Shown one piece after another: positions 1-64,000 of a DNA stretch of 64,000 nucleotides. Under the pieces are notes generated by a model, which had not been told where the DNA came from, made no database searches, and saw only the letters and a list, made by a program, of their open reading frames with translations. Each line of letters starts with the position of its first letter. The first letter of the stretch is position 1. Source of the stretch: Siphonodentalium dalli (lineage: Eukaryota > Mollusca > Scaphopoda > Gadilida > Siphonodentaliidae); the NCBI GenBank assembly GCA_032622095.1, contig CP136062.1:51847349-51911348 (forward strand), read 5' to 3'. Both the position numbers and the translations under genes were made by a program.

Positions 1-99
1 GAAATTTAACTTGTTTAAAAAAAAAAATTCAGTCAACAATTGAATTAGGCCTACATGTATGACATACGATACATGTGATGTAATACATGAAGGTATCAC

Positions 100-122
100 C
101 CCCCCCCCCCCCCCCCCCCCCT
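100..122. repeat. Poly-C run
   Basis: About 22 consecutive C. Comparable runs of C or G occur near 8950, 9528, 20537, 36505, 31472 and 47420. Confidence 0.95.
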
Positions 123-229
123 TTCGGTATGCAGGATTCAGGGTGTTTTGAAGCCGTACGCATGATTCATACCCCCGAGTTGACTGGTATTCGGGTTGAA
201 GCAAAACATCTTGGACACATGTTTGAATG

Positions 230-972
230 GGGCCATGACTACCCGCCCCTGAGACAACCCGCCCCCTTTCACTCAAGACAAGCCGCCCCTGACAACCCGC
301 ACCCTAAAATTACTTAGCAGTAATTAGTGGCTAATTAGGACGTGTGACGGGATTATGAGATGTTTGTTTAAAGAAACTGGCCGGGTTGTTCTTTATAGGT
401 TTTTATTTGATGTAACAACACGGACAACAAAAAACGGAATGAAGTATATAGGCTAATATGAATATGAGCGTAAACGAAGATTAAAAACAAAATTTAATAA
501 GTTTAACAAACGAACAACGATTAATTTGGGGCTGCTGCTGGATGTCTGCCAGTGCATTGTGCTGGTCTCTTCTTTCTTCTGGTCGCACCTCCAAATTTCA
601 GTGAATGCAAGGAAACATGCTTGCAGAATAAAGATAACCCACTCAAGAGATAATATACCCAGTTCCGTCGGCATCATTCAAAGGCTGTTTGTATACTCAC
701 CTCCAATCAAACATATAACATAGACACAATATACATGTAGAAATATAGAGATTTGTGAAGAGGATTAATTGGACAACAAGCAAAATGCTTTGACATAATT
801 AATGAATAAACAGATGTTTTGTTGGTCAAAATCTTTAATAATACTAGGATATCATCAAAGAACATAATCACTATTAACAATTTCTGGACAACCCGCCCTT
901 ATTTATCGGGACAACCCGCCCTGAAAATAACAGAGGGTCGGTTTGTCTCGGGGGGCAGGTAGTCCCGTTCCC
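230..972. mobile_element. Inverted-repeat DNA element with 9-bp target duplication
   Basis: GTTTGAATG at 221-229 is repeated at 973-981. Between them the left end GGGCCATGACTACCCGCCCC then GAGACAACCCGCCCC faces the right end GACAACCCGCCC...GGGGGGCAGGTAGTCCCGTT. ACAACCCGCCC occurs repeatedly near both ends. A 9-bp duplication suits Mutator-like or Merlin-like elements. No coding region is seen. Confidence 0.65.
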
Positions 973-981
973 GTTTGAATG

Positions 982-3627
982 ATGGCGCAAAATAATATTT
1001 TGTGCTACAACTAGTCGATCTGTACGAATGAGTGGGTAGAATAGCTTCTTGGGCATATTTTACCACCATGCCATCATAAAGTATCATTAATCGTATCATA
1101 ATCATAATGGCCTCATAATGCCCATAACATGATATTTTGTTGCGAATGGGTGGGTACTGGTTTGTTTATCCACTTAACCAGTTATTTCAAACCATACTTT
1201 ATCATGTTGCATTGTTTACATAAAACAATGCCTCCAACATTAATTGAGATATAGTTCTGTCATGCGCTTGAAAATAGTTTGGATTGTGAACTTTGTGAAG
1301 GTTGACACTCATATTTTGTCCATTTTCTAAGAATTAATTGAGAAAAAATAAAATATCAGCTCTCATATCGATACACCAATGGCTGACAATGAAACCTATA
1401 TACAGTTTTGCTGCATGTTAGGTAGTATTTTGCGTGAATAGCTCCATAATGTTGAAAAAATAGCTTTTTAAAAATTTTGGTAGGGGGTATAATTTGGTTA
1501 TCATGAAATATTTCCACGTCTCAATTTTGTTATCAAAATGTATTCAATAGTGTCTGATAATAGAAATAACACACAGAAATACCAAAAGTTTTTGTAGTAT
1601 ATTGTCAACATACTTGAAAAAAAAATCCAAAAAAAAAATCATCTTTTTGATGGGGGTACATGTATACTTGGATTTTGATCAAAATTTTCTATTTTTATGA
1701 AGGAAAAGTTCTATTTCTGCATTGATTATGTAGATTGATCATTCCCGATGAGAACAACATATAGGTTTGCCATAAGAATTCGAAAACTTTGCCGTTATGC
1801 TGTGTTGTCAGAATTTTGCCATTCCTCAAAAACTGCGAATTATCGACCCCCTGACCCCAGTCCAATTATTTTTTTTTTTAAACGTCATTTTTTTCAAACA
1901 CTGTCATTACTACTGACTTTGTTTCATATTCGTAACACCCTAAAGCTGCTGTAACTGCATCTGAATATCTGGAAAGGGTTTTGAAAAAATAATGGCCAAC
2001 AACTGACCTGTGCGAACAACCAACGGTATCATCATCAAAGACGACATCGCAAGCGTGTGAACAAACTATCCACGATTTCGTCGTGGTCGATTCCTCCACT
2101 TACGATTGTATCGTGATCTGAAAGTTTACCAAGAACGTCGATTCGGAGTTTGCAAAATTGTCAAAAACAGCTTTAAATTTTATTTTTTTTAATATTTCGT
2201 CATTTTCGAAAGCTATTGTATCGAATTACAACAAAGGATTCGACCCCAAAACAATCTCTATGAAAGTAAATAACCTGGCTTACTTTAAAAAGTTAATCTC
2301 CCATTGTTTAAAGAGATGTCAAAAGCTTAATTTGTAAAATAGACAACACACAAATCACAATGCCATGGCGCATTTTCATGATTTCATGGATCCGTCTACC
2401 CATTACTATTTCCTTATTCGCGGTGAACGGTCAATGATGTCGTAGCTCCCTAACAAAATACTGAATGGGATGGATATGGAACGAAGTAATGGAACACTGA
2501 ACAGAATAATTATGGAATGTAATGGAACCGATGATTTCTCAGTTAACTACGGACTGATTACTTATCATATACGTTCTATTTCCCGAACCGTGGCATCCCA
2601 CAGAGTAGCGCCAATCAACAATTAGATAAAAGTGTCCAATCGATGGATTGACTTAACGCCATGTGACGTAAATTTGGAGGAAGCATGTACGCTTCCAAGA
2701 AATGCCATTTTATTGATACTACAATGGATTAAGTATCTCTGGTAGCTGATTACATGTAGCCGGTGGAACAGCGTTCTCACATCATACAATGACACATCTA
2801 GTAAGGGATGACCCATATTAAAACCCAGCTCCTTTGTTCTACCCCGATCTTCTATTTTCCGAATGGGCACTTTATACCATGCATTATTCCCAAGTCGACA
2901 TTCGTAAGCTAGAGCGATCATGTCTACCAATATATGCACAATGAGCTCCCATGGAAACCTCTAACAGAAAACTAGTTCGCGTCTAAACCCGCCCACAAAA
3001 AGAAACGTTTGCATATAGCTTATATAAACCCCACGTAATTCATTTCCTTGTCGGTCGAGGCGTTGTGCTCATTTGCATATAAGTTGGTATCTGTCATGAA
3101 ACATGACACGTCAGCATGCGAGACTCCAGTAATATAATTACTGTTCGTCTGCTGGACGCAAGGATATGAATGCATTCTTCGTGTCCATACATGCTCAAAA
3201 TACAGATAACTGCAGTACCGGTAGGCCTATATATTATGTACCCATAATATGATCAGTACAGCACAAAACAAATATTGTATTATATGTTGAAGTACAATGA
3301 CGTTTGATTTCGAACAGAATTGTAGTGGATTATATGACTACAATTGTGTTCATGGCAAAGTGGACATGCAACCACCACTAACCATGTCAAAAGGCGTGGT
3401 TTTGTTCTCAGTCGATGAATATTGCTTTAATACAAACATGTTTTATATGTCTCATTAAACACGATTAATAGGACTTGTTCATCGGTATGAAAGTAGTTCA
3501 TTCTTGTATATTTAAAAAAAAACCTTTTAAGTCGGTTAATGATCTCACGACTATAGACATTATGAAACCAAATGAACTCACCATTTTTTATTTCCAGAAT
3601 GTCCAGTCTCTCGTTCATTAACCCGGA
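982..3627. other. No gene recognised
   Basis: AT-rich DNA without convincing exons. The 105-codon minus frame at 2939-2622 matches nothing I know and has no supporting splice sites. Confidence 0.6.
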
Positions 3628-3730
3628 CGTAGCGGGTAGCTCAGTTGGTTAGTGGGCCGATCTCTGAACTGCACCTTCGACATTTAATCGATTTAATCGA
3701 TCGGTCGTTGTTTCACCATCTGCATTCCCA
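3628..3730 (+). mobile_element. 5' fragment of the same SINE family
   Basis: GGGTAGCTCAGTTGGTTAGT and CTGCACCTTCGACA match the SINE head at 31342; CACCATCTGCATTCCCACA matches its body. The B box is destroyed by an ATCGATTTAATCGAT stretch. Confidence 0.65.
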
Positions 3731-4887
3731 CACGGTAACGTCTAAGTTTACTAAAATTCAAACACAACACAGATTAAATTAAAATGGCGGATCAATTGTT
3801 GCAATTTTTATTCAATTTCAGACATATATTTCTATATTTTCCATGTTCCGTAAGGTTTTTACGGTATCTGATGGAATACATAAATTTTTAGGTTAACTCT
3901 GCCTCAGTTTTCAGTGCCAGGGGTCACACAGAAAAAAAGAAATTAACGTCGTAAGTCGTAAGCAATGCCATGTGAAATAACCGTGGCAACATGATTGTGT
4001 GGAATCTATATAACATGCCACATCATTAAATTTGCCGTGGGATATTTTTCCTAATTTCGAGGGTTGTACGATTAAAAATTTTTGTTTCAGACGTTTCTTG
4101 ACTTTTTCCATAATTTTAAACAGTGGTCACTATGTTTGTTTATCTTAAATTCAACTGGATTAGTTGATAATATGTTATATGGACAGTTATGTGAGTTATG
4201 TACCAACAACCTGTTAGACGGGATCAGACGGGTAGTCTCATACACTCCGCTCACTGGTCCGTCCAACTGCAAGACGTAACGCTTCCGCCGTCAGAGTCCT
4301 GTAAGTGTCACCATCTTATTTTCGGATAAAACGTCAATTGACTTATGTATTTCAGAATTATTTATCATAGAATCGTGACAAATTATCAAAAATAAAATTC
4401 AGTTAATCCACTACATGTCTCAGTTGACTGTGGGGAGTATTGACCATGTTGCAAGTCAACCAGCGTACTGTTAAATTATGGGCACGTGAAAGCGAACGAT
4501 TCCACCATGACTGACATATTGTTTGCAAAAAAAACAAAAACTTATGAATATATTACAGGTGCATAACACATGTCTTCTGACTTGTAGGAGCAAATAGGTA
4601 CGCTTACTGTGTTTTGCCCATGGGAAGGTACACAGGAGAAGTTGCCCCAGTATGAAGTTGGCCCAGCAATTAAATTATAAGTTCAACAATTACCACCATT
4701 TTACCATCTCTATATTGATGAATTCATTGGTAGCGGCATCGATACAATTGTCATGCAAGCAAGCTCCTTTGATGTTCGCACTATGCCAAGAAAGCTCACA
4801 AAAATAATTATCTGTCTGTTTTTCAGGACATTGAAAGATATTCTGCCAATTTGCATTGTGAATGACAACTGACTTTGAAGTAGGAAT
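3731..4887. other. No gene recognised
   Basis: Unique-looking AT-rich DNA leading up to the PIN-like pseudogene. The 116-codon minus frame at 5040-4690 overlaps that pseudogene and is taken as a shadow. Confidence 0.55.
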
Positions 4888-6380
4888 GTGGAAAGCAACT
4901 CGGAGTTTTCTCCAAAATTGACACACACATATGTAACTTCCAGCCACGTGACAAGCGAACATCATATTGATTTGAGCTCTTCGAGACGGAAACGCGATCG
5001 TGGTGACTTGGTGGCAATTCAACAATTGCCCAATGAGCACGAACCATTTGACGCAGTAGTTGAGAGTAGTTTGAAGTTACTATTGACGGGACTGATATCA
5101 GGCAAGGATGATTCTGTGGATTGTGACTATGTGAGAGAAATCTGGGCTAATATCAAATTGAAATTGGACACATTAGTTGTCACAGACGCCTCAACCAAGA
5201 GGAGCGATAAGGGTGTAACCATAGGTATGTGTAGTCTGTTCACAGGAGTCAAGATTGATAACCAAATGGTTGAGTTTGATCCGACGATACTGTTTGCACG
5301 CATCATAGCCGTGCGCAACGGGAACATAACATTGTCACGTTTTTCATCCATGAACTGATTACGATATGTGTAAACCAGTCAAGGCACAGCTTGTGCCACC
5401 AGCAGGAACGCAGGCATTATTCTCCACATAGGTAAATATACTAAGGGTGCGAATTGTGCCCGGCATACGGGAAGTATGTGAAATCTAGTTGTGCGCGAAG
5501 CTGCATTGTTTTCGAAGGCTGTCAGGGTCCATCAATGATTGATCACGAACATGGATGTCGGACAGGGAAGATTTGTTGTTATTCGTCCTAGCGAATCTTC
5601 GAAGTCTCACAGTAACCAATAGGTCTTCCTTTCGAATAAGAGTTGAACAACAAAAGTCAGTTCATAATTTTGGTGTCAAGGTTCATGGGTCAGATAACCA
5701 TACACGAGGATGCGGACATGCTCATATTGTCGTCTGCCATTGACTATGCGTCACAAAACAAGGAAACTGTGGTCATCGCTAATGACACCGACTTTATCAT
5801 TCTACTGATGTACCACTGGAAGCACAATATGGTTCATGTCATCTTCAAGTCAGATGCTAGGATACGCGATCTTGTTAAAACAGCTGAAAAGACTATTAGT
5901 GGGAACATTCTCTTTGTTCAGGTTTGGAGTGGTTTTGATACCACATCGGCAACGTATGGTCATGGCAAAACCAGCTTACTTACGATAGAATCGCCACACA
6001 TTAAAAAAGAATAGCGTACATATGCGATGAGAGGGTACCGACAGAGGTGGGTCGTGTCGGTTCGATGTTAATGTGTATCTGTGTGATGGGAAAGATGTCG
6101 ACTCCCTCAACATGTTACGTTTTATCAATCTCATCCAAAGACCCACAACATAACGCTGTTGGACGTCTGAGAAGTCTGAACTAGCCCCAATTATGACAGA
6201 CCTTGATGCAGCACCACAGGGGCTGTTGAAATTCTCGTACGTGGAACTGTAAATTCTCCTCCAAAAATCCTTGCAGCACTCCAGCATTGTCATGAATGGT
6301 TTCAAATGTGTTGTTTCCTGTGGCGATTGTCGTGGGCGCAACTGCAAGTACTCCGAGGTGGTGCTTGAGTCAGCTTGACC
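4888..6380 (+). pseudogene. Decayed element-associated protein with PIN/XPG-like core and Cys-rich tail
   Basis: Fragments of one protein lie in several frames. 4888-5358 encodes a 156-codon piece with HEPFDAVVESSLKLLL, probably the N-terminal part. 5643-6014 carries HEDADMLILSSAIDYA, ETVVIANDTDFIILLM and LFVQVWSGFDTTSATYGHGK. This pattern (DAD.LI...AI, V...D.D..ILL, F...SG.DTTSA..GK) is typical of a large family of invertebrate element-associated proteins with a nuclease-like core. Downstream bits around 6070-6130 (YLCDGKDVDSLNMLRFINL) and 6300-6360 (FKCVVSCGDCRGRNCKYSE) match its later part and Cys-rich end. Stops and frame changes between them show it is dead. The family assignment is from memory of its motifs, not from a search. 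Confidence 0.6.
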
Positions 6381-6944
6381 CAGATGAGGACTATTGAACT
6401 TTCGTGCTCTTTCCCTGGTTTCAGCTAGAAAATCTCATATGAGGAGTACAAAAAAACTGTCAATTTGTTGCCTTTTACTCGTTTCAAATGTGATCACTGC
6501 ATGATCTCTAGTCCTTTGACTGGAAGACAAGTCTTTCAGACGGCATCACCACCATCTTGACTACTATATCGCTACATAATATTATATTGTGTGGTTCTCC
6601 GTAGATCTGAAATAAATCTTCATGATGATCGGTCAGACGAGCATGTCTGACAGATCAAATCACATTACTCAGTAGATTTCCGACAATAGTGCGACATATT
6701 CATGAAATGATAATTGTGCGGCCATCTTGGTGGCCATCTTTGCCACTGATTAATCAGTATGTTGTTTTAGGGATATGACAAAAAAACGTATTCTGGCAAC
6801 CATCTTGGACGCCATCTCGATTCCTGAATTTTGCCGAAGGTGGATTTTTAGTATGTTATTATGCATTCATTTCAGCGTCGGATGACACCGGAATCGCTTC
6901 AGTAATGATTTCTTCCAGGTCTGTTGTTAAATCGACCAGACTAA
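6381..6944. other. No gene; diverged fragment of G-type core
   Basis: Around 6718-6830, GCCATCTTGGTGGCCATCTT and CAACCATCTTGGACGCCATC resemble inverted G-core repeats. Nothing else is seen. Confidence 0.5.
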
Positions 6945-7205
6945 TTGGTTAGCATGGTGAATCGATTATCACATGGATCTCCCGAGATGCATATGGTTGA
7001 TATTGGTAAACTTGGTGATTGGGACAGCTGGGAGAATTCTGCCACATGCGAATGGGGGACATTGGCAGACATGGGCTGGTTATCCCAAGTGAATGGTGGA
7101 CATTGGCAGACAGGGCGATCAAAGAGTCTGGATAATTCCTCATAGGCTGGTTATCCCATGTGAATGGTGGACATTGGCAGACAGTGCAATAAAGTCTGGA
7201 GAATT
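6945..7205. repeat. Three ~75-bp tandem units
   Basis: Repeated GGTGGACATTGGCAGACAG, GGCTGGTTATCCCA and GTCTGGA(T/G)AATTC. The peptide read across it follows the repeat only. Confidence 0.7.
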
Positions 7206-9049
7206 CCCAATGGTATGGTTGGCCCCGGTCTGGATTAAACTAGAGGTGTGACTGTCCCAATGGGACTAAGGATACCCCCCGTGTTTTTAAAATACTAAGA
7301 AGTTTCACATGTCAGTAAAAAATTAGTTAAAATAATAAAATAACAGTTCCCATTGCAGGTGCACAACCCTAACCCTAATCTTAAACCTATTACCGAAAAA
7401 TGTAGGAATAAAAGCTCGGACAAAATTATGCATGTTGCGAAAATGTTCTAAGTAGAAAAAGGGGAATAACTCCACACAAAAAAGTCGGACAGACATCATA
7501 ACCACAGGTGCACAGGTTCCCATGATACTATTTATCAGTGCCAAGATTAAAAAAACATTGACCTAAAAATGTAGAAATAAAAGCTTTGACAAAATTATAC
7601 ATGTTGCAAAACAAATTCTAAGTTGAATAAGGGGGATAACTCCACCAAAAAATGTCGGACAGACGTCATAATCGCAGGTGCACATGTTCCCATGATACTA
7701 AATATCTGTGCCAAGTTAAAAAAAAATTGACCTAAAAATGTAGGAATAAAAATAAATAAAAAATTATACATGTTGCGAAAAAGTTGATACAGGGGGGATA
7801 ACTCCACCAAAAAAAGTCCGACAGACGTCATAATCGCAGGTGCACAGGTTCCCATGGTGGTTGATGTCTGTGCCAAGTTTCACGGAAATTGATAAAAAGT
7901 AGACAGTCAAAGATTGTGGGGTCGCTCACCAGATTGCAAAGACTGATAAGACTGGGACTCTTGAGACCAGAACTTTTCATAATCACTTTAAAAGAAGTGG
8001 ATCTAAACAGGATATGTGGCTAGAGAGGCTTCATGTCGATCAGTGAATATCTACCTTTAAATTAACAATGGAACACAACAGATCACCCCCCTCCAGCTCA
8101 ACATATCCCCTCCTGACCGGGCTCCAGATTCCCCAAGTCTTAGGTTGGAATTTAACAACTGACGTCTCAAACTTTCTCAATTGTTCGAAATTTCCAATCT
8201 CACAAGCACCTTTTTATAAACTATTTAGACATGTTTGAAGCCCAATTATCCATGAACCCGAAAACACCATATATATGTCAGATTAATCAGTCAGGTAGTT
8301 CCAAGGTAGATGTTTTAAGTGAAGTCCCCATAGCCCCGTCATTTCTTAACAGGTTGACCTCATGTTAACAAATCTGAATCTCAGTCACTAAAGGATCCTC
8401 CATACTATATGTAAGCTAAATAGTCCAACCTCTCTTGAGAAGACATTTTTAAATATTACTATAGAGACATACAGTTATGTCCCTGGTCCCACTCTATTTA
8501 ATCTGGTGACCCCATCTGAATAAATTTGAATCCCAGACACCAAAGAACCCTTCATACTAAATATCAGTAAAATAGACCTGATGGTCTGTGTGAAGGAAGC
8601 ATATTAAGAGGAAAACTGTCCTTTGCTTGACCCCTAGTTGACCAGGTGACCCCATTTAAAACCAATGACCCCATTTGAAAAAAATCTGAACTCCGGGTCA
8701 CCCAAGGACTGTTCATACCAAATATGAACCCATTCAACCTGATGGTACAGCAGAAGAAGTAGTTTTTAAGAATTACTATGGAGGGCAACAGTTATGGCCC
8801 TGCCTTCATAACCATTTGATAGAGTGACCTCATTTAAACAAATCTGAATGTAAGTCACCTAGGGAACATCCACACCAAATATGAACCCATTCAGTCCAGA
8901 GAAGATGTGAGCTCAAAAATTACATTTCATTGAACAAATCTGTAAATCACCCCCCCCCCCCCAAACACAGTGGTGACATCCCTGCAAGAATATGACATAC
9001 ATGATTTATTTGAATGCCTATTGGCTCAACAAAATTACCATGACCTTGA

Positions 9050-9122
9050 AAGCCAGTGCATTCTCTTTTATATGGGAGGCTTCCCATGGGAGCATATATA
9101 AGAGAATGCACAAGCACAGCGT
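9050..9122. repeat. Hairpin cassette fragment in F1
   Basis: GCCAGTGCATTCTCTTTTAT ... ATATAAGAGAATGCACAAGC, a diverged copy of the shared palindrome without family ends. Confidence 0.6.
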
Positions 9123-9604
9123 CTTCATTGCTCTCACCAGCACAACTCTGGTCATGAAATGCTTAATATTAATAGTAAAAAGAAACTTTGTCTGTCAAAC
9201 AGGTAATTTGTATCTGAGATGAACATGGGATAAAATTCCATTCATAAAGCCACTATCAGCTACCATAATGATGTCTGGGAGACCTGTTGACATGGAGATA
9301 ATTAATGATGGCACAAACATTTTGCCCAGCAATACCAATGTATTGTGTTACTCCTACAGCTGTGGTCAAAACAAGGATTTACATCCACACCTAAATATAT
9401 AAACCCATTTGGTCTTTAATATGTATCTGGAGAAGAAAACAATTGATGGACGGATAGAGACATAATGCCAGATGGATGGATGGGAAAACAGTCTGACATA
9501 GAGACTGACAAATTCAATCCAATATACCCCCCCCCCCAAAGTTTTTTTTGCAAAATCAGGGTATAATGAGTTCAACTGGATACTGGTGGTTAAGAACATA
9601 ATAT

Positions 9605-10030
9605 TCGAAAAGCCAAGCCTGAACATAGTGTCTGACATTTGCAGAATGAGGTCCCCAAAGGGTGAATTTAATGACACAATCCTGCAATGCGGGCTAGCAT
9701 CACCAAATTACCCTCTAGGGACCTCATTCTGTGTAGGCCTCAACTGCTATGGGAGACATAGCATTAGATTGAAGTTCTCCAGTTAAAGTTGGTGATGTGC
9801 ACCCATTGGGCACCTCAATTATGCATTTTATATTCACAAATTAGGGGATATAGAAACTGAACATAAGGGAAAAAGTAAGTAAAAATGTCAATTTAAGTGC
9901 CTATATACTTCCCAGAAGATGAGGCCTAAGCAGAATGAGGACCCTGGCTAGTGTATTTGGTGATGCTAGACTGCTGCTAAATTCACCCTCTGTGAACCTC
10001 ATTCTGCAAATGCCAGACACACTAAATTCA
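9605..10030. mobile_element. Double-palindrome MITE, full length copy
   Basis: Ends TGTCTGACATTTGCAGAATG and CATTCTGCAAATGCCAGACA are inverted. Each end is itself a hairpin: GGTCCCCAAAGGGTGAATTT facing AATTACCCTCTAGGGACCTC. The middle has inverted AATTAGGGGATATAGAAACT-type sequence. Flanking GCCAAGCCTGAACATAG suggests the ends extend further. Confidence 0.75.
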
Positions 10031-11243
10031 TGATAGAGAACAATAATTTGTTTTTATTTTATTAACACACATTGGCATGAGTGCTAGCTAAGCATTAGTT
10101 CACACCTGTCAGCCTGATAAACATCTCCATTGATGACTGTGTGTGTATTTATATTAACTCTCTCTCTGTCTGTAGCTAATACAATTGACTTAATCTGCTG
10201 GTGGGAGAGATCATGTGAGTTAGGAGATGAGATAGGGTGGAATGCTGTTGGTTGGGGGCAGGGTGGGGTTCTGGGTCATAATTTTTTTTGTATGTTAAAT
10301 TGATCAAGGAGTTCCGGAATTTATTTTATTTTTTTGTTGGAATTATGGCCCTGGCTCCACCCCTATTTGACCCAGTGACCCCATTTGAACAAATCTGAAC
10401 CCCAGTCATTCAATGACCCCCCATATCAAATATAAACTAAATCGGCATAATGGTTCTAGACAAGAAGTCGTTATAAGAATTACCAAGGAGGAATATAGTT
10501 ATGGCCCTGGTTTCGCAACTATTTGACACAGTGACCTCATTTGAACAAATCTGAATGACAGTCACCTAGGGAACATCCACACCAAATATGATCAAAATGC
10601 AAAAATGTAATTTTTTTGTTTTTAGAGTTATGTCCCTGACTCTGCCCCTATTTGACCCAATTTGAACAAATCTGATTCCCAGTCACCCAAGGTCCCTCAG
10701 TACCAAATATAAGCTAAATCGGCCCAATATTTTTTTAGAAGAAGTCATTGTAAGAATTACTATGAGTTATGGCCCTGGTTTCTCAACTAATTGACCGGGT
10801 GACCTCATTTGAACAAATCTGAACACCAGTCACCCAAGGACCCTCCATACCAAATATTAGCTAAATTGGCACAATGGTTATGGACAAGAAGTTGTTGTAA
10901 GAATTACTATGGAGGAATAGAGTTATGGCCCTGGTTTCGCAACTATTTGACCCAGTGACCTCATTTGAACAAATCTGAATGAGAGTCACCTAGGGAACAT
11001 CCACACCAAATATGAACCAATTCGGTATGATGGTTTCAGAGGAGAAGATGTTTTTTTTTAAAGTTGACGGACGGACGCACTGACGGACGGACGAGGAGTG
11101 ATGACTATAGCTCCACCGGAGACTTCGTCTCAGGTGAGCTAAAAACGACTGAGAAAATCTCTGGACAAATTTGTGTCCACGGACGGACAGATAAGCCGAT
11201 TCCAGTATACCCCCCCTAACTTCGTTGCGGGGGGTATAATTAC

Positions 11244-12779
11244 ATACCCACATATAAAAGTGGGTCTGATGGGCTTTCCTTGAGTTTTCATTTCCAAACC
11301 CTGGGTTTCACATGAGTAGAGCCAATTGAAACTCACTATTAGTAGCGCCAAGATAAAGGAGTCCAATCGAAACGATTAACGTAGTGCGATGTGGCGAAAT
11401 TCGGGGAAATAACGCAAGCCTTCCGTGAAGTGAAAAGTGGGCGGGAATACGATAGACTCCGTGTTAGAGCCCGAAGCCGCCATCGTACGCCGCCGCCACC
11501 AGCCATATTGGCTACAAGCCGCCGCCAGCCATATTATTTCTAACGCCAGCCACTTTGCATGGGCTTATATGTCAAGCACATCTGTACAGTGAATCGCAAA
11601 GATCTAAACTGCATTGCCTAATATTGGCATACTCGCATGGACACGGCATGGTTGTTATATTATCAGAACACCTGGCCCCTTAATGTGGAATAGACTATCC
11701 CAATGCATGCTTTCACGTCTAATATCAGCACGTGCGATGACGTCACGGCGTTCTTCAAATAACTTGCGATCGCTGTAGTTTATGATTGTTGTTTTTGATG
11801 AATAATTCGCGTTGCTTCGGGTTTATTTGATCATGTGATAAAAGGTATCTCACACTCGTCCTATTTTATAAGTAATTTATCAACCTCGTCCTCTAAATTC
11901 TATATGAGCCTCGGTAAACCTCGGCTCAAATCGAATTTAGTGAACTCGGTTGATAAATTCCGTATAAAATAGAAACTCATGTGAGATCCTCTATCTATCA
12001 TTACTATCAGGTTCATCATTCAATGATGCATGCATATATCGCAAGATGGCAGTGATGATAGCAGTTTGAAGTCGACAGAAGTCCCAATGTTACTACTTAT
12101 ACCGATCAGATGGGAAACTACATAGTATATCCACGCCAGTCCTTCGTGAATTTTCGCCATAATGGAAAAGCCCAACATCAAAAGATTACGTGTGGTCTGG
12201 AATTCTACGGGTTCACCACAAACGCTAAAAAACGGCATCTATAACCGGTAACAGGGTATTACGAACATTACGGAAACGAAAATACGCTGAATGATAACAT
12301 CTCAGCCGGCTGAGCCGCCATATTTCATCAGCCACGAACATCATGACTGAGCCGGCTTAGCTAGCTAACCAGCCACGAAAATCGGTTGAGCCAGCCATGA
12401 AAACTATTTGTCGTGGCTTTGGGGTCTACTCCGTGTCCATATAAATCTGAGTGTATGTTTACACAGACTGGGTTGACAGTAACCAATTGGGAAGCTAGGA
12501 GAATTCTCATAGGCCGACTGTTCATCACTATGGGTCTACAAGTTGTTATTATAGAAGAGATAAAAAAATACACTTTTATGTCGGAATATATATTATGTTT
12601 TACATATGAATCATTAAATCTTGAAATGAAAATACAAACATATATGTTTATATACCATGACACTGGATGATATATATCGAAATCTTCAAAAATAAATTTC
12701 TCAAACTTAATTTGGTTATGACGATGCATCTTCAATCAGTAAATATGCTTTGCCTGTTCAATGTTTGTATGGGGTTATA
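11244..12779. other. No gene recognised
   Basis: Contains GCCGCC/AGCCATATT repeats near 11470-11560 and AGCCGGCTGAGCC motifs near 12300-12400, plus the foldback at 11834-12000. The open frame at 12735-12361 has no recognisable domain. Confidence 0.55.
11834..12000. repeat. Foldback repeat
   Basis: GATAAAAGGTATCTCACACT with CTATTTTATAAGTAATTTAT faces ATAAATTCCGTATAAAATAG and CATGTGAGATCCTCTATC, about 160 bp in all. Confidence 0.65.
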
Positions 12780-12918
12780 ATAATGCCCTAAATAATCGAC
12801 TCCTTAACACAGCAGAAAGCTTTCTGATGAATGGCAACAAGGCATATTTCTGACTAAAGCCTGAAAAATTACCCATAATTCTCCTGTGGTTAAGGAGTCG
12901 ATTATTTAGGCCATTACT
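12780..12918. mobile_element. TA-flanked palindromic MITE, deleted copy
   Basis: Ends TAATGCCCTAAATAATCGAC and GTCGATTATTTAGGCCATTA are inverted. The left arm is shortened, so only one arm retains the GGGTAATTTT segment. This is the family seen again at 14083, 14537, 17526, 20341, 32486 and 41304. Confidence 0.75.
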
Positions 12919-12947
12919 TTAAATAACCAATTCAGCTCATTATTATA

Positions 12948-13212
12948 TTAACCCTTTCATGACAGGGGGCTCTGCTGGTGCAGCATTAAATACCCTGTGC
13001 CAGTGCATTCTCTTATATATGCTAGTATACTATAGGGAGCCTGACATATGTAAGAGAATGCACTGTCTCACAAGGTCAAGGTAAATATTGTCAGGCCAAT
13101 GTCTTCTCTTATATATGTGAGGTTCCCAATGGGAGACTCACATATATATATAGAGAATGCATTAACATAGTTTTCGCAAAATTACAGGAAGCTCTAGTCA
13201 TGGAAGGGTTAA
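12948..13212. mobile_element. TTAA family B MITE with two hairpin cassettes
   Basis: TTAACCCTTTCATGACAGGG at the left, CTAGTCATGGAAGGGTTAA at the right. Two copies of the cassette (TGCATTCTCTTATATATG and its complement) lie inside. Its ends differ from family A after CCCTTTCA. Confidence 0.75.
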
Positions 13213-13253
13213 AGATACAGATTGATAGAGACAATCACTTGGATAAACTATGT

Positions 13254-13468
13254 TTAACCCTTTCAGTGCCAAGTCATATTTTTGTATCAACCCATATTTC
13301 CTTGATCATTTTTCAAATTTATTGATTATAATAATGTGATACATTGATGGAAAAAGCTCTAGGAGCTCTTTCCATCAATGTATCACATTATTATAATCAA
13401 TAAATTTGAAAAATGATCAAGGAAATATGGGTTGATACAAAAATAGGACTTGGCACTGAAAGGGTTAA
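13254..13468. mobile_element. TTAA-flanked family A MITE, short palindromic form
   Basis: TTAACCCTTTCAGTGCCAAG ... TTGGCACTGAAAGGGTTAA, near-perfect inverted repeat of about 207 bp centred on AGCTCTAGGAGCT. TTAA at both edges fits piggyBac-type target duplication. Confidence 0.85.
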
Positions 13469-13499
13469 AACTGTTGAGGAAACCAATTTCAAGGAATAC

Positions 13500-13975
13500 T
13501 GATGCTCAAGTCTGCAGGTAGTGTGTCTGTCATTTGCAGAATGAGGTCCCCAGAGGGTGAATTTAGTGATGCTATCCCGCACAGTGGGCTAGCATCACCA
13601 AATTCACACCATGGGGACCTCATTTGGTTAGGCCTCATCTTCTGGGAGGTAGCTATAGTCTCAAATTATCATTGTTTTTAGCTCCTTTTCCCCTTCTGTT
13701 CAGTTTCTATATCCCTTAATTTGCAGAAGATAAAATTTATAATCGATAATAATTAGTCACCTTGATTATGCATTTTATCTTCTGCAAATTAGGGCATATA
13801 GAAACTGAACAGAATGGAAAAATTAACTAAAAACAATGTTCATTTGAGAATATAGAAACTTCCCAGAAGACCATGCCTACAACGTATTAAGTCTCCAGAG
13901 GGTGAATTTGGTGAAACCACTAAATTCCCCCTCTGGGGACCTGATTCTGCAAATGACAGACAAACGATTTCAAGG
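13500..13975. mobile_element. Double-palindrome MITE, full length copy
   Basis: Both ends carry CTGTCATTTGCAGAATGAGG or its complement. Both terminal hairpins (CCCCAGAGGGTGAATTTAGT / ACCAAATTCACACC) are present, with the central TTCAGTTTCTATATCCC and its complement. Confidence 0.8.
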
Positions 13976-14050
13976 TTTGCCAACATATTCAGCAATTAAA
14001 GGATCATTGTATATGTTATATTGTATATTATATATTAAAAAAAAGAAGTT

Positions 14051-14838
14051 CACTGGCCCCTGTTCTCATTAACAAAATAGCATACAGTAATGTCCTAAAT
14101 AATCGACTCCTTAACCACAGCAGAATTATGGGTAATTTTTCAGGACTGAGAGCTTTCCGATGAATGGCAACAAGCCATATTTCCGACTAAATCCTGAAAA
14201 ATTACCCATAATTCTGCTGTGGTTAAGGAATTGATTTTTTAGGGCATTACTGTATGTAAACTTTGCATATGAGGCTGTGAGAATAGAGGTCAAGGAATAT
14301 TGTAAACAATGATGAGATGACCGTAGAATAACTTTTGCAAAATAAATCTTTTATTTTATCTCTCATTTTCCTCAATTATGATTGGATAAATTCTGACAAC
14401 GCATTAATTACTTGTTGCTTGTATTTCTCCATAAAGATGTAAGTGACCGAGTCACCAGAGTAGGAAATCGGGAAGGGTAAACATTCACTGAGTCGATTAT
14501 CCCTGGGATGGATTTACCTAGAGTGTTTATGATGTGTACAGTAATGCCCTAAGTAATCAACTCCTTAAACACAGCAGAATTATGGGTAACTTTTCAAGAT
14601 TTAGTCGGAAATATGGCTTGTTGCCATTCATCGGAAAGCTCTCAGTCCTGAAAAATTACCCATAATTCTGCTGTGGTTAAGGAGTCGATTATTTAGGACA
14701 TTACTGTATGCTATTTTGTTAATGAGAACAGGGGCCAGTGATGAATTCAACAAGCCATATTTCTGACTAAATCCTGAAAAGTTACCCATAATTCTGCTGT
14801 GTTTAAGGAGTCGATTACTTAGGGCATTACTGTACTTG
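14051..14838. mobile_element. Nested and inverted cluster of TA-flanked MITEs
   Basis: Two copies at 14083-14254 and 14537-14708, plus an extra arm at 14745-14838. Copies begin TACAGTAATG(T/C)CCTAA and end GGGCATTACTGTA. The flank GGCCCCTGTTCTCATTAACA (from 14055) reappears inverted at about 14717-14738, so this is an inverted duplication. Confidence 0.8.
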
Positions 14839-15254
14839 GTTACAGATCCTTTCTCAGGGAATTAAAAGTGATTGTTTGAAATTGGTTCAAAGTAAAAGCT
14901 GGTCGTTTTGTTGATTTTATTTATAATAAAAGATGCCAAACAATCATTTATCCCCAAACTGTTGCCAAAATAACAAGCCTGTGGTGATATCTCGCTTCAC
15001 CTGTAATTTTCAGATGGTTAACATCCTGCTATGAATCGGTAAATTACAAATTGAATTTTTAAAGACGTAATTTAAAATTTGCGATATAATTACAGATTGC
15101 CAATATATCAGGCGATTTTAGGTCAACATATAGTATCTAATTTGTAATTTCCAATTAAATAAGGTTTTTATTGTCACAATTGTTGGATGTTCCCCATGTC
15201 AATTTCATATGTTTAAGTTCAAGTTATCTTGACTTGAGCGGTCTTGAACTTCTT

Positions 15255-15633
15255 TTAACCCTTTCAGTGCCAAGTCCGATTTTTGTATCAACCCATATAC
15301 CCTGTGCCAATGCATTCTCTTATATATGCGAGTCGACCATAGGTCGCCTCACATATATAAGAGAATGCATTGGCCTAACAATTTTTCATCATTTGTTATT
15401 ATTTTTTAGAATTTTTTTCTTATATTCTTTAACAGACTTATTTTGTAGGTTTAGTGCCAGGGAATCTTACGTTTTTCATGGGCATCAAACTTATTACTAT
15501 GAATACTTGGAGATAGTTTTGAGTTATAACACGCCCCTAAGGTTTTATCCAGTTTGTTTTTAAATTCGCCATAGCATGCTTAAGCATACCCAAAAAAATT
15601 CAACCCAAAAAAAATTGGCACTGAAAGGGTTAA
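15255..15633. mobile_element. TTAA family A MITE, long form with hairpin cassette
   Basis: Same ends as the short form, but the interior carries the ~70-bp palindrome CCAATGCATTCTCTTATATA ... GCATTGGCC and then unique DNA with GTTTTGAGTTATAACACGCC. Peptides read from it are shared by all copies only because the copies are similar. Confidence 0.8.
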
Positions 15634-15799
15634 CATGCCTTTTCTTCATAAGGAAAAATGGCCAATAATTTTTTTTACCCAATCGTTTGAATTGGATACT
15701 TGATGGACAGAAATTTTTATGACAAACAAATTTGAGAGAATTCTTTCTAATATATTGAATTTAACGTTCCGAGGTTTAATTATAAGCAATCAATATCTT

Positions 15800-15895
15800 T
15801 TTTGTAGCATTTATGGGCATATAAAATTGTAAACTTGGCATGTTGTTCAGCCACTTACAATTTTATATGCCCATAAATGCAAAAAAAAGACGTTG
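15800..15895. repeat. Inverted repeat
   Basis: TTTATGGGCATATAAAATTG and CAATTTTATATGCCCATAAA flank about 30 bp. Possibly a small MITE remnant. Confidence 0.7.
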
Positions 15896-16547
15896 ATCGC
15901 ATATATTCCATGATTCTAGAATATGTGTGTACATGTATTCAAGCGAATTATTAAACAACAGACAAATGCTTGGCGCTTCAACTTTGACAATGCCTATTTC
16001 AACCAATGTCATTGGCTGGTGTAGATGGACCAAATTTTGTCTATGTGACTCAGTCATCCAACACAAGAACAATAAAACAATTTTTATTACTACAAACAGC
16101 AAATATTTCAATTTAACAGCCTGATCATGACTTAGAGAAAAACAGCTATGTTTTCAAGTCGTTTCCGTCAAAGTAGAGCAGATAGAGCGCAATGAGAGCT
16201 TGCAGACGGTGAAACAGATTAGATAAATGCTCTAAGTTGACGATGATACATGTACATACACGTATGTTTGCTACTTTGTTGAAATAGCATGTAATAGTAC
16301 CACCCTTCGAATGAAGTGCCAGATGGGTAATCCCTGCGAATTATACAAGCCGCTCAAATGGTGGAGTAATTTCGTTGTTGCATTGATGTAAAATGACTAA
16401 GATATATAAGCAGCATTCAATATAGAAGATGTGATTCATCTGGTTAAATATGGTCAAGGGAGGTAATTCTAATAAAGAAACATCTCGAGTCATATACAGG
16501 AATTATGAAATTTTACACAATAGATAATGGGCAAAGTGTGAAGAAAT

Positions 16548-16745
16548 TTCACAGAAATTCATATAAGACGCAGAATTCATATAAGATGCAGAATTCATAG
16601 AAGACGCAGAATTCAAATAAGACGCAGAATTCATAGAAGACGCAGAATTCATAGAAGACGCAGAATTCATATAAGACGCAGAATTCATAGAAGACGCAGA
16701 ATTCATATAAAATGCAGAAATCGTTGAAGATGCAGAATTCACAAA
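16548..16745. repeat. 18-bp minisatellite, about 11 copies
   Basis: Unit GCAGAATTCATA(T/G)AAGAC, each with an EcoRI hexamer GAATTC. On the minus strand it reads MNSAS(S/Y) repeats; no start context, splice site or flanking domain supports a protein. Confidence 0.9.
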
Positions 16746-16939
16746 TGCAGCACAAATCGTTCAAGTCGCATGCCGTTAGAATCTGCTGACCATCTATAGT
16801 AGTTAAACCCTTTCTATACTAAATGGATTCTCCGAGTCAGTTAAAAAGTGAACATCGGAATGGTCTATTATTGATTTGCAGGAATGTAAAGATAATATAA
16901 GCAGAGGACAGATAAATCAAAGTACAGAAGGAATCCTAT

Positions 16940-17022
16940 TTATTGAGGGAAATGTTTAGATAATAAGTTCAACAAACGACCTATGGTCGTTTGTTGAACT
17001 TATTATCTGAACATTTCCTATG
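16940..17022. repeat. 74-bp near-perfect hairpin
   Basis: AAATGTTTAGATAATAAGTT then CAACAAACGACC faces GGTCGTTTGTTG and AACTTATTATCTGAACATTT. A compact palindrome with no recognised family. Confidence 0.85.
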
Positions 17023-17069
17023 GGATAACTACTTATCAATGATGCTTCTGTTCTGATAAATACAAACAT

Positions 17070-17480
17070 AGGTGAGAATACGGTGCCGGATATTTGCAGA
17101 ATGAGGTCCCCAGAGAGTGAATTTAGTGATGCTACCCCACACATCCTCTGGGGACCTCATTCTGCATGGCCTTATCTGCTACATGTATGGGAGATCTAGA
17201 CACAGATTTAAGTTCCAAGATGGTGAAGATGGCGATTATGCAATGTGTCATCTGCCAATTTGGGGATATAGAGAAACTAAATTAAAAAAGAAATTTTTGT
17301 GAAGAAGTTTCTCAAGAAATTAATAAACTTGTTAATTTGATAAGATAGATACATTCATGATAAGACAAAGCCTTAGCAGAATGAGGTCCACCAGAGGGTA
17401 AAGTTAATGATGCTGGCATGCTGTGCATCACTAAATTCACCCTCTGGGAACCTCATTCTGAAAATGTCCATCACTATATT
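17070..17480. mobile_element. Double-palindrome MITE, full length copy, variant ends
   Basis: Left end GTGCCGGATATTTGCAGAAT, right end CATTCTGAAAATGTCCATCA. Both terminal hairpins are present and the interior is shorter. A TAGGTGAGAATA flank faces TATTCTCATGCCTG. Confidence 0.7.
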
Positions 17481-17525
17481 CTCATGCCTGGTTGCAAATG
17501 GATATGACTTGTTTTTATCCTAAAA

Positions 17526-17742
17526 TACAGTAATGCCCTAAATAATCGACTGGTTAACTACAGCAGAATTATGGGTAACTTTTCAGGATTTAGTCGGAAA
17601 TATGGCTTGTTGCCATTCATTGGAAAGCTCTCACTGAGAGCTTTCCGATGAATGGCAACAAGCCATATTTCCGACTAAATCCTGAAAAGTTACCTATAAT
17701 TCTGCTGCAGTTAAGAAGTCGATTATTTAGAGCATTACTGTA
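17526..17742. mobile_element. TA-flanked palindromic MITE, full length
   Basis: 217 bp, almost perfectly palindromic about AGCTCTCACTGAGAGCT. Starts TACAGTAATGCCCTAAATAA and ends TATTTAGAGCATTACTGTA. TA at each edge suggests mobilisation by a Tc1/mariner-type transposase. Confidence 0.85.
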
Positions 17743-18105
17743 GCAAAGTGATTTTCGCTAGGTATAGTTCCACTTGATATATTCGAGAGAAAACAATTCA
17801 GACAAACTATTTTGAATAAAATTATATAGCAGTTTTCAATTCAAAATCTTTGTGAAGATTTGTGAGGTTCTATCCGTAAAGTATTTGTCAAAAGCGTAAA
17901 GAAACCTCAGATTAACTGGTAATCAACCAAATTCATTTCACGATAACAACATCAACACAAAACAACAAAGCAAAGACACAGAAAGACGAATGGGAAAATA
18001 TGAAGTTCATGTGTACAATAATAATAAGTATGACATGTAATGACAGCATGCGAAAAAGAAGCACAACCAAGTAAAACCAGTAGGAGTATATGAAGCATGC
18101 AGACA

Positions 18106-18553
18106 TTAACCCTTTCAGTGCCAGGTCCGATTTTTGTATCAACCCATATACCCTGTGCCAATGCATTCTCTTATATATGCGAGTCGACCATAGGTCGCCT
18201 CGCATATATAAGAGAATGCATTGGCCTAACAATTTTTCATCATTTGTTATTATTTTTTACAATTTTTTACAATTTTACTTCATTTTTTCTTATATTCTTT
18301 AACAGACTTATTTTGTCGGTTTAGTGCCAGGGAATCTTACGTTTTTTCATGGACATCAAAATTATTACTATGAATACTTGGTGATAGTTTTGAGTTATAA
18401 CATGCCCCTAAGGTTATATCCAGTTTGTTTTTAAATTTGCTATAGCATGCTTAAGCATACCCCAAAAAAAATCTTTAAAAACAATGTTTAAAAAAAAAAT
18501 TAGGGCCGTAAATTAGGGCCGATGAGATCGGCCCCTGGCACTGAAAGGGTTAA
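18106..18553. mobile_element. TTAA family A MITE, long form
   Basis: TTAACCCTTTCAGTGCCAGG to CCCCTGGCACTGAAAGGGTT-AA. The hairpin cassette lies at about 18152-18224 and the same interior follows as in the 15255 copy. Confidence 0.8.
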
Positions 18554-18704
18554 AACAAGATTAATTTTGGCCCATGATCACCACAAGTGAATTTTAAAAA
18601 TACAGGTTCCAGTTGATTAGATGTCACATGGACTGCACTTACAACATTTATCGCAGGAATATTCTATATCTCTTTTACATGTAATTTAGTTCCACGCCAA
18701 ACAG

Positions 18705-19205
18705 GCCCGAGAATAAGGTGCCTGTCATTTGCAGAAAGAGGTCCCCAGAGGGTGAATTTAGTGACGCTATCCCACATAGCGGGCCAGTATCACCAAATTC
18801 ATCCTCTGGGGACCTCATTCTGCTTAGGTCTCATCTTCTCTGGAAAGTTTCTTTATTATTAGATTTCTATAGAAACTTCTTCACATAGATTCTATTTCTT
18901 TTTTAGATTAGTTTCTCTATATCCCCAAATTGGCAGACGACACATTGCATAATCGAGGTTCCCAATGGGTGTACATCACAATATTCACCATTTGGTAACT
19001 TCAATCTGAGTTTGTCTCCCATAGTAAATGAGGCCATGCAGAATGAGGTCCCCAGAGGGTGCATTTAGTGATGCTAGCAGGCTATGCATAACTAAATTTG
19101 TTATACTACCCGTAAAGTATGGTAAAGTATAGTTTAGTGTGCCTGTCATTTGCAGAATGAGGTCCCCAGAGGGAGAATTTAGTGATGCTAGCCCACTAAA
19201 CATGA
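18705..19205. mobile_element. Double-palindrome MITE, rearranged copy
   Basis: The left end (GTGCCTGTCATTTGCAGAAA) and its hairpin are intact. The right part carries two hairpin arms, near 19040 and 19140, separated by TTTAGTGTGCCTGTCATTTG, which is a second left-type end. This suggests a partial second copy or unequal exchange. Confidence 0.6.
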
Positions 19206-19276
19206 ACACAAATGTACTGTAAAAGGTCAGGTGAGGTTAATGAGGTTTGAAAATTTGAGTTGGGTTAAAATTAATC

Positions 19277-19741
19277 AATGGTGACCCGCCATATCAAATC
19301 CAGTCGGAAGTCGGGATTTTTTTACCCTGTGCCAATGCATTCTCTTATATATGCGAGTCGACCATAGGTCGCCTCGCATATATAAGAGAATGCATTGGCC
19401 TAACAATTTTTTACAATTTTAATAATTTGTTCTTGTATTCTTTAACAATTTTATAATTTCACCCATACAGAGCCCCAGACAAACATGAGCAGACAACACT
19501 CTTCTATGTGTTTATATATATGTGTGGGGCTCCCTGCAGGGTAATGGATGTTTTTTTATTTTATGTCCTAAAAATTGTAAGAAACATTTATTTAAAAAAC
19601 ATGATAAAAATTGTTAAGCCAATGCATTCTCTTATATATGTGAGGCGACCTATGGTCGACTCGCATATATAAGAGAATGCATTGGCATAGGGTAAAAAAA
19701 TCCCGACTTCCGACTGGATTTGATATGGCGGGTCACAATTG
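19277..19741. mobile_element. Family C inverted-repeat element with hairpin cassettes at both ends
   Basis: About 120-bp inverted arms: CAATGGTGACCCGCCATATC, AAGTCGGGATTTTTTTACCC and then the hairpin cassette on each side. Terminal sequence is unrelated to the TTAA families. Confidence 0.75.
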
Positions 19742-19904
19742 TGATTTAAGTACCCACAATTAATGACGACATTTCCCCATGGTTGATACATATACATGTA
19801 GTGTGTCACTGAGTTTCCGAGATCTGAATTAACTTTGACACACATTATCTGAAAAGCTATGTGACTCAAGGACCCAGCATTACATGAATACCAATCTTAG
19901 GAAA

Positions 19905-20335
19905 GCCTTTAATTAATGTGTCTGACATTTGCAGATTGAGGTCCCCAGAGGGTGAATTTACTGATGCTAGCCCGCATAGTGGGCTAGCATCATCAAATTC
20001 ACCCTCTGGGGACCTCATTCTGCGGAAGCCTCAATTGCTTTGTGAAACCTTAGGATCAGATTGGAGTTCCCCAGTTGAAGTTGGTGATGTTCTCCCATTA
20101 GTAACCTCGATTATACATTTTATCTTCTGCTAATAAGGGGATATATAAACTTAACAGAAAGGAAAAAGTAACAATGTTAATTTGAGAGTATAGATAGTTC
20201 TCAGAAGATGAGGCCTAAGCAGACTGAAGTCCCCAGAGGGGTGAATTCAGTGATGCTAGGGGTAGTAGCATCACTATATCCACCCTCTGGGGACCTCATT
20301 CTGCAAATGTCAGACACACTATATCCAGACTTGAC
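19905..20335. mobile_element. Double-palindrome MITE, full length copy
   Basis: Ends TGTCTGACATTTGCAGATTG and TTCTGCAAATGTCAGACACA. The left hairpin CGCATAGTGGGCTAGCATCA is well preserved, and the right hairpin is centred on AGTGATGCTAGGGGTAGTAG. Confidence 0.8.
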
Positions 20336-20340
20336 CAACA

Positions 20341-20465
20341 TACAGTAATGCCCTAAATAATCGACTCCTTACCCATAGCAGAATTATGGGTAATTTTTCA
20401 GGATTTAGTCGGAAATATGGCTTGTTGCCATTCATCAGAAAGCTCTCACTTTGGGCATTACTGTA
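20341..20465. mobile_element. TA-flanked palindromic MITE, one arm plus far end
   Basis: The left arm is complete to ATCAGAAAGCTCTCACT and then joins directly to TTGGGCATTACTGTA. Most of the right arm is deleted. Confidence 0.75.
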
Positions 20466-20688
20466 CATGTATTGGTAAAGTTCTTGTTATTACTTCAGGC
20501 TAAACAAATCCCTCAAATACAGGAAATATGAGTACAGCCCCCCCCCCCCCTTTAAGTTATCAGTTTCTATGAATAACATAAAAATACTATATTAATTTGC
20601 TTGAAAGAAATACTGAAATAAAAAAAAAAAATTAGATGACCTACTACCCAAACTTTTTACAATGGGTAGGGAATGGCAAACAAACATT

Positions 20689-20920
20689 TTAACCCTTTCA
20701 TGATGGGAGACGCGGTGGTGCAGCATTAATGATCCTGTGCCAGTGCATTCTATTATATATGTGAGTCTCCCATAAGGAGCCTCGCATATACAAGAGAATG
20801 CACTGGCTTACAGGGTCAAGGTAAATAATGCTAGGAAGACTCGCATGTACAGGTATAAGAGAATGCATTGGCACAGGGTTTTCGCAAAATTTCAGGAAGC
20901 TCCCATCATGAAAGGGTTAA
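20689..20920. mobile_element. TTAA family B MITE
   Basis: TTAACCCTTTCATGATGGGA to CCATCATGAAAGGGTTAA, with one full hairpin cassette and half of a second. Confidence 0.75.
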
Positions 20921-20979
20921 ATAATAGCTGCCATAGTGAGATTTATGAGAAGTTAGCCATCAATTCCCAGTTTAAAACA

Positions 20980-21345
20980 GGAACATACCATTTTTACCAT
21001 AACTTTATTAAATCAGAAACAAAACCCAATGACCCCATTCAGAAAAATGGTATCTTTTTGTTTTATTTTTAAAAGATGGACCTTCTTGGACATGCATCGC
21101 TAGGTCATGGAAAAATATGCATGTGGTAATTTCAACAATGGGTCATTACTCATTTGAAAATTGGCGGGCGGAAAGAACCCAAATTCAAACTTGACCTGTA
21201 TTTTGTGCTAGTAAACCTACATACTAAATTTTAGTCCATTCAGTTTAGACTCACTAAATTTATCATCCGGAAACAAAAAAAGCGAACGGAGAGACCAATA
21301 ACAGAATATGTTGTTTTTTCAATACGGGCGTTTAAAAAGTGAGTA
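20980..21345. mobile_element. Fragment related to J/K-type pearl-like elements
   Basis: One or two core modules (TTCAAACTTGACCTGTATTT, AAATTTATCATCCGGAAAC) end in GTTGTTTTTTCAATACGGGC then GTTTAAAAAG, a J-like terminal hairpin. The left end is missing. Confidence 0.55.
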
Positions 21346-21639
21346 TCATACACAATTGTATAAAGATTCCATATGGCCATTTATCTGAGTGTCTAAGTAT
21401 GTGTTGTGATGAAAAAATATTTGGACCATTTTTATAAAATTATTAAATGCTCTATCCGGGACACAGTTAAGAGATTTGGGCAAACCAGTGCATACCTTTA
21501 TTAATTTATTGGATCTGTACATGGTCAACAACAGTGAAAATATCATTTTTGTTACATCATCAAGAAATATAGCACCTGCTTCAGATACAAACTCTATACT
21601 TGTACATGTACTTAGCTAACTAGCCTATGAGCAAGCCTT

Positions 21640-22040
21640 GATATACTGTGTCTGTCACTTGCAGAATGAGGTCCCCAGAGGGTGAATTTAGAGATGCTAC
21701 CCCGCATAGTGGGCTAGTATAACAAAATTCACCCTCTGGGGACCTCATTCTGCTTGGGCTTCACCTTCTCGGAAGTAACATTGTTTTTAGTTACCTTTTT
21801 CCCTCTGTTCACTTTCTATATCCCATTATTTGCAGAAGATAAAATGCCTAATCGAAGTGAATAATGGGTGAGTGAACATCACAAACTTCAACTGGGGAAC
21901 TTCAAGGTCTCCCATAGCAGTTGAGGCCTAAGTAGAATGAGCTCCCCACAGGGTGAATTTGGTATAGCGTGGAATAGCATCACTAAATTCACCCTCTGGG
22001 GACCTCATTCTGCAAATGTCAGACACACAATTTCAAGGCT
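21640..22040. mobile_element. Double-palindrome MITE, full length copy
   Basis: Ends GTGTCTGTCACTTGCAGAAT and CTGCAAATGTCAGACACACA, flanked by CAAGCCTTGATA and TTTCAAGGCTTGG. These flanks are also inverted, so the true terminus probably lies outside the TGTCTGTC motif. Confidence 0.8.
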
Positions 22041-23355
22041 TGGTCCGAACAAATCTTAGTAGACAAGTACCGCTTGAACGACAGACAATTTATGATGAAA
22101 AAGCAACTGAAACGACAGCCATGAAATAAATAGTAACAAGAATATTCACATCTTATATTATCAAACAGGATTCATGCTAGCCAACAGTTTGCATTTCCAA
22201 AATATCAAGCATCATTAAGCCTCTTGGGTGAGCTCCCAGAATTGATACACAATGAATATGATAGTTATTAAATTTACATTCACACAATTTCTTTCTTGGT
22301 ACCTCAAAATTATAAATTAGCCCATATGAGTTTTGGGCAATTCAGCTACATGGGATCAGTGTTAAAGTTGCCCAGAATTTTTTTTTCGCCAATTTTTTTG
22401 CCCGATTGTAATTTTTTTTCTTGGGCATTTTTCCCATATTAAAGTTTAATCAAACTGGAAAACCAATATACAGGAAATGTTTTTTCTCAGGCATTTTCTC
22501 CAAAGTTTAATCAAACTGGAAAACCGAAACAGAAAAAAATAACATTATTAAGGCCAAAAAAAATATAGATGGTTTTGGTTCTCAGGCCCCGCCGCATTGA
22601 ATAAAAAGGGCCGCAATAGGCCTTTTTATTGCAATGCCTGATATTATGACAAAAAAAATTACGAAAAAATTAATTTGAAAAAAATTAAAAAATTATAACC
22701 ATGTCCATAGCAGATATGTGTTGAATATTAGTGTGCATTGAGCTCTAACGTGTAATGTGTTAAAAGTGACTTGCAGGCTTACAACATGAAGTAGATGACT
22801 ACAATTAAGAAAATGATTAGCTGATCCTCATGCTCTTCTTACAATTAGTCATTGTGAACTAACTTACACTAATTGTAACTTTATACAATTGAAAGGCACA
22901 GGACTAAATTCAGGATCACATATTGGAATGGAGAGGTATAAGTTTTTAGACAACAATAACAGTAGTTAATGTCAGGGGGATTATATAATGTTAGGTAATC
23001 CCAGTCATACACTGGTAGTACAATGTCATTTTTATGTAAGACTAAATGAGTTTATATGCATAACAGTTCCCTCTACATTTCTGGTTATTACTAGACAGCG
23101 GAAGGTATCTTTGTCCATGCTTACTATGCGCAGAAAAAAATAAAAATAAAACCCTCCCTCCCTCATTGATTTGAACAAAAAATTGCCCGAGAACCAAAAA
23201 ACTTTCTTTTTTTGGCCTAAATATGAGAAATTTGATTCAAATTCCGCTCAACCATGCATCTGTTTAGAAATATTTAAACCGCAAAATTTCATTGGCCAAT
23301 TGAAATTTTCGTTTTGCCAAATGAGAAATTATTGAACTAGCAGATGAACCCTGAC
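22041..23355. other. No gene; T-rich DNA downstream of PWWP2
   Basis: Contains a local duplication (TTTAATCAAACTGGAAAACC near 22447 and 22506) and several long T-runs. Part of it may be the PWWP2 3' UTR; a minus-strand AATAAA occurs near 22625. Confidence 0.5.
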
Positions 23356-23746
23356 TTTAAAGGCACAGATGGCTGTCGCGGTGGGTATATTGTTAAAATA
23401 GTAACACTCATTAAAACTGCAATAAACAGAAAGAATATTTAAATATAGACATATTTTGTTCTTATACCAATCATAGGTATTGTGTAAATAGTTATGTTTT
23501 TGTCAAGATTGTATGATTTGTTATGTAAACAAAAGCCAGGTTCTGTAATGTTTTTGGCTTTTGTTTACATAACAAACTTAAACAAAGCATACTAACTTGA
23601 CAACAGCATACTATTTACGCGATATTTATGATTGGTGTAAGAACACAGTCTGTCTATATTTTAATATTCTTTCTGTTTTTGGTGGTTTTAAAGGATGTGA
23701 CTATTTTTACAGCATACCCACCACGAAGGCCATCCATGCCTTTAAA
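23356..23746. mobile_element. Inverted-repeat element overlapping the PWWP2 stop codon
   Basis: TTTAAAGGCACAGATGGCTG with GCGGTGGGTATATTG faces CAGCATACCCACCACGAAGG and CCATCCATGCCTTTAAA. The centre has GTTATGTAAACAAAAGCCA / TGGCTTTTGTTTACATAAC. The PWWP2 stop TAA (23744-23742) lies in the terminal TTTAAA. Confidence 0.8.
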
Positions 23747-25932
23747 ACTGTAAATCAAGCACATTAAAATCGACTTCACCCGAACTGTTCATTCGCTGCG
23801 CAGCGATGGCGGCAAGCTTGATGGCCATTTTATATGGTCCCTGTTTCTTCTTATTGTAGCGTGTTTTGAAATTTTCCAGGAATGGACACAAATCCGTGCT
23901 TTTCAGGTAGGACATAGTTGAAGAGCCGAACCAAGAAACTTGTGATAGCTGTCGACAACTGTTATTTTTATTAGAGGTTATAGCTAAAACTCGTCCAGGC
24001 CACCAGGGTGAGCCGTGAATCTTACCCCAAACGATATCACCTATCAAAACTTTATGACCATCTTTAGAAATGCATGAGGTAACGTCCATATTCTGAACGA
24101 ATTTAACTTTGTATTCTGGAGAATTTCCCGGCGGAGGTTCCGGGTAAATATCACCACTCTCGTCCGTATCTGTGTCGGATGTTCTCTCTTCGCGATAAAG
24201 ACAATCACCAACTATAAACGAAGACGACTCTGACTGATGAGGTGTACTTGATTTAACGTCCTCTGGAAGATCCTTGTGACTGACGTCTTCATCCTTGGAA
24301 GAATAGATCTTTCTAAGTTTTGAATCTAACACACTGTCGGTCTTTTTACTGGAAATGATAATGTTGGAATTATTTGGTTCGCGTCGCGGAGATAATGCCT
24401 TTATTTCCGAGGGATCGCGGCGAGGAGATAAACCTTTATTATGCCTCCACGTATAAAGTAATCGAGGCCTGTGTGACTTTAACTGAGCACTGACTTTTGG
24501 AGGTTCACTGTTCTCAATGCCATTTTTACTGTGGTCACCTGACTCGGACACCTGCAATACAGATGTGAGGCCATTGTGATTTGGTGACGGAATATACCGT
24601 TTCCGCTTATGTTTATGCTTGTGTTTCCTGTGATGTCCCATAACGCTCTGGCGTAATTTATCCTCCATTTGAGTGCAAACATTCTTTTTTTCAGCATGCA
24701 ACTCTGAGCAACGGTCCTCAACTTTATTTGAAGATTTCTCATCAATATTAGAATCGTTTTCATTTGCCTTGCATTCCTTGATCCCATCAGTTGTTGATGT
24801 TGGCAACTCGGAAGACATCCCAGAATTCTCAAAAGTACTAGCACTTTCACTGACATCTGTGTTTTCAGTAGGAATTTTGTCTTCGGAAGAACATTCAGCC
24901 TCGGATCCCTCACTGAAGGAATGCGCACGTGGAGGTATTTTTAGCAACGTAACATCACCAATGGAAATTCTAATCATCGGGCTAGACTTTTGGTTTCCTG
25001 ACGAATATTCTGATTTCAATTTCCTACTTTCGTCTACATCATTTAAAGTAGAATTCTCTGTCTTTATGTCAATATTGGTCTCTGTGCTATCAATTTCATC
25101 ACACACTGCCAGAATATCTTTTTTCCCTGATGCATCCTTATGCTTAGAACTAATATTATTTCTATTTTCCTCTGACTTAGCAGCTTTGAATCTTGCAGAA
25201 CGAGATGGCCTAGAATCATCTGCAGTGTCTGTAGATCTTCCCCGCGCACAACGACTTAGCGGTTTTTTATTATTTGGTTGACTAGATCGCGCATTCCTCG
25301 CTGACTCCGTTAGTCTGTTAACGTTAATTCCAGGTCGATTAGGGGATGTGATACTCCTGCGGAGGTTCCATCTCATACATCGCTGTCTCGATTCACTCAA
25401 ATCGACCTTCGCAATCTTTATTTGAGGTACTACAGTCTGACTATTCTGCAATGGTTTGCGTTTACCGAGATGATTATTAGTTCGATTTGGTGAAGCATAT
25501 CCCTTGTTTGCCGTCGATGACCTTGATGACCGTAATCCCATACTGAGGTTTCTTGCCGATTGTCTAAGTGCAGCAGCTACCTTGTGTTGCATGATGTTAG
25601 AAGTCAGTTTGATAGAATTTTGCCCAGAAATATTTGAATTGTCAATTGGTTTATCAGATTTATCAAACTTTGCAACAGAGACAGGCCCATTTTCTGTGTT
25701 AAGGCATGCCGACTTACAATTAGAACATAGAGTTCGTCGTGGGCGGAGTCGAATATTTCTAAAGTTTTTGTCTCGGATTAGTCTCACTGTTGGTTTACAC
25801 ACAATGTTCTCAGAATTGAAACCACATCGTAGAGTTGTTGCCGGCTCCTGGTTTTTCTGTTCTCCGTTTGCAATGCTTTCTGGGCCATCTTTCTTGTGCA
25901 GAGATGGCCAGCTGACACCATGAGGTATATTC
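23742..25932 (-). CDS. PWWP2A: PWWP2 exon 2 (main exon)
   Basis: 2,191 bp including TAA. The acceptor is a pyrimidine tract ending TTTCTTTTCCCAG, so the exon starts at 25932 rather than at the ATG at 26003. It encodes residues 49-778. The stop codon falls inside the TTTAAA end of an inverted-repeat element at 23356-23746. Confidence 0.93.
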
Positions 25933-28900
25933 CTGGGAAAAGAAATCGAAGGAGTAATATTAAATAAATGTTTCAGTGAATGAAACTGATGAATATAAAC
26001 CAAGCATTTTGCCTACCGAAAGAACGTACATTAATTCCCTAAATAATCAACTCCTTAACCACAGAAGAATTATGGGTAATTTTTCAGGATTTAGTCGGAA
26101 ATATGGCTTATATATATGGTATGGTATATATTGCCAAAAAATCCAATCACACTGGTGTCACCATTTTAAAAACATAATATCCGAACTACGCACAGTTTGG
26201 GGTGGTAGGAAGGTCATTTATGACTATATCACCCCTGACAATATACATGAAATAACAAATAGACATTTTGTCTGAAATAAAGAATAATAATATCTATACA
26301 TGTATGTATTTGTATTTTCATGTGTATATTGCAAATAAAAATAAAAGGTCAGCAGACCACAGTGTCCCCCGAAAAAGTGGCAAGTCGATGCCGCTTTGTT
26401 GAAGAAATTTTTAAAAAATGTTGAAATTTTCTAAGTTGAAAAGGGTTAATAACTCCGTCAAAAGATAATTTTTCCATCATCTATATACATGTTGCACATC
26501 TTCAATATATGGGCAACCATATTCTGAAGTTACAATTCTCTAGGATAAAAACTGTAGGAGGAGTTGATTACACAACGAAGGTACCCTCATACAGAAAATC
26601 TATAATTTTTTTTGAAATTTTCTAAGTCAAAAAGGGTTAATAACTCCGTCAAAAGATAATTTTTCCATCATCTATATACATGTTGCACATCTTCAATATA
26701 TGGGCAACCATATTCTGAAGTTACAAATCTCTAGGATAAAAACTGTAGGAGGAGTTGATTACACAACGAAGGTACCCTCATACAGAAAATTATAAAAAAT
26801 GTTGAAATTTTCTAAGTCGAAAAGGGTTAATAACTCCGTCAAAAAATAATTTTTCCGTCATCTATATACATGTTGCACATCTTCAATATATGTCTGTCAT
26901 TTGCAGAATGAGGTCCCCAGAGGGTGAATTTAGTGATGCTACCCCGCATAGCGGGCTAGCATCACCAAATTCACCCTCAGCAGAATGAGGTCATAGGGTG
27001 AATTTGGTGATGCTAGCCCACTATGCGGGGTAGCATCACTAAATTCACCCTCTGGGGACCTCATTCTGCAAATGACAGACACCCTATTTTCAAGGCTTGA
27101 ATAAGAATACTTTCAGCTTTTTTATGTGAATAAATTATCAAGAAGCTAAATGCACGTAGTGGGTGTGTGTGTTATTGAGGGATACAACGCTGTGGTCGTT
27201 CGGACATATTTAGTATAAACACACACCCGCTACATTCATTTCTTAAATAAAAAGTATGAGCCTGTCAACATTAATTTAAAATTCAGAGTGGAAATAAAAG
27301 TATTGGCATCGAGTTAGTAATCTGAGCTTTCTAAAATTACACAGTGATAACATCAGAGACACCAGATAATCACGATTTTTGGCTTAACTGAATTCCATTA
27401 AGAAAATTTTGCCGTCAGTCATGTTTTTTTGCGAAATGATCCCAAAATAACTCGTTCCCATCTACATGTCAACATCCATGACAAATTTCATGATGATCCA
27501 ACCAAAAGTACGACCTGTAGCCCGAGTCAAATAATTTTGTCGTGCAAAGAGTAAAATCCTACTCTCAGGTGCCTAATAATCGTGATCATACGCTGATGGC
27601 CTAATAATAGTGACGGGTGGGGATTTAGGTTTAAATTAATAATATTGATGGCAATTTCACTCTATGTCTCAATGCCAAATAATAGTGATCGTTGGGAATT
27701 TTCTCCAAAATTAATAATCATGCTGACACTATTATTAGGCATCTGAGAGTACATGTAGATGGCTGCCAACAGCCATGTTTTATGGCCGATTGATCCAAAA
27801 ATGACTCATTCCCATCTACATGTGAATATTAACATCCACGACAAATTTAATGATGATCAGACAAACACTCCGGCCTGTCGCCCGTGATAATGGATTGAAT
27901 TTTAAAATCCAAGATGGCCACTGGCAGCCATTATTTTTGCCGAATGACCTCAAAATGAATGGTTCCATGTAAATGTCAACAGCCATGACAAATTGTACGA
28001 CCTGTAGCCTGTGTCAAAGGAAATAGTCCCATTCAACAGCCATGAGAAATTTCATAATGATCCGACCAAAGGTACGACATGTAGCCCGCTCTAATGGAAA
28101 TTGTTGACGGACGTTTCCATGCACAGTATTGCACACACATGCACACTCACACATGGACGACAGATACCAAGCCATGGCAATAGCTCAAACTTTACAAGTA
28201 AATTTGAGCTAAAAATTTACCAAAAAATGTAGGAATAAAAGCTCGGACAAAATTATGTATTCTGACACAATTTTCCAAATCGAAAAAGGGGGGTAACTCC
28301 ACAAAAATAAAATCTGAAAATTATTACAAAACGACTGAGAAAAACTCAGGACAAATTTGTGTCCATGGACGGACGACGGACGCAAGCTGATTCCAGTATA
28401 CCCACCCCCCAACTTTGTTGTGGGGGTATAAATATAATTCTTTGTGTTAACTTTATAGTAAGTCTTATTTCTCAGTCACGGTCACATTGGATCCATCCAG
28501 CCCAGTTAAGCTGATGGGGTCATTGTCACAAGGCATCGGTCACATTCGTAGCCAGCTTTTTAAATCAATCACAAATGTAGCCAGCTTTTCTGTGGCGATC
28601 ACATTTGTAGCCAGCTTTTCATATTCAGGCGAGCCTCAGTGAACACGATCAGGTTAATATCATTTTTCTGAATTGATGGATGAGCAACAACTTGAATTTT
28701 GTTTTGATATTAGTTCTTCTAATAACCTGAGGTTTCCGAGCAATGTCGTTAGAATGCTCAAATTATATTGCAATATAAGTTGATAAACGAAGTCAGTTTT
28801 GGAGCATGACGTCGACATTTTAGTCACGAACGTGATGACGTCATATTTCGCGCCATATAAAGCATGCAATTAGAAAAGCTGGCTACGAATGTGATCGCCG

Positions 28901-31868
28901 ATGAAAAAAACTGGCTACATTTGTGATCCATTTAAAAAGCTGGCTACGAATGTGACCGGAGCCTTGTGACAATGACCCCATCGGCCCCAGTTAAGCGCAT
29001 TCAGTGCCACAAGTCAAGTTCTAGAGGTGCATTCCATATTATAAAATGGAGTGTCTGAATTTTCATGAATTCTATACATGAATATTCAAAAGGTCCATAT
29101 ACTCCATACATGTACCTTTGACCTGTACTGTAGCCTGAATGCGTGGAATGGGGCTGAATGGATCCATTATCACTTAGAAATAAGGCTTATGCCAGAAGGT
29201 GCCTCATAGGAAACAGGTATCGGTAACAGAAATACTGTTGCAGAACATATTTTTATGCCACTGGTCTCTCGTGCTAGCGGAGCGGGGATCACAACCTGGT
29301 CAGTGTGAGTCAATGTTTCTGGCTGCTCATTGGCTGACCTTTACCCGTTAACAACTTTTAGCGCGATTTTTTTACCTGCCTTTTCCTGATCACTTTTTGA
29401 TTGACTTTGATGAGCTGCAGACATTTGATGAGCTGTATACAGCAGGTACATAAATGCACACCAGTCTCAGTCGGCGCGAGATTGAAATGTTGCCGTGAAT
29501 AATTGCCATCTGCTTCAATTTGAACAGACTATTTTTCTTCCGTAGTTCTGATAAAGGCATTCTTTTAACCTAATGACGAAACTGCAATCAAATTGATCAT
29601 CGGTCGCATATTGATTGTTGTACCGGTATTAAACAGGGACCAAAAGAACTGCATGGTTTGATGGTTGTTTGATCAATGAATGGAAGAAAATGAACTTACA
29701 AAATATATCAACACAAATTGTGCATTTATGTAGAAAACACTGCATGTAGTTACGACAATGACCTGTCACTACATGAGACTGGTGTGAAGTTATATATAGG
29801 GGAGACCCGGGCAAAGCAGATCACGTAAGGTTTTCTTGTACAAAATGCAAGCAGCAATCAGAAATATTAGCACAGTCAGTTTCTAATCATGATGGCATAA
29901 CATTTGGCGTAGGATGCATTCAGATGCATCTATTGGTTTGGTTGCTATGGTGATTTTTTATTTTGATCCGCTTTGCCCGGCCGTCGGGCAAATCGGATCA
30001 CCACATCGGACAACGCGGATCAGCAAACGAATCCTTCTGAAAATACAATACTACTCAACTAATCATATACTTTTCAGTTTTATTTATGACAATTATACAT
30101 ATTTATTGCAAATAATTAAAATCGTGTTTTTGCAAACGTTCAAATTTTTCAATTATGGACATGCTCCGACAAGGCACGAATTTTGTCGACCCATCTTATT
30201 AAAATTGTCCAAATTCACTTAATCTACGCATGTGTACCGGAAGTTAGTCATGTTATGAATGATCCGCTTTGCCCGATCCACTTTGCCCGCAGCACATCTT
30301 TTTACAGTCCGGGGCATTAAGCGGGTGTCCTATCGAATTTAGCAAATTGACATATTGTCTTATTCCACACATGTATTGCCTAAGAGACCGACAACATTTA
30401 TTCGGGTAGATGCTACTAGATGGGTATGTGATCATCGACCTGCGCAATAGATATGCGCAAACGCACAATAATTATAAATTTGGTAAAATCTTAAAATGTC
30501 GACGAAAATGTTCTACTGGGCTACAATATGGTAGTATACCGGTACCTTGTTCTCTGTGGAAAAGTATAAAAACTAACCCAACACGAAACGACCTTATTCT
30601 AAAATACGGATAATAGATATTAGATAAGGAATAATTTGATAGTATTGAAATAATAAAGGTGATCGGCTTTGCCTGGGCGATCCGCTTTGCCCGGGTCTCC
30701 CCTACAGAAATGCACACGGTGTGCATGTAATGATGTATGTATAAAACATTACGACAACGACCCCATTACTAGGCATTCAGAGTTTGAAAGAGTTCTCCAT
30801 CAATGGGAAAATTTAATGTACATGTAGAATGTGAATTGTGATGATTGATGGTGGGCATACTAGTATCTGTCTGTAGTTGTTACGTCCTAGTGACCAAGGC
30901 TGGCTTTTACAGGACGGGATCGAGTAGATCCATCATTTTTCCAGGAAGTTTTTGCCGAACCCGTGACTTCTTCGCCACGGTAGGGATCTTTAACGTGCGC
31001 ACATTGTTGCACACGGGACAGCCATTAGCGTCGGCTCCCGATCCGACGGTGTTCCAAGCGTAGTGTCATCCCTGGTAATGACATTACGAGAGGAGCAGAG
31101 GTACGAAGTTAGTCCAGTACGTTTTTTTCAAATTTTGTCTGAGACTCTTCAAATGGCTTCTGCAATCTTTCTCAGATCACCGATCGTGGCATCGATGATT
31201 GATTTGTGATGCCCATGGTACTGGGAATGCAGATGGCAACACAAAGTCCGACCGATATTTTGTCGGATTTGAACCCTCGACCGTGTCGAAGGTGTAGCTC
31301 AGAGGTCGGCCCACAAACCAACTGAGCTATCCGTTCCCCCCAATCTGCAAAAACAACCTCAGCTACAGTGGCATTCTTAAAAAGGAATAGCTATTACCAA
31401 AGTTAACTGTTATTGGTGTTAAGCAGCATATCACTATCATGATGACATCATTCATAATGAAAACAAAATTGTGGGGGGGGGGGGGGCTAGCTGACGTGCA
31501 CTTGACGGATATACCGTCACTGTCAGTGGACAGATTCAGATGTAGAAATGTGAGAAGAATAATAAATTCTCGATTGAATCATAACCAACTTGTCATAGAA
31601 AACGAAATTGATTCTACTAGTAGTAGCTGGTTCGATATGACAAAAACGTTTTGTGAAGTTGGGTCAAATTTGAGTCATTTCTGAGAATGACATGTTGCCG
31701 GAAAACGTCTATATTTTTTCACCCTTTATTTGAATCCAAAAGAACGCCTCGGTATTCTTTTGATCCATGATTCAAGCTAACAATAAGGGCATCTTCCAGA
31801 GCTTCTTCGATAAGAATAGGTAGTTTAGCTCCTTTGAATATTGTGCTTTTCCCTTTTTCTTCCGCCAT
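23742..31868 (-). CDS. PWWP2A: PWWP domain-containing protein 2 (PWWP2A/B-like)
   Basis: Predicted 778-residue nuclear chromatin protein from two exons, 31868-31723 and 25932-23742 (phase 2 intron, 5.8 kb). Vertebrate PWWP2A/B read H3K36 methylation and H2A.Z nucleosomes and recruit NuRD-type deacetylase complexes; the same role is inferred here. Exon 1 encodes MAEEKGKSTIFKGAKLPI followed by IEEALEDALIVS and YRGVLLDSNKG, matching the vertebrate N-terminal IIEDALVVSF...GVLMDL region. Exon 2 opens with NIPHGVSW, continues with RLRPRRTLCSNCK (about residues 110-122), then a long low-complexity middle with a His/Lys tract near residue 480. The C-terminal PWWP domain (about 675-775) has GDIVWGKIHG, SPWWPGRV, VSWFGS and CPFLENFKTRYNKKKQG. 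The open frame runs 24 codons past the acceptor into the intron, which could mislead automatic start calling. Vertebrates have two paralogues; this is probably co-orthologous to both. Confidence 0.93.
26028..26110. mobile_element. TA-flanked MITE, left arm only
   Basis: CCCTAAATAATCAACTCC to TTTAGTCGGAAATATGGC-TTA, in the PWWP2 intron close to the exon 2 acceptor. Confidence 0.7.
26340..26884. repeat. Three ~187-bp tandem units in PWWP2 intron 1
   Basis: Units contain AAAAGGGTTAATAACTCCGT, ATCTATATACATGTTGCACA, CTTCAATATATGGGCAACC and AAAACTGTAGGAGGAGTTGA. The third unit is cut after CTTCAATATA by a double-palindrome MITE. Confidence 0.75.
26885..27092. mobile_element. Double-palindrome MITE, short form, in PWWP2 intron
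   Basis: About 200 bp made only of the two terminal hairpins back to back: ATAGCGGGCTAGCATCACC, and GATGCTAGCCCACTATGCGG facing it. The central region is missing. It interrupts a 187-bp tandem unit. Confidence 0.8.
27145..27245. repeat. Foldback repeat in PWWP2 intron
   Basis: GTAGTGGGTGTGTGTGTTAT faces TATAAACACACACCCGCTAC with a loop of about 45 bp. Confidence 0.6.
27400..28212. mobile_element. Pearl-like element G3, left end missing
   Basis: Diverged G core units (CTCGTTCCCATCTACATGTC, AACATCCATGACAAATTTCA) end in ACACACATGCACACTCACAC, GGACGACAG, then the hairpin AGCTCAAACTTTACAAG / TAAATTTGAGCTAAAAA. One core unit is interrupted by a small TA-flanked element at 27560-27751. Confidence 0.7.
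27560..27751. mobile_element. Small TA-flanked MITE inside G3
   Basis: About 190 bp bounded by TACTCTCAGGTGCCTAATAA and its inverted partner ATTATTAGGCATCTGAGAGT-A. TA occurs at both edges. It interrupts the G core sequence between GTAAAATCC and AGATGGCTGCC. Confidence 0.7.
28213..28432. mobile_element. P-type element, right end only
   Basis: One core unit (ATGTAGGAATAAAAGCTCGG), then AACGACTGAGAAAAACTC, a GGACGGACGACGGACGC tract and the hairpin ending CAACTTTGTTGTGGGGGT. The left half is absent; G3 abuts directly. Confidence 0.65.
28440..29195. mobile_element. Foldback element with nested insertion
   Basis: Outer arms GTCTTATTTCTCAGTCACGG with GGATCCATCCAGCCC face GGGCTGAATGGATCCATTAT and ACTTAGAAATAAGGC. 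It is interrupted at 28511-28985 by another inverted-repeat element. Related arms occur at 35107-35350. Confidence 0.65.
28511..28985. mobile_element. 475-bp inverted-repeat element with 10-11 bp target duplication
   Basis: Flanked by CCCAGTTAAG at 28501-28510 and 28986-28995. Arms of about 110 bp: GATGGGGTCATTGTCACAAG then repeats of CATTCGTAGCCAGCTTTT, mirrored by AAAAGCTGGCTACGAATGTG and CTTGTGACAATGACCCCATC. Confidence 0.75.
29799..30702. mobile_element. 904-bp TA-flanked element with repeated GATCCGCTTTGCCCG motif
   Basis: Ends GGGGAGACCCGGGCAAAGC and GCTTTGCCCGGGTCTCCCC are inverted, with TA outside each. GATCCGCTTTGCCCG or its complement recurs near 29965, 29990, 30262, 30275, 30662 and 30680. 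These look like subterminal transposase-binding repeats. No long frame is present, so it is non-autonomous. Confidence 0.7.
30880..31342 (-). mobile_element. tRNA-derived SINE
   Basis: On the minus strand from 31342: ATAGCTCAGTTGGTTTGTGG (A box) and GAGGGTTCAAATCCGAC (B box), spaced like a tRNA head. A body with GCCATCTGCATTCCCAG follows, and a tail with CGCACGTTAAAGATCCCTAC. The tRNA part cannot fold as a normal tRNA throughout, so this is a SINE rather than a gene. Confidence 0.8.
31723..31868 (-). CDS. PWWP2A: PWWP2 exon 1 with start codon
   Basis: 146 coding bases: ATG at 31868-31866 after AATAAAAC, 48 codons plus two bases, then donor GG|GTGAAA. Joined to the exon at 25932 it restores GGG AAT and the conserved G.PHG motif. 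I chose this start because the peptide aligns with the vertebrate conserved N-terminal block and an NRF-1-like site lies just upstream. Confidence 0.85.
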
Positions 31869-31897
31869 GTTTTATTTTGACCCACTAGGTCTGCTAA

Positions 31898-31908
31898 TGC
31901 GCATGCGC
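31898..31908. promoter_or_regulatory. NRF-1-like palindromic site upstream of PWWP2
   Basis: TGCGCATGCGC is a perfect palindrome matching the NRF-1 consensus and lies about 30 bp upstream of the PWWP2 start codon. NRF-1 sites are common in TATA-less housekeeping promoters, so this is a plausible core-promoter element. Function is inferred. Confidence 0.5.
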
Positions 31909-31989
31909 TAAAACTAAGAGAGCCTGCAGACGGAAAAGTACTTAACTCATTAACTGCCGAGGCACTGAAACAAAATTATACAGTTAACA

Positions 31990-33480
31990 AGACAATCAAA
32001 GACTCTGGGGTCGTTCACCAGTATGTAAAGACGGAGAAGACTGAGACTCTGAAGACTACAATAGTAAGTAAGTTGTTATAACATAATTTATTTCTCAAAA
32101 TTTTAATTTAAAATTAAAAAACAAAATTCATAAAAAACAAAATTGAGCAAGGAGTAAAATTTACTGGGTTTTTGTTCTCATTTAAAATGATGTTTTTTTG
32201 TTAAATTTAGCGAAAGGAGTTAAATGTAAAAACTTAAATCTAAATTAAAAAAAAAAAAATATTGACCCTGCCCATGTTTGCCCCAGTGACCCCATTTTAA
32301 GAAATCTGAACCCCAGTAAACCAGAGACCCTTCATACCAAATATGAACTCATTCGGCCTGATGCCACTTGAGAAGAAGTCGTTTTAAGAATTACTATGGA
32401 GGGAAAGAGTTATGGCCCTGGCTTCGGAACTAAATTCACCCTCTGGGGACCTCATTCAGCAAATGTCAGACACACTAAATTCAGGTACAGTAATGTCCGA
32501 AGTAATTAACCACTTAACCACAGCAGAATTATGGGAAATTTTAAGGATTCAGTCGGAAATATGGCTTGTTGCCATTCATCGGAAAGATCTCCCCGAGAGC
32601 TTTCAGATGAATGGCAACAAGTCATATTTCCGACTAAATCCTGAAAAATTACCCTTAATTCAGCTGTGGTTAAGGAGTCAATTACTTTGGACATTACTGT
32701 AGTTTGTTTTAATATCTAGCAGTGTTGTTTATACAAGCCAGCTGCCAGATGACATATATTATTATAATCTAGATTGATGACCTGTTTGTGTGTCTCTCTC
32801 TCTGTGTCTATCTGCAGAGATATATATCTGCTTCTGGATAAAACAGACATTTAAGTTGGAAGTTGCAGATGATATCCGTTGGGAGAGATGTTGGTTGGGT
32901 GCATGGTGGGGGAGGGGGTTGGGTCTGGGCCATGTGGGAGGGGGGATGTGTAATGGGAAATTTCTGTAATTTCATTAAAGATTAAAGTTTCATAACTCTG
33001 CAGATGTTATAATGGTGTCACATTTTTCAAATTTTATAACATGTTTAAAAAATATTTTGTTTGTTTGTTAAATTGAGCAAAGTGAAAATTCAAAAAAAAA
33101 ATTGAGTTATGTCACTGGCTCCGCCCACATTTGACCTAGTGACCTCATTTTAACAAATCGGAATCACAGTCCCCCAATAACCGTTTGTACCAAATATGAA
33201 CCCATTCGGCCCAATGAAATTTGAGAAGTCGTTGTAAGAATTACTATGGTGGGAAAGAGTTATGACACTGGCTTGGCAACTATTTGACCCAGTGACCTCA
33301 TTTGAACAAATCTGAATGAGAGTCACCAAGGGAACATCCACACCAAATATGATCCAAATCGGGCTTATGGATTGGGAGAAGATGTTCAAAGAATAGTTGA
33401 CGGATGGACGGACGGACGGATGGACGGACGAGGAGTGATGACTATAGCTCCACTGGAGACTTCGTCTCAGGTGAGCATAA
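31990..33480. mobile_element. Pearl-like element F2 (same family as F1)
   Basis: Starts AGACAATCAAAGACTCTGG with GTCGTTCACC, as F1 does, and ends GACGGACGAGGAGTGATG then GCTCCACTGGAGACTTCG / TCTCAGGTGAGC. Core modules with TGACCTCATTT and CACCAAATATGA are present. It is interrupted at about 32425-32701 by half a double-palindrome MITE and a complete TA-flanked MITE. Confidence 0.75.
32486..32701. mobile_element. TA-flanked palindromic MITE, full length, in F2
   Basis: Starts TACAGTAATGTCCGAAGTAA, centre AGATCTCCCCGAGAGCT, ends TTTGGACATTACTGTA. It is inserted within the pearl-like element F2, next to a half double-palindrome MITE at 32425-32480. Confidence 0.8.
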
Positions 33481-33964
33481 AAGTATAGGAATCATTTAAT
33501 TAAGAAAAGACCTTGGAAAAGGCTTGGTTATCTGTGCAAAGAATTATTTTAAATATTGACTACATGTTTGGATGTTTCATGTTTGTCGACTTAAAGTAAT
33601 CTTTTACTTTGGGCCTACAAACTTAAACTTAATTGGCATCAGTAGTGAACAGGCAAACATATTGAAAATTCAGGGAACATTTCACAAAATGTAGCACCAA
33701 ATAAATTATTTTATGATTATAATTGACTAAATCAAGAACCTGAAGATACACATCTGTGGAAGATACTTGTTTATGGCTACTGTACGGTACTTGTAAACTC
33801 ATACTTAAACATTATGTTCGATAATATATAGAAAGTATTATTTAAAAGGAAATAAGGTTTTGCATTGGGAAAATATAAATAATTCTATATAGGTAATAAT
33901 TTCTCAGTTGACTTAATAGGGTGGTATTTTGTCACATTTATTCTCCATATTTATTTCTTACTAG

Positions 33965-35105
33965 ATGGGGTACCCGTCATTGCTTGGCCCTTCAAGTCAT
34001 TAAAAATAATTATTATTCATCTAGGGTAAACAATTAACACATATTGCATGACTGTCCAGATAAAGTTACATCTATCTTTGAAGTTGATAATAAATTATAT
34101 TTGTTGCTAATTATTAGTGCATCATTTGAGGTCAACAGCACCTATCCCGTGATATTCCCACGTCATTCTACTTTTGTGCACAAACTTTCCCACATATCTT
34201 CTGGACTGATAATAAACGCTCTTTATTGATCAATAATTTATTAGTCCCACTTTAAGTCATCTGCAGTCAAAGGCACCTATCCCATGACAATCCTGTGGTA
34301 CCAAATATTAGTGGCCCTTCAAATCATTTAAAATAATTATTAGTCAAATGTGGTAAACAGCACCTATTGCATGATTCTCCAGATCAAGTTAAATCTATCT
34401 TTTAAGTTGATAATAAATGCTCCTTATTGTCAATTATTAGTGGCTCTTCATATCATTTGAGGTAAACAGAACCTATCCCATGACATTACCCACGTCATTT
34501 TACTGTTGTGCACCATTTTCCCCACATATCTTCTGGACTGATAATAAATGCTCTTTATTGATCATATAATTTATTAGTCCCCCTTTAAGTCATCTGAGGT
34601 CAAAGGCACCTATCCCAAGGTCAGGTGACCCATTTGTACCAATTTTTCTACATATCTTCTGAGCTGATAAGGAACGCTCTTTATTGCTCATATTTGACAC
34701 TTTAAGTCATCGGAGGTCAACGGTATCTATCTCTTGAGACTCCCCGTGTTTCAATTTTCACTGGCCAGATTTCAACCATTTTGGGCATATAATTAATTAT
34801 TTAGTTAAATTATTAGTGCCCTTCTAAGACATCTGGGGTCAACGGGATCTATCTAATAAGATCCCCTGGATCAAATTACTCAGATGTAAAAATGTTCAGC
34901 TCTGAGGGTCCAACCAACTGTTTGGTCGCCTCCAGCCAAAATGTATGTAAAATAATTATTTGTGCACTTTTAAGACAACTGGGACCTATCTAATAACGCT
35001 CCCTGGGTCAAATTACCCGTATATATATATATATATAAAGTTTCAGCTCTGATGTTCCAGCCGTTTGGTAGCCTATAAGCGGATAAACAAACAAAATTGA
35101 GTCTT
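33965..35105. repeat. Diverged tandem repeat region of six to seven ~150-bp units
   Basis: Begins CTAGATGGGGTACCCGTCAT. It repeats modules such as CACATATCTTCTGGACTGAT, GATAATAAATGCTC and GGTAAACAGCACCTAT, and ends near GAGTCTTATTAGTATAGATA. No coding potential is seen. It is probably another pearl-like or related element. Confidence 0.55.
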
Positions 35106-35106
35106 A

Positions 35107-35350
35107 TTAGTATAGATATAAGTGAGATCACTGCGTCGCTGCCGTATTGGATTCATCCAGCTCTGTTCCGTGGTTTCAGAGATTCATCCAGCCGTGGTTT
35201 TAGTGCTTCAGGTCAAAGTTCTGTAGTAGCATTTCCTTATATGGAGATTTTATTATGCATGACTTCCATATATGGAAATGCTATACCAGAACTTTGACCT
35301 GTAGCACTAAAACCATGAAATGGGCCTGGTAGATCCAATATGACTGTGAG
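35107..35350. repeat. Foldback repeat
   Basis: Inverted arms TTTTAGTGCTTCAGGTCAAA / TTTGACCTGTAGCACTAAAA and TATTGGATTCATCCAGC / GGTAGATCCAATATG. Related to the arms at 28440-29195. Confidence 0.6.
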
Positions 35351-35560
35351 TTGGTGACAGGGGATATTGTAATCAATGTAATCATTGTATTTTATTTAGA
35401 AGAAACTCTGCTTAATTGTATCTAGACTTCACGGACCTTGATTGGTAATAAAAATTCTGATTCTGTTGGGTAGTTTCTATTCTTCAAAATTTCCTTGTCT
35501 CCTTCAGTTACTGCATAATTATCCACCAAATAAGTGTTACAGAATAAATGAGCAACTTTG

Positions 35561-35944
35561 TTTAAAGGTACTTAATCCGATCAGACGCTCCTAATTTACT
35601 ATTTCTTTGGCTTCGGGGGTAAAAAATATTTGATTCGAGTCGAGGAACCCACCCATCAAAGCTCAGAGTGATTAGATATCGATGTTTGAAGTTTGCAATT
35701 TCTATTGTTTGTGGGACAGAACTTGCCGGTCAAATGGACGGTCTTGCAGATAAAGATGGATAACTCTAAAATCAAGTGGTTATTATTACCACTTGATTTT
35801 AGAGTTATCCATCTTTATTTTTATTATTATTTATCCATCTGAGCTTTGATGGGTGGGTTCCTCGACTCGAATCAAATATTTTTTATCCCCGAAGCCAAAG
35901 AAATAGTAATTTAGGAGCGTCTGATCGGATTGAGTACCTTTAAA
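35561..35944. mobile_element. 384-bp inverted-repeat MITE
   Basis: TTTAAAGGTACTTAATCCGA and TCGGATTGAGTACCTTTAAA at the ends, CCCATCAAAGCTCAGA and CTGAGCTTTGATGGG inside, centre at TAATACCACTTGATTTTAGA. A diverged relative lies at about 39965-40395 in NDUFS3 intron 5. Confidence 0.75.
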
Positions 35945-36304
35945 TTAAGATTATAAATACTATAGAATTTTAAGAAATTAATTCTAACAGAGTTAAGCAA
36001 CTTTTGCGTGAGGGAGGGGCTATCTGTCGTCTGTCTGTCCCATTGTTATATGCTAGAGATTTCACACTTTTTCGACTTAACTTTATTTAAAATTTTGATT
36101 GTCACATTCAGTTCTTCAAGTTTACATCAGAACAGGCTATTTGTCATTTTAAGGGATGTTCAGATGATATGAGCTGATAACAGGCAGAGAATTTGGATTA
36201 TCAGATGCTGTTTGTAACAGTATGCAGTTATCAGTCTAATGTAAGATAATCTAGACAAGGCTATTGCATCTAATTTTGTCATACATGTACATGTATGTTA
36301 GGCC

Positions 36305-36771
36305 AAAATAAAACTAGAGATGAGCCTGTCCTTGTCTATTAAAAACTTTCTTAGTCGAAAAAGGGGGATAACTCCACACAAAAAAAGTCGGACAGACCTC
36401 ATAATCGCAGGTACTGAATATATGTGCCATGTTTTAAAACAATTGACCAAAAATTGTAGGAATAAAACCTCAGACAAAGGTAAACCCCTGCATTGAAAAT
36501 TCCCCCCCCCCCCCCCCAAGTCGAAAAAGGGGGATAACTCCACACAAAAAAAATGTCAAACAGACCTCATAATCGCAGGTGCACAGGTTCTCATGGTACT
36601 AAATATCTGTGCCAAGTTAAAATAACATTTACCAAAAAATGTAGGAATAAAAGCTCGGACAAAATTGCATCCACGGACAGATGGATGGCTAAACAAGCAT
36701 GGGAGACTCGCATATATAAGAGAATGCTTGGCACCGGATCTTTAACGCAGCTCCTGCCATGAAAGAGTAAA
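36305..36771. mobile_element. Truncated P-type element joined to a TTAA-MITE fragment
   Basis: 36305-36700 begins AAAACTAGAGATGAGCCTG and has P-type core units interrupted by a C-run (36505-36519). It breaks after GGACAGATGGATGG. From 36700 the sequence is hairpin-cassette DNA (GGGAGACTCGCATATATAAG) running to GCTCCTGCCATGAAAGAGT, the end of TTAA family B. Confidence 0.65.
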
Positions 36772-36864
36772 CAAACCTTGTATGTTCATAATCAAATAGC
36801 AAATGGTTTCTGTTATATCATGAATTAAATCTGCCAGCACCATGCATCCCAGGATGTATGATTC

Positions 36865-38255
36865 TATGTCGAAAAATGGCAATAACTCTGCCCAAATACT
36901 CCAACTGAACTCAATATTGCAAGTGTGCAAGTTCCCATGCTGGTTGACATCTGTGCCAAGTTTAAAAATAATTGACTAGAAATGACGGAATATAGACTAG
37001 GACAAAAGATGAGTCCCAGGATGTAAGATTCGATGTCGAAAAATGGTAATAACAATCAGATAACTAAAACTAAAGTTATCACCCGGAAACCAAAATAATT
37101 CACAAATTCTAAGTCAACAAGGACCATAACTCTGGCAAAATTTTTGAACTTGACCTATATTTTCAAGTGGGTAATCCACATCTGAAATCTGAAAACTATC
37201 AGATAACTAAAACTATGGTAATGTGTTCACCCGGTAACATAAATAATCAACAAATTCTAAGTCAACAAGGACCATAACTCTGGCAAAAATTGGCGGACCG
37301 ACCCCAAATTGGAACTTGACCTGTATTTTTATGTGGGTAATCCCCATATGAAATTTGAAAACAACTAGAGGTGTGACTGTCCCAATGGGACTACAGAAAC
37401 CCCCCTTTTTTAAAAATACTAAGATGTTTGACATGTCAGTAAACATTTAGTTAAAATAATAAAATAACAGTTCCCATTGCAGGTGTACAACCATAACCCT
37501 AATCTTAAACCTATTGACCGAAAATTGTAGGAATAAAAGCTTGGACAAAATTATGTATGTTGCGAAAAAAATTCTAAGTCGAAAATGGGGAATAACTCCA
37601 CACAAAAAATGTCAGACAGACGTCATAATTGCAGGTGCACAGGTTCCCATTGTACTAAATATCAGTGCCAAGATTAAAAAACATTGACTGAAAAATGTAG
37701 GAATAAAAGCTCGGACAAAATTATGCATGTTGCAACAAAAGTTTCTAAGTTGAAAAAGGGGGATAACTCCACCAAAAAATGTCGGACAGATGTCATAATC
37801 GCAGATGCACAAGTTCCAATGGTACTAAATATCTGTGCCACGTTTTAAAAAAATTGACCAAAAAATGTAGGAATAAAAGCTCGGACAAAAGTATACATGC
37901 TGCGAAAATTTTCTAAGTCGAAAAAGGGGGGATAACTCCAAAAAAAAAAGTCCGACAGACGTCATAATCGCAGGTGCACAGGTTCCCATGGTGGTTAATG
38001 TCTGTGCCAAGTTTCACGGAAATTGATAAAAAAACGACTGAGAAAAACTCCGGACAAATTTGTGTCCACGGACGGACGGACGACGGACGGATGGACAAGC
38101 TGACTCCAGTATACCCCCCCTAACTTCGTTGCGGGGGGTATAATAAGATAACTAAAGCTATCACCCGTAAACCATCTGGGACTGATAAACGCACAGACAC
38201 TGATTTCTATAGTCCCCCAATTTTTTTTTTCGAGGGACAAAAAGAGCACCCCAGG
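36865..38255. mobile_element. Pearl-like element R, carrying P2
   Basis: Core units of about 150 bp contain CAGATAACTAAAACT, TTATCACCCGGAAACC and AAGTCAACAAGGACCATAAC. The right end at 38145-38255 has the hairpin AGTCCCCCAA ... TTCGAGGGACAAAAAGAG. Element P2 (37366-38143) sits inside a core unit. The left limit is approximate. Confidence 0.6.
37366..38143. mobile_element. Pearl-like element P2, complete
   Basis: Begins AACTAGAGGTGTGACTGTC and ends in the CCCCCCTAACTTCGTTG / CGGGGGGTATAA hairpin after GGACGGACGGACGACGGACG. Four core units carry CATAATCGCAGGTGCACAGG. It is the uninterrupted relative that reveals the insertion point of F1 in P1: ATTGATAAAAAAACGACTG is continuous here. Confidence 0.8.
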
Positions 38256-38539
38256 CTTGGCATAACACTGTGTTGACTGTTGGCCAATTTCAAATTACAT
38301 TTTGGAAAGATATAATTTCGGAACTAAACTATTGATATAGAAATGCAAACATGAGTACCATTATTAATGTCTGGCAAAAACTTTTATTTTCAGCTATTTC
38401 AGTTTCAAACCACGTTTTGGGTTGATGGGATAAGGTCCCGGACAACACTACCTAGAATTATCATCTGCAATGATAAAAAAAACTCAGATAAAATACTGAA
38501 GATATGAGCAGATATAAAAATTAAGGGAAACAAACAAGC

Positions 38540-38780
38540 CTTGAAATAGAGTGTCTGTCATTTGCAGAATGAGGTTCCCAGAGGGTGAATTTAGTGATGC
38601 TACCCCGCATAGCGGGCTAGCATCACCAAATTACCCTCTGGGAACCTCATTCTGCTGAGGTATAAGCAGAATGAGGTCCCCAGAGGGTGAATTTGGTGAT
38701 GCTAGCCCGCTATGCGGGGTAGCATCACTAAATTCACCCTCTGGGGACCTCATTCTGCAAATGACAGACACACTATTTCA
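38540..38780. mobile_element. Double-palindrome MITE, short form
   Basis: Both terminal hairpins joined by GAGGTATAAGCAGAATG, with near-perfect inverted symmetry over about 220 bp. Flanks AGCCTTGAAATAGAG and ACTATTTCAAGGCTTGG are inverted partners too. Confidence 0.8.
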
Positions 38781-39210
38781 AGGCTTGGAAACAAAGAATT
38801 CTTAATGCAGCAAGTGACCGACTCAGCCGCTGATTGGTAGAAAATATCTGCTGATAATTATTTGATTGACAGCTGTGAAAATATCAACGTACTCAGTAGA
38901 GTGCAGGTGCACTCGAGAAACTTTCACGTTTAGACATTATTAAATCAAATATTTAACAGGAAAGCATTGATATTTTCTACATTTTAGATATCCATTATCT
39001 ATACAACATTTTCTCAGTAGAATCTGTGCCCAGTTGTTTATGAGTTGATCGTCTGCTCCAGTCTCCCAATCACTGATGGAAACAAAGAGAATAACAACTC
39101 AGACTCAAAATCATCATGTATTCACAAAAAAATGATTTCAATGTCACCGACTCTCTACAATAATGTGAATTTGTGACATGAAACAATGTTTAAATAATCT
39201 ATAAACTATT

Positions 39211-39366
39211 TTATTCTTTCTTTGCTTCATCATCATTTGGTTCTGCTTCGAGTTCTCTATAGTTCGGAAAGGTTTCCCATGGTGTGCTGTATTCAAACTT
39301 TCTAAATTCCTGAGTCATTTCTAGAGGTTCATATACTATTCTTTCTAATTCTGTATCCCATCGCAC
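39211..39366 (-). CDS. NDUFS3: NDUFS3 last exon (exon 6)
   Basis: 156 bp including TAA, acceptor TATTTCAG. It encodes [20 protein letters not shown], then [19 protein letters not shown] and an acidic/lysine tail. The [12 protein letters not shown] motif is typical of the C-terminus. I saw no clear AATAAA on the minus strand just beyond the stop. Confidence 0.95.
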   Translation of the reverse strand: MRWDTELERIVYEPLEMTQEFRKFEYSTPWETFPNYRELEAEPNDDEAKKE

Positions 39367-42300
39367 CTGAAATACAGTGTACATCATTTAAGAAATAGTC
39401 ATTTCCTGATGCTGTACAATTAAAATGGTGCTAAATAAAATGAAAGTGTCAATGACACTGTAGCTCAACTTGGAGGAGGTGATAATAATTTTATGCTGAG
39501 CAGTCAATAGAATGATAAAGTACTCAATGTGTGATCAGTGGTGACCAATTAATTTTAGAATAGAAGTACTAGTAGTAAAAGGTCAAAAAGTTTCAGTAAT
39601 TGGATTGTATTGTGTAAATGAAATTATTTTCACTTCAAACATTTCATTGGCGACAGTCTGATGAGGGATGTGGTCTGTATGGATTTAGTCATGCAAAGAG
39701 TAAAATTCCAGATGGCTGCTGGAGGCCATGTTTTTCATTGTAAATCTCTAAAATTTGATAGCTCCCATCTAGAGATCCTAAAAATGCCTGTAAATTTCAA
39801 AACTGCAATAAATGTGGGCTGCAGGGTGTGCCGATGAATACAAATTTGAAATCCAAAATTGCTACTTGTGCCATATTTTTTATTGAATTTCGGAGAAAAT
39901 CAATGGCTCCCATCTAGAGGTCACCCCGAAGATCCATATGAAGAATTATATATGTTATAGTTGAAGATACTCAATCCGATTCGATGGTCCCCATATCATC
40001 AGATTCCAAAAACAACAATTTTTTTTGAAATGCCACTTCAGTTATCAGAATAGATTAATTGCCCAAAAATAATGCTAACAACAGTCAACTATAGTATAAA
40101 ATTGCCTGAAACTTGTTATTTATCAACATTTTGTTCAACGAATTTTTGTCGGATTGTCAAATATCTAACTCCAAGGCCACTTGATTTTAGTTATCCATCT
40201 TCTTCCGCAATTTGGTCTGAGACCGTCAGCTTGACGAATATTTGCCAGGCTGCCAAAAATTACATATCTCGGGAAATAACAAATTTCAAAAATCTGATCA
40301 CTCTGAGCTTTGATGGGTGGGTTCCTCGACTCGAATAAAATTTGTTTACCCCGAAGCCAAAGAAAGAGTAATTTGAGAGCATTAAACCTTGATTATGAAA
40401 TAATCAATTTTATTTTCAAAGCATCGAACTAAATTCAGAACGTTCGGGTGGTACCCCTTTTAGAACAGGATGTACGTTTTATGAACGGACATGCACAGTC
40501 TCTTTGTCCTCCATCAATCGGGAATAGAAAATAGAAATTTTGTGCAAACATAATTCCAATATTTCTTTGATTATCAGGATTCATTTTGACACCCTCCCAC
40601 CCCAATATTATATTAGCAGCTTGAGATTTATGTTTCATCTCACACTAATCTGTCTCTTGAAATTCCAAAACTTTTTATTATGGCTACATATATGTTACCA
40701 CTATTACTAAGGCAATAGCTAGATTATTGATGCTAGGTATGTTTATGGAACATTGTTATATATCAGCAGGTGGGAGGGCGGTTATTGGCCTCCACCTTCT
40801 TGACAATATATTTTGTTTAAGTTATTATTGGTTGTTTATGTTTATATTAATAAACAGACCAATTGAATCTGAACTACAGTGTTTGTTGTCAATGAACAAG
40901 CTCATCCTCCGAGTTCCCCTCTTGTCCCTATACATAGTCATTGAGATTCTGAAGAACATTAATTTGGATTATGCATCTTTAAGTTATTACCTCAACATAT
41001 CCTGTGAGTGGGAAGTCCTTTCTCATAGGATGTCCTTCAAATCCATAATCTGTTAGTATGCGTCTCAGATCAGGATGATTGGAGAAGAAAACTCCATACA
41101 TGTCCCATATCTGTGGAGGAAAAATAAGACTGTAACCAGGGTTCACCCTTCCACTTGCCAAAGGCAATATACTATTTTTATTTTGACAAAACAAATTTAA
41201 TTGGGAAAAACATATTGGCAAGTGGGTTTATAATTCTGTGATGTGAATGATTAAGTGGGTTTATAATTCTGTGTGGTGAATGATCCAGCCAGAAAACAGC
41301 ATCTACAGTAATGCTCAAAGTAATTGACCACTTAACAACAGCAGAATTATGGGTAATTTTTCAGGATTTAGTCCTGAAAAATTACCCATAATTCTGCTGT
41401 GGTTAAGCGGTCAATTACTTTGGGAATTACTGTAAATTTTTTGTCTTTAGTAGTGAATAAACACTGGCATGACTAGTAATGTTAACCTTAACCCAATCTG
41501 TACTAAATACTCATTGACAAGTAGTTCCCCTAGGAAATGTTCAGATATATATCGTGAAAGAATATGAATCTTCAACACTTGTATTATTTTTTGGTCAGAC
41601 TGTCGTCTGATAAATTTTCCTGAATACCCCTCCAAATGAATAATAGACCATTCCAATGTATATTTTTATAACTTAGTGGGAGAACCCATTAAGTATAGAA
41701 AGGTTTAACCCTTTGAGTGCCAGGTCCGATTTTTGTATCAACCCATATACCCTGTGCCAATGCATTCTATTATATATGCGAGTCGACCATAGGTCGCCTC
41801 GCATATATAACAGAATGCATTGGCCTAACAATTTTTCATCATTTGTTATTATTTTTTACAATTTTAATAATTTTTCTTAGTGCCAGAGAATCTTACGTTT
41901 TTCATGGGCATCAAAATTATTACTATGAATACTTGGTGATAGTTTTGAGTTGTAACACGCCCCTATGGTTTTATCCAGTTTGTTTTTAAATTCGCTATGG
42001 CATGCTTAAGCATACCCAAAAAAAATTCAACCAAAAAAAAAAAAAATCTAAGAAATAAAAATACAATTTTTGTTTTAATTTTTAAAATTTTTTTAGGGCC
42101 GATTTTACAGAGCGTAAATTAAGGCCGATGAGAGCGGCCCCTGGCACTCAAAGAGTTAAAGCAATTTTCAACAACTATAAAAACTATGTTTTTCTAATCT
42201 AACTTCCAAGCCGTAAATGGAAACAATTGCCAAGAGATAGCTCATGATACTCACCTCGCGCTCATACCAGTTTGCTCCAGCAAAGATGCCGCATAATGAA

Positions 42301-45300
42301 TCAATAGGTGTGAGTTCGTCAGTGTACGTCTTCACCTTAATTCTTGCATTATGTGTTATCGACAAGAATATATAAACAAGCTGAAATTAGAAGAGACATA
42401 GGTGTGAGTTCATCAGTGTATGTCATCACATTAATTCTGTCATCACATTAATGACCAGGTCAGTTTAACAGTGACAGGATTCTTACCAGAGAGGAACATG
42501 ACCAGGTCAGTTTAACAGTGACAGGATTCCTACCAGAGAGGACCCTGACCAGGTCGGTTTAACAGTGACAGGATTCTTACCAGAGAGGACCCTGACCAGG
42601 TCAGTTTAACAGTGACAGGATTCTTACCAGAGAGGAACATGACCAGGTCGGTTTAACAGTGACAGGATTCTTACCAGAGAGGACCCTGACCAGGTCGGTT
42701 TAACAGTGACAGGATTCTTACCAGAGAGGACCCTGACCAGGTCAGTTTAACAGTGACATGATTCTTACCAGAGAGGACCCTGACCAGGTCGGTTTAACAG
42801 TGACAGGATTCTTACCAGAGAGGAACATGACCAGGTCAGTTTAACAGTGACAGGATTCTTACCAGAGAGGACCCTGACCAGGTCAGTTTAACAGTGACAG
42901 GATTCTTACCAGAGAGGAACATGACCAGGTCAGTTTAACAGTGACAGGATTCTTACCAGAGAGGAACATGACCAGGTCGGTTTAACAGTGACAGGATTCT
43001 TACCAGAGAGGACCCTGACCAGGTCAGTTTAACAGGGACAGGATTCTTACCAGAGAGGAACATGACCAGGTCAGTTTAACAGTGACAGGATTCTTACCAG
43101 AGAGGAACATGACCAGGTCAGTTTAACAGTGACAGGATTCTTACCAGAGAGGAACATGACCAGATCGGTTTAACAGGGACAGGATTCTTACCAGAGAGGA
43201 CCCTGACCAGGTCGGTTTAACAGTGACAGGATTCTTACCAGAGAGGAACATGACCAGGTCAGTTTAACAGTGACAGGATTCTTACCAGAGAGGAACATGA
43301 CCAGGTCGGTTTAACAGTGACAGGATTCTTACCAGAGAGGACCCTGACCAGGTCGGTTTAACAGTGACAGGATTCTTACCAGAGAGGACCCTCACCAGGC
43401 GGTTTAACAGTGACAGGATTCTTACCAGAGAGGAACATGACCAGGTCAGTTTAACAGTGACAGGATTCTTACCAGAGAGGAACATGACCAGGTCAGTTTA
43501 ACAGTGACAGGATTCTTACCAGAGAGGACCCTGACCAGGTCGGTTTAACAGTGACAGGATTCTTACCAGAGAGGAACATGACCAGGTCAGTTTAACAGTG
43601 ACAGGATTCTTACCAGAGAGGAACATGACCAGGTCGGTTTAACAGGGACAGGATTCTTACCAGAGAGGACCCTGACCAGGTCGGTTTAACAGTGACAGGA
43701 TTCTTACCAGAGAGGAACATGACCAGGTCAGTTTAACAGTGACAGGATTCTTACCAGAGAGGAACATGACCAGGTCGGTTTAACAGTGACAGGATTCTTA
43801 CCAGAGAGGACCCTGACCAGGTCGGTTTAACAGTGACAGGATTCTTACCAGAGAGGAACATGACCAGGTCGGTTTAACAGTGACAGGATTCTTACCAGAG
43901 AGGAACATGACCAGGTCGGTTTAACAGTGACAGGATTCTTACCAGAGAGGAACATGACCAGGTCGGTTTAACAGTGACAGGATTCTTACCAGAGAGGACC
44001 CTGACCAGGTCGGTTTAACAGTGACAGGATTCTTACCAGAGAGGAACATGACCAGGTCGGTTTAACAGTGACAGGATTCTTACCAGAGAGGAACATGACC
44101 AGGTCGGTTTAACAGTGACAGGATTCTTACCAGAGAGGAACATGACCAGGTCGGTTTAACAGTGACAGGATTCTTACCAGAGAGGACCCTGACCAGGTCG
44201 GTTTAACAGTGACAGGATTCTTACCAGAGAGGAACATGACCAGGTCGGTTTAACAGTGACAGGATTCTTACCAGAGAGGAACATGATCAGGTCAGTTTAA
44301 CAGTGACATGATTCTTACCAGAGAGGAACATGACCAGGTCGGTTTAACAGTGACAGGATTCTTACCAGAGAGGAACATGACCAGGTCGGTTTAACAGTGA
44401 CAGGATTCTTACCAGAGAGGACCCTGACCAGGTCAGTTTAACAGTGACAGGATTCTTACCAGAGAGGACCCTGACCAGGTCGGTTTAACAGTGACAGGAT
44501 TCTTACCAGAGAGGAACATGACCAGGTCGGTTTAACAGTGACAGGATTCTTACCAGAGAGGACCCTGACCAGGTCGGTTTAACAGTGACAGGATTCTTAC
44601 CAGAGAGGAACATGACCAGGTCAGTTTAACAGTGACATGATTCTTACCAGAGAGGAACATGACCAGGTCAGTTTAACAGTGACAGGATTCTTACCAGAGA
44701 GGACCCTGACCAGGTCAGTTTAACAGTGACAGGATTCTTACCAGAGAGGACCCTGACCAGGTCAGTTTAACAGTGACAGGATTCTTAGCAGAGAGGAACA
44801 TGATCAGGTCGGTTTAACAGTGACAGGATTCTTACCAGAGAGGACCCTGACCAGGTCGGTTTAACAGTGACAGGATTCTTACCAGAGAGGAACATGACCA
44901 GGTCAGTTTAACAGTGACATGATTCTTACCAGAGAGGAACATGACCAGGTCAGTTTAACAGTGACAGGATTCTTACCAGAGAGGACCCTGACCAGGTCAG
45001 TTTAACAGTGACAGGATTCTTACCAGAGAGGACCCTGACCAGGTCAGTTTAACAGTGACAGGATTCTTAGCAGAGAGGAACATGATCAGGTCGGTTTAAC
45101 AGTGACAGGATTCTTACCAGAGAGGACCCTGACCAGGTCAGTTTAACAGTGACAGGATTCTTACCAGAGAGGACCCTGACCAGGTCAGTTTAACAGTGAC
45201 AGGATTCTTACCAGAGAGGAACATTGACCAGGTCGGTTTAACAGTGACAGGATTCTTACCAGAGAGGAACATGACCAGGTCGGTTTAACAGTGACAGGAT

Positions 45301-48300
45301 TCTTACCAGAGAGGAACATTGACCAGGTCGGTTTAACAGTGACAGGATTCTTACCAGAGAGGAACATGACCAGGTCGGTTTAACAGTGACAGGATTCTTA
45401 CCAGAGAGGAACATGACCAGGTCGGTTTAACAGTGACAGGATTCTTACCAGAGAGGACCCTGACCAGGTCGGTTTAACAGTGACAGGATTCTTACCAGAG
45501 AGGAACATTGACCAGGTCGGTTTAACAGTGACAGGATTCTTACCAGAGAGGAACATTGACCAGGTCGGTTTAACAGTGACAGGATTCTTACTAGAGAGGA
45601 ACATGACCAGGTCGGTTTAACAGTGACAGGATTCTTACCAGAGAGGACCCTGACCAGGTCGGTTTAACAGTGACAGGATTCTTACCAGAGAGGACCCTGA
45701 CCAGGTCGGTTTAACAGTGACAGGATTCTTACCAGAGAGGAACATGACCAGGATGGTTTAACAGTGACAGGATTCTTACCAGAGAGGAACATGACCAGGT
45801 CAGTTTAACAGTGACAGGATTCTTACCAGAGAGGAACATGACCAGGATGGTTTAACAGTGACAGGATTCTTACCAGAGAGGACCCTGACCAGGTCAGTTT
45901 AACAGTGACAGGATTCTTACCAGAGAGGAACATGACCAGGATGGTTTAACAGTGACAGGATTCTTACCAGAGAGGAACATGACCAGGTCAGTTTAACAGT
46001 GACAGGATTCTTACCAGAGAGGAACATGACCAGGTCGGTTTAACAGTGACAGGATTCTTACCAGAGAGGAACATTGACCAGGTCAGTTTAACAGTGACAG
46101 GATTCTTACCAGAGAGGAACATGACCAGGTCAGTTTAACAGTGACAGGATTCTTACCAGAGAGGACCCTCACCAGGTCGGTTTAACAGTGACAGGATTCT
46201 TACCAGAGAGGACCCTGACCAGGCGGTTTAACAGTGACAGGATTCTTACCAGAGAGGACCCTGACCAGGTCGGTTTAACAGTGACAGGATTCTTACCAGA
46301 GAGGACCCTGACCAGGCGGTTTAACAGTGACAGGATTCTTACCAGAGAGGAACATGACCAGGTCGGTTTAACAGTGACAGGATTCTTACCAGAGAGGAAC
46401 ATGACCAGGCGGTTTAACAGTGACACGATTCTTACCAGAGAGGAACATGACCAGGTCGGTTTAACAGGGACAGGATTCTTACCAGAGAGGAACATGACCA
46501 GGTCGGTTTAACAGTGACAGGATTCTTACCAGAGATGAACATGACCAGGTCGGTTTAACAGTGACAGGATTCTTACCAGAGAGGAACATGACCAGGTCGG
46601 TTTAACAGTGACAGGATTCTTACCTCGAACCTGTGTTCCCGGGTCGGCATGTCACAGGCCGTGATATCGATGATGTTAGTGAACTGTGAGTTATGATTGT
46701 CTTTGAGAAAAGTCACCACAGGGATGAGTCCGTCAGGATGGATCATCACATCCAGTTCATTTCCGTGAGTAACAACAACTTTCTGGACGTATTTTGGTAA
46801 ACAGTCTGCCACAAACTGGCCATAATCAGTTAGTGTCTGTCGTAGAACAGGATTCTGTGGAGCAATGGTTGCTGGAAAATAATGTGAAATGTTAAAGTCC
46901 CATATAATGTTTAAAGTTTGAATGGTGTGAGATATACCTTGGCCTGTCTTGTACTATTTGTACTTTGAGGACAAATAACTAGTTTGTGATTGTGTTAGTT
47001 TTTCACTTGCTGATGATTATCGAATTAACGCTATATAAATTCCGGGCAAGGATAGAGGCAATTTTTGTCATATCGGAGACTATAAATTACATGCATATTT
47101 AACCCTTTCAGTGCCAAGTCCGATTTTTGTAACAAACCCATATTTCCTTGATCATTTTTCAAATTTATTGATTATAATAATGTGATACATTGATGGAAAT
47201 AGCTCTAAGAGCTCTTTCCATCAATGTATCACATTATTATAATCAATAAATTTGAAAAATGATCCAGGAAATATGGGTTGATACAAAAATTGGACATGGC
47301 ACTGAAAGGGTTAAAACATTTCTGGTGATATTCCAATGATAAACCATTGTCTGTGTAATAAAAAATACCACATGAGGTATCTTCGATTTTGAACGTGTGT
47401 AAGGATTGTGTGGGAAAGTCCCCCCCCCCCCCCCCCCGAAAATACCAGGACATTATTGTTGTTATTGTCATTATTATACTGCATATTAAATGTCTGAATA
47501 TGTCCCATGTATATAGTGTCAATAAAGAATTTAAAATAAAACAAGGGGTACGCATCTAAGATGCTATGTCGAGTTTATTGGCAGTCGAAAAAAACTTCTC
47601 TAAATCAGTTAATATTTAATTGAGTTATCGCGCTAACAGTGAAAAACATGCTAAAAATAGACAAACTAAGGTCCATAACTCTGGGGGAAAATTTGGACAA
47701 ACCTGGTTTTCGAACTCATCCGAGATATTGTTGCAAGAGACCCATATATCAAATATGGTTTGAATCAGTTAATATTTGATTGAGTTATCGCGCTAACAGT
47801 GAACAAAATGCTAAAAATAGACAAACTAAGGCACATAACTCCGGGGAAAAATTCGGACCAACCTGGTTTTCAAACTCGTCTGAGATATTGTTGCAAGAGA
47901 CTTATATACCAAGTATGGTTTGAATCAGTTAATATTTAATTGAGTTACCGCGTTAGCAGTGAAAAAAATGCTAAAAATAGACAAACTAAGGCCCATAATT
48001 TCGGGGAAAAAATTCGGACGAACCTGGTTTTCGAACTCGTCCGAGATATTGTTGCAAGAGATTCATATATCAAATATGGTTTAAATCAGTTAATATTTGA
48101 TTGAGTTATCGCGCTAACAGGTGATAAAATTGCAAAAAAGTCATCAAAGATGGATAACTCTTGTCAAAAAGTTCGGACGTGACCCATTTTCTACAGGCAG
48201 TAAATAGTCATTGGAGGCAACTCACATACCAAAATGTTTTTGAATCCGTTAACAAATGTCTAAGTTATAAGGCATTCTTTAGGTCCGCCTGCCCGCCCGC

Positions 48301-51300
48301 CAACAGTCCCTCATCAAACCATAAGTCGAGTTTTTGAAAAACTCGACTAAACGAGAGGCCGATCACGATCGGCAGATGTTAACCAATCCCTTGGCGATAG
48401 TAAATTACTATGATCGGAATCATAAATGAGAGTTTTGGTGTTGAATTATAGAGTATACTTTTATGTACTATTATAGACAAATGTACATAACACAAATTAT
48501 TTGAATTTATGGGTCACTAGCATTTATATAAGAGAATGCACTGGTACAGCTAAACCACCACCGCCTTGGGTTAAATGTGAAAGGTGGCCAGGACATGGAA
48601 TACTTGGGTTAAGAGAGTTTACAATATAAACCAGAGTAAGAGTGCAAATTAATTAGATAGAGCTACTGCCTGTAAGCCTGTCCCTCAAAAACATAGCTGG
48701 TTTCACCTCAAGTCTAAAAATAACTCTAATTATCAATAACTCAGATACTGTTTGTCTCTCACAGAGCTAAAGTTTTACTGCTGGTAATCAATTGGTTGTT
48801 GACTGCTATGGTTATCTGTTAAATTCTTAGTTGAAAAAGGGCCATAACTCTGGTATAAAATGTTGGATCTAACCCATATTCAATCTCGATTTGTATTTTG
48901 AGTTGAGAAACTCGCATACCACATTTTGGTTCTTATCAGTTGAAAAATGGTTGATTTATCAAAATATGCAGAAATTCTATGTCAAAGGGCCATAACTCCA
49001 TTGAAAAATATCGGATCAAACCCATATTCGAACTCGATCTGTATTTTGGTCCGAGAAACTTGCATACCAAATTTGTCAGATAAAATTTGTTTGAGTTATG
49101 GTAGCATGCATGAATTCTAAGTCGAAAAAGGGCCATAACTCCATAAAAAAAACTCGGATCGAACCCATATTCGAACTCGATCTGTATTTGGTTCCGATCA
49201 GATAGAACATATTTCAGTTATCGCACCATGCGTAAAGTGTCTACAGACAGACAGACAGACGGACAGACGGACTAACGACGAGTGGTCAATCCGGACAACG
49301 ACACTATGTTTACCATACTATGGTATGGGTAAACATAAAAATAATAATGTTTAAAGCCCCAAGTTACATTGTACATTATATATCTTTGGATTGGAGCCCC
49401 ATGGTCCAGTGGTTAGCGCGTTTGAACCAAGTTGTGACCATAGAGCAAGGTCGCCTGTACTGAGTATACTTCTCACCACCCATGTGTTAACAAGAGCACG
49501 CCATCGGGGCGTGGCATAATACGCCCGTTTCTGGAGTAGAGTGGGGCAAGGTTTAATTCATTTGTTTGAAACCTTTGTTTGAACTTGATCTGTATACCAA
49601 ATTTGGTTCAGTTCACTGATTCAATTTAAAGTTATCATCTGGAAACTGCATATCAGGTAAAATCTAAGTTGAAAAAGGGGCATAACTCAGTCAAAATCAT
49701 GCGGACGAAAGCCATATTCGAACTTGATCTGTATTTTGGGGTGGTAAACTAATATACCAAATTTGGTTCAGTTCACTTGATTCAATCTAAAGTTATCATC
49801 CGGAAACAGCAAATCAGGTAAAATCTAAGTCGAATAAAAGGTCCGCCTCTAAGTGTCAGCTTGATACGACCGTTGTTTGCGCATAAAAACCTGTCTTTAG
49901 TGATAGTAAACCTACATACCAAATTTAATTTCATTCAGTACACATTTACTAAAGTTATCATCCGGAAACCTCAATTGGCAAAAATTCTAAGTCAAAAAGG
50001 GACATAACTCTGGTGAAAATTGGCGGAACCCGAATTCGAACTTGACCTGTGTTTTGCTGGGAGAAAGACACATACCAACTTTGGTTCAGATCAAATAATC
50101 CAAACTGGAGTTATCGGTCGGAAACCAAAAATGTTAACAGACGGTCAAATTCTAAGTCGAAAAAGGGCCGTAACTCATGTAAAAATAATTGGACGGAACT
50201 CATATTCGAACTTGGCCTGTATCTTTAGCTGGGAAATACACATACCAACTTTGGTTCAGATCAAATAATCCAAACTGGAGTTAAAGGTCGGAAACCAAAA
50301 ATGTTAACAGACGGTAAAATTCTAAGTCGAAAAAGGGGCATAACTCTGGTGAAAATTGGCGGACGGAACCAGAATTCGAACTTGACCTGTCTTTTCTGCT
50401 AGTAAACCCACATACCAAATTTAATTTAATTTGGTTCACTCTAACTAATGTTATCATCCGGAAACCTCGGACGGACGGACGGACGCACGCACAGGCTGAT
50501 TATAATAGTCCTCCGAACCCGTTGGGTCGGCGGACAAAAAGGGACATACATGTAACTCAGTCAAAATCATGCAGACGAAACCCATATTCGAACTTGATCT
50601 GTATTTTTGGGTGGTAAACTAATATACCAAATTTGGTTCATTTCACTTGATTCAATCTAAAGTTATCATCCAGAAACCAAAAGCGGACGGACGGACAACT
50701 CATTTACATAATATGACCGTTTTTTCAAACGGGCGTATAAAAAGGGTACTTGATTATGACCAATGAAAGATCTTGTCAGAATGCCAGCCGCAATGTGGCT
50801 GTACCTCCCCCTGTCTCCGGGAGCAGTAGATGGTTACAGAGTGTTCAGACTCATCAGGGTAATAATTGTCTCGTGCATTGAAATTAATTCCAGTCTACCG
50901 GTACCTGTCGAATGTATGTAATTAAATGGATTGATTATATTATAACAATCAGATTCTATATTAACTAGGGGATGATTACCCAGTATTTTTGAAAATGAAA
51001 ATAAACTTTTCAGGATTTTCTATATTCCCCCACCCATTGCAATACATTGGATGCTAGCACTGACAACAGTGTAACTCTGTACGGAAACCGGCAAAAAGCT
51101 GGAGAAAGTCCTGGCCAGTACTAGTAAATGGCTTCATGCTTAGCAATCATAAGGGGTGGGGACAAATTTACATCCTTTGGGTTTTCCTTGACCAATCGGC
51201 GATTCGGCATGATATAAAGCAACTTTGACATAATAAATTTAACATTTATTAGCAACCTTCATAAATCAGATTGTTTGGCTTCGGCAATAGCGGCCCAGTT

Positions 51301-54300
51301 TGCTTCAGCAAATGGCTTCGGCATTACTGATTGCCGTAGCAAATTATGAGGACTGTATAATTGGGGAAATAAATTAACATTATTTTATTTGTTGACGTAC
51401 CAAAACATTTTCCCATTTTGAGAACAATAATCTTTGACTCTATTTTCAAACAAAGCGAGATATATATTTATTGATGTTCGCCAACATGTGCTCAGCCGGT
51501 AACGAGTTAACGAAGTTGTCCAGTTTGTTTTGGTCATTCTAACTGGGTCAATAATGCGCCGTCTGAACGATGTTCAAGGCAATCGTAACGATAAGCTTGT
51601 GTGATCTTATTCACACAACTGATTTTGCATTGGTATAACTCGCTTGACACGGCGGTCAAGCCTCACTCTACTCTTGAAGTTCCGCGTTGTATCCCCCCCA
51701 TCCACCCCATGATTGGGGGATGCTTATAACACTATAATATTCATCATTTCATGTCTTATTTGTTATATGACTGATCATCTGCGAACGATATCTATCGCTA
51801 CACTTCACGTTTGTCCATTAAAGTTTTCATTTAACATCATGCATTCGTTGTAGATATTCCATAATTTATGTTCATTCGAGCTGCAAGCAGAGTTAGAACA
51901 TAAAACTCTAACTTGTATTTGCGTTGCAATGATGTGCGATAGATTCTAGGAGAAAAAGGAGGAAAGACATATTGTGTCAATCATTTGCAGAATGAGGTCC
52001 CCAGAGGGTGAATTTAGTGACACTCTCCCTATGGGAGACTTGCATATACATGTATAAGAGAATGCATTGGCACAGCATTTTTGCAAAATTTCAGGAAGCT
52101 CCAGTCATGGAAGGGTTAACAAGAGGTACGCTGTCGTGTGGCATTTGCCCCCCGACCGTAGCAATTCGGATTAAGCATGGTCCGGAAACCCAAAAACAAT
52201 CATCACTTCTAGAAATTCCGGAAACCCAAAAACAAGCGATCCGGAAACCCAAAAAGAAGCGAAAATTCAAATTTTCTTAAGTTGAAAAAAGGGCCATAAC
52301 TCTGGCAAAAATCATCAGATCATACCCAAATTCGCACTTGACATGTATTTTCATATAACTGATCCACAACAATACGGGATTTGCAATCGTACCACCAAAG
52401 CTCACGCTATCATCTGGAAACCAAAAAAACGAGAAAAATTGAATTTTCTAAGTAAAAAAATGGCCATAACTCTGGTGAAAATGGGTGGACGAAACCCGCG
52501 CTATGCATGTAGCTGTTCCCCCATGCTGCTCTATCACCATACCAAATATCAGCTAAATCTGCCCAGCAGTTGCTGAACAATAATGCAAAATGTTTGTACG
52601 GACAGACAAACATTGAATTTTCTAAGTAAATGAAAGTGTCAATGACACTGTAGCTCAACTTAGGTAGGGGAATAATTTAATGGTTGACAGTAAATGGAGG
52701 AATAGGAAAGGTGCTAATTGAAATGTCTAACCTGCGCCAAAGGATTTAGTGATGCAAAGAGTAAAATACAAGATGGCTGCTGGTGGCCATGTTTTTTGGC
52801 CGAACAACTCCAAAATCACTCGTTCCCATCTACATGACAGTGTTAACATCCAAAAGGACTCGTTCCCATCTACGTATAATTGTTAACATCCATGACAAAT
52901 TTTATGAAGATCTGACCTAAGCTACGACCTACAAATTTCATGATGATCAGACGAACAGTACGACCTGTAGACCACGCCAATGGATTGAATTTTGAAATCC
53001 AAGATGGCCGCTGGCAGCCATGTTTTTTAGCCGAATGACCCCACAATGATTCGTTCCCATCTACATGTCAATGTCAACATTCATGACAAATTTCATAAAG
53101 ATTAGACCAAAGGTACAACCTGTAGCCCGTGCCAAAGGATTTAGTCATGCAAAGAGTAAAATCCAAGATGGCTGCTGGCGGCCATGTTTTTTGGCCGAAC
53201 GACTCCAAAATCACTCGTTCCCATCTACATGTCAGTGTTAACATCCATGACAAATTTAATAAAGATCAGACCAAAGGTATGACCTGTAGCCCGCACCAAA
53301 GGATTTAGTCATGCAAAGAGTAAAATCCAAGATGGCTGCTGGCGGTCATGTTTTTTAACCGAATGACCCCAAAACGACTCGATCCCATCTACATGTCATT
53401 GTTATCATTCATGACAAATTTCATGATGATCAGACGAACAGTACGACCTGTGGCCCGCGCCAATGGATTGAATTTTGAAATCCAAGATGGCCACCAGCGG
53501 CCATGTTTTTTGGCCGAATGACCCCACAATGATTTGTTCCCATCTACATGTCAATGTCAACATTCATGACAAATTTTATAAAGATTAGACCAAAGGCAAC
53601 CTATAGCCCGCGCCAAAGGATTTAGTCATGCAAAGAGTAAAATCCAAGATGGCTGCTGGCGGCCATGTTTTTTGGCCGAACGACTCCAAAATCACTCGTT
53701 CCCATCTACATGTCAGTGTTAACATCCATGACAAATTTCATAAACTTCCGACCAACACAACGACCTGTAGCCCGCGCCAAAGGATTTAGTCATGCAAAGA
53801 GTAAAATCCAAGATGGCTGCTGGCAGCAATGTTTTTTGGCCGAACAACCCCAAAATCACTCGTTCCCATCTACATGTCATTATTAACATTAATGACAAAT
53901 TTCATGATGATCAGACGAACAGTACGACCTGTAGCCCGCGCCAATGGATTGAATCTTGAAATCCAAGATGGCTGCCAGCGGCCATGTTTTTTGGCCGAAT
54001 GACCCCAAAATGACTCGTTCCCATCTACATGTCAATGTCAACATTCATGACAAATTTCATAAAGATCAGACCAAAGGTACGACCTGTAGCCCGCGCCAAA
54101 GGATTTAGTCATGCAAATAGTAAAATCCAAGATGGCTGCTGGCGGCCATGTTTTTCAGCCGAACGACCCCAAAATCACTCGTTCCCATCTACATGTCATT
54201 GTTAACATCCATGACAAATTTCATGATGTTCCGATCAAAGCTACGACCTGTAGCCCGCGCCAAAGGATTTAGTCATGCAAAGAGTAACATCCAAGATGGC

Positions 54301-56880
54301 TGCTGGTGTCCATGTTTATTGGCCGAACGACCCCAAAATGACTCGTTCCCATCTACATGTCAATATTAACATCCATGACAAATTTCATGATGATCAGACG
54401 AACAGTACTACCTGTAGCCCGCGCCAATGGATTGAATTTTGAAATCTAAGATGGCCGCCAGCCATGTTTTTTGGCCGAACGACACCAAAATCACTCGTTC
54501 CCATCTACATGTCATTATTAACATCAATGAGAAATTTCATGATGATCAGGCGAACAGTACGATCTGTAACCCGCGCCAATGGATTGAATCTTGAAATCCA
54601 AGATGGCTGCCAGCGGCCATGTTTTTTGGCCGAATGACCCCAAAATGACTCGTTCCCGTCTACATGTCAATGTCAACATTCATGACAAATTTCATGATGT
54701 TCCGATCGAAGCTACGACCTGTAGCCCGGGCCAAAGGATTTAGTCATGCAAAGAGTAAAATCCAAGATGGCTGCTGGCGGCCATGTTCATTGGCCAAACG
54801 ACCCCAAAATCACTCGTTCCCATCTACATGTCAATATTAACATTCATGACAAATTTCATGATGATCAGACGAACAGTACGACCTGTAGCCCGAGCCAATG
54901 GATTGAATTTTGAAATCTAAGATGGCCGCCAGCTGCCATGTTTTTTGGCCGAATGACCCCACAATGATTCGTTCCCATCTACATGTCAATGTCAACATTC
55001 ATGACAAATTTCATAAAGATTAGACCAAAGGTACAACCTGTAGCCCGCGCCAAAGGATTTAGTCATGCAAAGAGTAAAATCCAAGATGGCTGCTGGCGGC
55101 CATGTTTTTTGGCCGAACAACTCCAAAATCACTCGTTCCCATCTACATGACAGTGTTAACATCCATGACAAATTTCATAAACTTCCGACCAAAATAACGA
55201 CCTGTAGCTCGCGCCAAAGGATTTAGTCATGCAAAGAGTAAAATCCAAGATGGCTGCTGGCAGCCATGTTTTTTGGCCGAACGACCCCAAAATCACTCGT
55301 TCCCATCTACATGTCATTATTAACATCAATGACAAATTTCATGATGATCAGATGAACAGTACGACCTGTAGGCCGCGCCAATGGATTGAATCTTGAAATC
55401 CAAGATGGCTGCCAGCGGCCATGTTTTTTGGCCGAATGACCCCAAAATGACTCGTTCCCATCTACATGTCAATGTCAACATTCATGACAATTTCATGAAG
55501 ATCAGACCAAAGGTACAACCTGTAGCCCGCGCCAAAGGAAATTGTTGACGGACACACGTACACATGCACACACGGACGACGGACGCCAAACCATGGCAAT
55601 AGCTCAAACTTACAAAAGTAAGTTGAGCTAAAAAAGGCCCATAATTCTGGTGAAAATGGGTGGACGAAAACCCCGCTATGCATGTAGCTGTTCCCCCATG
55701 CTGCTCTATCACCATACCAAATATCAGCTAAATCTGCCCAGCGGTTGCTGAACAAAAATGCAAAATGTTTGGACAGATGGACGGACGTACGTACGGACGG
55801 AGACGTCGACTATATACCCGCCGACTTCAAGTCGGGGGCATAATAACTGAAGTATGTGCGATTGTAAACATTTACTCATTAATCTGGAATGAAATAATTG
55901 TCGATAAACAAACGACTATGATTCCAGAAACAAGAGTCACTGGATATTATCCATATGTTAGAATGACGTTGTGAGCTACAGTACATGTACTAATATGGGA
56001 TATAAGATTTGCGAGAATAACTACATTAGGCATTTTATTTTTTATTACTTGGTTTACGGATTTCCTTGGCTCAAAGGTAGGGAAGGTTGGAGGAAAAATA
56101 ATAAAAATTAAATCTGTATAAATTTTTTTTAATTGAAATTGTCAAAAAATAGGGTCGGGAGAAATACAATATTGGCTGTATAATAATCTCCTCATCTAAA
56201 ACAAGCACGGGCAAATATATTTTTATATTTGGATGTTTCTTTAAAGCATGATATGGATAGATGAAAAAATATCGCCAATATCAGCATCCGCCATGTTGGC
56301 GTTGACATTCAATACCATAAACATCACAGGAGCTTTCACTAAGAGCTTTCCGATGAATGGCAACAAGCCATATTTCTGACTAAATCCTGAAAAATTACCC
56401 ATAATTCTGCTGTGGTTAAGGAGTCGATTATTTAGGGCATTACTCAACAAACATATGGGGTAAATATCATTATCGATACTGAATCCAAAATACTAATGCT
56501 GCCACTCTTTAATTTCAATGTTCCCTGCAACAAGATGAACAGTATATAATGTTCCATCCAAAGGATATACACATATGTAGTCATTTTAAAAGGTAATTGA
56601 AAATTTTATTTTGTCCATGAAAGTTTTTATTATCAATTTACATACAATTAGGAAAAGGCTCAATTACAGATTACTCTATATTACTAAATATATTAGTCAA
56701 TTGAATACAATTACACATTCTGTACAACCCGTAAACATATTCAATGACAACTGTTTAGGTTTGAACTTCTATTAGTCATTATAACAGATTTGATTTCCTT
56801 ACGTTTAATATGTTCAGCATTCTGTGGCACTGTTGATTGGTGGCGGACTGCCTGCAATGATGTTGTTGGTGTAACTTGCC
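39211..56880 (-). CDS. NDUFS3: NADH dehydrogenase (ubiquinone) iron-sulfur protein 3, mitochondrial (5' exon missing)
   Basis: Encodes the 30 kDa subunit of respiratory complex I, part of the matrix arm near the quinone site and needed early in assembly. Five exons join in frame: 56880-56803, 46871-46624, 42380-42255, 41110-40991 and 39366-39211, with GT-AG borders throughout. They give 241 residues before the TAA at 39213-39211. Family hallmarks in order are [57 protein letters not shown] and [17 protein letters not shown] then RKDFPLTGY. Human NDUFS3 is 264 residues as precursor, so what is missing is roughly the N-terminal transit peptide. The first visible exon starts in phase 1, so an upstream exon must exist; I could not find it between 56881 and 64000. 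The introns (9.9, 4.2, 1.1 and 1.6 kb) are full of repeats. Identification is very secure; exon 2 is the least conserved part. Confidence 0.95.
39437..39960. mobile_element. Pearl-like element G2 in NDUFS3 intron 5, right end missing
   Basis: Starts AAATGAAAGTGTCAATGACA with GTAGCTCAACTTGG, as G1 does. Three diverged core units follow (AGATGGCTGCTGGAGGCCAT, GGCTCCCATCTAGAGG). There is no microsatellite or terminal hairpin. Confidence 0.65.
39965..40395. mobile_element. Diverged relative of the 35561 MITE
   Basis: Contains GATACTCAATCCGATTCGAT at the left and TGAGCTTTGATGGGTGGGTT then CCCCGAAGCCAAAGAAAGAG at the right. The 88-codon frame inside is not conserved and is not called a gene. Confidence 0.55.
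40991..41110 (-). CDS. NDUFS3: NDUFS3 exon 5
   Basis: 120 bp, 40 codons in phase 0, acceptor CTCCACAG and donor GAG|GTAATA. It encodes [19 protein letters not shown] and the [20 protein letters not shown] block, the most conserved signature of the family. Confidence 0.97.
41304..41434. mobile_element. TA-flanked palindromic MITE, short, in NDUFS3 intron 4
   Basis: 131 bp. The two arms meet at CAGGATTTAGTCCTG, so the inner part of both arms is missing. Ends TACAGTAATGCTCAAAG and TGGGAATTACTGTA. Confidence 0.8.
41705..42159. mobile_element. TTAA family A MITE, long form, in NDUFS3 intron 4
   Basis: TTAACCCTTTGAGTGCCAGG to CCCCTGGCACTCAAAGAGTT-AA. The G/C change in the left end is matched by the right end, so the terminal pairing is preserved. 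Confidence 0.8.
42255..42380 (-). CDS. NDUFS3: NDUFS3 exon 4
   Basis: 126 bp, exactly 42 codons (phase 0 at both ends), acceptor TTTCAG and donor GAG|GTGAGT. It encodes [20 protein letters not shown] and on to ANWYERE. A decayed partial copy of its middle lies just upstream in intron 3 (42398-42440). Confidence 0.95.
42398..42440 (-). repeat. Partial duplicate of NDUFS3 exon 4 in intron 3
   Basis: About 41 bp repeats the exon 4 segment encoding [13 protein letters not shown] with roughly five substitutions; translated it still reads [12 protein letters not shown]. It lies directly upstream, in transcript order, of the exon 4 acceptor. A CATCACATTAAT motif is further duplicated before the minisatellite begins. 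Confidence 0.75.
42451..46623. repeat. 47-bp minisatellite filling NDUFS3 intron 3, about 89 copies
   Basis: A head-to-tail array of a 47-bp unit, recognisable by GGTTTAACAGTGACAGGATT and CTTACCAGAGAGGAACATGA. It runs from 42451 to the splice donor of NDUFS3 exon 3. Two common variants alternate: AACAT or CCC after GAGAGGA, and AGGTCAG or AGGTCGG. Some units gain or lose one or two bases (ACATTGACC, CCAGGCGG). On the transcribed strand every intact unit reads CTCTCTGGTAAGAATCC, a good 5' splice-site match. The real donor GAG|GTAAGAATCC is the last unit, so the array appears to have grown from the exon border. Confidence 0.97.
46624..46871 (-). CDS. NDUFS3: NDUFS3 exon 3
   Basis: 248 bp, acceptor TTTTCCAG, donor GAG|GTAAGA. 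It encodes from [17 protein letters not shown] through [10 protein letters not shown] to TREHRFE, the N-terminal half of the Complex1_30kDa domain. The donor sequence is the first unit boundary of the large 47-bp repeat array in the following intron. Confidence 0.95.
47099..47314. mobile_element. TTAA family A MITE, short palindromic form, in NDUFS3 intron 2
   Basis: TTAACCCTTTCAGTGCCAAG ... CATGGCACTGAAAGGGTTAA around AGCTCTAAGAGCT; nearly identical to the 13254 copy. Confidence 0.85.
47548..48352. mobile_element. Pearl-like element H, four ~159-bp units
   Basis: Left TGCTATGTCGAGTTTATTGG; right hairpin AGTCGAGTTTTTG / AAAAACTCGACTAAA after CCGCCTGCCCGCCCGCC. The core repeats GAGTTATCGCGCTAACAGTG and ATGCTAAAAATAGACAAACT four times with a period near 159 bp. 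Confidence 0.7.
48820..49345. mobile_element. Pearl-like element I
   Basis: About three units of ~145 bp (AAAAAGGGCCATAACTCC, ACCCATATTCGAACTCGATC), then GACAGACAGACAGACGGACA and the hairpin ATGTTTACCATAC / TATGGTATGGGTAAACAT. The left limit is uncertain. Confidence 0.6.
49390..49510 (+). mobile_element. tRNA-head fragment, second SINE type
   Basis: GAGCCCCATGGTCCAGTGGT then TAGCGCGTTTGAACC resembles a tRNA A-box region, but no matching B box or acceptor stem follows. Probably a SINE remnant. Confidence 0.5.
49525..50745. mobile_element. Pearl-like element J, carrying K
   Basis: Left end has ATACGCCCGTTTCTGG; right end ACCGTTTTTTCAAACGG-GCGTATAAAA after GCGGACGGACGGAC. ACGCCCGTTT and AAACGGGCGT are inverted partners. 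Core: CTCAGTCAAAATCATGCGGA and TATACCAAATTTGGTTCA. It is interrupted by K. Confidence 0.7.
49837..50538. mobile_element. Pearl-like element K, inserted in J
   Basis: Begins AAGGTCCGCCTCTAAGTG and ends with the hairpin AGTCCTCCGAACCCGTT / GGGTCGGCGGACAAAAAG after GGACGGACGGACGGACGC. GTCCGCC and GGCGGAC are inverted. Core units contain ACATACCAACTTTGGTTCAG and AAATGTTAACAGACGG. Confidence 0.7.
50746..51974. other. No gene recognised in NDUFS3 intron 2
   Basis: Mostly unique sequence with no conserved exon or repeat structure I can name. Confidence 0.55.
51975..52119. mobile_element. Chimera of two MITE families
   Basis: 51975-52024 is the left end of the double-palindrome MITE (CATTTGCAGAATGAGGTCCC then GGGTGAATTTAGTGAC). 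From 52028 it becomes the right half of TTAA family B (GGGAGACTTGCATATACATG ... CAGTCATGGAAGGGTTAA). Confidence 0.7.
52120..55846. mobile_element. Pearl-like element L, carrying G1
   Basis: Left end has TTTGCCCCCCGACCG; right end has ACCCGCCGACTTC / AAGTCGGGGGCATAATAA after GGACGGACGTACGTACGG. GCCCCCCGAC and GTCGGGGGC are subterminal inverted repeats. Cores contain GGCCATAACTCTGG and TGCATGTAGCTGTTCCCCC. The element is split by G1 (52625-55632). Confidence 0.7.
52625..55632. mobile_element. Pearl-like element G1 with about 17 core units of ~160 bp
   Basis: Left end AATGAAAGTGTCAATGACAC with TAGCTCAACTTAGG; right end AAACTTACAAAAGTAAG / TTGAGCTAAAAA, so TAGCTCAACTTA and TAAGTTGAGCTA are inverted. 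Each core unit contains CCAAGATGGCTGCTGGCGGC, CATGTTTTTTGGCCGAA, TCGTTCCCATCTACATGTC and CATGACAAATTTCAT. Two half-types alternate, after GGATTTAGTCATGCAAAGAG or after GGATTGAATTTTGAAATCC. Short open frames here are by-products. Confidence 0.85.
56331..56446. mobile_element. TA-flanked MITE, right arm only, in NDUFS3 intron 2
   Basis: AAGAGCTTTCCGATGAATGG through GGAGTCGATTATTTAGGGC to ATTACT. The left arm is missing. Confidence 0.7.
56803..56880 (-). CDS. NDUFS3: NDUFS3 first visible coding exon (exon 2)
   Basis: 78 bp, entered in phase 1 after TATTTACAG and left in phase 1 at the donor GTAAGG. It encodes [16 protein letters not shown] and a few more residues, a poorly conserved stretch matching the segment that follows the transit peptide. 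The frame continues exactly into the next exon through a split proline codon. Confidence 0.8.
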
Positions 56881-57094
56881 CTGTAAATACAAAGGATATA
56901 TAAACACGAAGGAGAAAGCAGTTACAATTTATCTAATGAAGAATTATGTACTTAATAAATTATGTGCGATAGAGCCCTACTAGTATGAATCATGTTCTTC
57001 TTGACAATGTCTAGGCCTGGCCAAGTAGCAAACACACTGTGTTTAAACCTATTAATATAGTCTACTTGCGGTTGAGGTTACAAGATTCAAAGCC

Positions 57095-57235
57095 ACCAAA
57101 TTCATCTTCTGTTGACCTTATTCTGCTCAGGCCTCATCTTCATCTAAGTAGTAAATATAGTCTCAAATTAACATTATTTTAAGTTACTTTTTCTCTTCTG
57201 TTCAGTTTCTATATTCCCTAATTTGCAGAAGATAC
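57095..57235. mobile_element. Double-palindrome MITE, internal half fragment
   Basis: Contains CTGCTCAGGCCTCATCTTC, TATAGTCTCAAATTAACATT and TTCAGTTTCTATATTCCC. It corresponds to the left interior of the full element; the terminal hairpin and right half are gone. Confidence 0.6.
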
Positions 57236-57633
57236 AAAAGTATTGACATTAGACCGACAAAAGAGTTCTGTGTCCTGAGTGTTGGGAGGCTACTTATGGG
57301 GCCTAGGCTGATCAGCTCTTCAAAAACATGGAAAAGTGCCATTTGCCGGCACAATCATAGAATGCTTTTTGATGCAATATAATGTATTTCTGCCGACTTA
57401 CCATTTTGTATATACTTGAAAAATAAATAACCCAGCCTTCCAATATTAAAATGTAACTTAGTAAGCTTAGAAAAACTCGTTATAAATTAATATGTGATGC
57501 TTATTTAGTGATTGGCTAACTTGATTCTCATTTATCATATTCATGACTATGAGGGCTATTGACGCCATCGACAAGAACCATATTGATGCAATCTATATAA
57601 TTATAATAACATAAATCTGCTCAACCAAGTGAA

Positions 57634-58238
57634 ACTAGAGATGGGCTTGTCCCAGATGGGACTAAGTAATACCCCCCGTATTCAAAATGTTATTTGAATG
57701 AAGTAGCCATTACCATATATTTGGCACTGAAATTATGTCAACAGATAACCCTAACCCTAAACCCCATAACCCTAACCCCTAACTCTAATCCTAAATTTAT
57801 TGACTGAATAAAAGCTTGGACAAAATTATGCATGTTGCTAAAATTTTCTAAGTCGAAAAAGGGGGATAACTCCACAATTTTTTTTCGGACAGACGTCATA
57901 ATCGCAGGTACACAAGTTCCCATGGTACTAAATATATGTACCAAGTTTTTAAAATATTGACCTAAAAATGTAGGAATAAAAGCTCGGACAAAATTATACA
58001 TGTTGCGAAAATTTTCTAAGTCGAAAAAGGGGGGATAACTCCACCAAAAAAAGTCTGACAGACGTCATAATCACAGGTTCCCATGGTGGTTGATGTCTGT
58101 GACAAGTTTCACGGAAAATGATCATAAAACGACTGAGAAAAACTCCGGACAAAATTGTGTCCACGGCTCGACAGACGGACGGACAGACAAGCTGATACCA
58201 GTATACCCCCCCCACAACTCGTTGCGGGGGGGTATAAC
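57634..58238. mobile_element. Pearl-like element P3
   Basis: Starts AAACTAGAGATGGGCTTG with TAATACCCCCCG and ends with CCCCCCCACAACTCGTTG / CGGGGGGGTATAA. It has the same core units as P1 and P2. A telomere-like run of CCCTAA variants lies near its left end (57745-57800). Confidence 0.75.
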
Positions 58239-58734
58239 AAATCTGTGTTGACACCGTGCCAAATACTGTGCCTAGACTTCTTTAATCCCACCATTGTTAC
58301 TTGACAATATACAACTTAAGCACTACCCACCATCTACATGTACCATTCAGCCTTGTGACAGACAATGGATTAATTAGTGCTGACCCTCATTACGGTTTTA
58401 TTGCATTTAGTGGTCCATTAAGCTGTATCACCTAATCAATTAGCAGACCCAGTCAATGCTAAATCATTGAAATTTATTTGTCACTCATTCTATCATGCAA
58501 ACGTATGAAGAACAATGATTTTATTTACTGCTCTGCACGCATGCTAGTTAAAACTTCTGGTATTCTAGCAGATGATCATACTATAAATTTGATTATCTTA
58601 TTCTGGTTTGATGTTATACTATGTATTAAATTCAAATTTTCAAATTCAAATTCAATAAGTTTTATTTGATATTATTGAATAATAACATTTTATATACAAC
58701 AGGACCCCACAAAAGCTGGGCTTATGAGGGCAGG

Positions 58735-59250
58735 ACCCTTTTACAAATATATTACACTAGCCGATGAGCCCGACGTTGTCCGGGCTATTCAAAAACCAAA
58801 TTTCAAGTCGATAGCTCCACCCGTTTCCGAGATCTGGTCTGCGCATGCGCGAAGCTTGCGTCGCACGGGCTCGGCGACCCGACAAAAATCGTATCCGGGG
58901 CAAGATACATTCACATACCAAATTTCAAGTCGATAGCTCCACCCGTTTCCGAGATCTCGTCTGCGCATGCGCGAAGCTGGCGTTGCACGGGCTCGGCGAC
59001 CCGATAAAATTCGTATCCGGGGCAAGATACATTCACATAGCAAATTTCAAGTCGATAGCTCCACCCGTTTCCAAGATCTCGTCTGCGCATGCGCGAAGCG
59101 GGCGCCGCACGGGCTCGCCAATACGACAACGTCCACCGCCTGGTCAAACTACACACACGTACCAAGTTTCGTCCCGATCGGTCGAGAATCGTAGATTTGT
59201 ATAAATGACAGACAAACATACAGACAGACAGAGGTCTTCAAAATATATAT
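58735..59250. repeat. Three ~120-bp tandem units with NRF-1-like palindromes
   Basis: Units near 58798, 58920 and 59041 each contain CAAGTCGATAGCTCCACCCG, TTTCC(G/A)AGATCTCGTC and CTGCGCATGCGCGAAG. The array starts after a hairpin, GAGCCCGACGTTGTCCGGGC, and ends in ACAGACAAACATACAGACAG. Open frames on both strands come from the repeat, not from a gene. Confidence 0.75.
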
Positions 59251-60584
59251 GAGATTAATATTATATTGACATTAAAGTTACTGTGTATATTTACAGGTGG
59301 TGCAATGGTGTGCGACAACTACAAATATTTTGGGGATTGGTATGAAAGGGGTGTAAGCAGGGGGGGAGGGGGAGGGGGCGTGTGACAGTTCACAGTATAT
59401 TTTTCATGTTGCAATGATATATTTTATCATGTAATACCAAGCTCCTTCTCATGCTGCGACCTGATGTAGATGCATCATATAACAACTCACGCATGTCAGT
59501 GCAGGGCACCTAAATATTATATTAGAATATATTCTATATTACTATATACAGATGCTATGTGGCACAGTGGCGGTGGTAATTAGCAGATATTTGCCTAGAA
59601 TAAGAAATTGCCTATGCCAGAAATTTTTCCTTGGCTGAAAAGCCTAGGATCCACATGGTTGCATACTCTGTGCTCTACACATTCCTGTATAACTTCAGTT
59701 TATAAAAATTGGAACTTATATGTAGTCCATTAGCATGCCAAATTTTGGTTGGGTCTGGTTTAAAATTGACGCATTCAAGTGGTTAATATCTATTAAACGT
59801 TTGATGCCACAAAAACAATGTATAGATGTACTTTGTACATGTCAATTTCCTTATAATGAAAGACAAGACAGTCACATTAATTCAATAGTAGTTGTACTTA
59901 TAGGTATATAACTGTAATTGTCAGGACTATACAATCAGCCATCACAATCTCCAAGACTCCAATATTAATGTAGTAGTCATAGATAGAACGACACAAGTGT
60001 GTGAACTGGTTAACGTTATTGCACGAGTTTGTTGTGACGCGATGGTAACCGGAGGTTCGAGTTTTACCTCGCGGGACGAGTGCAATAATGTTAACATGTT
60101 CACAAAACTGTGTTGTTCTATGTTTATTGCACACTTTGAAGATTGTGTATTTTAATATAATAACATTTACGTTGATATTTTTCATATAATTGAACAAACG
60201 CTTACTTAATGTAGGCTATTCTTCATAATTTAGTGAGGAAATTTTCTGTTAAAGTTGATGTCGCCAATGACGTTGTTGACGTAATCGGTTTGTATTATTC
60301 TAGAACAATACACAATCTTTTATTGAACGTTTGAATTAATCTGTATTGTGCTGTATTCCGCACAAATAAGCCAGTTGGTGTGCAATAAATATTAGTACAC
60401 ATTTGTATAATTGTCATCAGTATAGTTATTTCGTTTAAATTTCAATTTAATGAAAACAAGTGCACCGCTAGGCGGAGGTAACGCCCCCGACTGTACAATC
60501 AGAGAAACTTTCTGGTTAAGCGCTATAAAAATGCCACATGTTGTTCTATATTAGCTTCAAATTTGGTCTGGTGCCACAAAAATA
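59251..60584. other. No gene recognised apart from one foldback
   Basis: AT-rich DNA with a G-run near 59360 and the foldback at 59975-60130. It could contain the missing NDUFS3 first exon, but I saw no ATG-led peptide with a suitable donor. Confidence 0.5.
59975..60130. repeat. Foldback repeat
   Basis: AGAACGACACAAGTGTGTGA and GGTTAACGTTATTGCACGAG face GAGTGCAATAATGTTAACAT and GTTCACAAAACTGTGTTG. No gene is seen inside. Confidence 0.65.
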
Positions 60585-61100
60585 GAAGGAAAACTGAATT
60601 TTCTAAAAAAAAAACTGAATTTTTTAAGTCGAAAAAGGGTCATACCTCTCACAAAAATTATCTGATTGAACCGAAATTTTACCTTGACCTGTATTGCGAT
60701 ATTGGTAATACACAAAAGAACGGGTTTTGCAAATAAACAATCCAAAATCAAGTTATCATCTGGAAACCAAAAAAAGTAGCAGAAAACCTGAATTTTCTAA
60801 GTCCAAAAAGGGGCGTAACTCTGGAAAAAATGGGCGGACGAAACCGCAGTTATGGGGACATCTTGTCCCCCCGGCTGGTCTATTGACATACCAAAGATCA
60901 ACTGAATTGAATTAGCGAAACCAAAGTTATGAGTTGAAATGTTCGTACGGACGGAAGGACGGACGGAAGGACGGACGGACGGAAGGACGGACGGAAGGAC
61001 GGACGGAAGGACGGACGGACGGACGGACGGAAGGACGGACGGACGGAGGGCTCCACTATATACCCCCAAATCTCCATCGGAGATCGGGGGCATAATAAGT
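60585..61100. mobile_element. Pearl-like element M with long GGAC/GGAA microsatellite
   Basis: Cores with TTTTCTAAGTCCAAAAAGGG and ATTGACATACCAAAGATCAA resemble L. A roughly 100-bp tract of GGAC and GGAA steps follows (60948-61047), and a terminal hairpin CCCCCAAATCTCC / ATCGGAGATCGGGGGC with CATAATAAG. Peptides rich in RPSVLPSV from this tract are artefacts. Confidence 0.65.
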
Positions 61101-61412
61101 ATGATACGAATCATGTATACAATCAGTTGAGTGCCATGTTAGATTGGTTATAACACATTCTGGCCCTAGCTATATATATGTCCAATACATTTAATTAGTG
61201 CATGTTCGCATTACTAGAAATGCTATTATCGTGCATCGTTCCCAGTATATCCCACCAGAGACAGCAATGAGGCATACAATCGGCAAACAATGTAAGTTTT
61301 AACATATATGGACTCATTGCAATGCACTGAACTCAGTAACCTTATAGTTTGTACTATACAGAGTAAAAACTTTGAGAAAACAGAAAATTCATTAACATAT
61401 AGCCTAATATAG

Positions 61413-61530
61413 GTGGACCGGACCGTTTTGGACCGGTCCAGGCATGTGTACCGGACCGGAATGGCCTGGACCGGACTGGACCGCCTTGGCAATGGACCGG
61501 ACCACCCAAGGTGGTCCGGTCCGGTCCGCA
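61413..61530. repeat. GGACCGG-rich repeat
   Basis: Many overlapping copies of GGACCGG and its complement within about 120 bp, including GTGGACCGGACCG and GGTCCGGTCCGGTCCG, giving overlapping hairpins. It abuts the LINE 3' fragment. Confidence 0.8.
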
Positions 61531-61931
61531 TCACTAGCAGACATGGTGATGTTCCATCGAGTAGTGTATGGATCCGTTGATATTCCAGCAGACAATTACA
61601 TCAGAAAGACAACAGCCAACACGAGAGGCCACCACCAAAAGTACCATCTAATGTTTGCGGGGGTAGATGTCTACAAATATTCCTACTTCCCTCGGACAAT
61701 AAAGTTTTGGAATGCTGTGGAAGTGGAGCAACACACCACCAGAGACGAGAAGCTCTTCAAGACCATGCTATCTTTCTGCTCCACTCCAAAAATGAAACAT
61801 CCGAAAGCATAGAGACCAAAACAACATGTAAATAACTACTGTAAATATGTACACTTCCGACTCCGAGTACGGTGCGATAATACCCAAAATTGCGGTAAAT
61901 GCACCTTAACAGAAGAAGAAGAAGAAGAAGC
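61527..61931 (+). mobile_element. 5'-truncated LINE, 3' end of the reverse-transcriptase ORF plus 3' UTR
   Basis: The peptide LADMVMFHRVVYGSVDIPAD, then TRGHHQKYHLMFAGVDVYKY and SYFPRTIKFWNAVEVE, matches the conserved C-terminal tail of many non-LTR retrotransposon ORF2 proteins (YK...G...IP, TRGH, FFP..I..WN). The frame stops at 61812. About 100 bp of 3' UTR follows and ends in a (GAA)n tract near 61912-61931, a usual LINE 3' terminus. Everything 5' of this tail is absent, as expected of a truncated insertion. Confidence 0.8.
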
Positions 61932-62267
61932 ACTGTCTGATTTCCGCTGCAAAATCGTGTGTACATGAGTATAGTCTTGTCCCCTATTACCGGTGGTCTC
62001 CTATTACCTGTGTATATCGTATTTTCGTGTTTTTTGTTGTTTACCGAGTACCAGCTTACCGGAAATCTTACCGGTGCTTTTCGCGTTGCCCGCCAATGTT
62101 TTGCGGTACTTTTTTCGTCTGACGTAATTACGCTAAAACCAACGTTAACGGATTTCGGCGTTATCGCCCCTTGACTGGTGCTTTGTATTAACGCTCTTTA
62201 CACAGTTACAGTCTATTTGAAGAGGAAAACGGATACTAGAGTAATACCAGAGTAAAGATTGATAAGA

Positions 62268-63951
62268 ATGCCTCCAATTAAGGTGAGTCAGTAGTCTAAA
62301 TAAAAAAGTCCCATGACCAATATGTCCTAAATTTAACCACATCGTTAACAGGCAAGATCCCTTAGTTTGCCACGGGTATATTTTTTCTGGTGTCCCATGT
62401 GGGGTGGGGCAAGTTAACTGGTGTGTGCCTATGGGGAAGTTCTGTCCAATTTTTTTGGTGTCCTATGTGGGGGTGGGGCAAGTTAACTGGCATGTGCCCA
62501 TGGGGAAGTTCTGCCCAATTTTTGTTGGTGTCCTATGTGGGGGTGGGGCAAGTTAACTGGCATGTGCCTATGGGAAATTCTGCCCAATTTTTTTTTGGTG
62601 TTCTGCTCAAATTTTTTTTCTCTCATGAACTTTAGCTGTTGAACGTGGTAGTTATACCATTTTCACTTTGTATTTCAGAATAAAACACATAAAGAAAAGA
62701 TCAGGAGAAGACATGACTTAAAGAAGATTGATGCTGCATATGACATCGTGCAGAAGGAGGGTGTATCTGTCTACAGAGCCGCCAGGATGTACGGTATCCC
62801 AGAGAGTACGCTACGTGACAGGACATTAGGCCTGGTGAATGCCCATGAAGGTGTTAATCCGGGCCCAGTTCGCTTGTTTACAAACGTTGAAGAGGAGAAG
62901 CTATTTAACCATATTGTTTACATGGGAAATATAGGATATGGATATTCCAGGAAGGAAACTCTGTTAATTGCTTCGGATTATGCAGTTTCACTTGGGAAGT
63001 TATCATCGGACTCACTTATTGGAAAGAAATGGTTCTACAGTTATCTCAGCCGGTGGCCTGGCTTAAAACTGAAAAAGCCACAGAGACTGACCATTTCTAG
63101 GGCAAAGAATTTGTCACCTGACTGTGTAGATAACTATTATAAAGAATTGGAGCAGGTCCTTGACAAATACAACTTTAAACAAAGACCACAGCACATCTAT
63201 AATTTAGATGAAACAGGTACATATACAATCGCTTTGGTCGAATGGGCTCAAGAGAAAAACATCATTCTCTTTGTTCTGCCGCCGCATACCAGCCATATTT
63301 TGCAGCCACTTGATGTTGGATGTTGGATGTTTTGGTCCGTTGAAGAATGTTTACAACAAAGAATGTCAGTTGTTTTTACGGAAAAATCCAGGTCGTGTCA
63401 TTATGAAATATGAAATTTGTAAACTCTCTGGGAAATCTTACATGAGAGGACTGTCTCCTGAGAACCTGCAGTCTGCTTTTAAAGCTACTGGAATTTATCC
63501 TTTTAATGCATCTTCAGTTTCACCAACAGCTGTAGCACCGTCACAAATATACTCTGCAGAAAATATTCATTCACCAGAATCAGATAGCTTCTTTAACTCT
63601 GTTACTATCACAAAAGCCTTGTCTCCAAAACGAAAAGTTAACCGAAGACCTTCTGTTCATGGAAATTTGATGGAAAAAATGGTTGCAAGCTCTATTGAAA
63701 GTGAGCATGAGTATCTTGAGATTGAAGTTGATGTCCATGCAGCTGGCGACATTGAACAGGAACATGTAATAACATCAACCCCATTTATATATATATAATA
63801 AGTATGTACTCAGAGGATAGCGACGTGATGGATGCAGAGAACTGCTGTGTTTGTGGGAAAGATTTTCCAGACTCATCCCCTGATTGCTTTTCGTTAGTTT
63901 ATGTGAAATGGGCAAATTGTGACAAATGTGACCACTGGACACATCTTAACC
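62268..63951 (+). pseudogene. pogo/Tigger-like transposase, disrupted
   Basis: A Tc1/mariner-superfamily DDE transposase relative. Exon 1 (62268-62282) gives MPPIK and ends at GTGAGT; exon 2 starts at 62679 after TATTTCAG with NKTHKEKIRRRHDLKKIDAA. A pipsqueak-type HTH (about residues 12-55, RAARMYGIPESTLRDR) is followed by a CENP-B-type HTH (NVEEEKLFNHIVYMGNIGYG...KKWFYSYLSRWPGL). The DDE domain begins at NLDETG (D182), but the next motif is LVEWAQEKNIILFVLPPHTS then LQPLDVG (D217). D182 and D217 are only 35 residues apart and the expected middle Asp region (DGH.SH) is absent, so the centre was deleted in frame. A 7-bp tandem duplication at 63318-63331 then shifts the frame; the tail (GPLKNVYN, MRGLSPENLQSAFKATGIYP) continues in another frame to a stop at 63798. 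A Cys-rich segment follows from 63804. Not functional as it stands. Confidence 0.85.
62283..62678 (+). repeat. Transposase intron with ~70-bp tandem repeat
   Basis: The 396-bp intron (GTGAGT...TTTCAG) contains about three copies of a unit of roughly 70 bp between 62384 and 62600, recognised by GGTGTCCTATGTGGGGGTGG and GGGGCAAGTTAACTGGCATG. Open frames across it are by-products of the repeat. Confidence 0.75.
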
Positions 63952-64000
63952 CTTTACCCAACAAACCGGCCAAAACCGGCCAAATAAAGCTTCAACAGAC
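63804..64000 (+). pseudogene. Cys-rich zinc-finger tail of the transposase, interrupted
   Basis: From ATG at 63804 the frame gives MYSEDSDVMDAENCCVCGKD, then KWANCDKCDHWTHL. The CxxC...CDxCxxW.H pattern resembles the PHD-like finger at the C-terminus of some invertebrate transposase-derived proteins. After WTHL the final cysteine pair is missing. Instead, TTAACCCTTTACCC begins at 63948, resembling the TTAA-CCCTTT ends of MITEs elsewhere in the window. The finger may be cut by such an insertion that continues past the window end. Confidence 0.45.

What the first reader, a model, noticed from the sequence alone, without database searches (positions are those of the whole stretch)
42451..46626. 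Minisatellite of ~89 units that grew from, and repeats, a splice donor of NDUFS3
The true exon 3 donor is GAG|GTAAGAATCC. The 47-bp unit on the transcribed strand reads CTCTCTG|GTAAGAATCC, so the array starts at the exon border and nearly every unit carries a donor-like GTAAGA within one 4.2 kb intron of an essential gene. Each unit also has a pyrimidine tract (TTCCTCTCT) just before the donor. The array could act as a U1 snRNP sink or decoy array, alter intron 3 retention, or be tolerated because only the first donor has a good exon side (GAG against CTG). The donor content is seen; the functional ideas are inference.
Basis: partly seen in the sequence, partly recalled or inferred. Interest (0 to 1): 0.88.

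Follow-up and report, generated by a model that had tools for sequence, protein, structure and literature searches.

The report
Minisatellite grown at an exon-intron border
In this animal's NDUFS3 gene almost a whole intron consists of 89 tandem copies of its own splice-donor sequence, and a small survey of other genes suggests that repeat arrays sitting on exon-intron borders are common in this genome, a phenomenon known mainly from lancelets.

Summary
NDUFS3 lies on the minus strand. Its "exon 3" ends at 46624 (GAG), and 89 units of a 46-48 bp repeat run from intron base +1 (46623) to 42451, 4,173 of the intron's 4,243 nt. GTAAGA is kept in 86 of 89 units; the unit was found nowhere else in the 2.23-Gb genome. 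Against 123 donors sampled from this genome, the real donor ranks at the 85th percentile and the common decoy (CTG|GTAAGA, 84 of 89) at the 51st.

The closest known kind is the amphioxus "mirage": tandem duplication of exon-intron boundaries. In 172 sampled exons of kinesin, CCT and myosin genes, 14 carry an array crossing the donor; 1.8 are expected from local intronic arrays, 5.4 if dispersed repeats are counted. NDUFS3 thus looks like a large, donor-only case of a common class, in a host whose myosin resembles molluscan rather than vertebrate myosin.

Most likely it is spliced out near-neutrally, the first donor being chosen by exon definition. A U1-sink function is untested, and in-frame micro-exons are disfavoured by a poor acceptor score. 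Acceptor-side enrichment is not shown. No RNA evidence was available. Boundary minisatellites are also reported in human segmental duplications.

The parts
46624..46871 (-). NDUFS3 coding exon upstream of the array ('exon 3'), ends ...MPTREHRFE / GAG
42451..46623 (-). 47-bp minisatellite, 88 full units plus one partial, first base = intron +1; 86 of 89 units keep GTAAGA
42381..46623 (-). NDUFS3 intron, 4,243 nt, of which 4,173 nt are the array
42398..42438 (-). partial copy of exon 4 (37 of 41 identical to 42304-42344), 17 nt upstream of the real exon-4 start: remnant of a duplication at the 3' boundary
   Evidence: local score 62 against at most 29 in 2000 shuffles
42255..42380 (-). NDUFS3 next coding exon ('exon 4', LVYIFLS...NWYERE); its acceptor scores at the 57th percentile
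40991..41110 (-). NDUFS3 following coding exon (IWDMYGVFF...GYVE); borders read by eye
39211..39366 (-). NDUFS3 last coding exon with stop; borders read by eye

Best explanation
This is a mirage-type boundary minisatellite: a tandem expansion anchored at an exon-intron border that is transcribed and removed with the intron. Shown: the register, unit content, genomic uniqueness, and the presence of similar arrays at other donors of this genome. Inferred: the array expanded by slippage, unequal exchange or conversion within the intron. Purifying selection stopped it at the coding exon. The first donor is used because exon definition pairs the upstream acceptor with the nearest donor across the exon, helped by its better exon side (GAG against CTG). 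Use of a decoy would give a frameshift or stop and presumably be degraded, so the array is near-neutral. I put membership of the class at about 0.85 and near-neutrality at about 0.65.
For: The array starts at intron +1. It is local: the 24-mer occurs only here in the genome. A 6-unit block repeats exactly (units 33-38 and 39-44), and mean unit difference is 2.0-2.4 at every lag tested, which fits ongoing turnover. In pooled samples 14 of 172 exons (kinesin 10 of 112, CCT 3 of 42, myosin 1 of 18) carry an array crossing the donor, with units holding an exon end, a GT donor and intron start. At score >=100 the number expected from array starts inside introns is 1.78 (local arrays, P 7e-9) or 5.35 (all arrays, P 1.3e-3). 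One kinesin array has about 39 copies of a 34-mer. Three related copies of one kinesin exon have 14.5, 14.5 and 11.5 units. Amphioxus mirages are reported not to disturb splicing and to be length-unstable (PMC3087553, passages). With large introns, sites closest across the exon are preferred (PMC9225289, abstract).
Against: The NDUFS3 unit has no clear exon part: its 24 nt before the donor match the exon tail at 11 of 24, which 1.7% of window 24-mers also reach. The other 14 arrays have 12-72 nt of exon. Random placement within loci gives a weaker donor excess (14 against 6.8 expected, p 0.001) and no acceptor excess (5 against 5.4). With dispersed arrays included and the lowest score cut-off, the donor excess is weaker (P 0.003-0.04). 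No RNA or population data exist here, and neutrality is not tested directly.
Confidence: 0.7

Rival explanations
1. Functional U1 platform: 84 average-strength decoy donors in the sense strand recruit U1 snRNP and so slow splicing, cause retention, protect the transcript from premature polyadenylation, or regulate NDUFS3 level.
For: Decoys score at the 51st percentile of 123 sampled donors and pair with U1 at -8.0 kcal/mol, against a donor median of -6.4.
Against: Donor columns are not depleted of variants: 3 of 9 vary, against 12 of 39 elsewhere (columns). The intron has no AATAAA or ATTAAA to protect. Donor content follows from the origin of the unit, and other boundary arrays show the same at unrelated genes.
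Confidence: 0.12
2. Mutational hotspot: transcription or splicing at exon-intron junctions (R-loops, bound U1, base-composition steps) promotes tandem duplication there, so the anchor reflects where arrays are born rather than what they do. This can hold together with the best explanation.
For: Donor-crossing arrays exceed intronic array starts about 8-fold for local arrays and 2.6-fold for all arrays at score >=100. The intron part of the unit is short, median 13.5 nt.
Against: The acceptor side is not in excess under random placement. The position of the donor in the unit differs from uniform only at p 0.03. The excess shrinks when dispersed arrays are counted. No mechanism was observed.
Confidence: 0.32
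3. Copy of a dispersed satellite or transposon-borne minisatellite that landed at the donor.
For: In the samples, 17 arrays at score >=100 have units with hits at other loci.
Against: The 142-bp query finds only this array and the 24-mer has 89 of 89 matches here.
Confidence: 0.03
4. Array of in-frame 42-nt cassette micro-exons (acceptor in GTAAG, donor at CTG, 14 codons without stop) or of recursive splice sites.
For: The 42-nt stretch is a multiple of 3 and open (read by eye); a pyrimidine tract precedes each donor.
Against: The pseudo-acceptor TTCCTCTCTGGTAAG|A scores -3.1, below all 131 sampled acceptors. CTG|GT is not the AG|GT of a recursive site.
Confidence: 0.02
5. Assembly artefact.
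For: Long arrays are error-prone in assemblies (recalled).
Against: 22 distinct unit types are interspersed, and similar arrays recur at 14 of 172 sampled exons.
Confidence: 0.03

Closest known systems
Amphioxus 'mirages' (Adh3, globins BflGb6 and BflGb9; PMC3087553, passages read)
   Same: Minisatellite-like tandem duplications at exon-intron borders, on 5' or 3' boundaries, many units carrying AG/GT signals, length-unstable, reported not to disturb regular splicing.
   Different: Here 89 units (6 and 3 in the two BflGb6 haplotypes); no recognisable exon part in the NDUFS3 unit; the host's myosin looks molluscan rather than chordate; in this genome 14 of 172 sampled donors carry such arrays.
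Lancelet PGBD5 splice-site tandem repeats (60 and 108 bp; PMC3902484, passages read)
   Different: Imperfect duplications with few copies; one gene.
Variable internal tandem repeats of human genes in segmental duplications (PMC2812944, passages read)
   Same: Minisatellites, some at exon-intron boundaries, said possibly to cause new introns by activating cryptic splice sites.
   Different: On average 30-bp units repeated 4 times, studied as differences between recent paralogs; no report in the passages of a long array filling an intron from its donor.
[quoted passage not shown] potato, PMC4974935, listing only)
   Same: Tandem duplication that multiplies splice signals inside a gene.
   Different: There the duplication makes a new intron; here an existing intron is filled and no new intron is shown.

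Membership tests
[quoted passage not shown]
   The array abuts the donor exactly, with 1 nt in the exon; possible diverged exon tail, 11 of 24, not convincing. A 3'-boundary remnant is present in the same intron.
Mirage (boundary minisatellite) | Units carry splice signals | tested here: met
   86 of 89 GTAAGA; CTG|GTAAGA at the 51st percentile of donors
Mirage (boundary minisatellite) | Local repeat, not a dispersed family (my criterion) | tested here: met
Mirage (boundary minisatellite) | Unit length 10-160 bp | tested here: met
   46-48 bp; range from PMC3087553
Mirage (boundary minisatellite) | Length instability | tested here: inconclusive
   Seen for a kinesin array in related gene copies, 14.5, 14.5 and 11.5 units; not tested for NDUFS3
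Mirage (boundary minisatellite) | Regular splicing undisturbed | not testable with these tools
   no RNA data
Recursive splice site array | Pyrimidine tract and AG directly before GT | tested here: not met
   CTG|GTAAGA in 84 of 89; the AG inside GTAAG scores below all 131 acceptors
Dispersed satellite | Copies at other loci | tested here: not met
U1 decoy array | U1 binds internal donors and changes splicing or transcript level | not testable with these tools
   only sequence strength scored

The most novel reading that the evidence does not exclude
In this non-chordate animal, exon-intron junctions are hotspots of tandem duplication genome-wide. Roughly one donor in twelve sampled carries a boundary array, some with tens of identical decoy donors lying closer to the acceptor than the real one. 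That makes it a natural, evolving test of exon definition and a steady source of material for new introns and exons.
Probability: 0.37. Interest if true: 0.8.

Novelty: new variant of a known kind. Interest (0 to 1): 0.6.

Why it matters
In the papers I saw, boundary minisatellites were reported gene by gene in lancelets, with related cases in human segmental duplications. If they are common in an unrelated, long-intron genome, they may be a general feature of genomes that use exon definition. They also provide many natural substrates in which near-identical donors compete and mainly position differs, so the rule for donor choice becomes directly testable, as does intron gain by tandem duplication.

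Tried and rejected
Species identity: left open. The genome is 2.23 Gb in 9 contigs. The scorpion Hadrurus arizonensis (2.23 Gb, nine chromosomes, N50 280 Mb; PMC11126328, passages) was considered, but PF00379 gave 0 matches and the contig N50 here is 264 Mb. Chitons were considered (PMC12005716, passages). Mollusc haemocyanin PF14830 gave 0 matches. In neither family search did any control ring, so neither shows absence. A joined muscle-myosin exon pair matches eight PDB sequences at 268-272 bits ahead of Myosin-7 entries at 248. That these eight are scallop and squid is recalled. I read this as mollusc or another spiralian, not chordate.

In-frame micro-exons, recursive splice sites and protection from polyadenylation were considered and found unsupported. 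Unit lengths divisible by 3: 8 of 14, p 0.058, not claimed. An exon-derived tail in the NDUFS3 unit: weak. Acceptor-side excess: 5 observed against 5.4 expected under random placement, not claimed. An impression that donors at arrays are weak (5 of 14 at or below the 12th percentile) was not tested further.

Rows dropped. Kinesin: 112 of 123 matches taken; 11 left out because position and score suggested near-duplicate gene copies. CCT: 42 of 53 taken; 9 left out as apparent duplicates and 2 as long uninterrupted matches. Myosin: 18 of 85 matches fetched, the first 18 of 38 chosen; several of the 18 are the same exon in paralogous genes. Donor reference: 123 of the 158 exons without a donor array gave a donor above threshold, which favours good donors.

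An earlier enrichment figure set 14 arrays, one of which starts 134 bases before the exon-match end, against an expectation for 100 bases. One search uses matching widths, and its figures replace those here.

Literature: searches (one open-access library) gave lancelet reports and, in listings 34 and 58, PMC2812944 on human genes and, in listing 58, PMC2891723 on Drosophila, whose passages I then read. I saw no report of frequent boundary arrays in a non-chordate genome. The original Adh paper was not held, so its content comes from PMC3087553.
Full report
What is there. The gene is NDUFS3 on the minus strand. The Pfam family PF00329 gives two exon matches in the 2.23-Gb genome, both in this window. 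Four coding exons joined give a 215-residue protein whose residues 4-202 align with solved NDUFS3 chains (best chains 324 bits, recalled as insect; human, recalled, 317), with no gap at the join RFE|LVY. The exon therefore ends at 46624, the intron runs 46623-42381 (4,243 nt) and the next exon starts at 42380. This rests on homology, not RNA.

The array. TRF reports 42451-46624, period 47, 88.8 copies. On the transcribed strand there are 88 full units and a 36-nt remainder, starting at intron base +1. Of the 88, 79 are 47 nt, 5 are 48 and 4 are 46. There are 22 unit types; units 33-38 recur exactly as 39-44, and the mean difference between units is 2.0-2.4 at every distance tested. The array fills 4,173 of the 4,243 intron bases. 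GTAAGA is kept in 86 of 89 units and CTG|GTAAGA in 84 of 89. Variable columns are as common in the donor core (3 of 9) as outside it (12 of 39), so there is no sign of selection on the decoys (counted). The sequence is local: a 142-base query found one candidate place, and the 24-mer with up to two mismatches found 89 sites, all here.

The other end. The remaining 70 nt hold a 41-nt partial copy of exon 4 (37 of 41 identical; score 62 against at most 29 in 2000 shuffles), 17 nt before the real exon 4. So sequence from both borders of this intron has been duplicated. In amphioxus, too, both 5' and 3' boundaries can be duplicated (PMC3087553 passages).

Donor strength. From 123 donors in sampled exons without donor arrays I built a species matrix. 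The real donor scores 10.4 (85th percentile), the common decoy 8.28 (51st), and the GTAGGA and CTA variants 5.75 (15th) and 4.99 (6th). U1 pairing is -9.6 for the real donor and -8.0 for the decoy, with a median of -6.4 for the sampled donors. Using the second donor adds 47 nt (a frameshift), and later ones meet an in-frame stop at the unit junction (reading frame). The acceptor-like AG inside units scores -3.1, below all 131 sampled acceptors, so cassette micro-exons are unlikely. The intron has no AATAAA or ATTAAA.

Is it a one-off? I sampled exon matches of three families: 112 of 123 kinesin, 42 of 53 CCT and 18 of 85 myosin matches, with 650 bases downstream of each. Fourteen of 172 exons carry a tandem array crossing the exon's 3' end: kinesin 10, CCT 3, myosin 1. 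Their units hold 12-72 nt of exon, a GT donor and 5-42 nt of intron (medians 34 and 13.5). Thirteen of 14 have at least one decoy within one mismatch of the real 9-mer, and 11 have identical ones. Donor assignments rest on homology and score; those for L063 and L035 are least certain, and 5 of 14 score at or below the 12th percentile. Example: L053 repeats ATGAACCTAGTAGATTTAGCAG|GTAACTATGACT, the kinesin NLVDLAG exon end, in 38.9 copies over 1.3 kb.

Excess over chance. At score >=100, counting array starts within 140 bases before the exon-match end, 14 donor-crossing arrays compare with 1.78 expected from local arrays starting inside introns (P 7e-9), or 5.35 if dispersed repeats are included (P 1.3e-3). 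Within 100 bases it is 13 against 1.27 (P 1e-9) or 3.82 (P 2e-4). Not counting L163 as local gives 13 against 1.53 (P 1e-8) or 5.35 (P 3.5e-3). Over cut-offs 70 to 200 and both widths, P stays at or below 5e-5 for local arrays but runs from 7e-5 to 0.04 with all arrays. A stricter test, placing each local array at random in its own short locus, gives 14 against 6.8 (p 0.001) for donors and 5 against 5.4 for acceptors, so the acceptor side is not shown. L163's unit also matches paralogous exons without arrays, and a similar gene copy (L175) shares the array. L078 and L104 may be two ends of one array. The sample covers three gene families only.

Instability. Three related copies of one kinesin exon (aligned pieces 83-99% identical) have 14.5, 14.5 and 11.5 units, and another set of copies differs strongly in its acceptor-side arrays.

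Host. A joined muscle-myosin exon pair matches eight PDB myosin sequences (recalled as scallop and squid) at 268-272 bits, ahead of Myosin-7 entries at 248. The animal is therefore probably a mollusc or another spiralian and not a cephalochordate. The species is not identified.

Mechanism. [quoted passage not shown] The first donor wins by position and, here, by exon side. Expansion by slippage or unequal exchange is inferred. Whether junctions are mutational hotspots or only places where arrays survive is open.

Compared with what is known. Mirages in lancelets are the nearest kind (PMC3087553 and PMC3902484, passages). [quoted passage not shown]

Verdict. One defining feature, an exon part in the unit, is not clearly met in NDUFS3, so I call it a variant rather than a plain member. 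In the six searches that bear on it I saw no report of frequent boundary arrays in a non-chordate genome; the original Adh paper could not be read.

Noticed in passing
L003-L174 (G000 samples): Tandem arrays crossing exon 3' ends in 14 of 172 sampled exons of kinesin, CCT and myosin genes; a possible genome-wide class.
   Followed up: yes
L182 (G000:C2:63731200-63735773): Kinesin exon end plus donor repeated 38.9 times in 34-bp units over 1.3 kb.
   Followed up: partly
G000 contig C4, about 158-292 Mb: Many muscle-type myosin heavy chain exon matches, including eleven similar-scoring copies of one exon at 274.2-275.5 Mb, suggest a tandem cluster.
   Followed up: no
window 52931-55539: Nested tandem array with periods of about 164, 319 and 483 bp, about 16 copies of the 164-bp unit.
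   Followed up: no
window 62652-63798: Two overlapping open frames that look like a pogo/Tigger-type DDE transposase (recognised by eye).
   Followed up: no
window 23742-26012: 756-residue minus-strand open frame with what looks like a PWWP domain near its end (recognised by eye).
   Followed up: no
window 16556-16741: 18-bp unit repeated about 10 times.
   Followed up: no
G000 C7:133.43 and 133.49 Mb, C8:26.61 and 26.65 Mb, C1:54.10 and 54.27 Mb, C1:68.37 and 68.54 Mb: CCT exon matches occur in pairs of equal or similar score 37-169 kb apart: recent segmental duplications or unmerged haplotypes.
   Followed up: no
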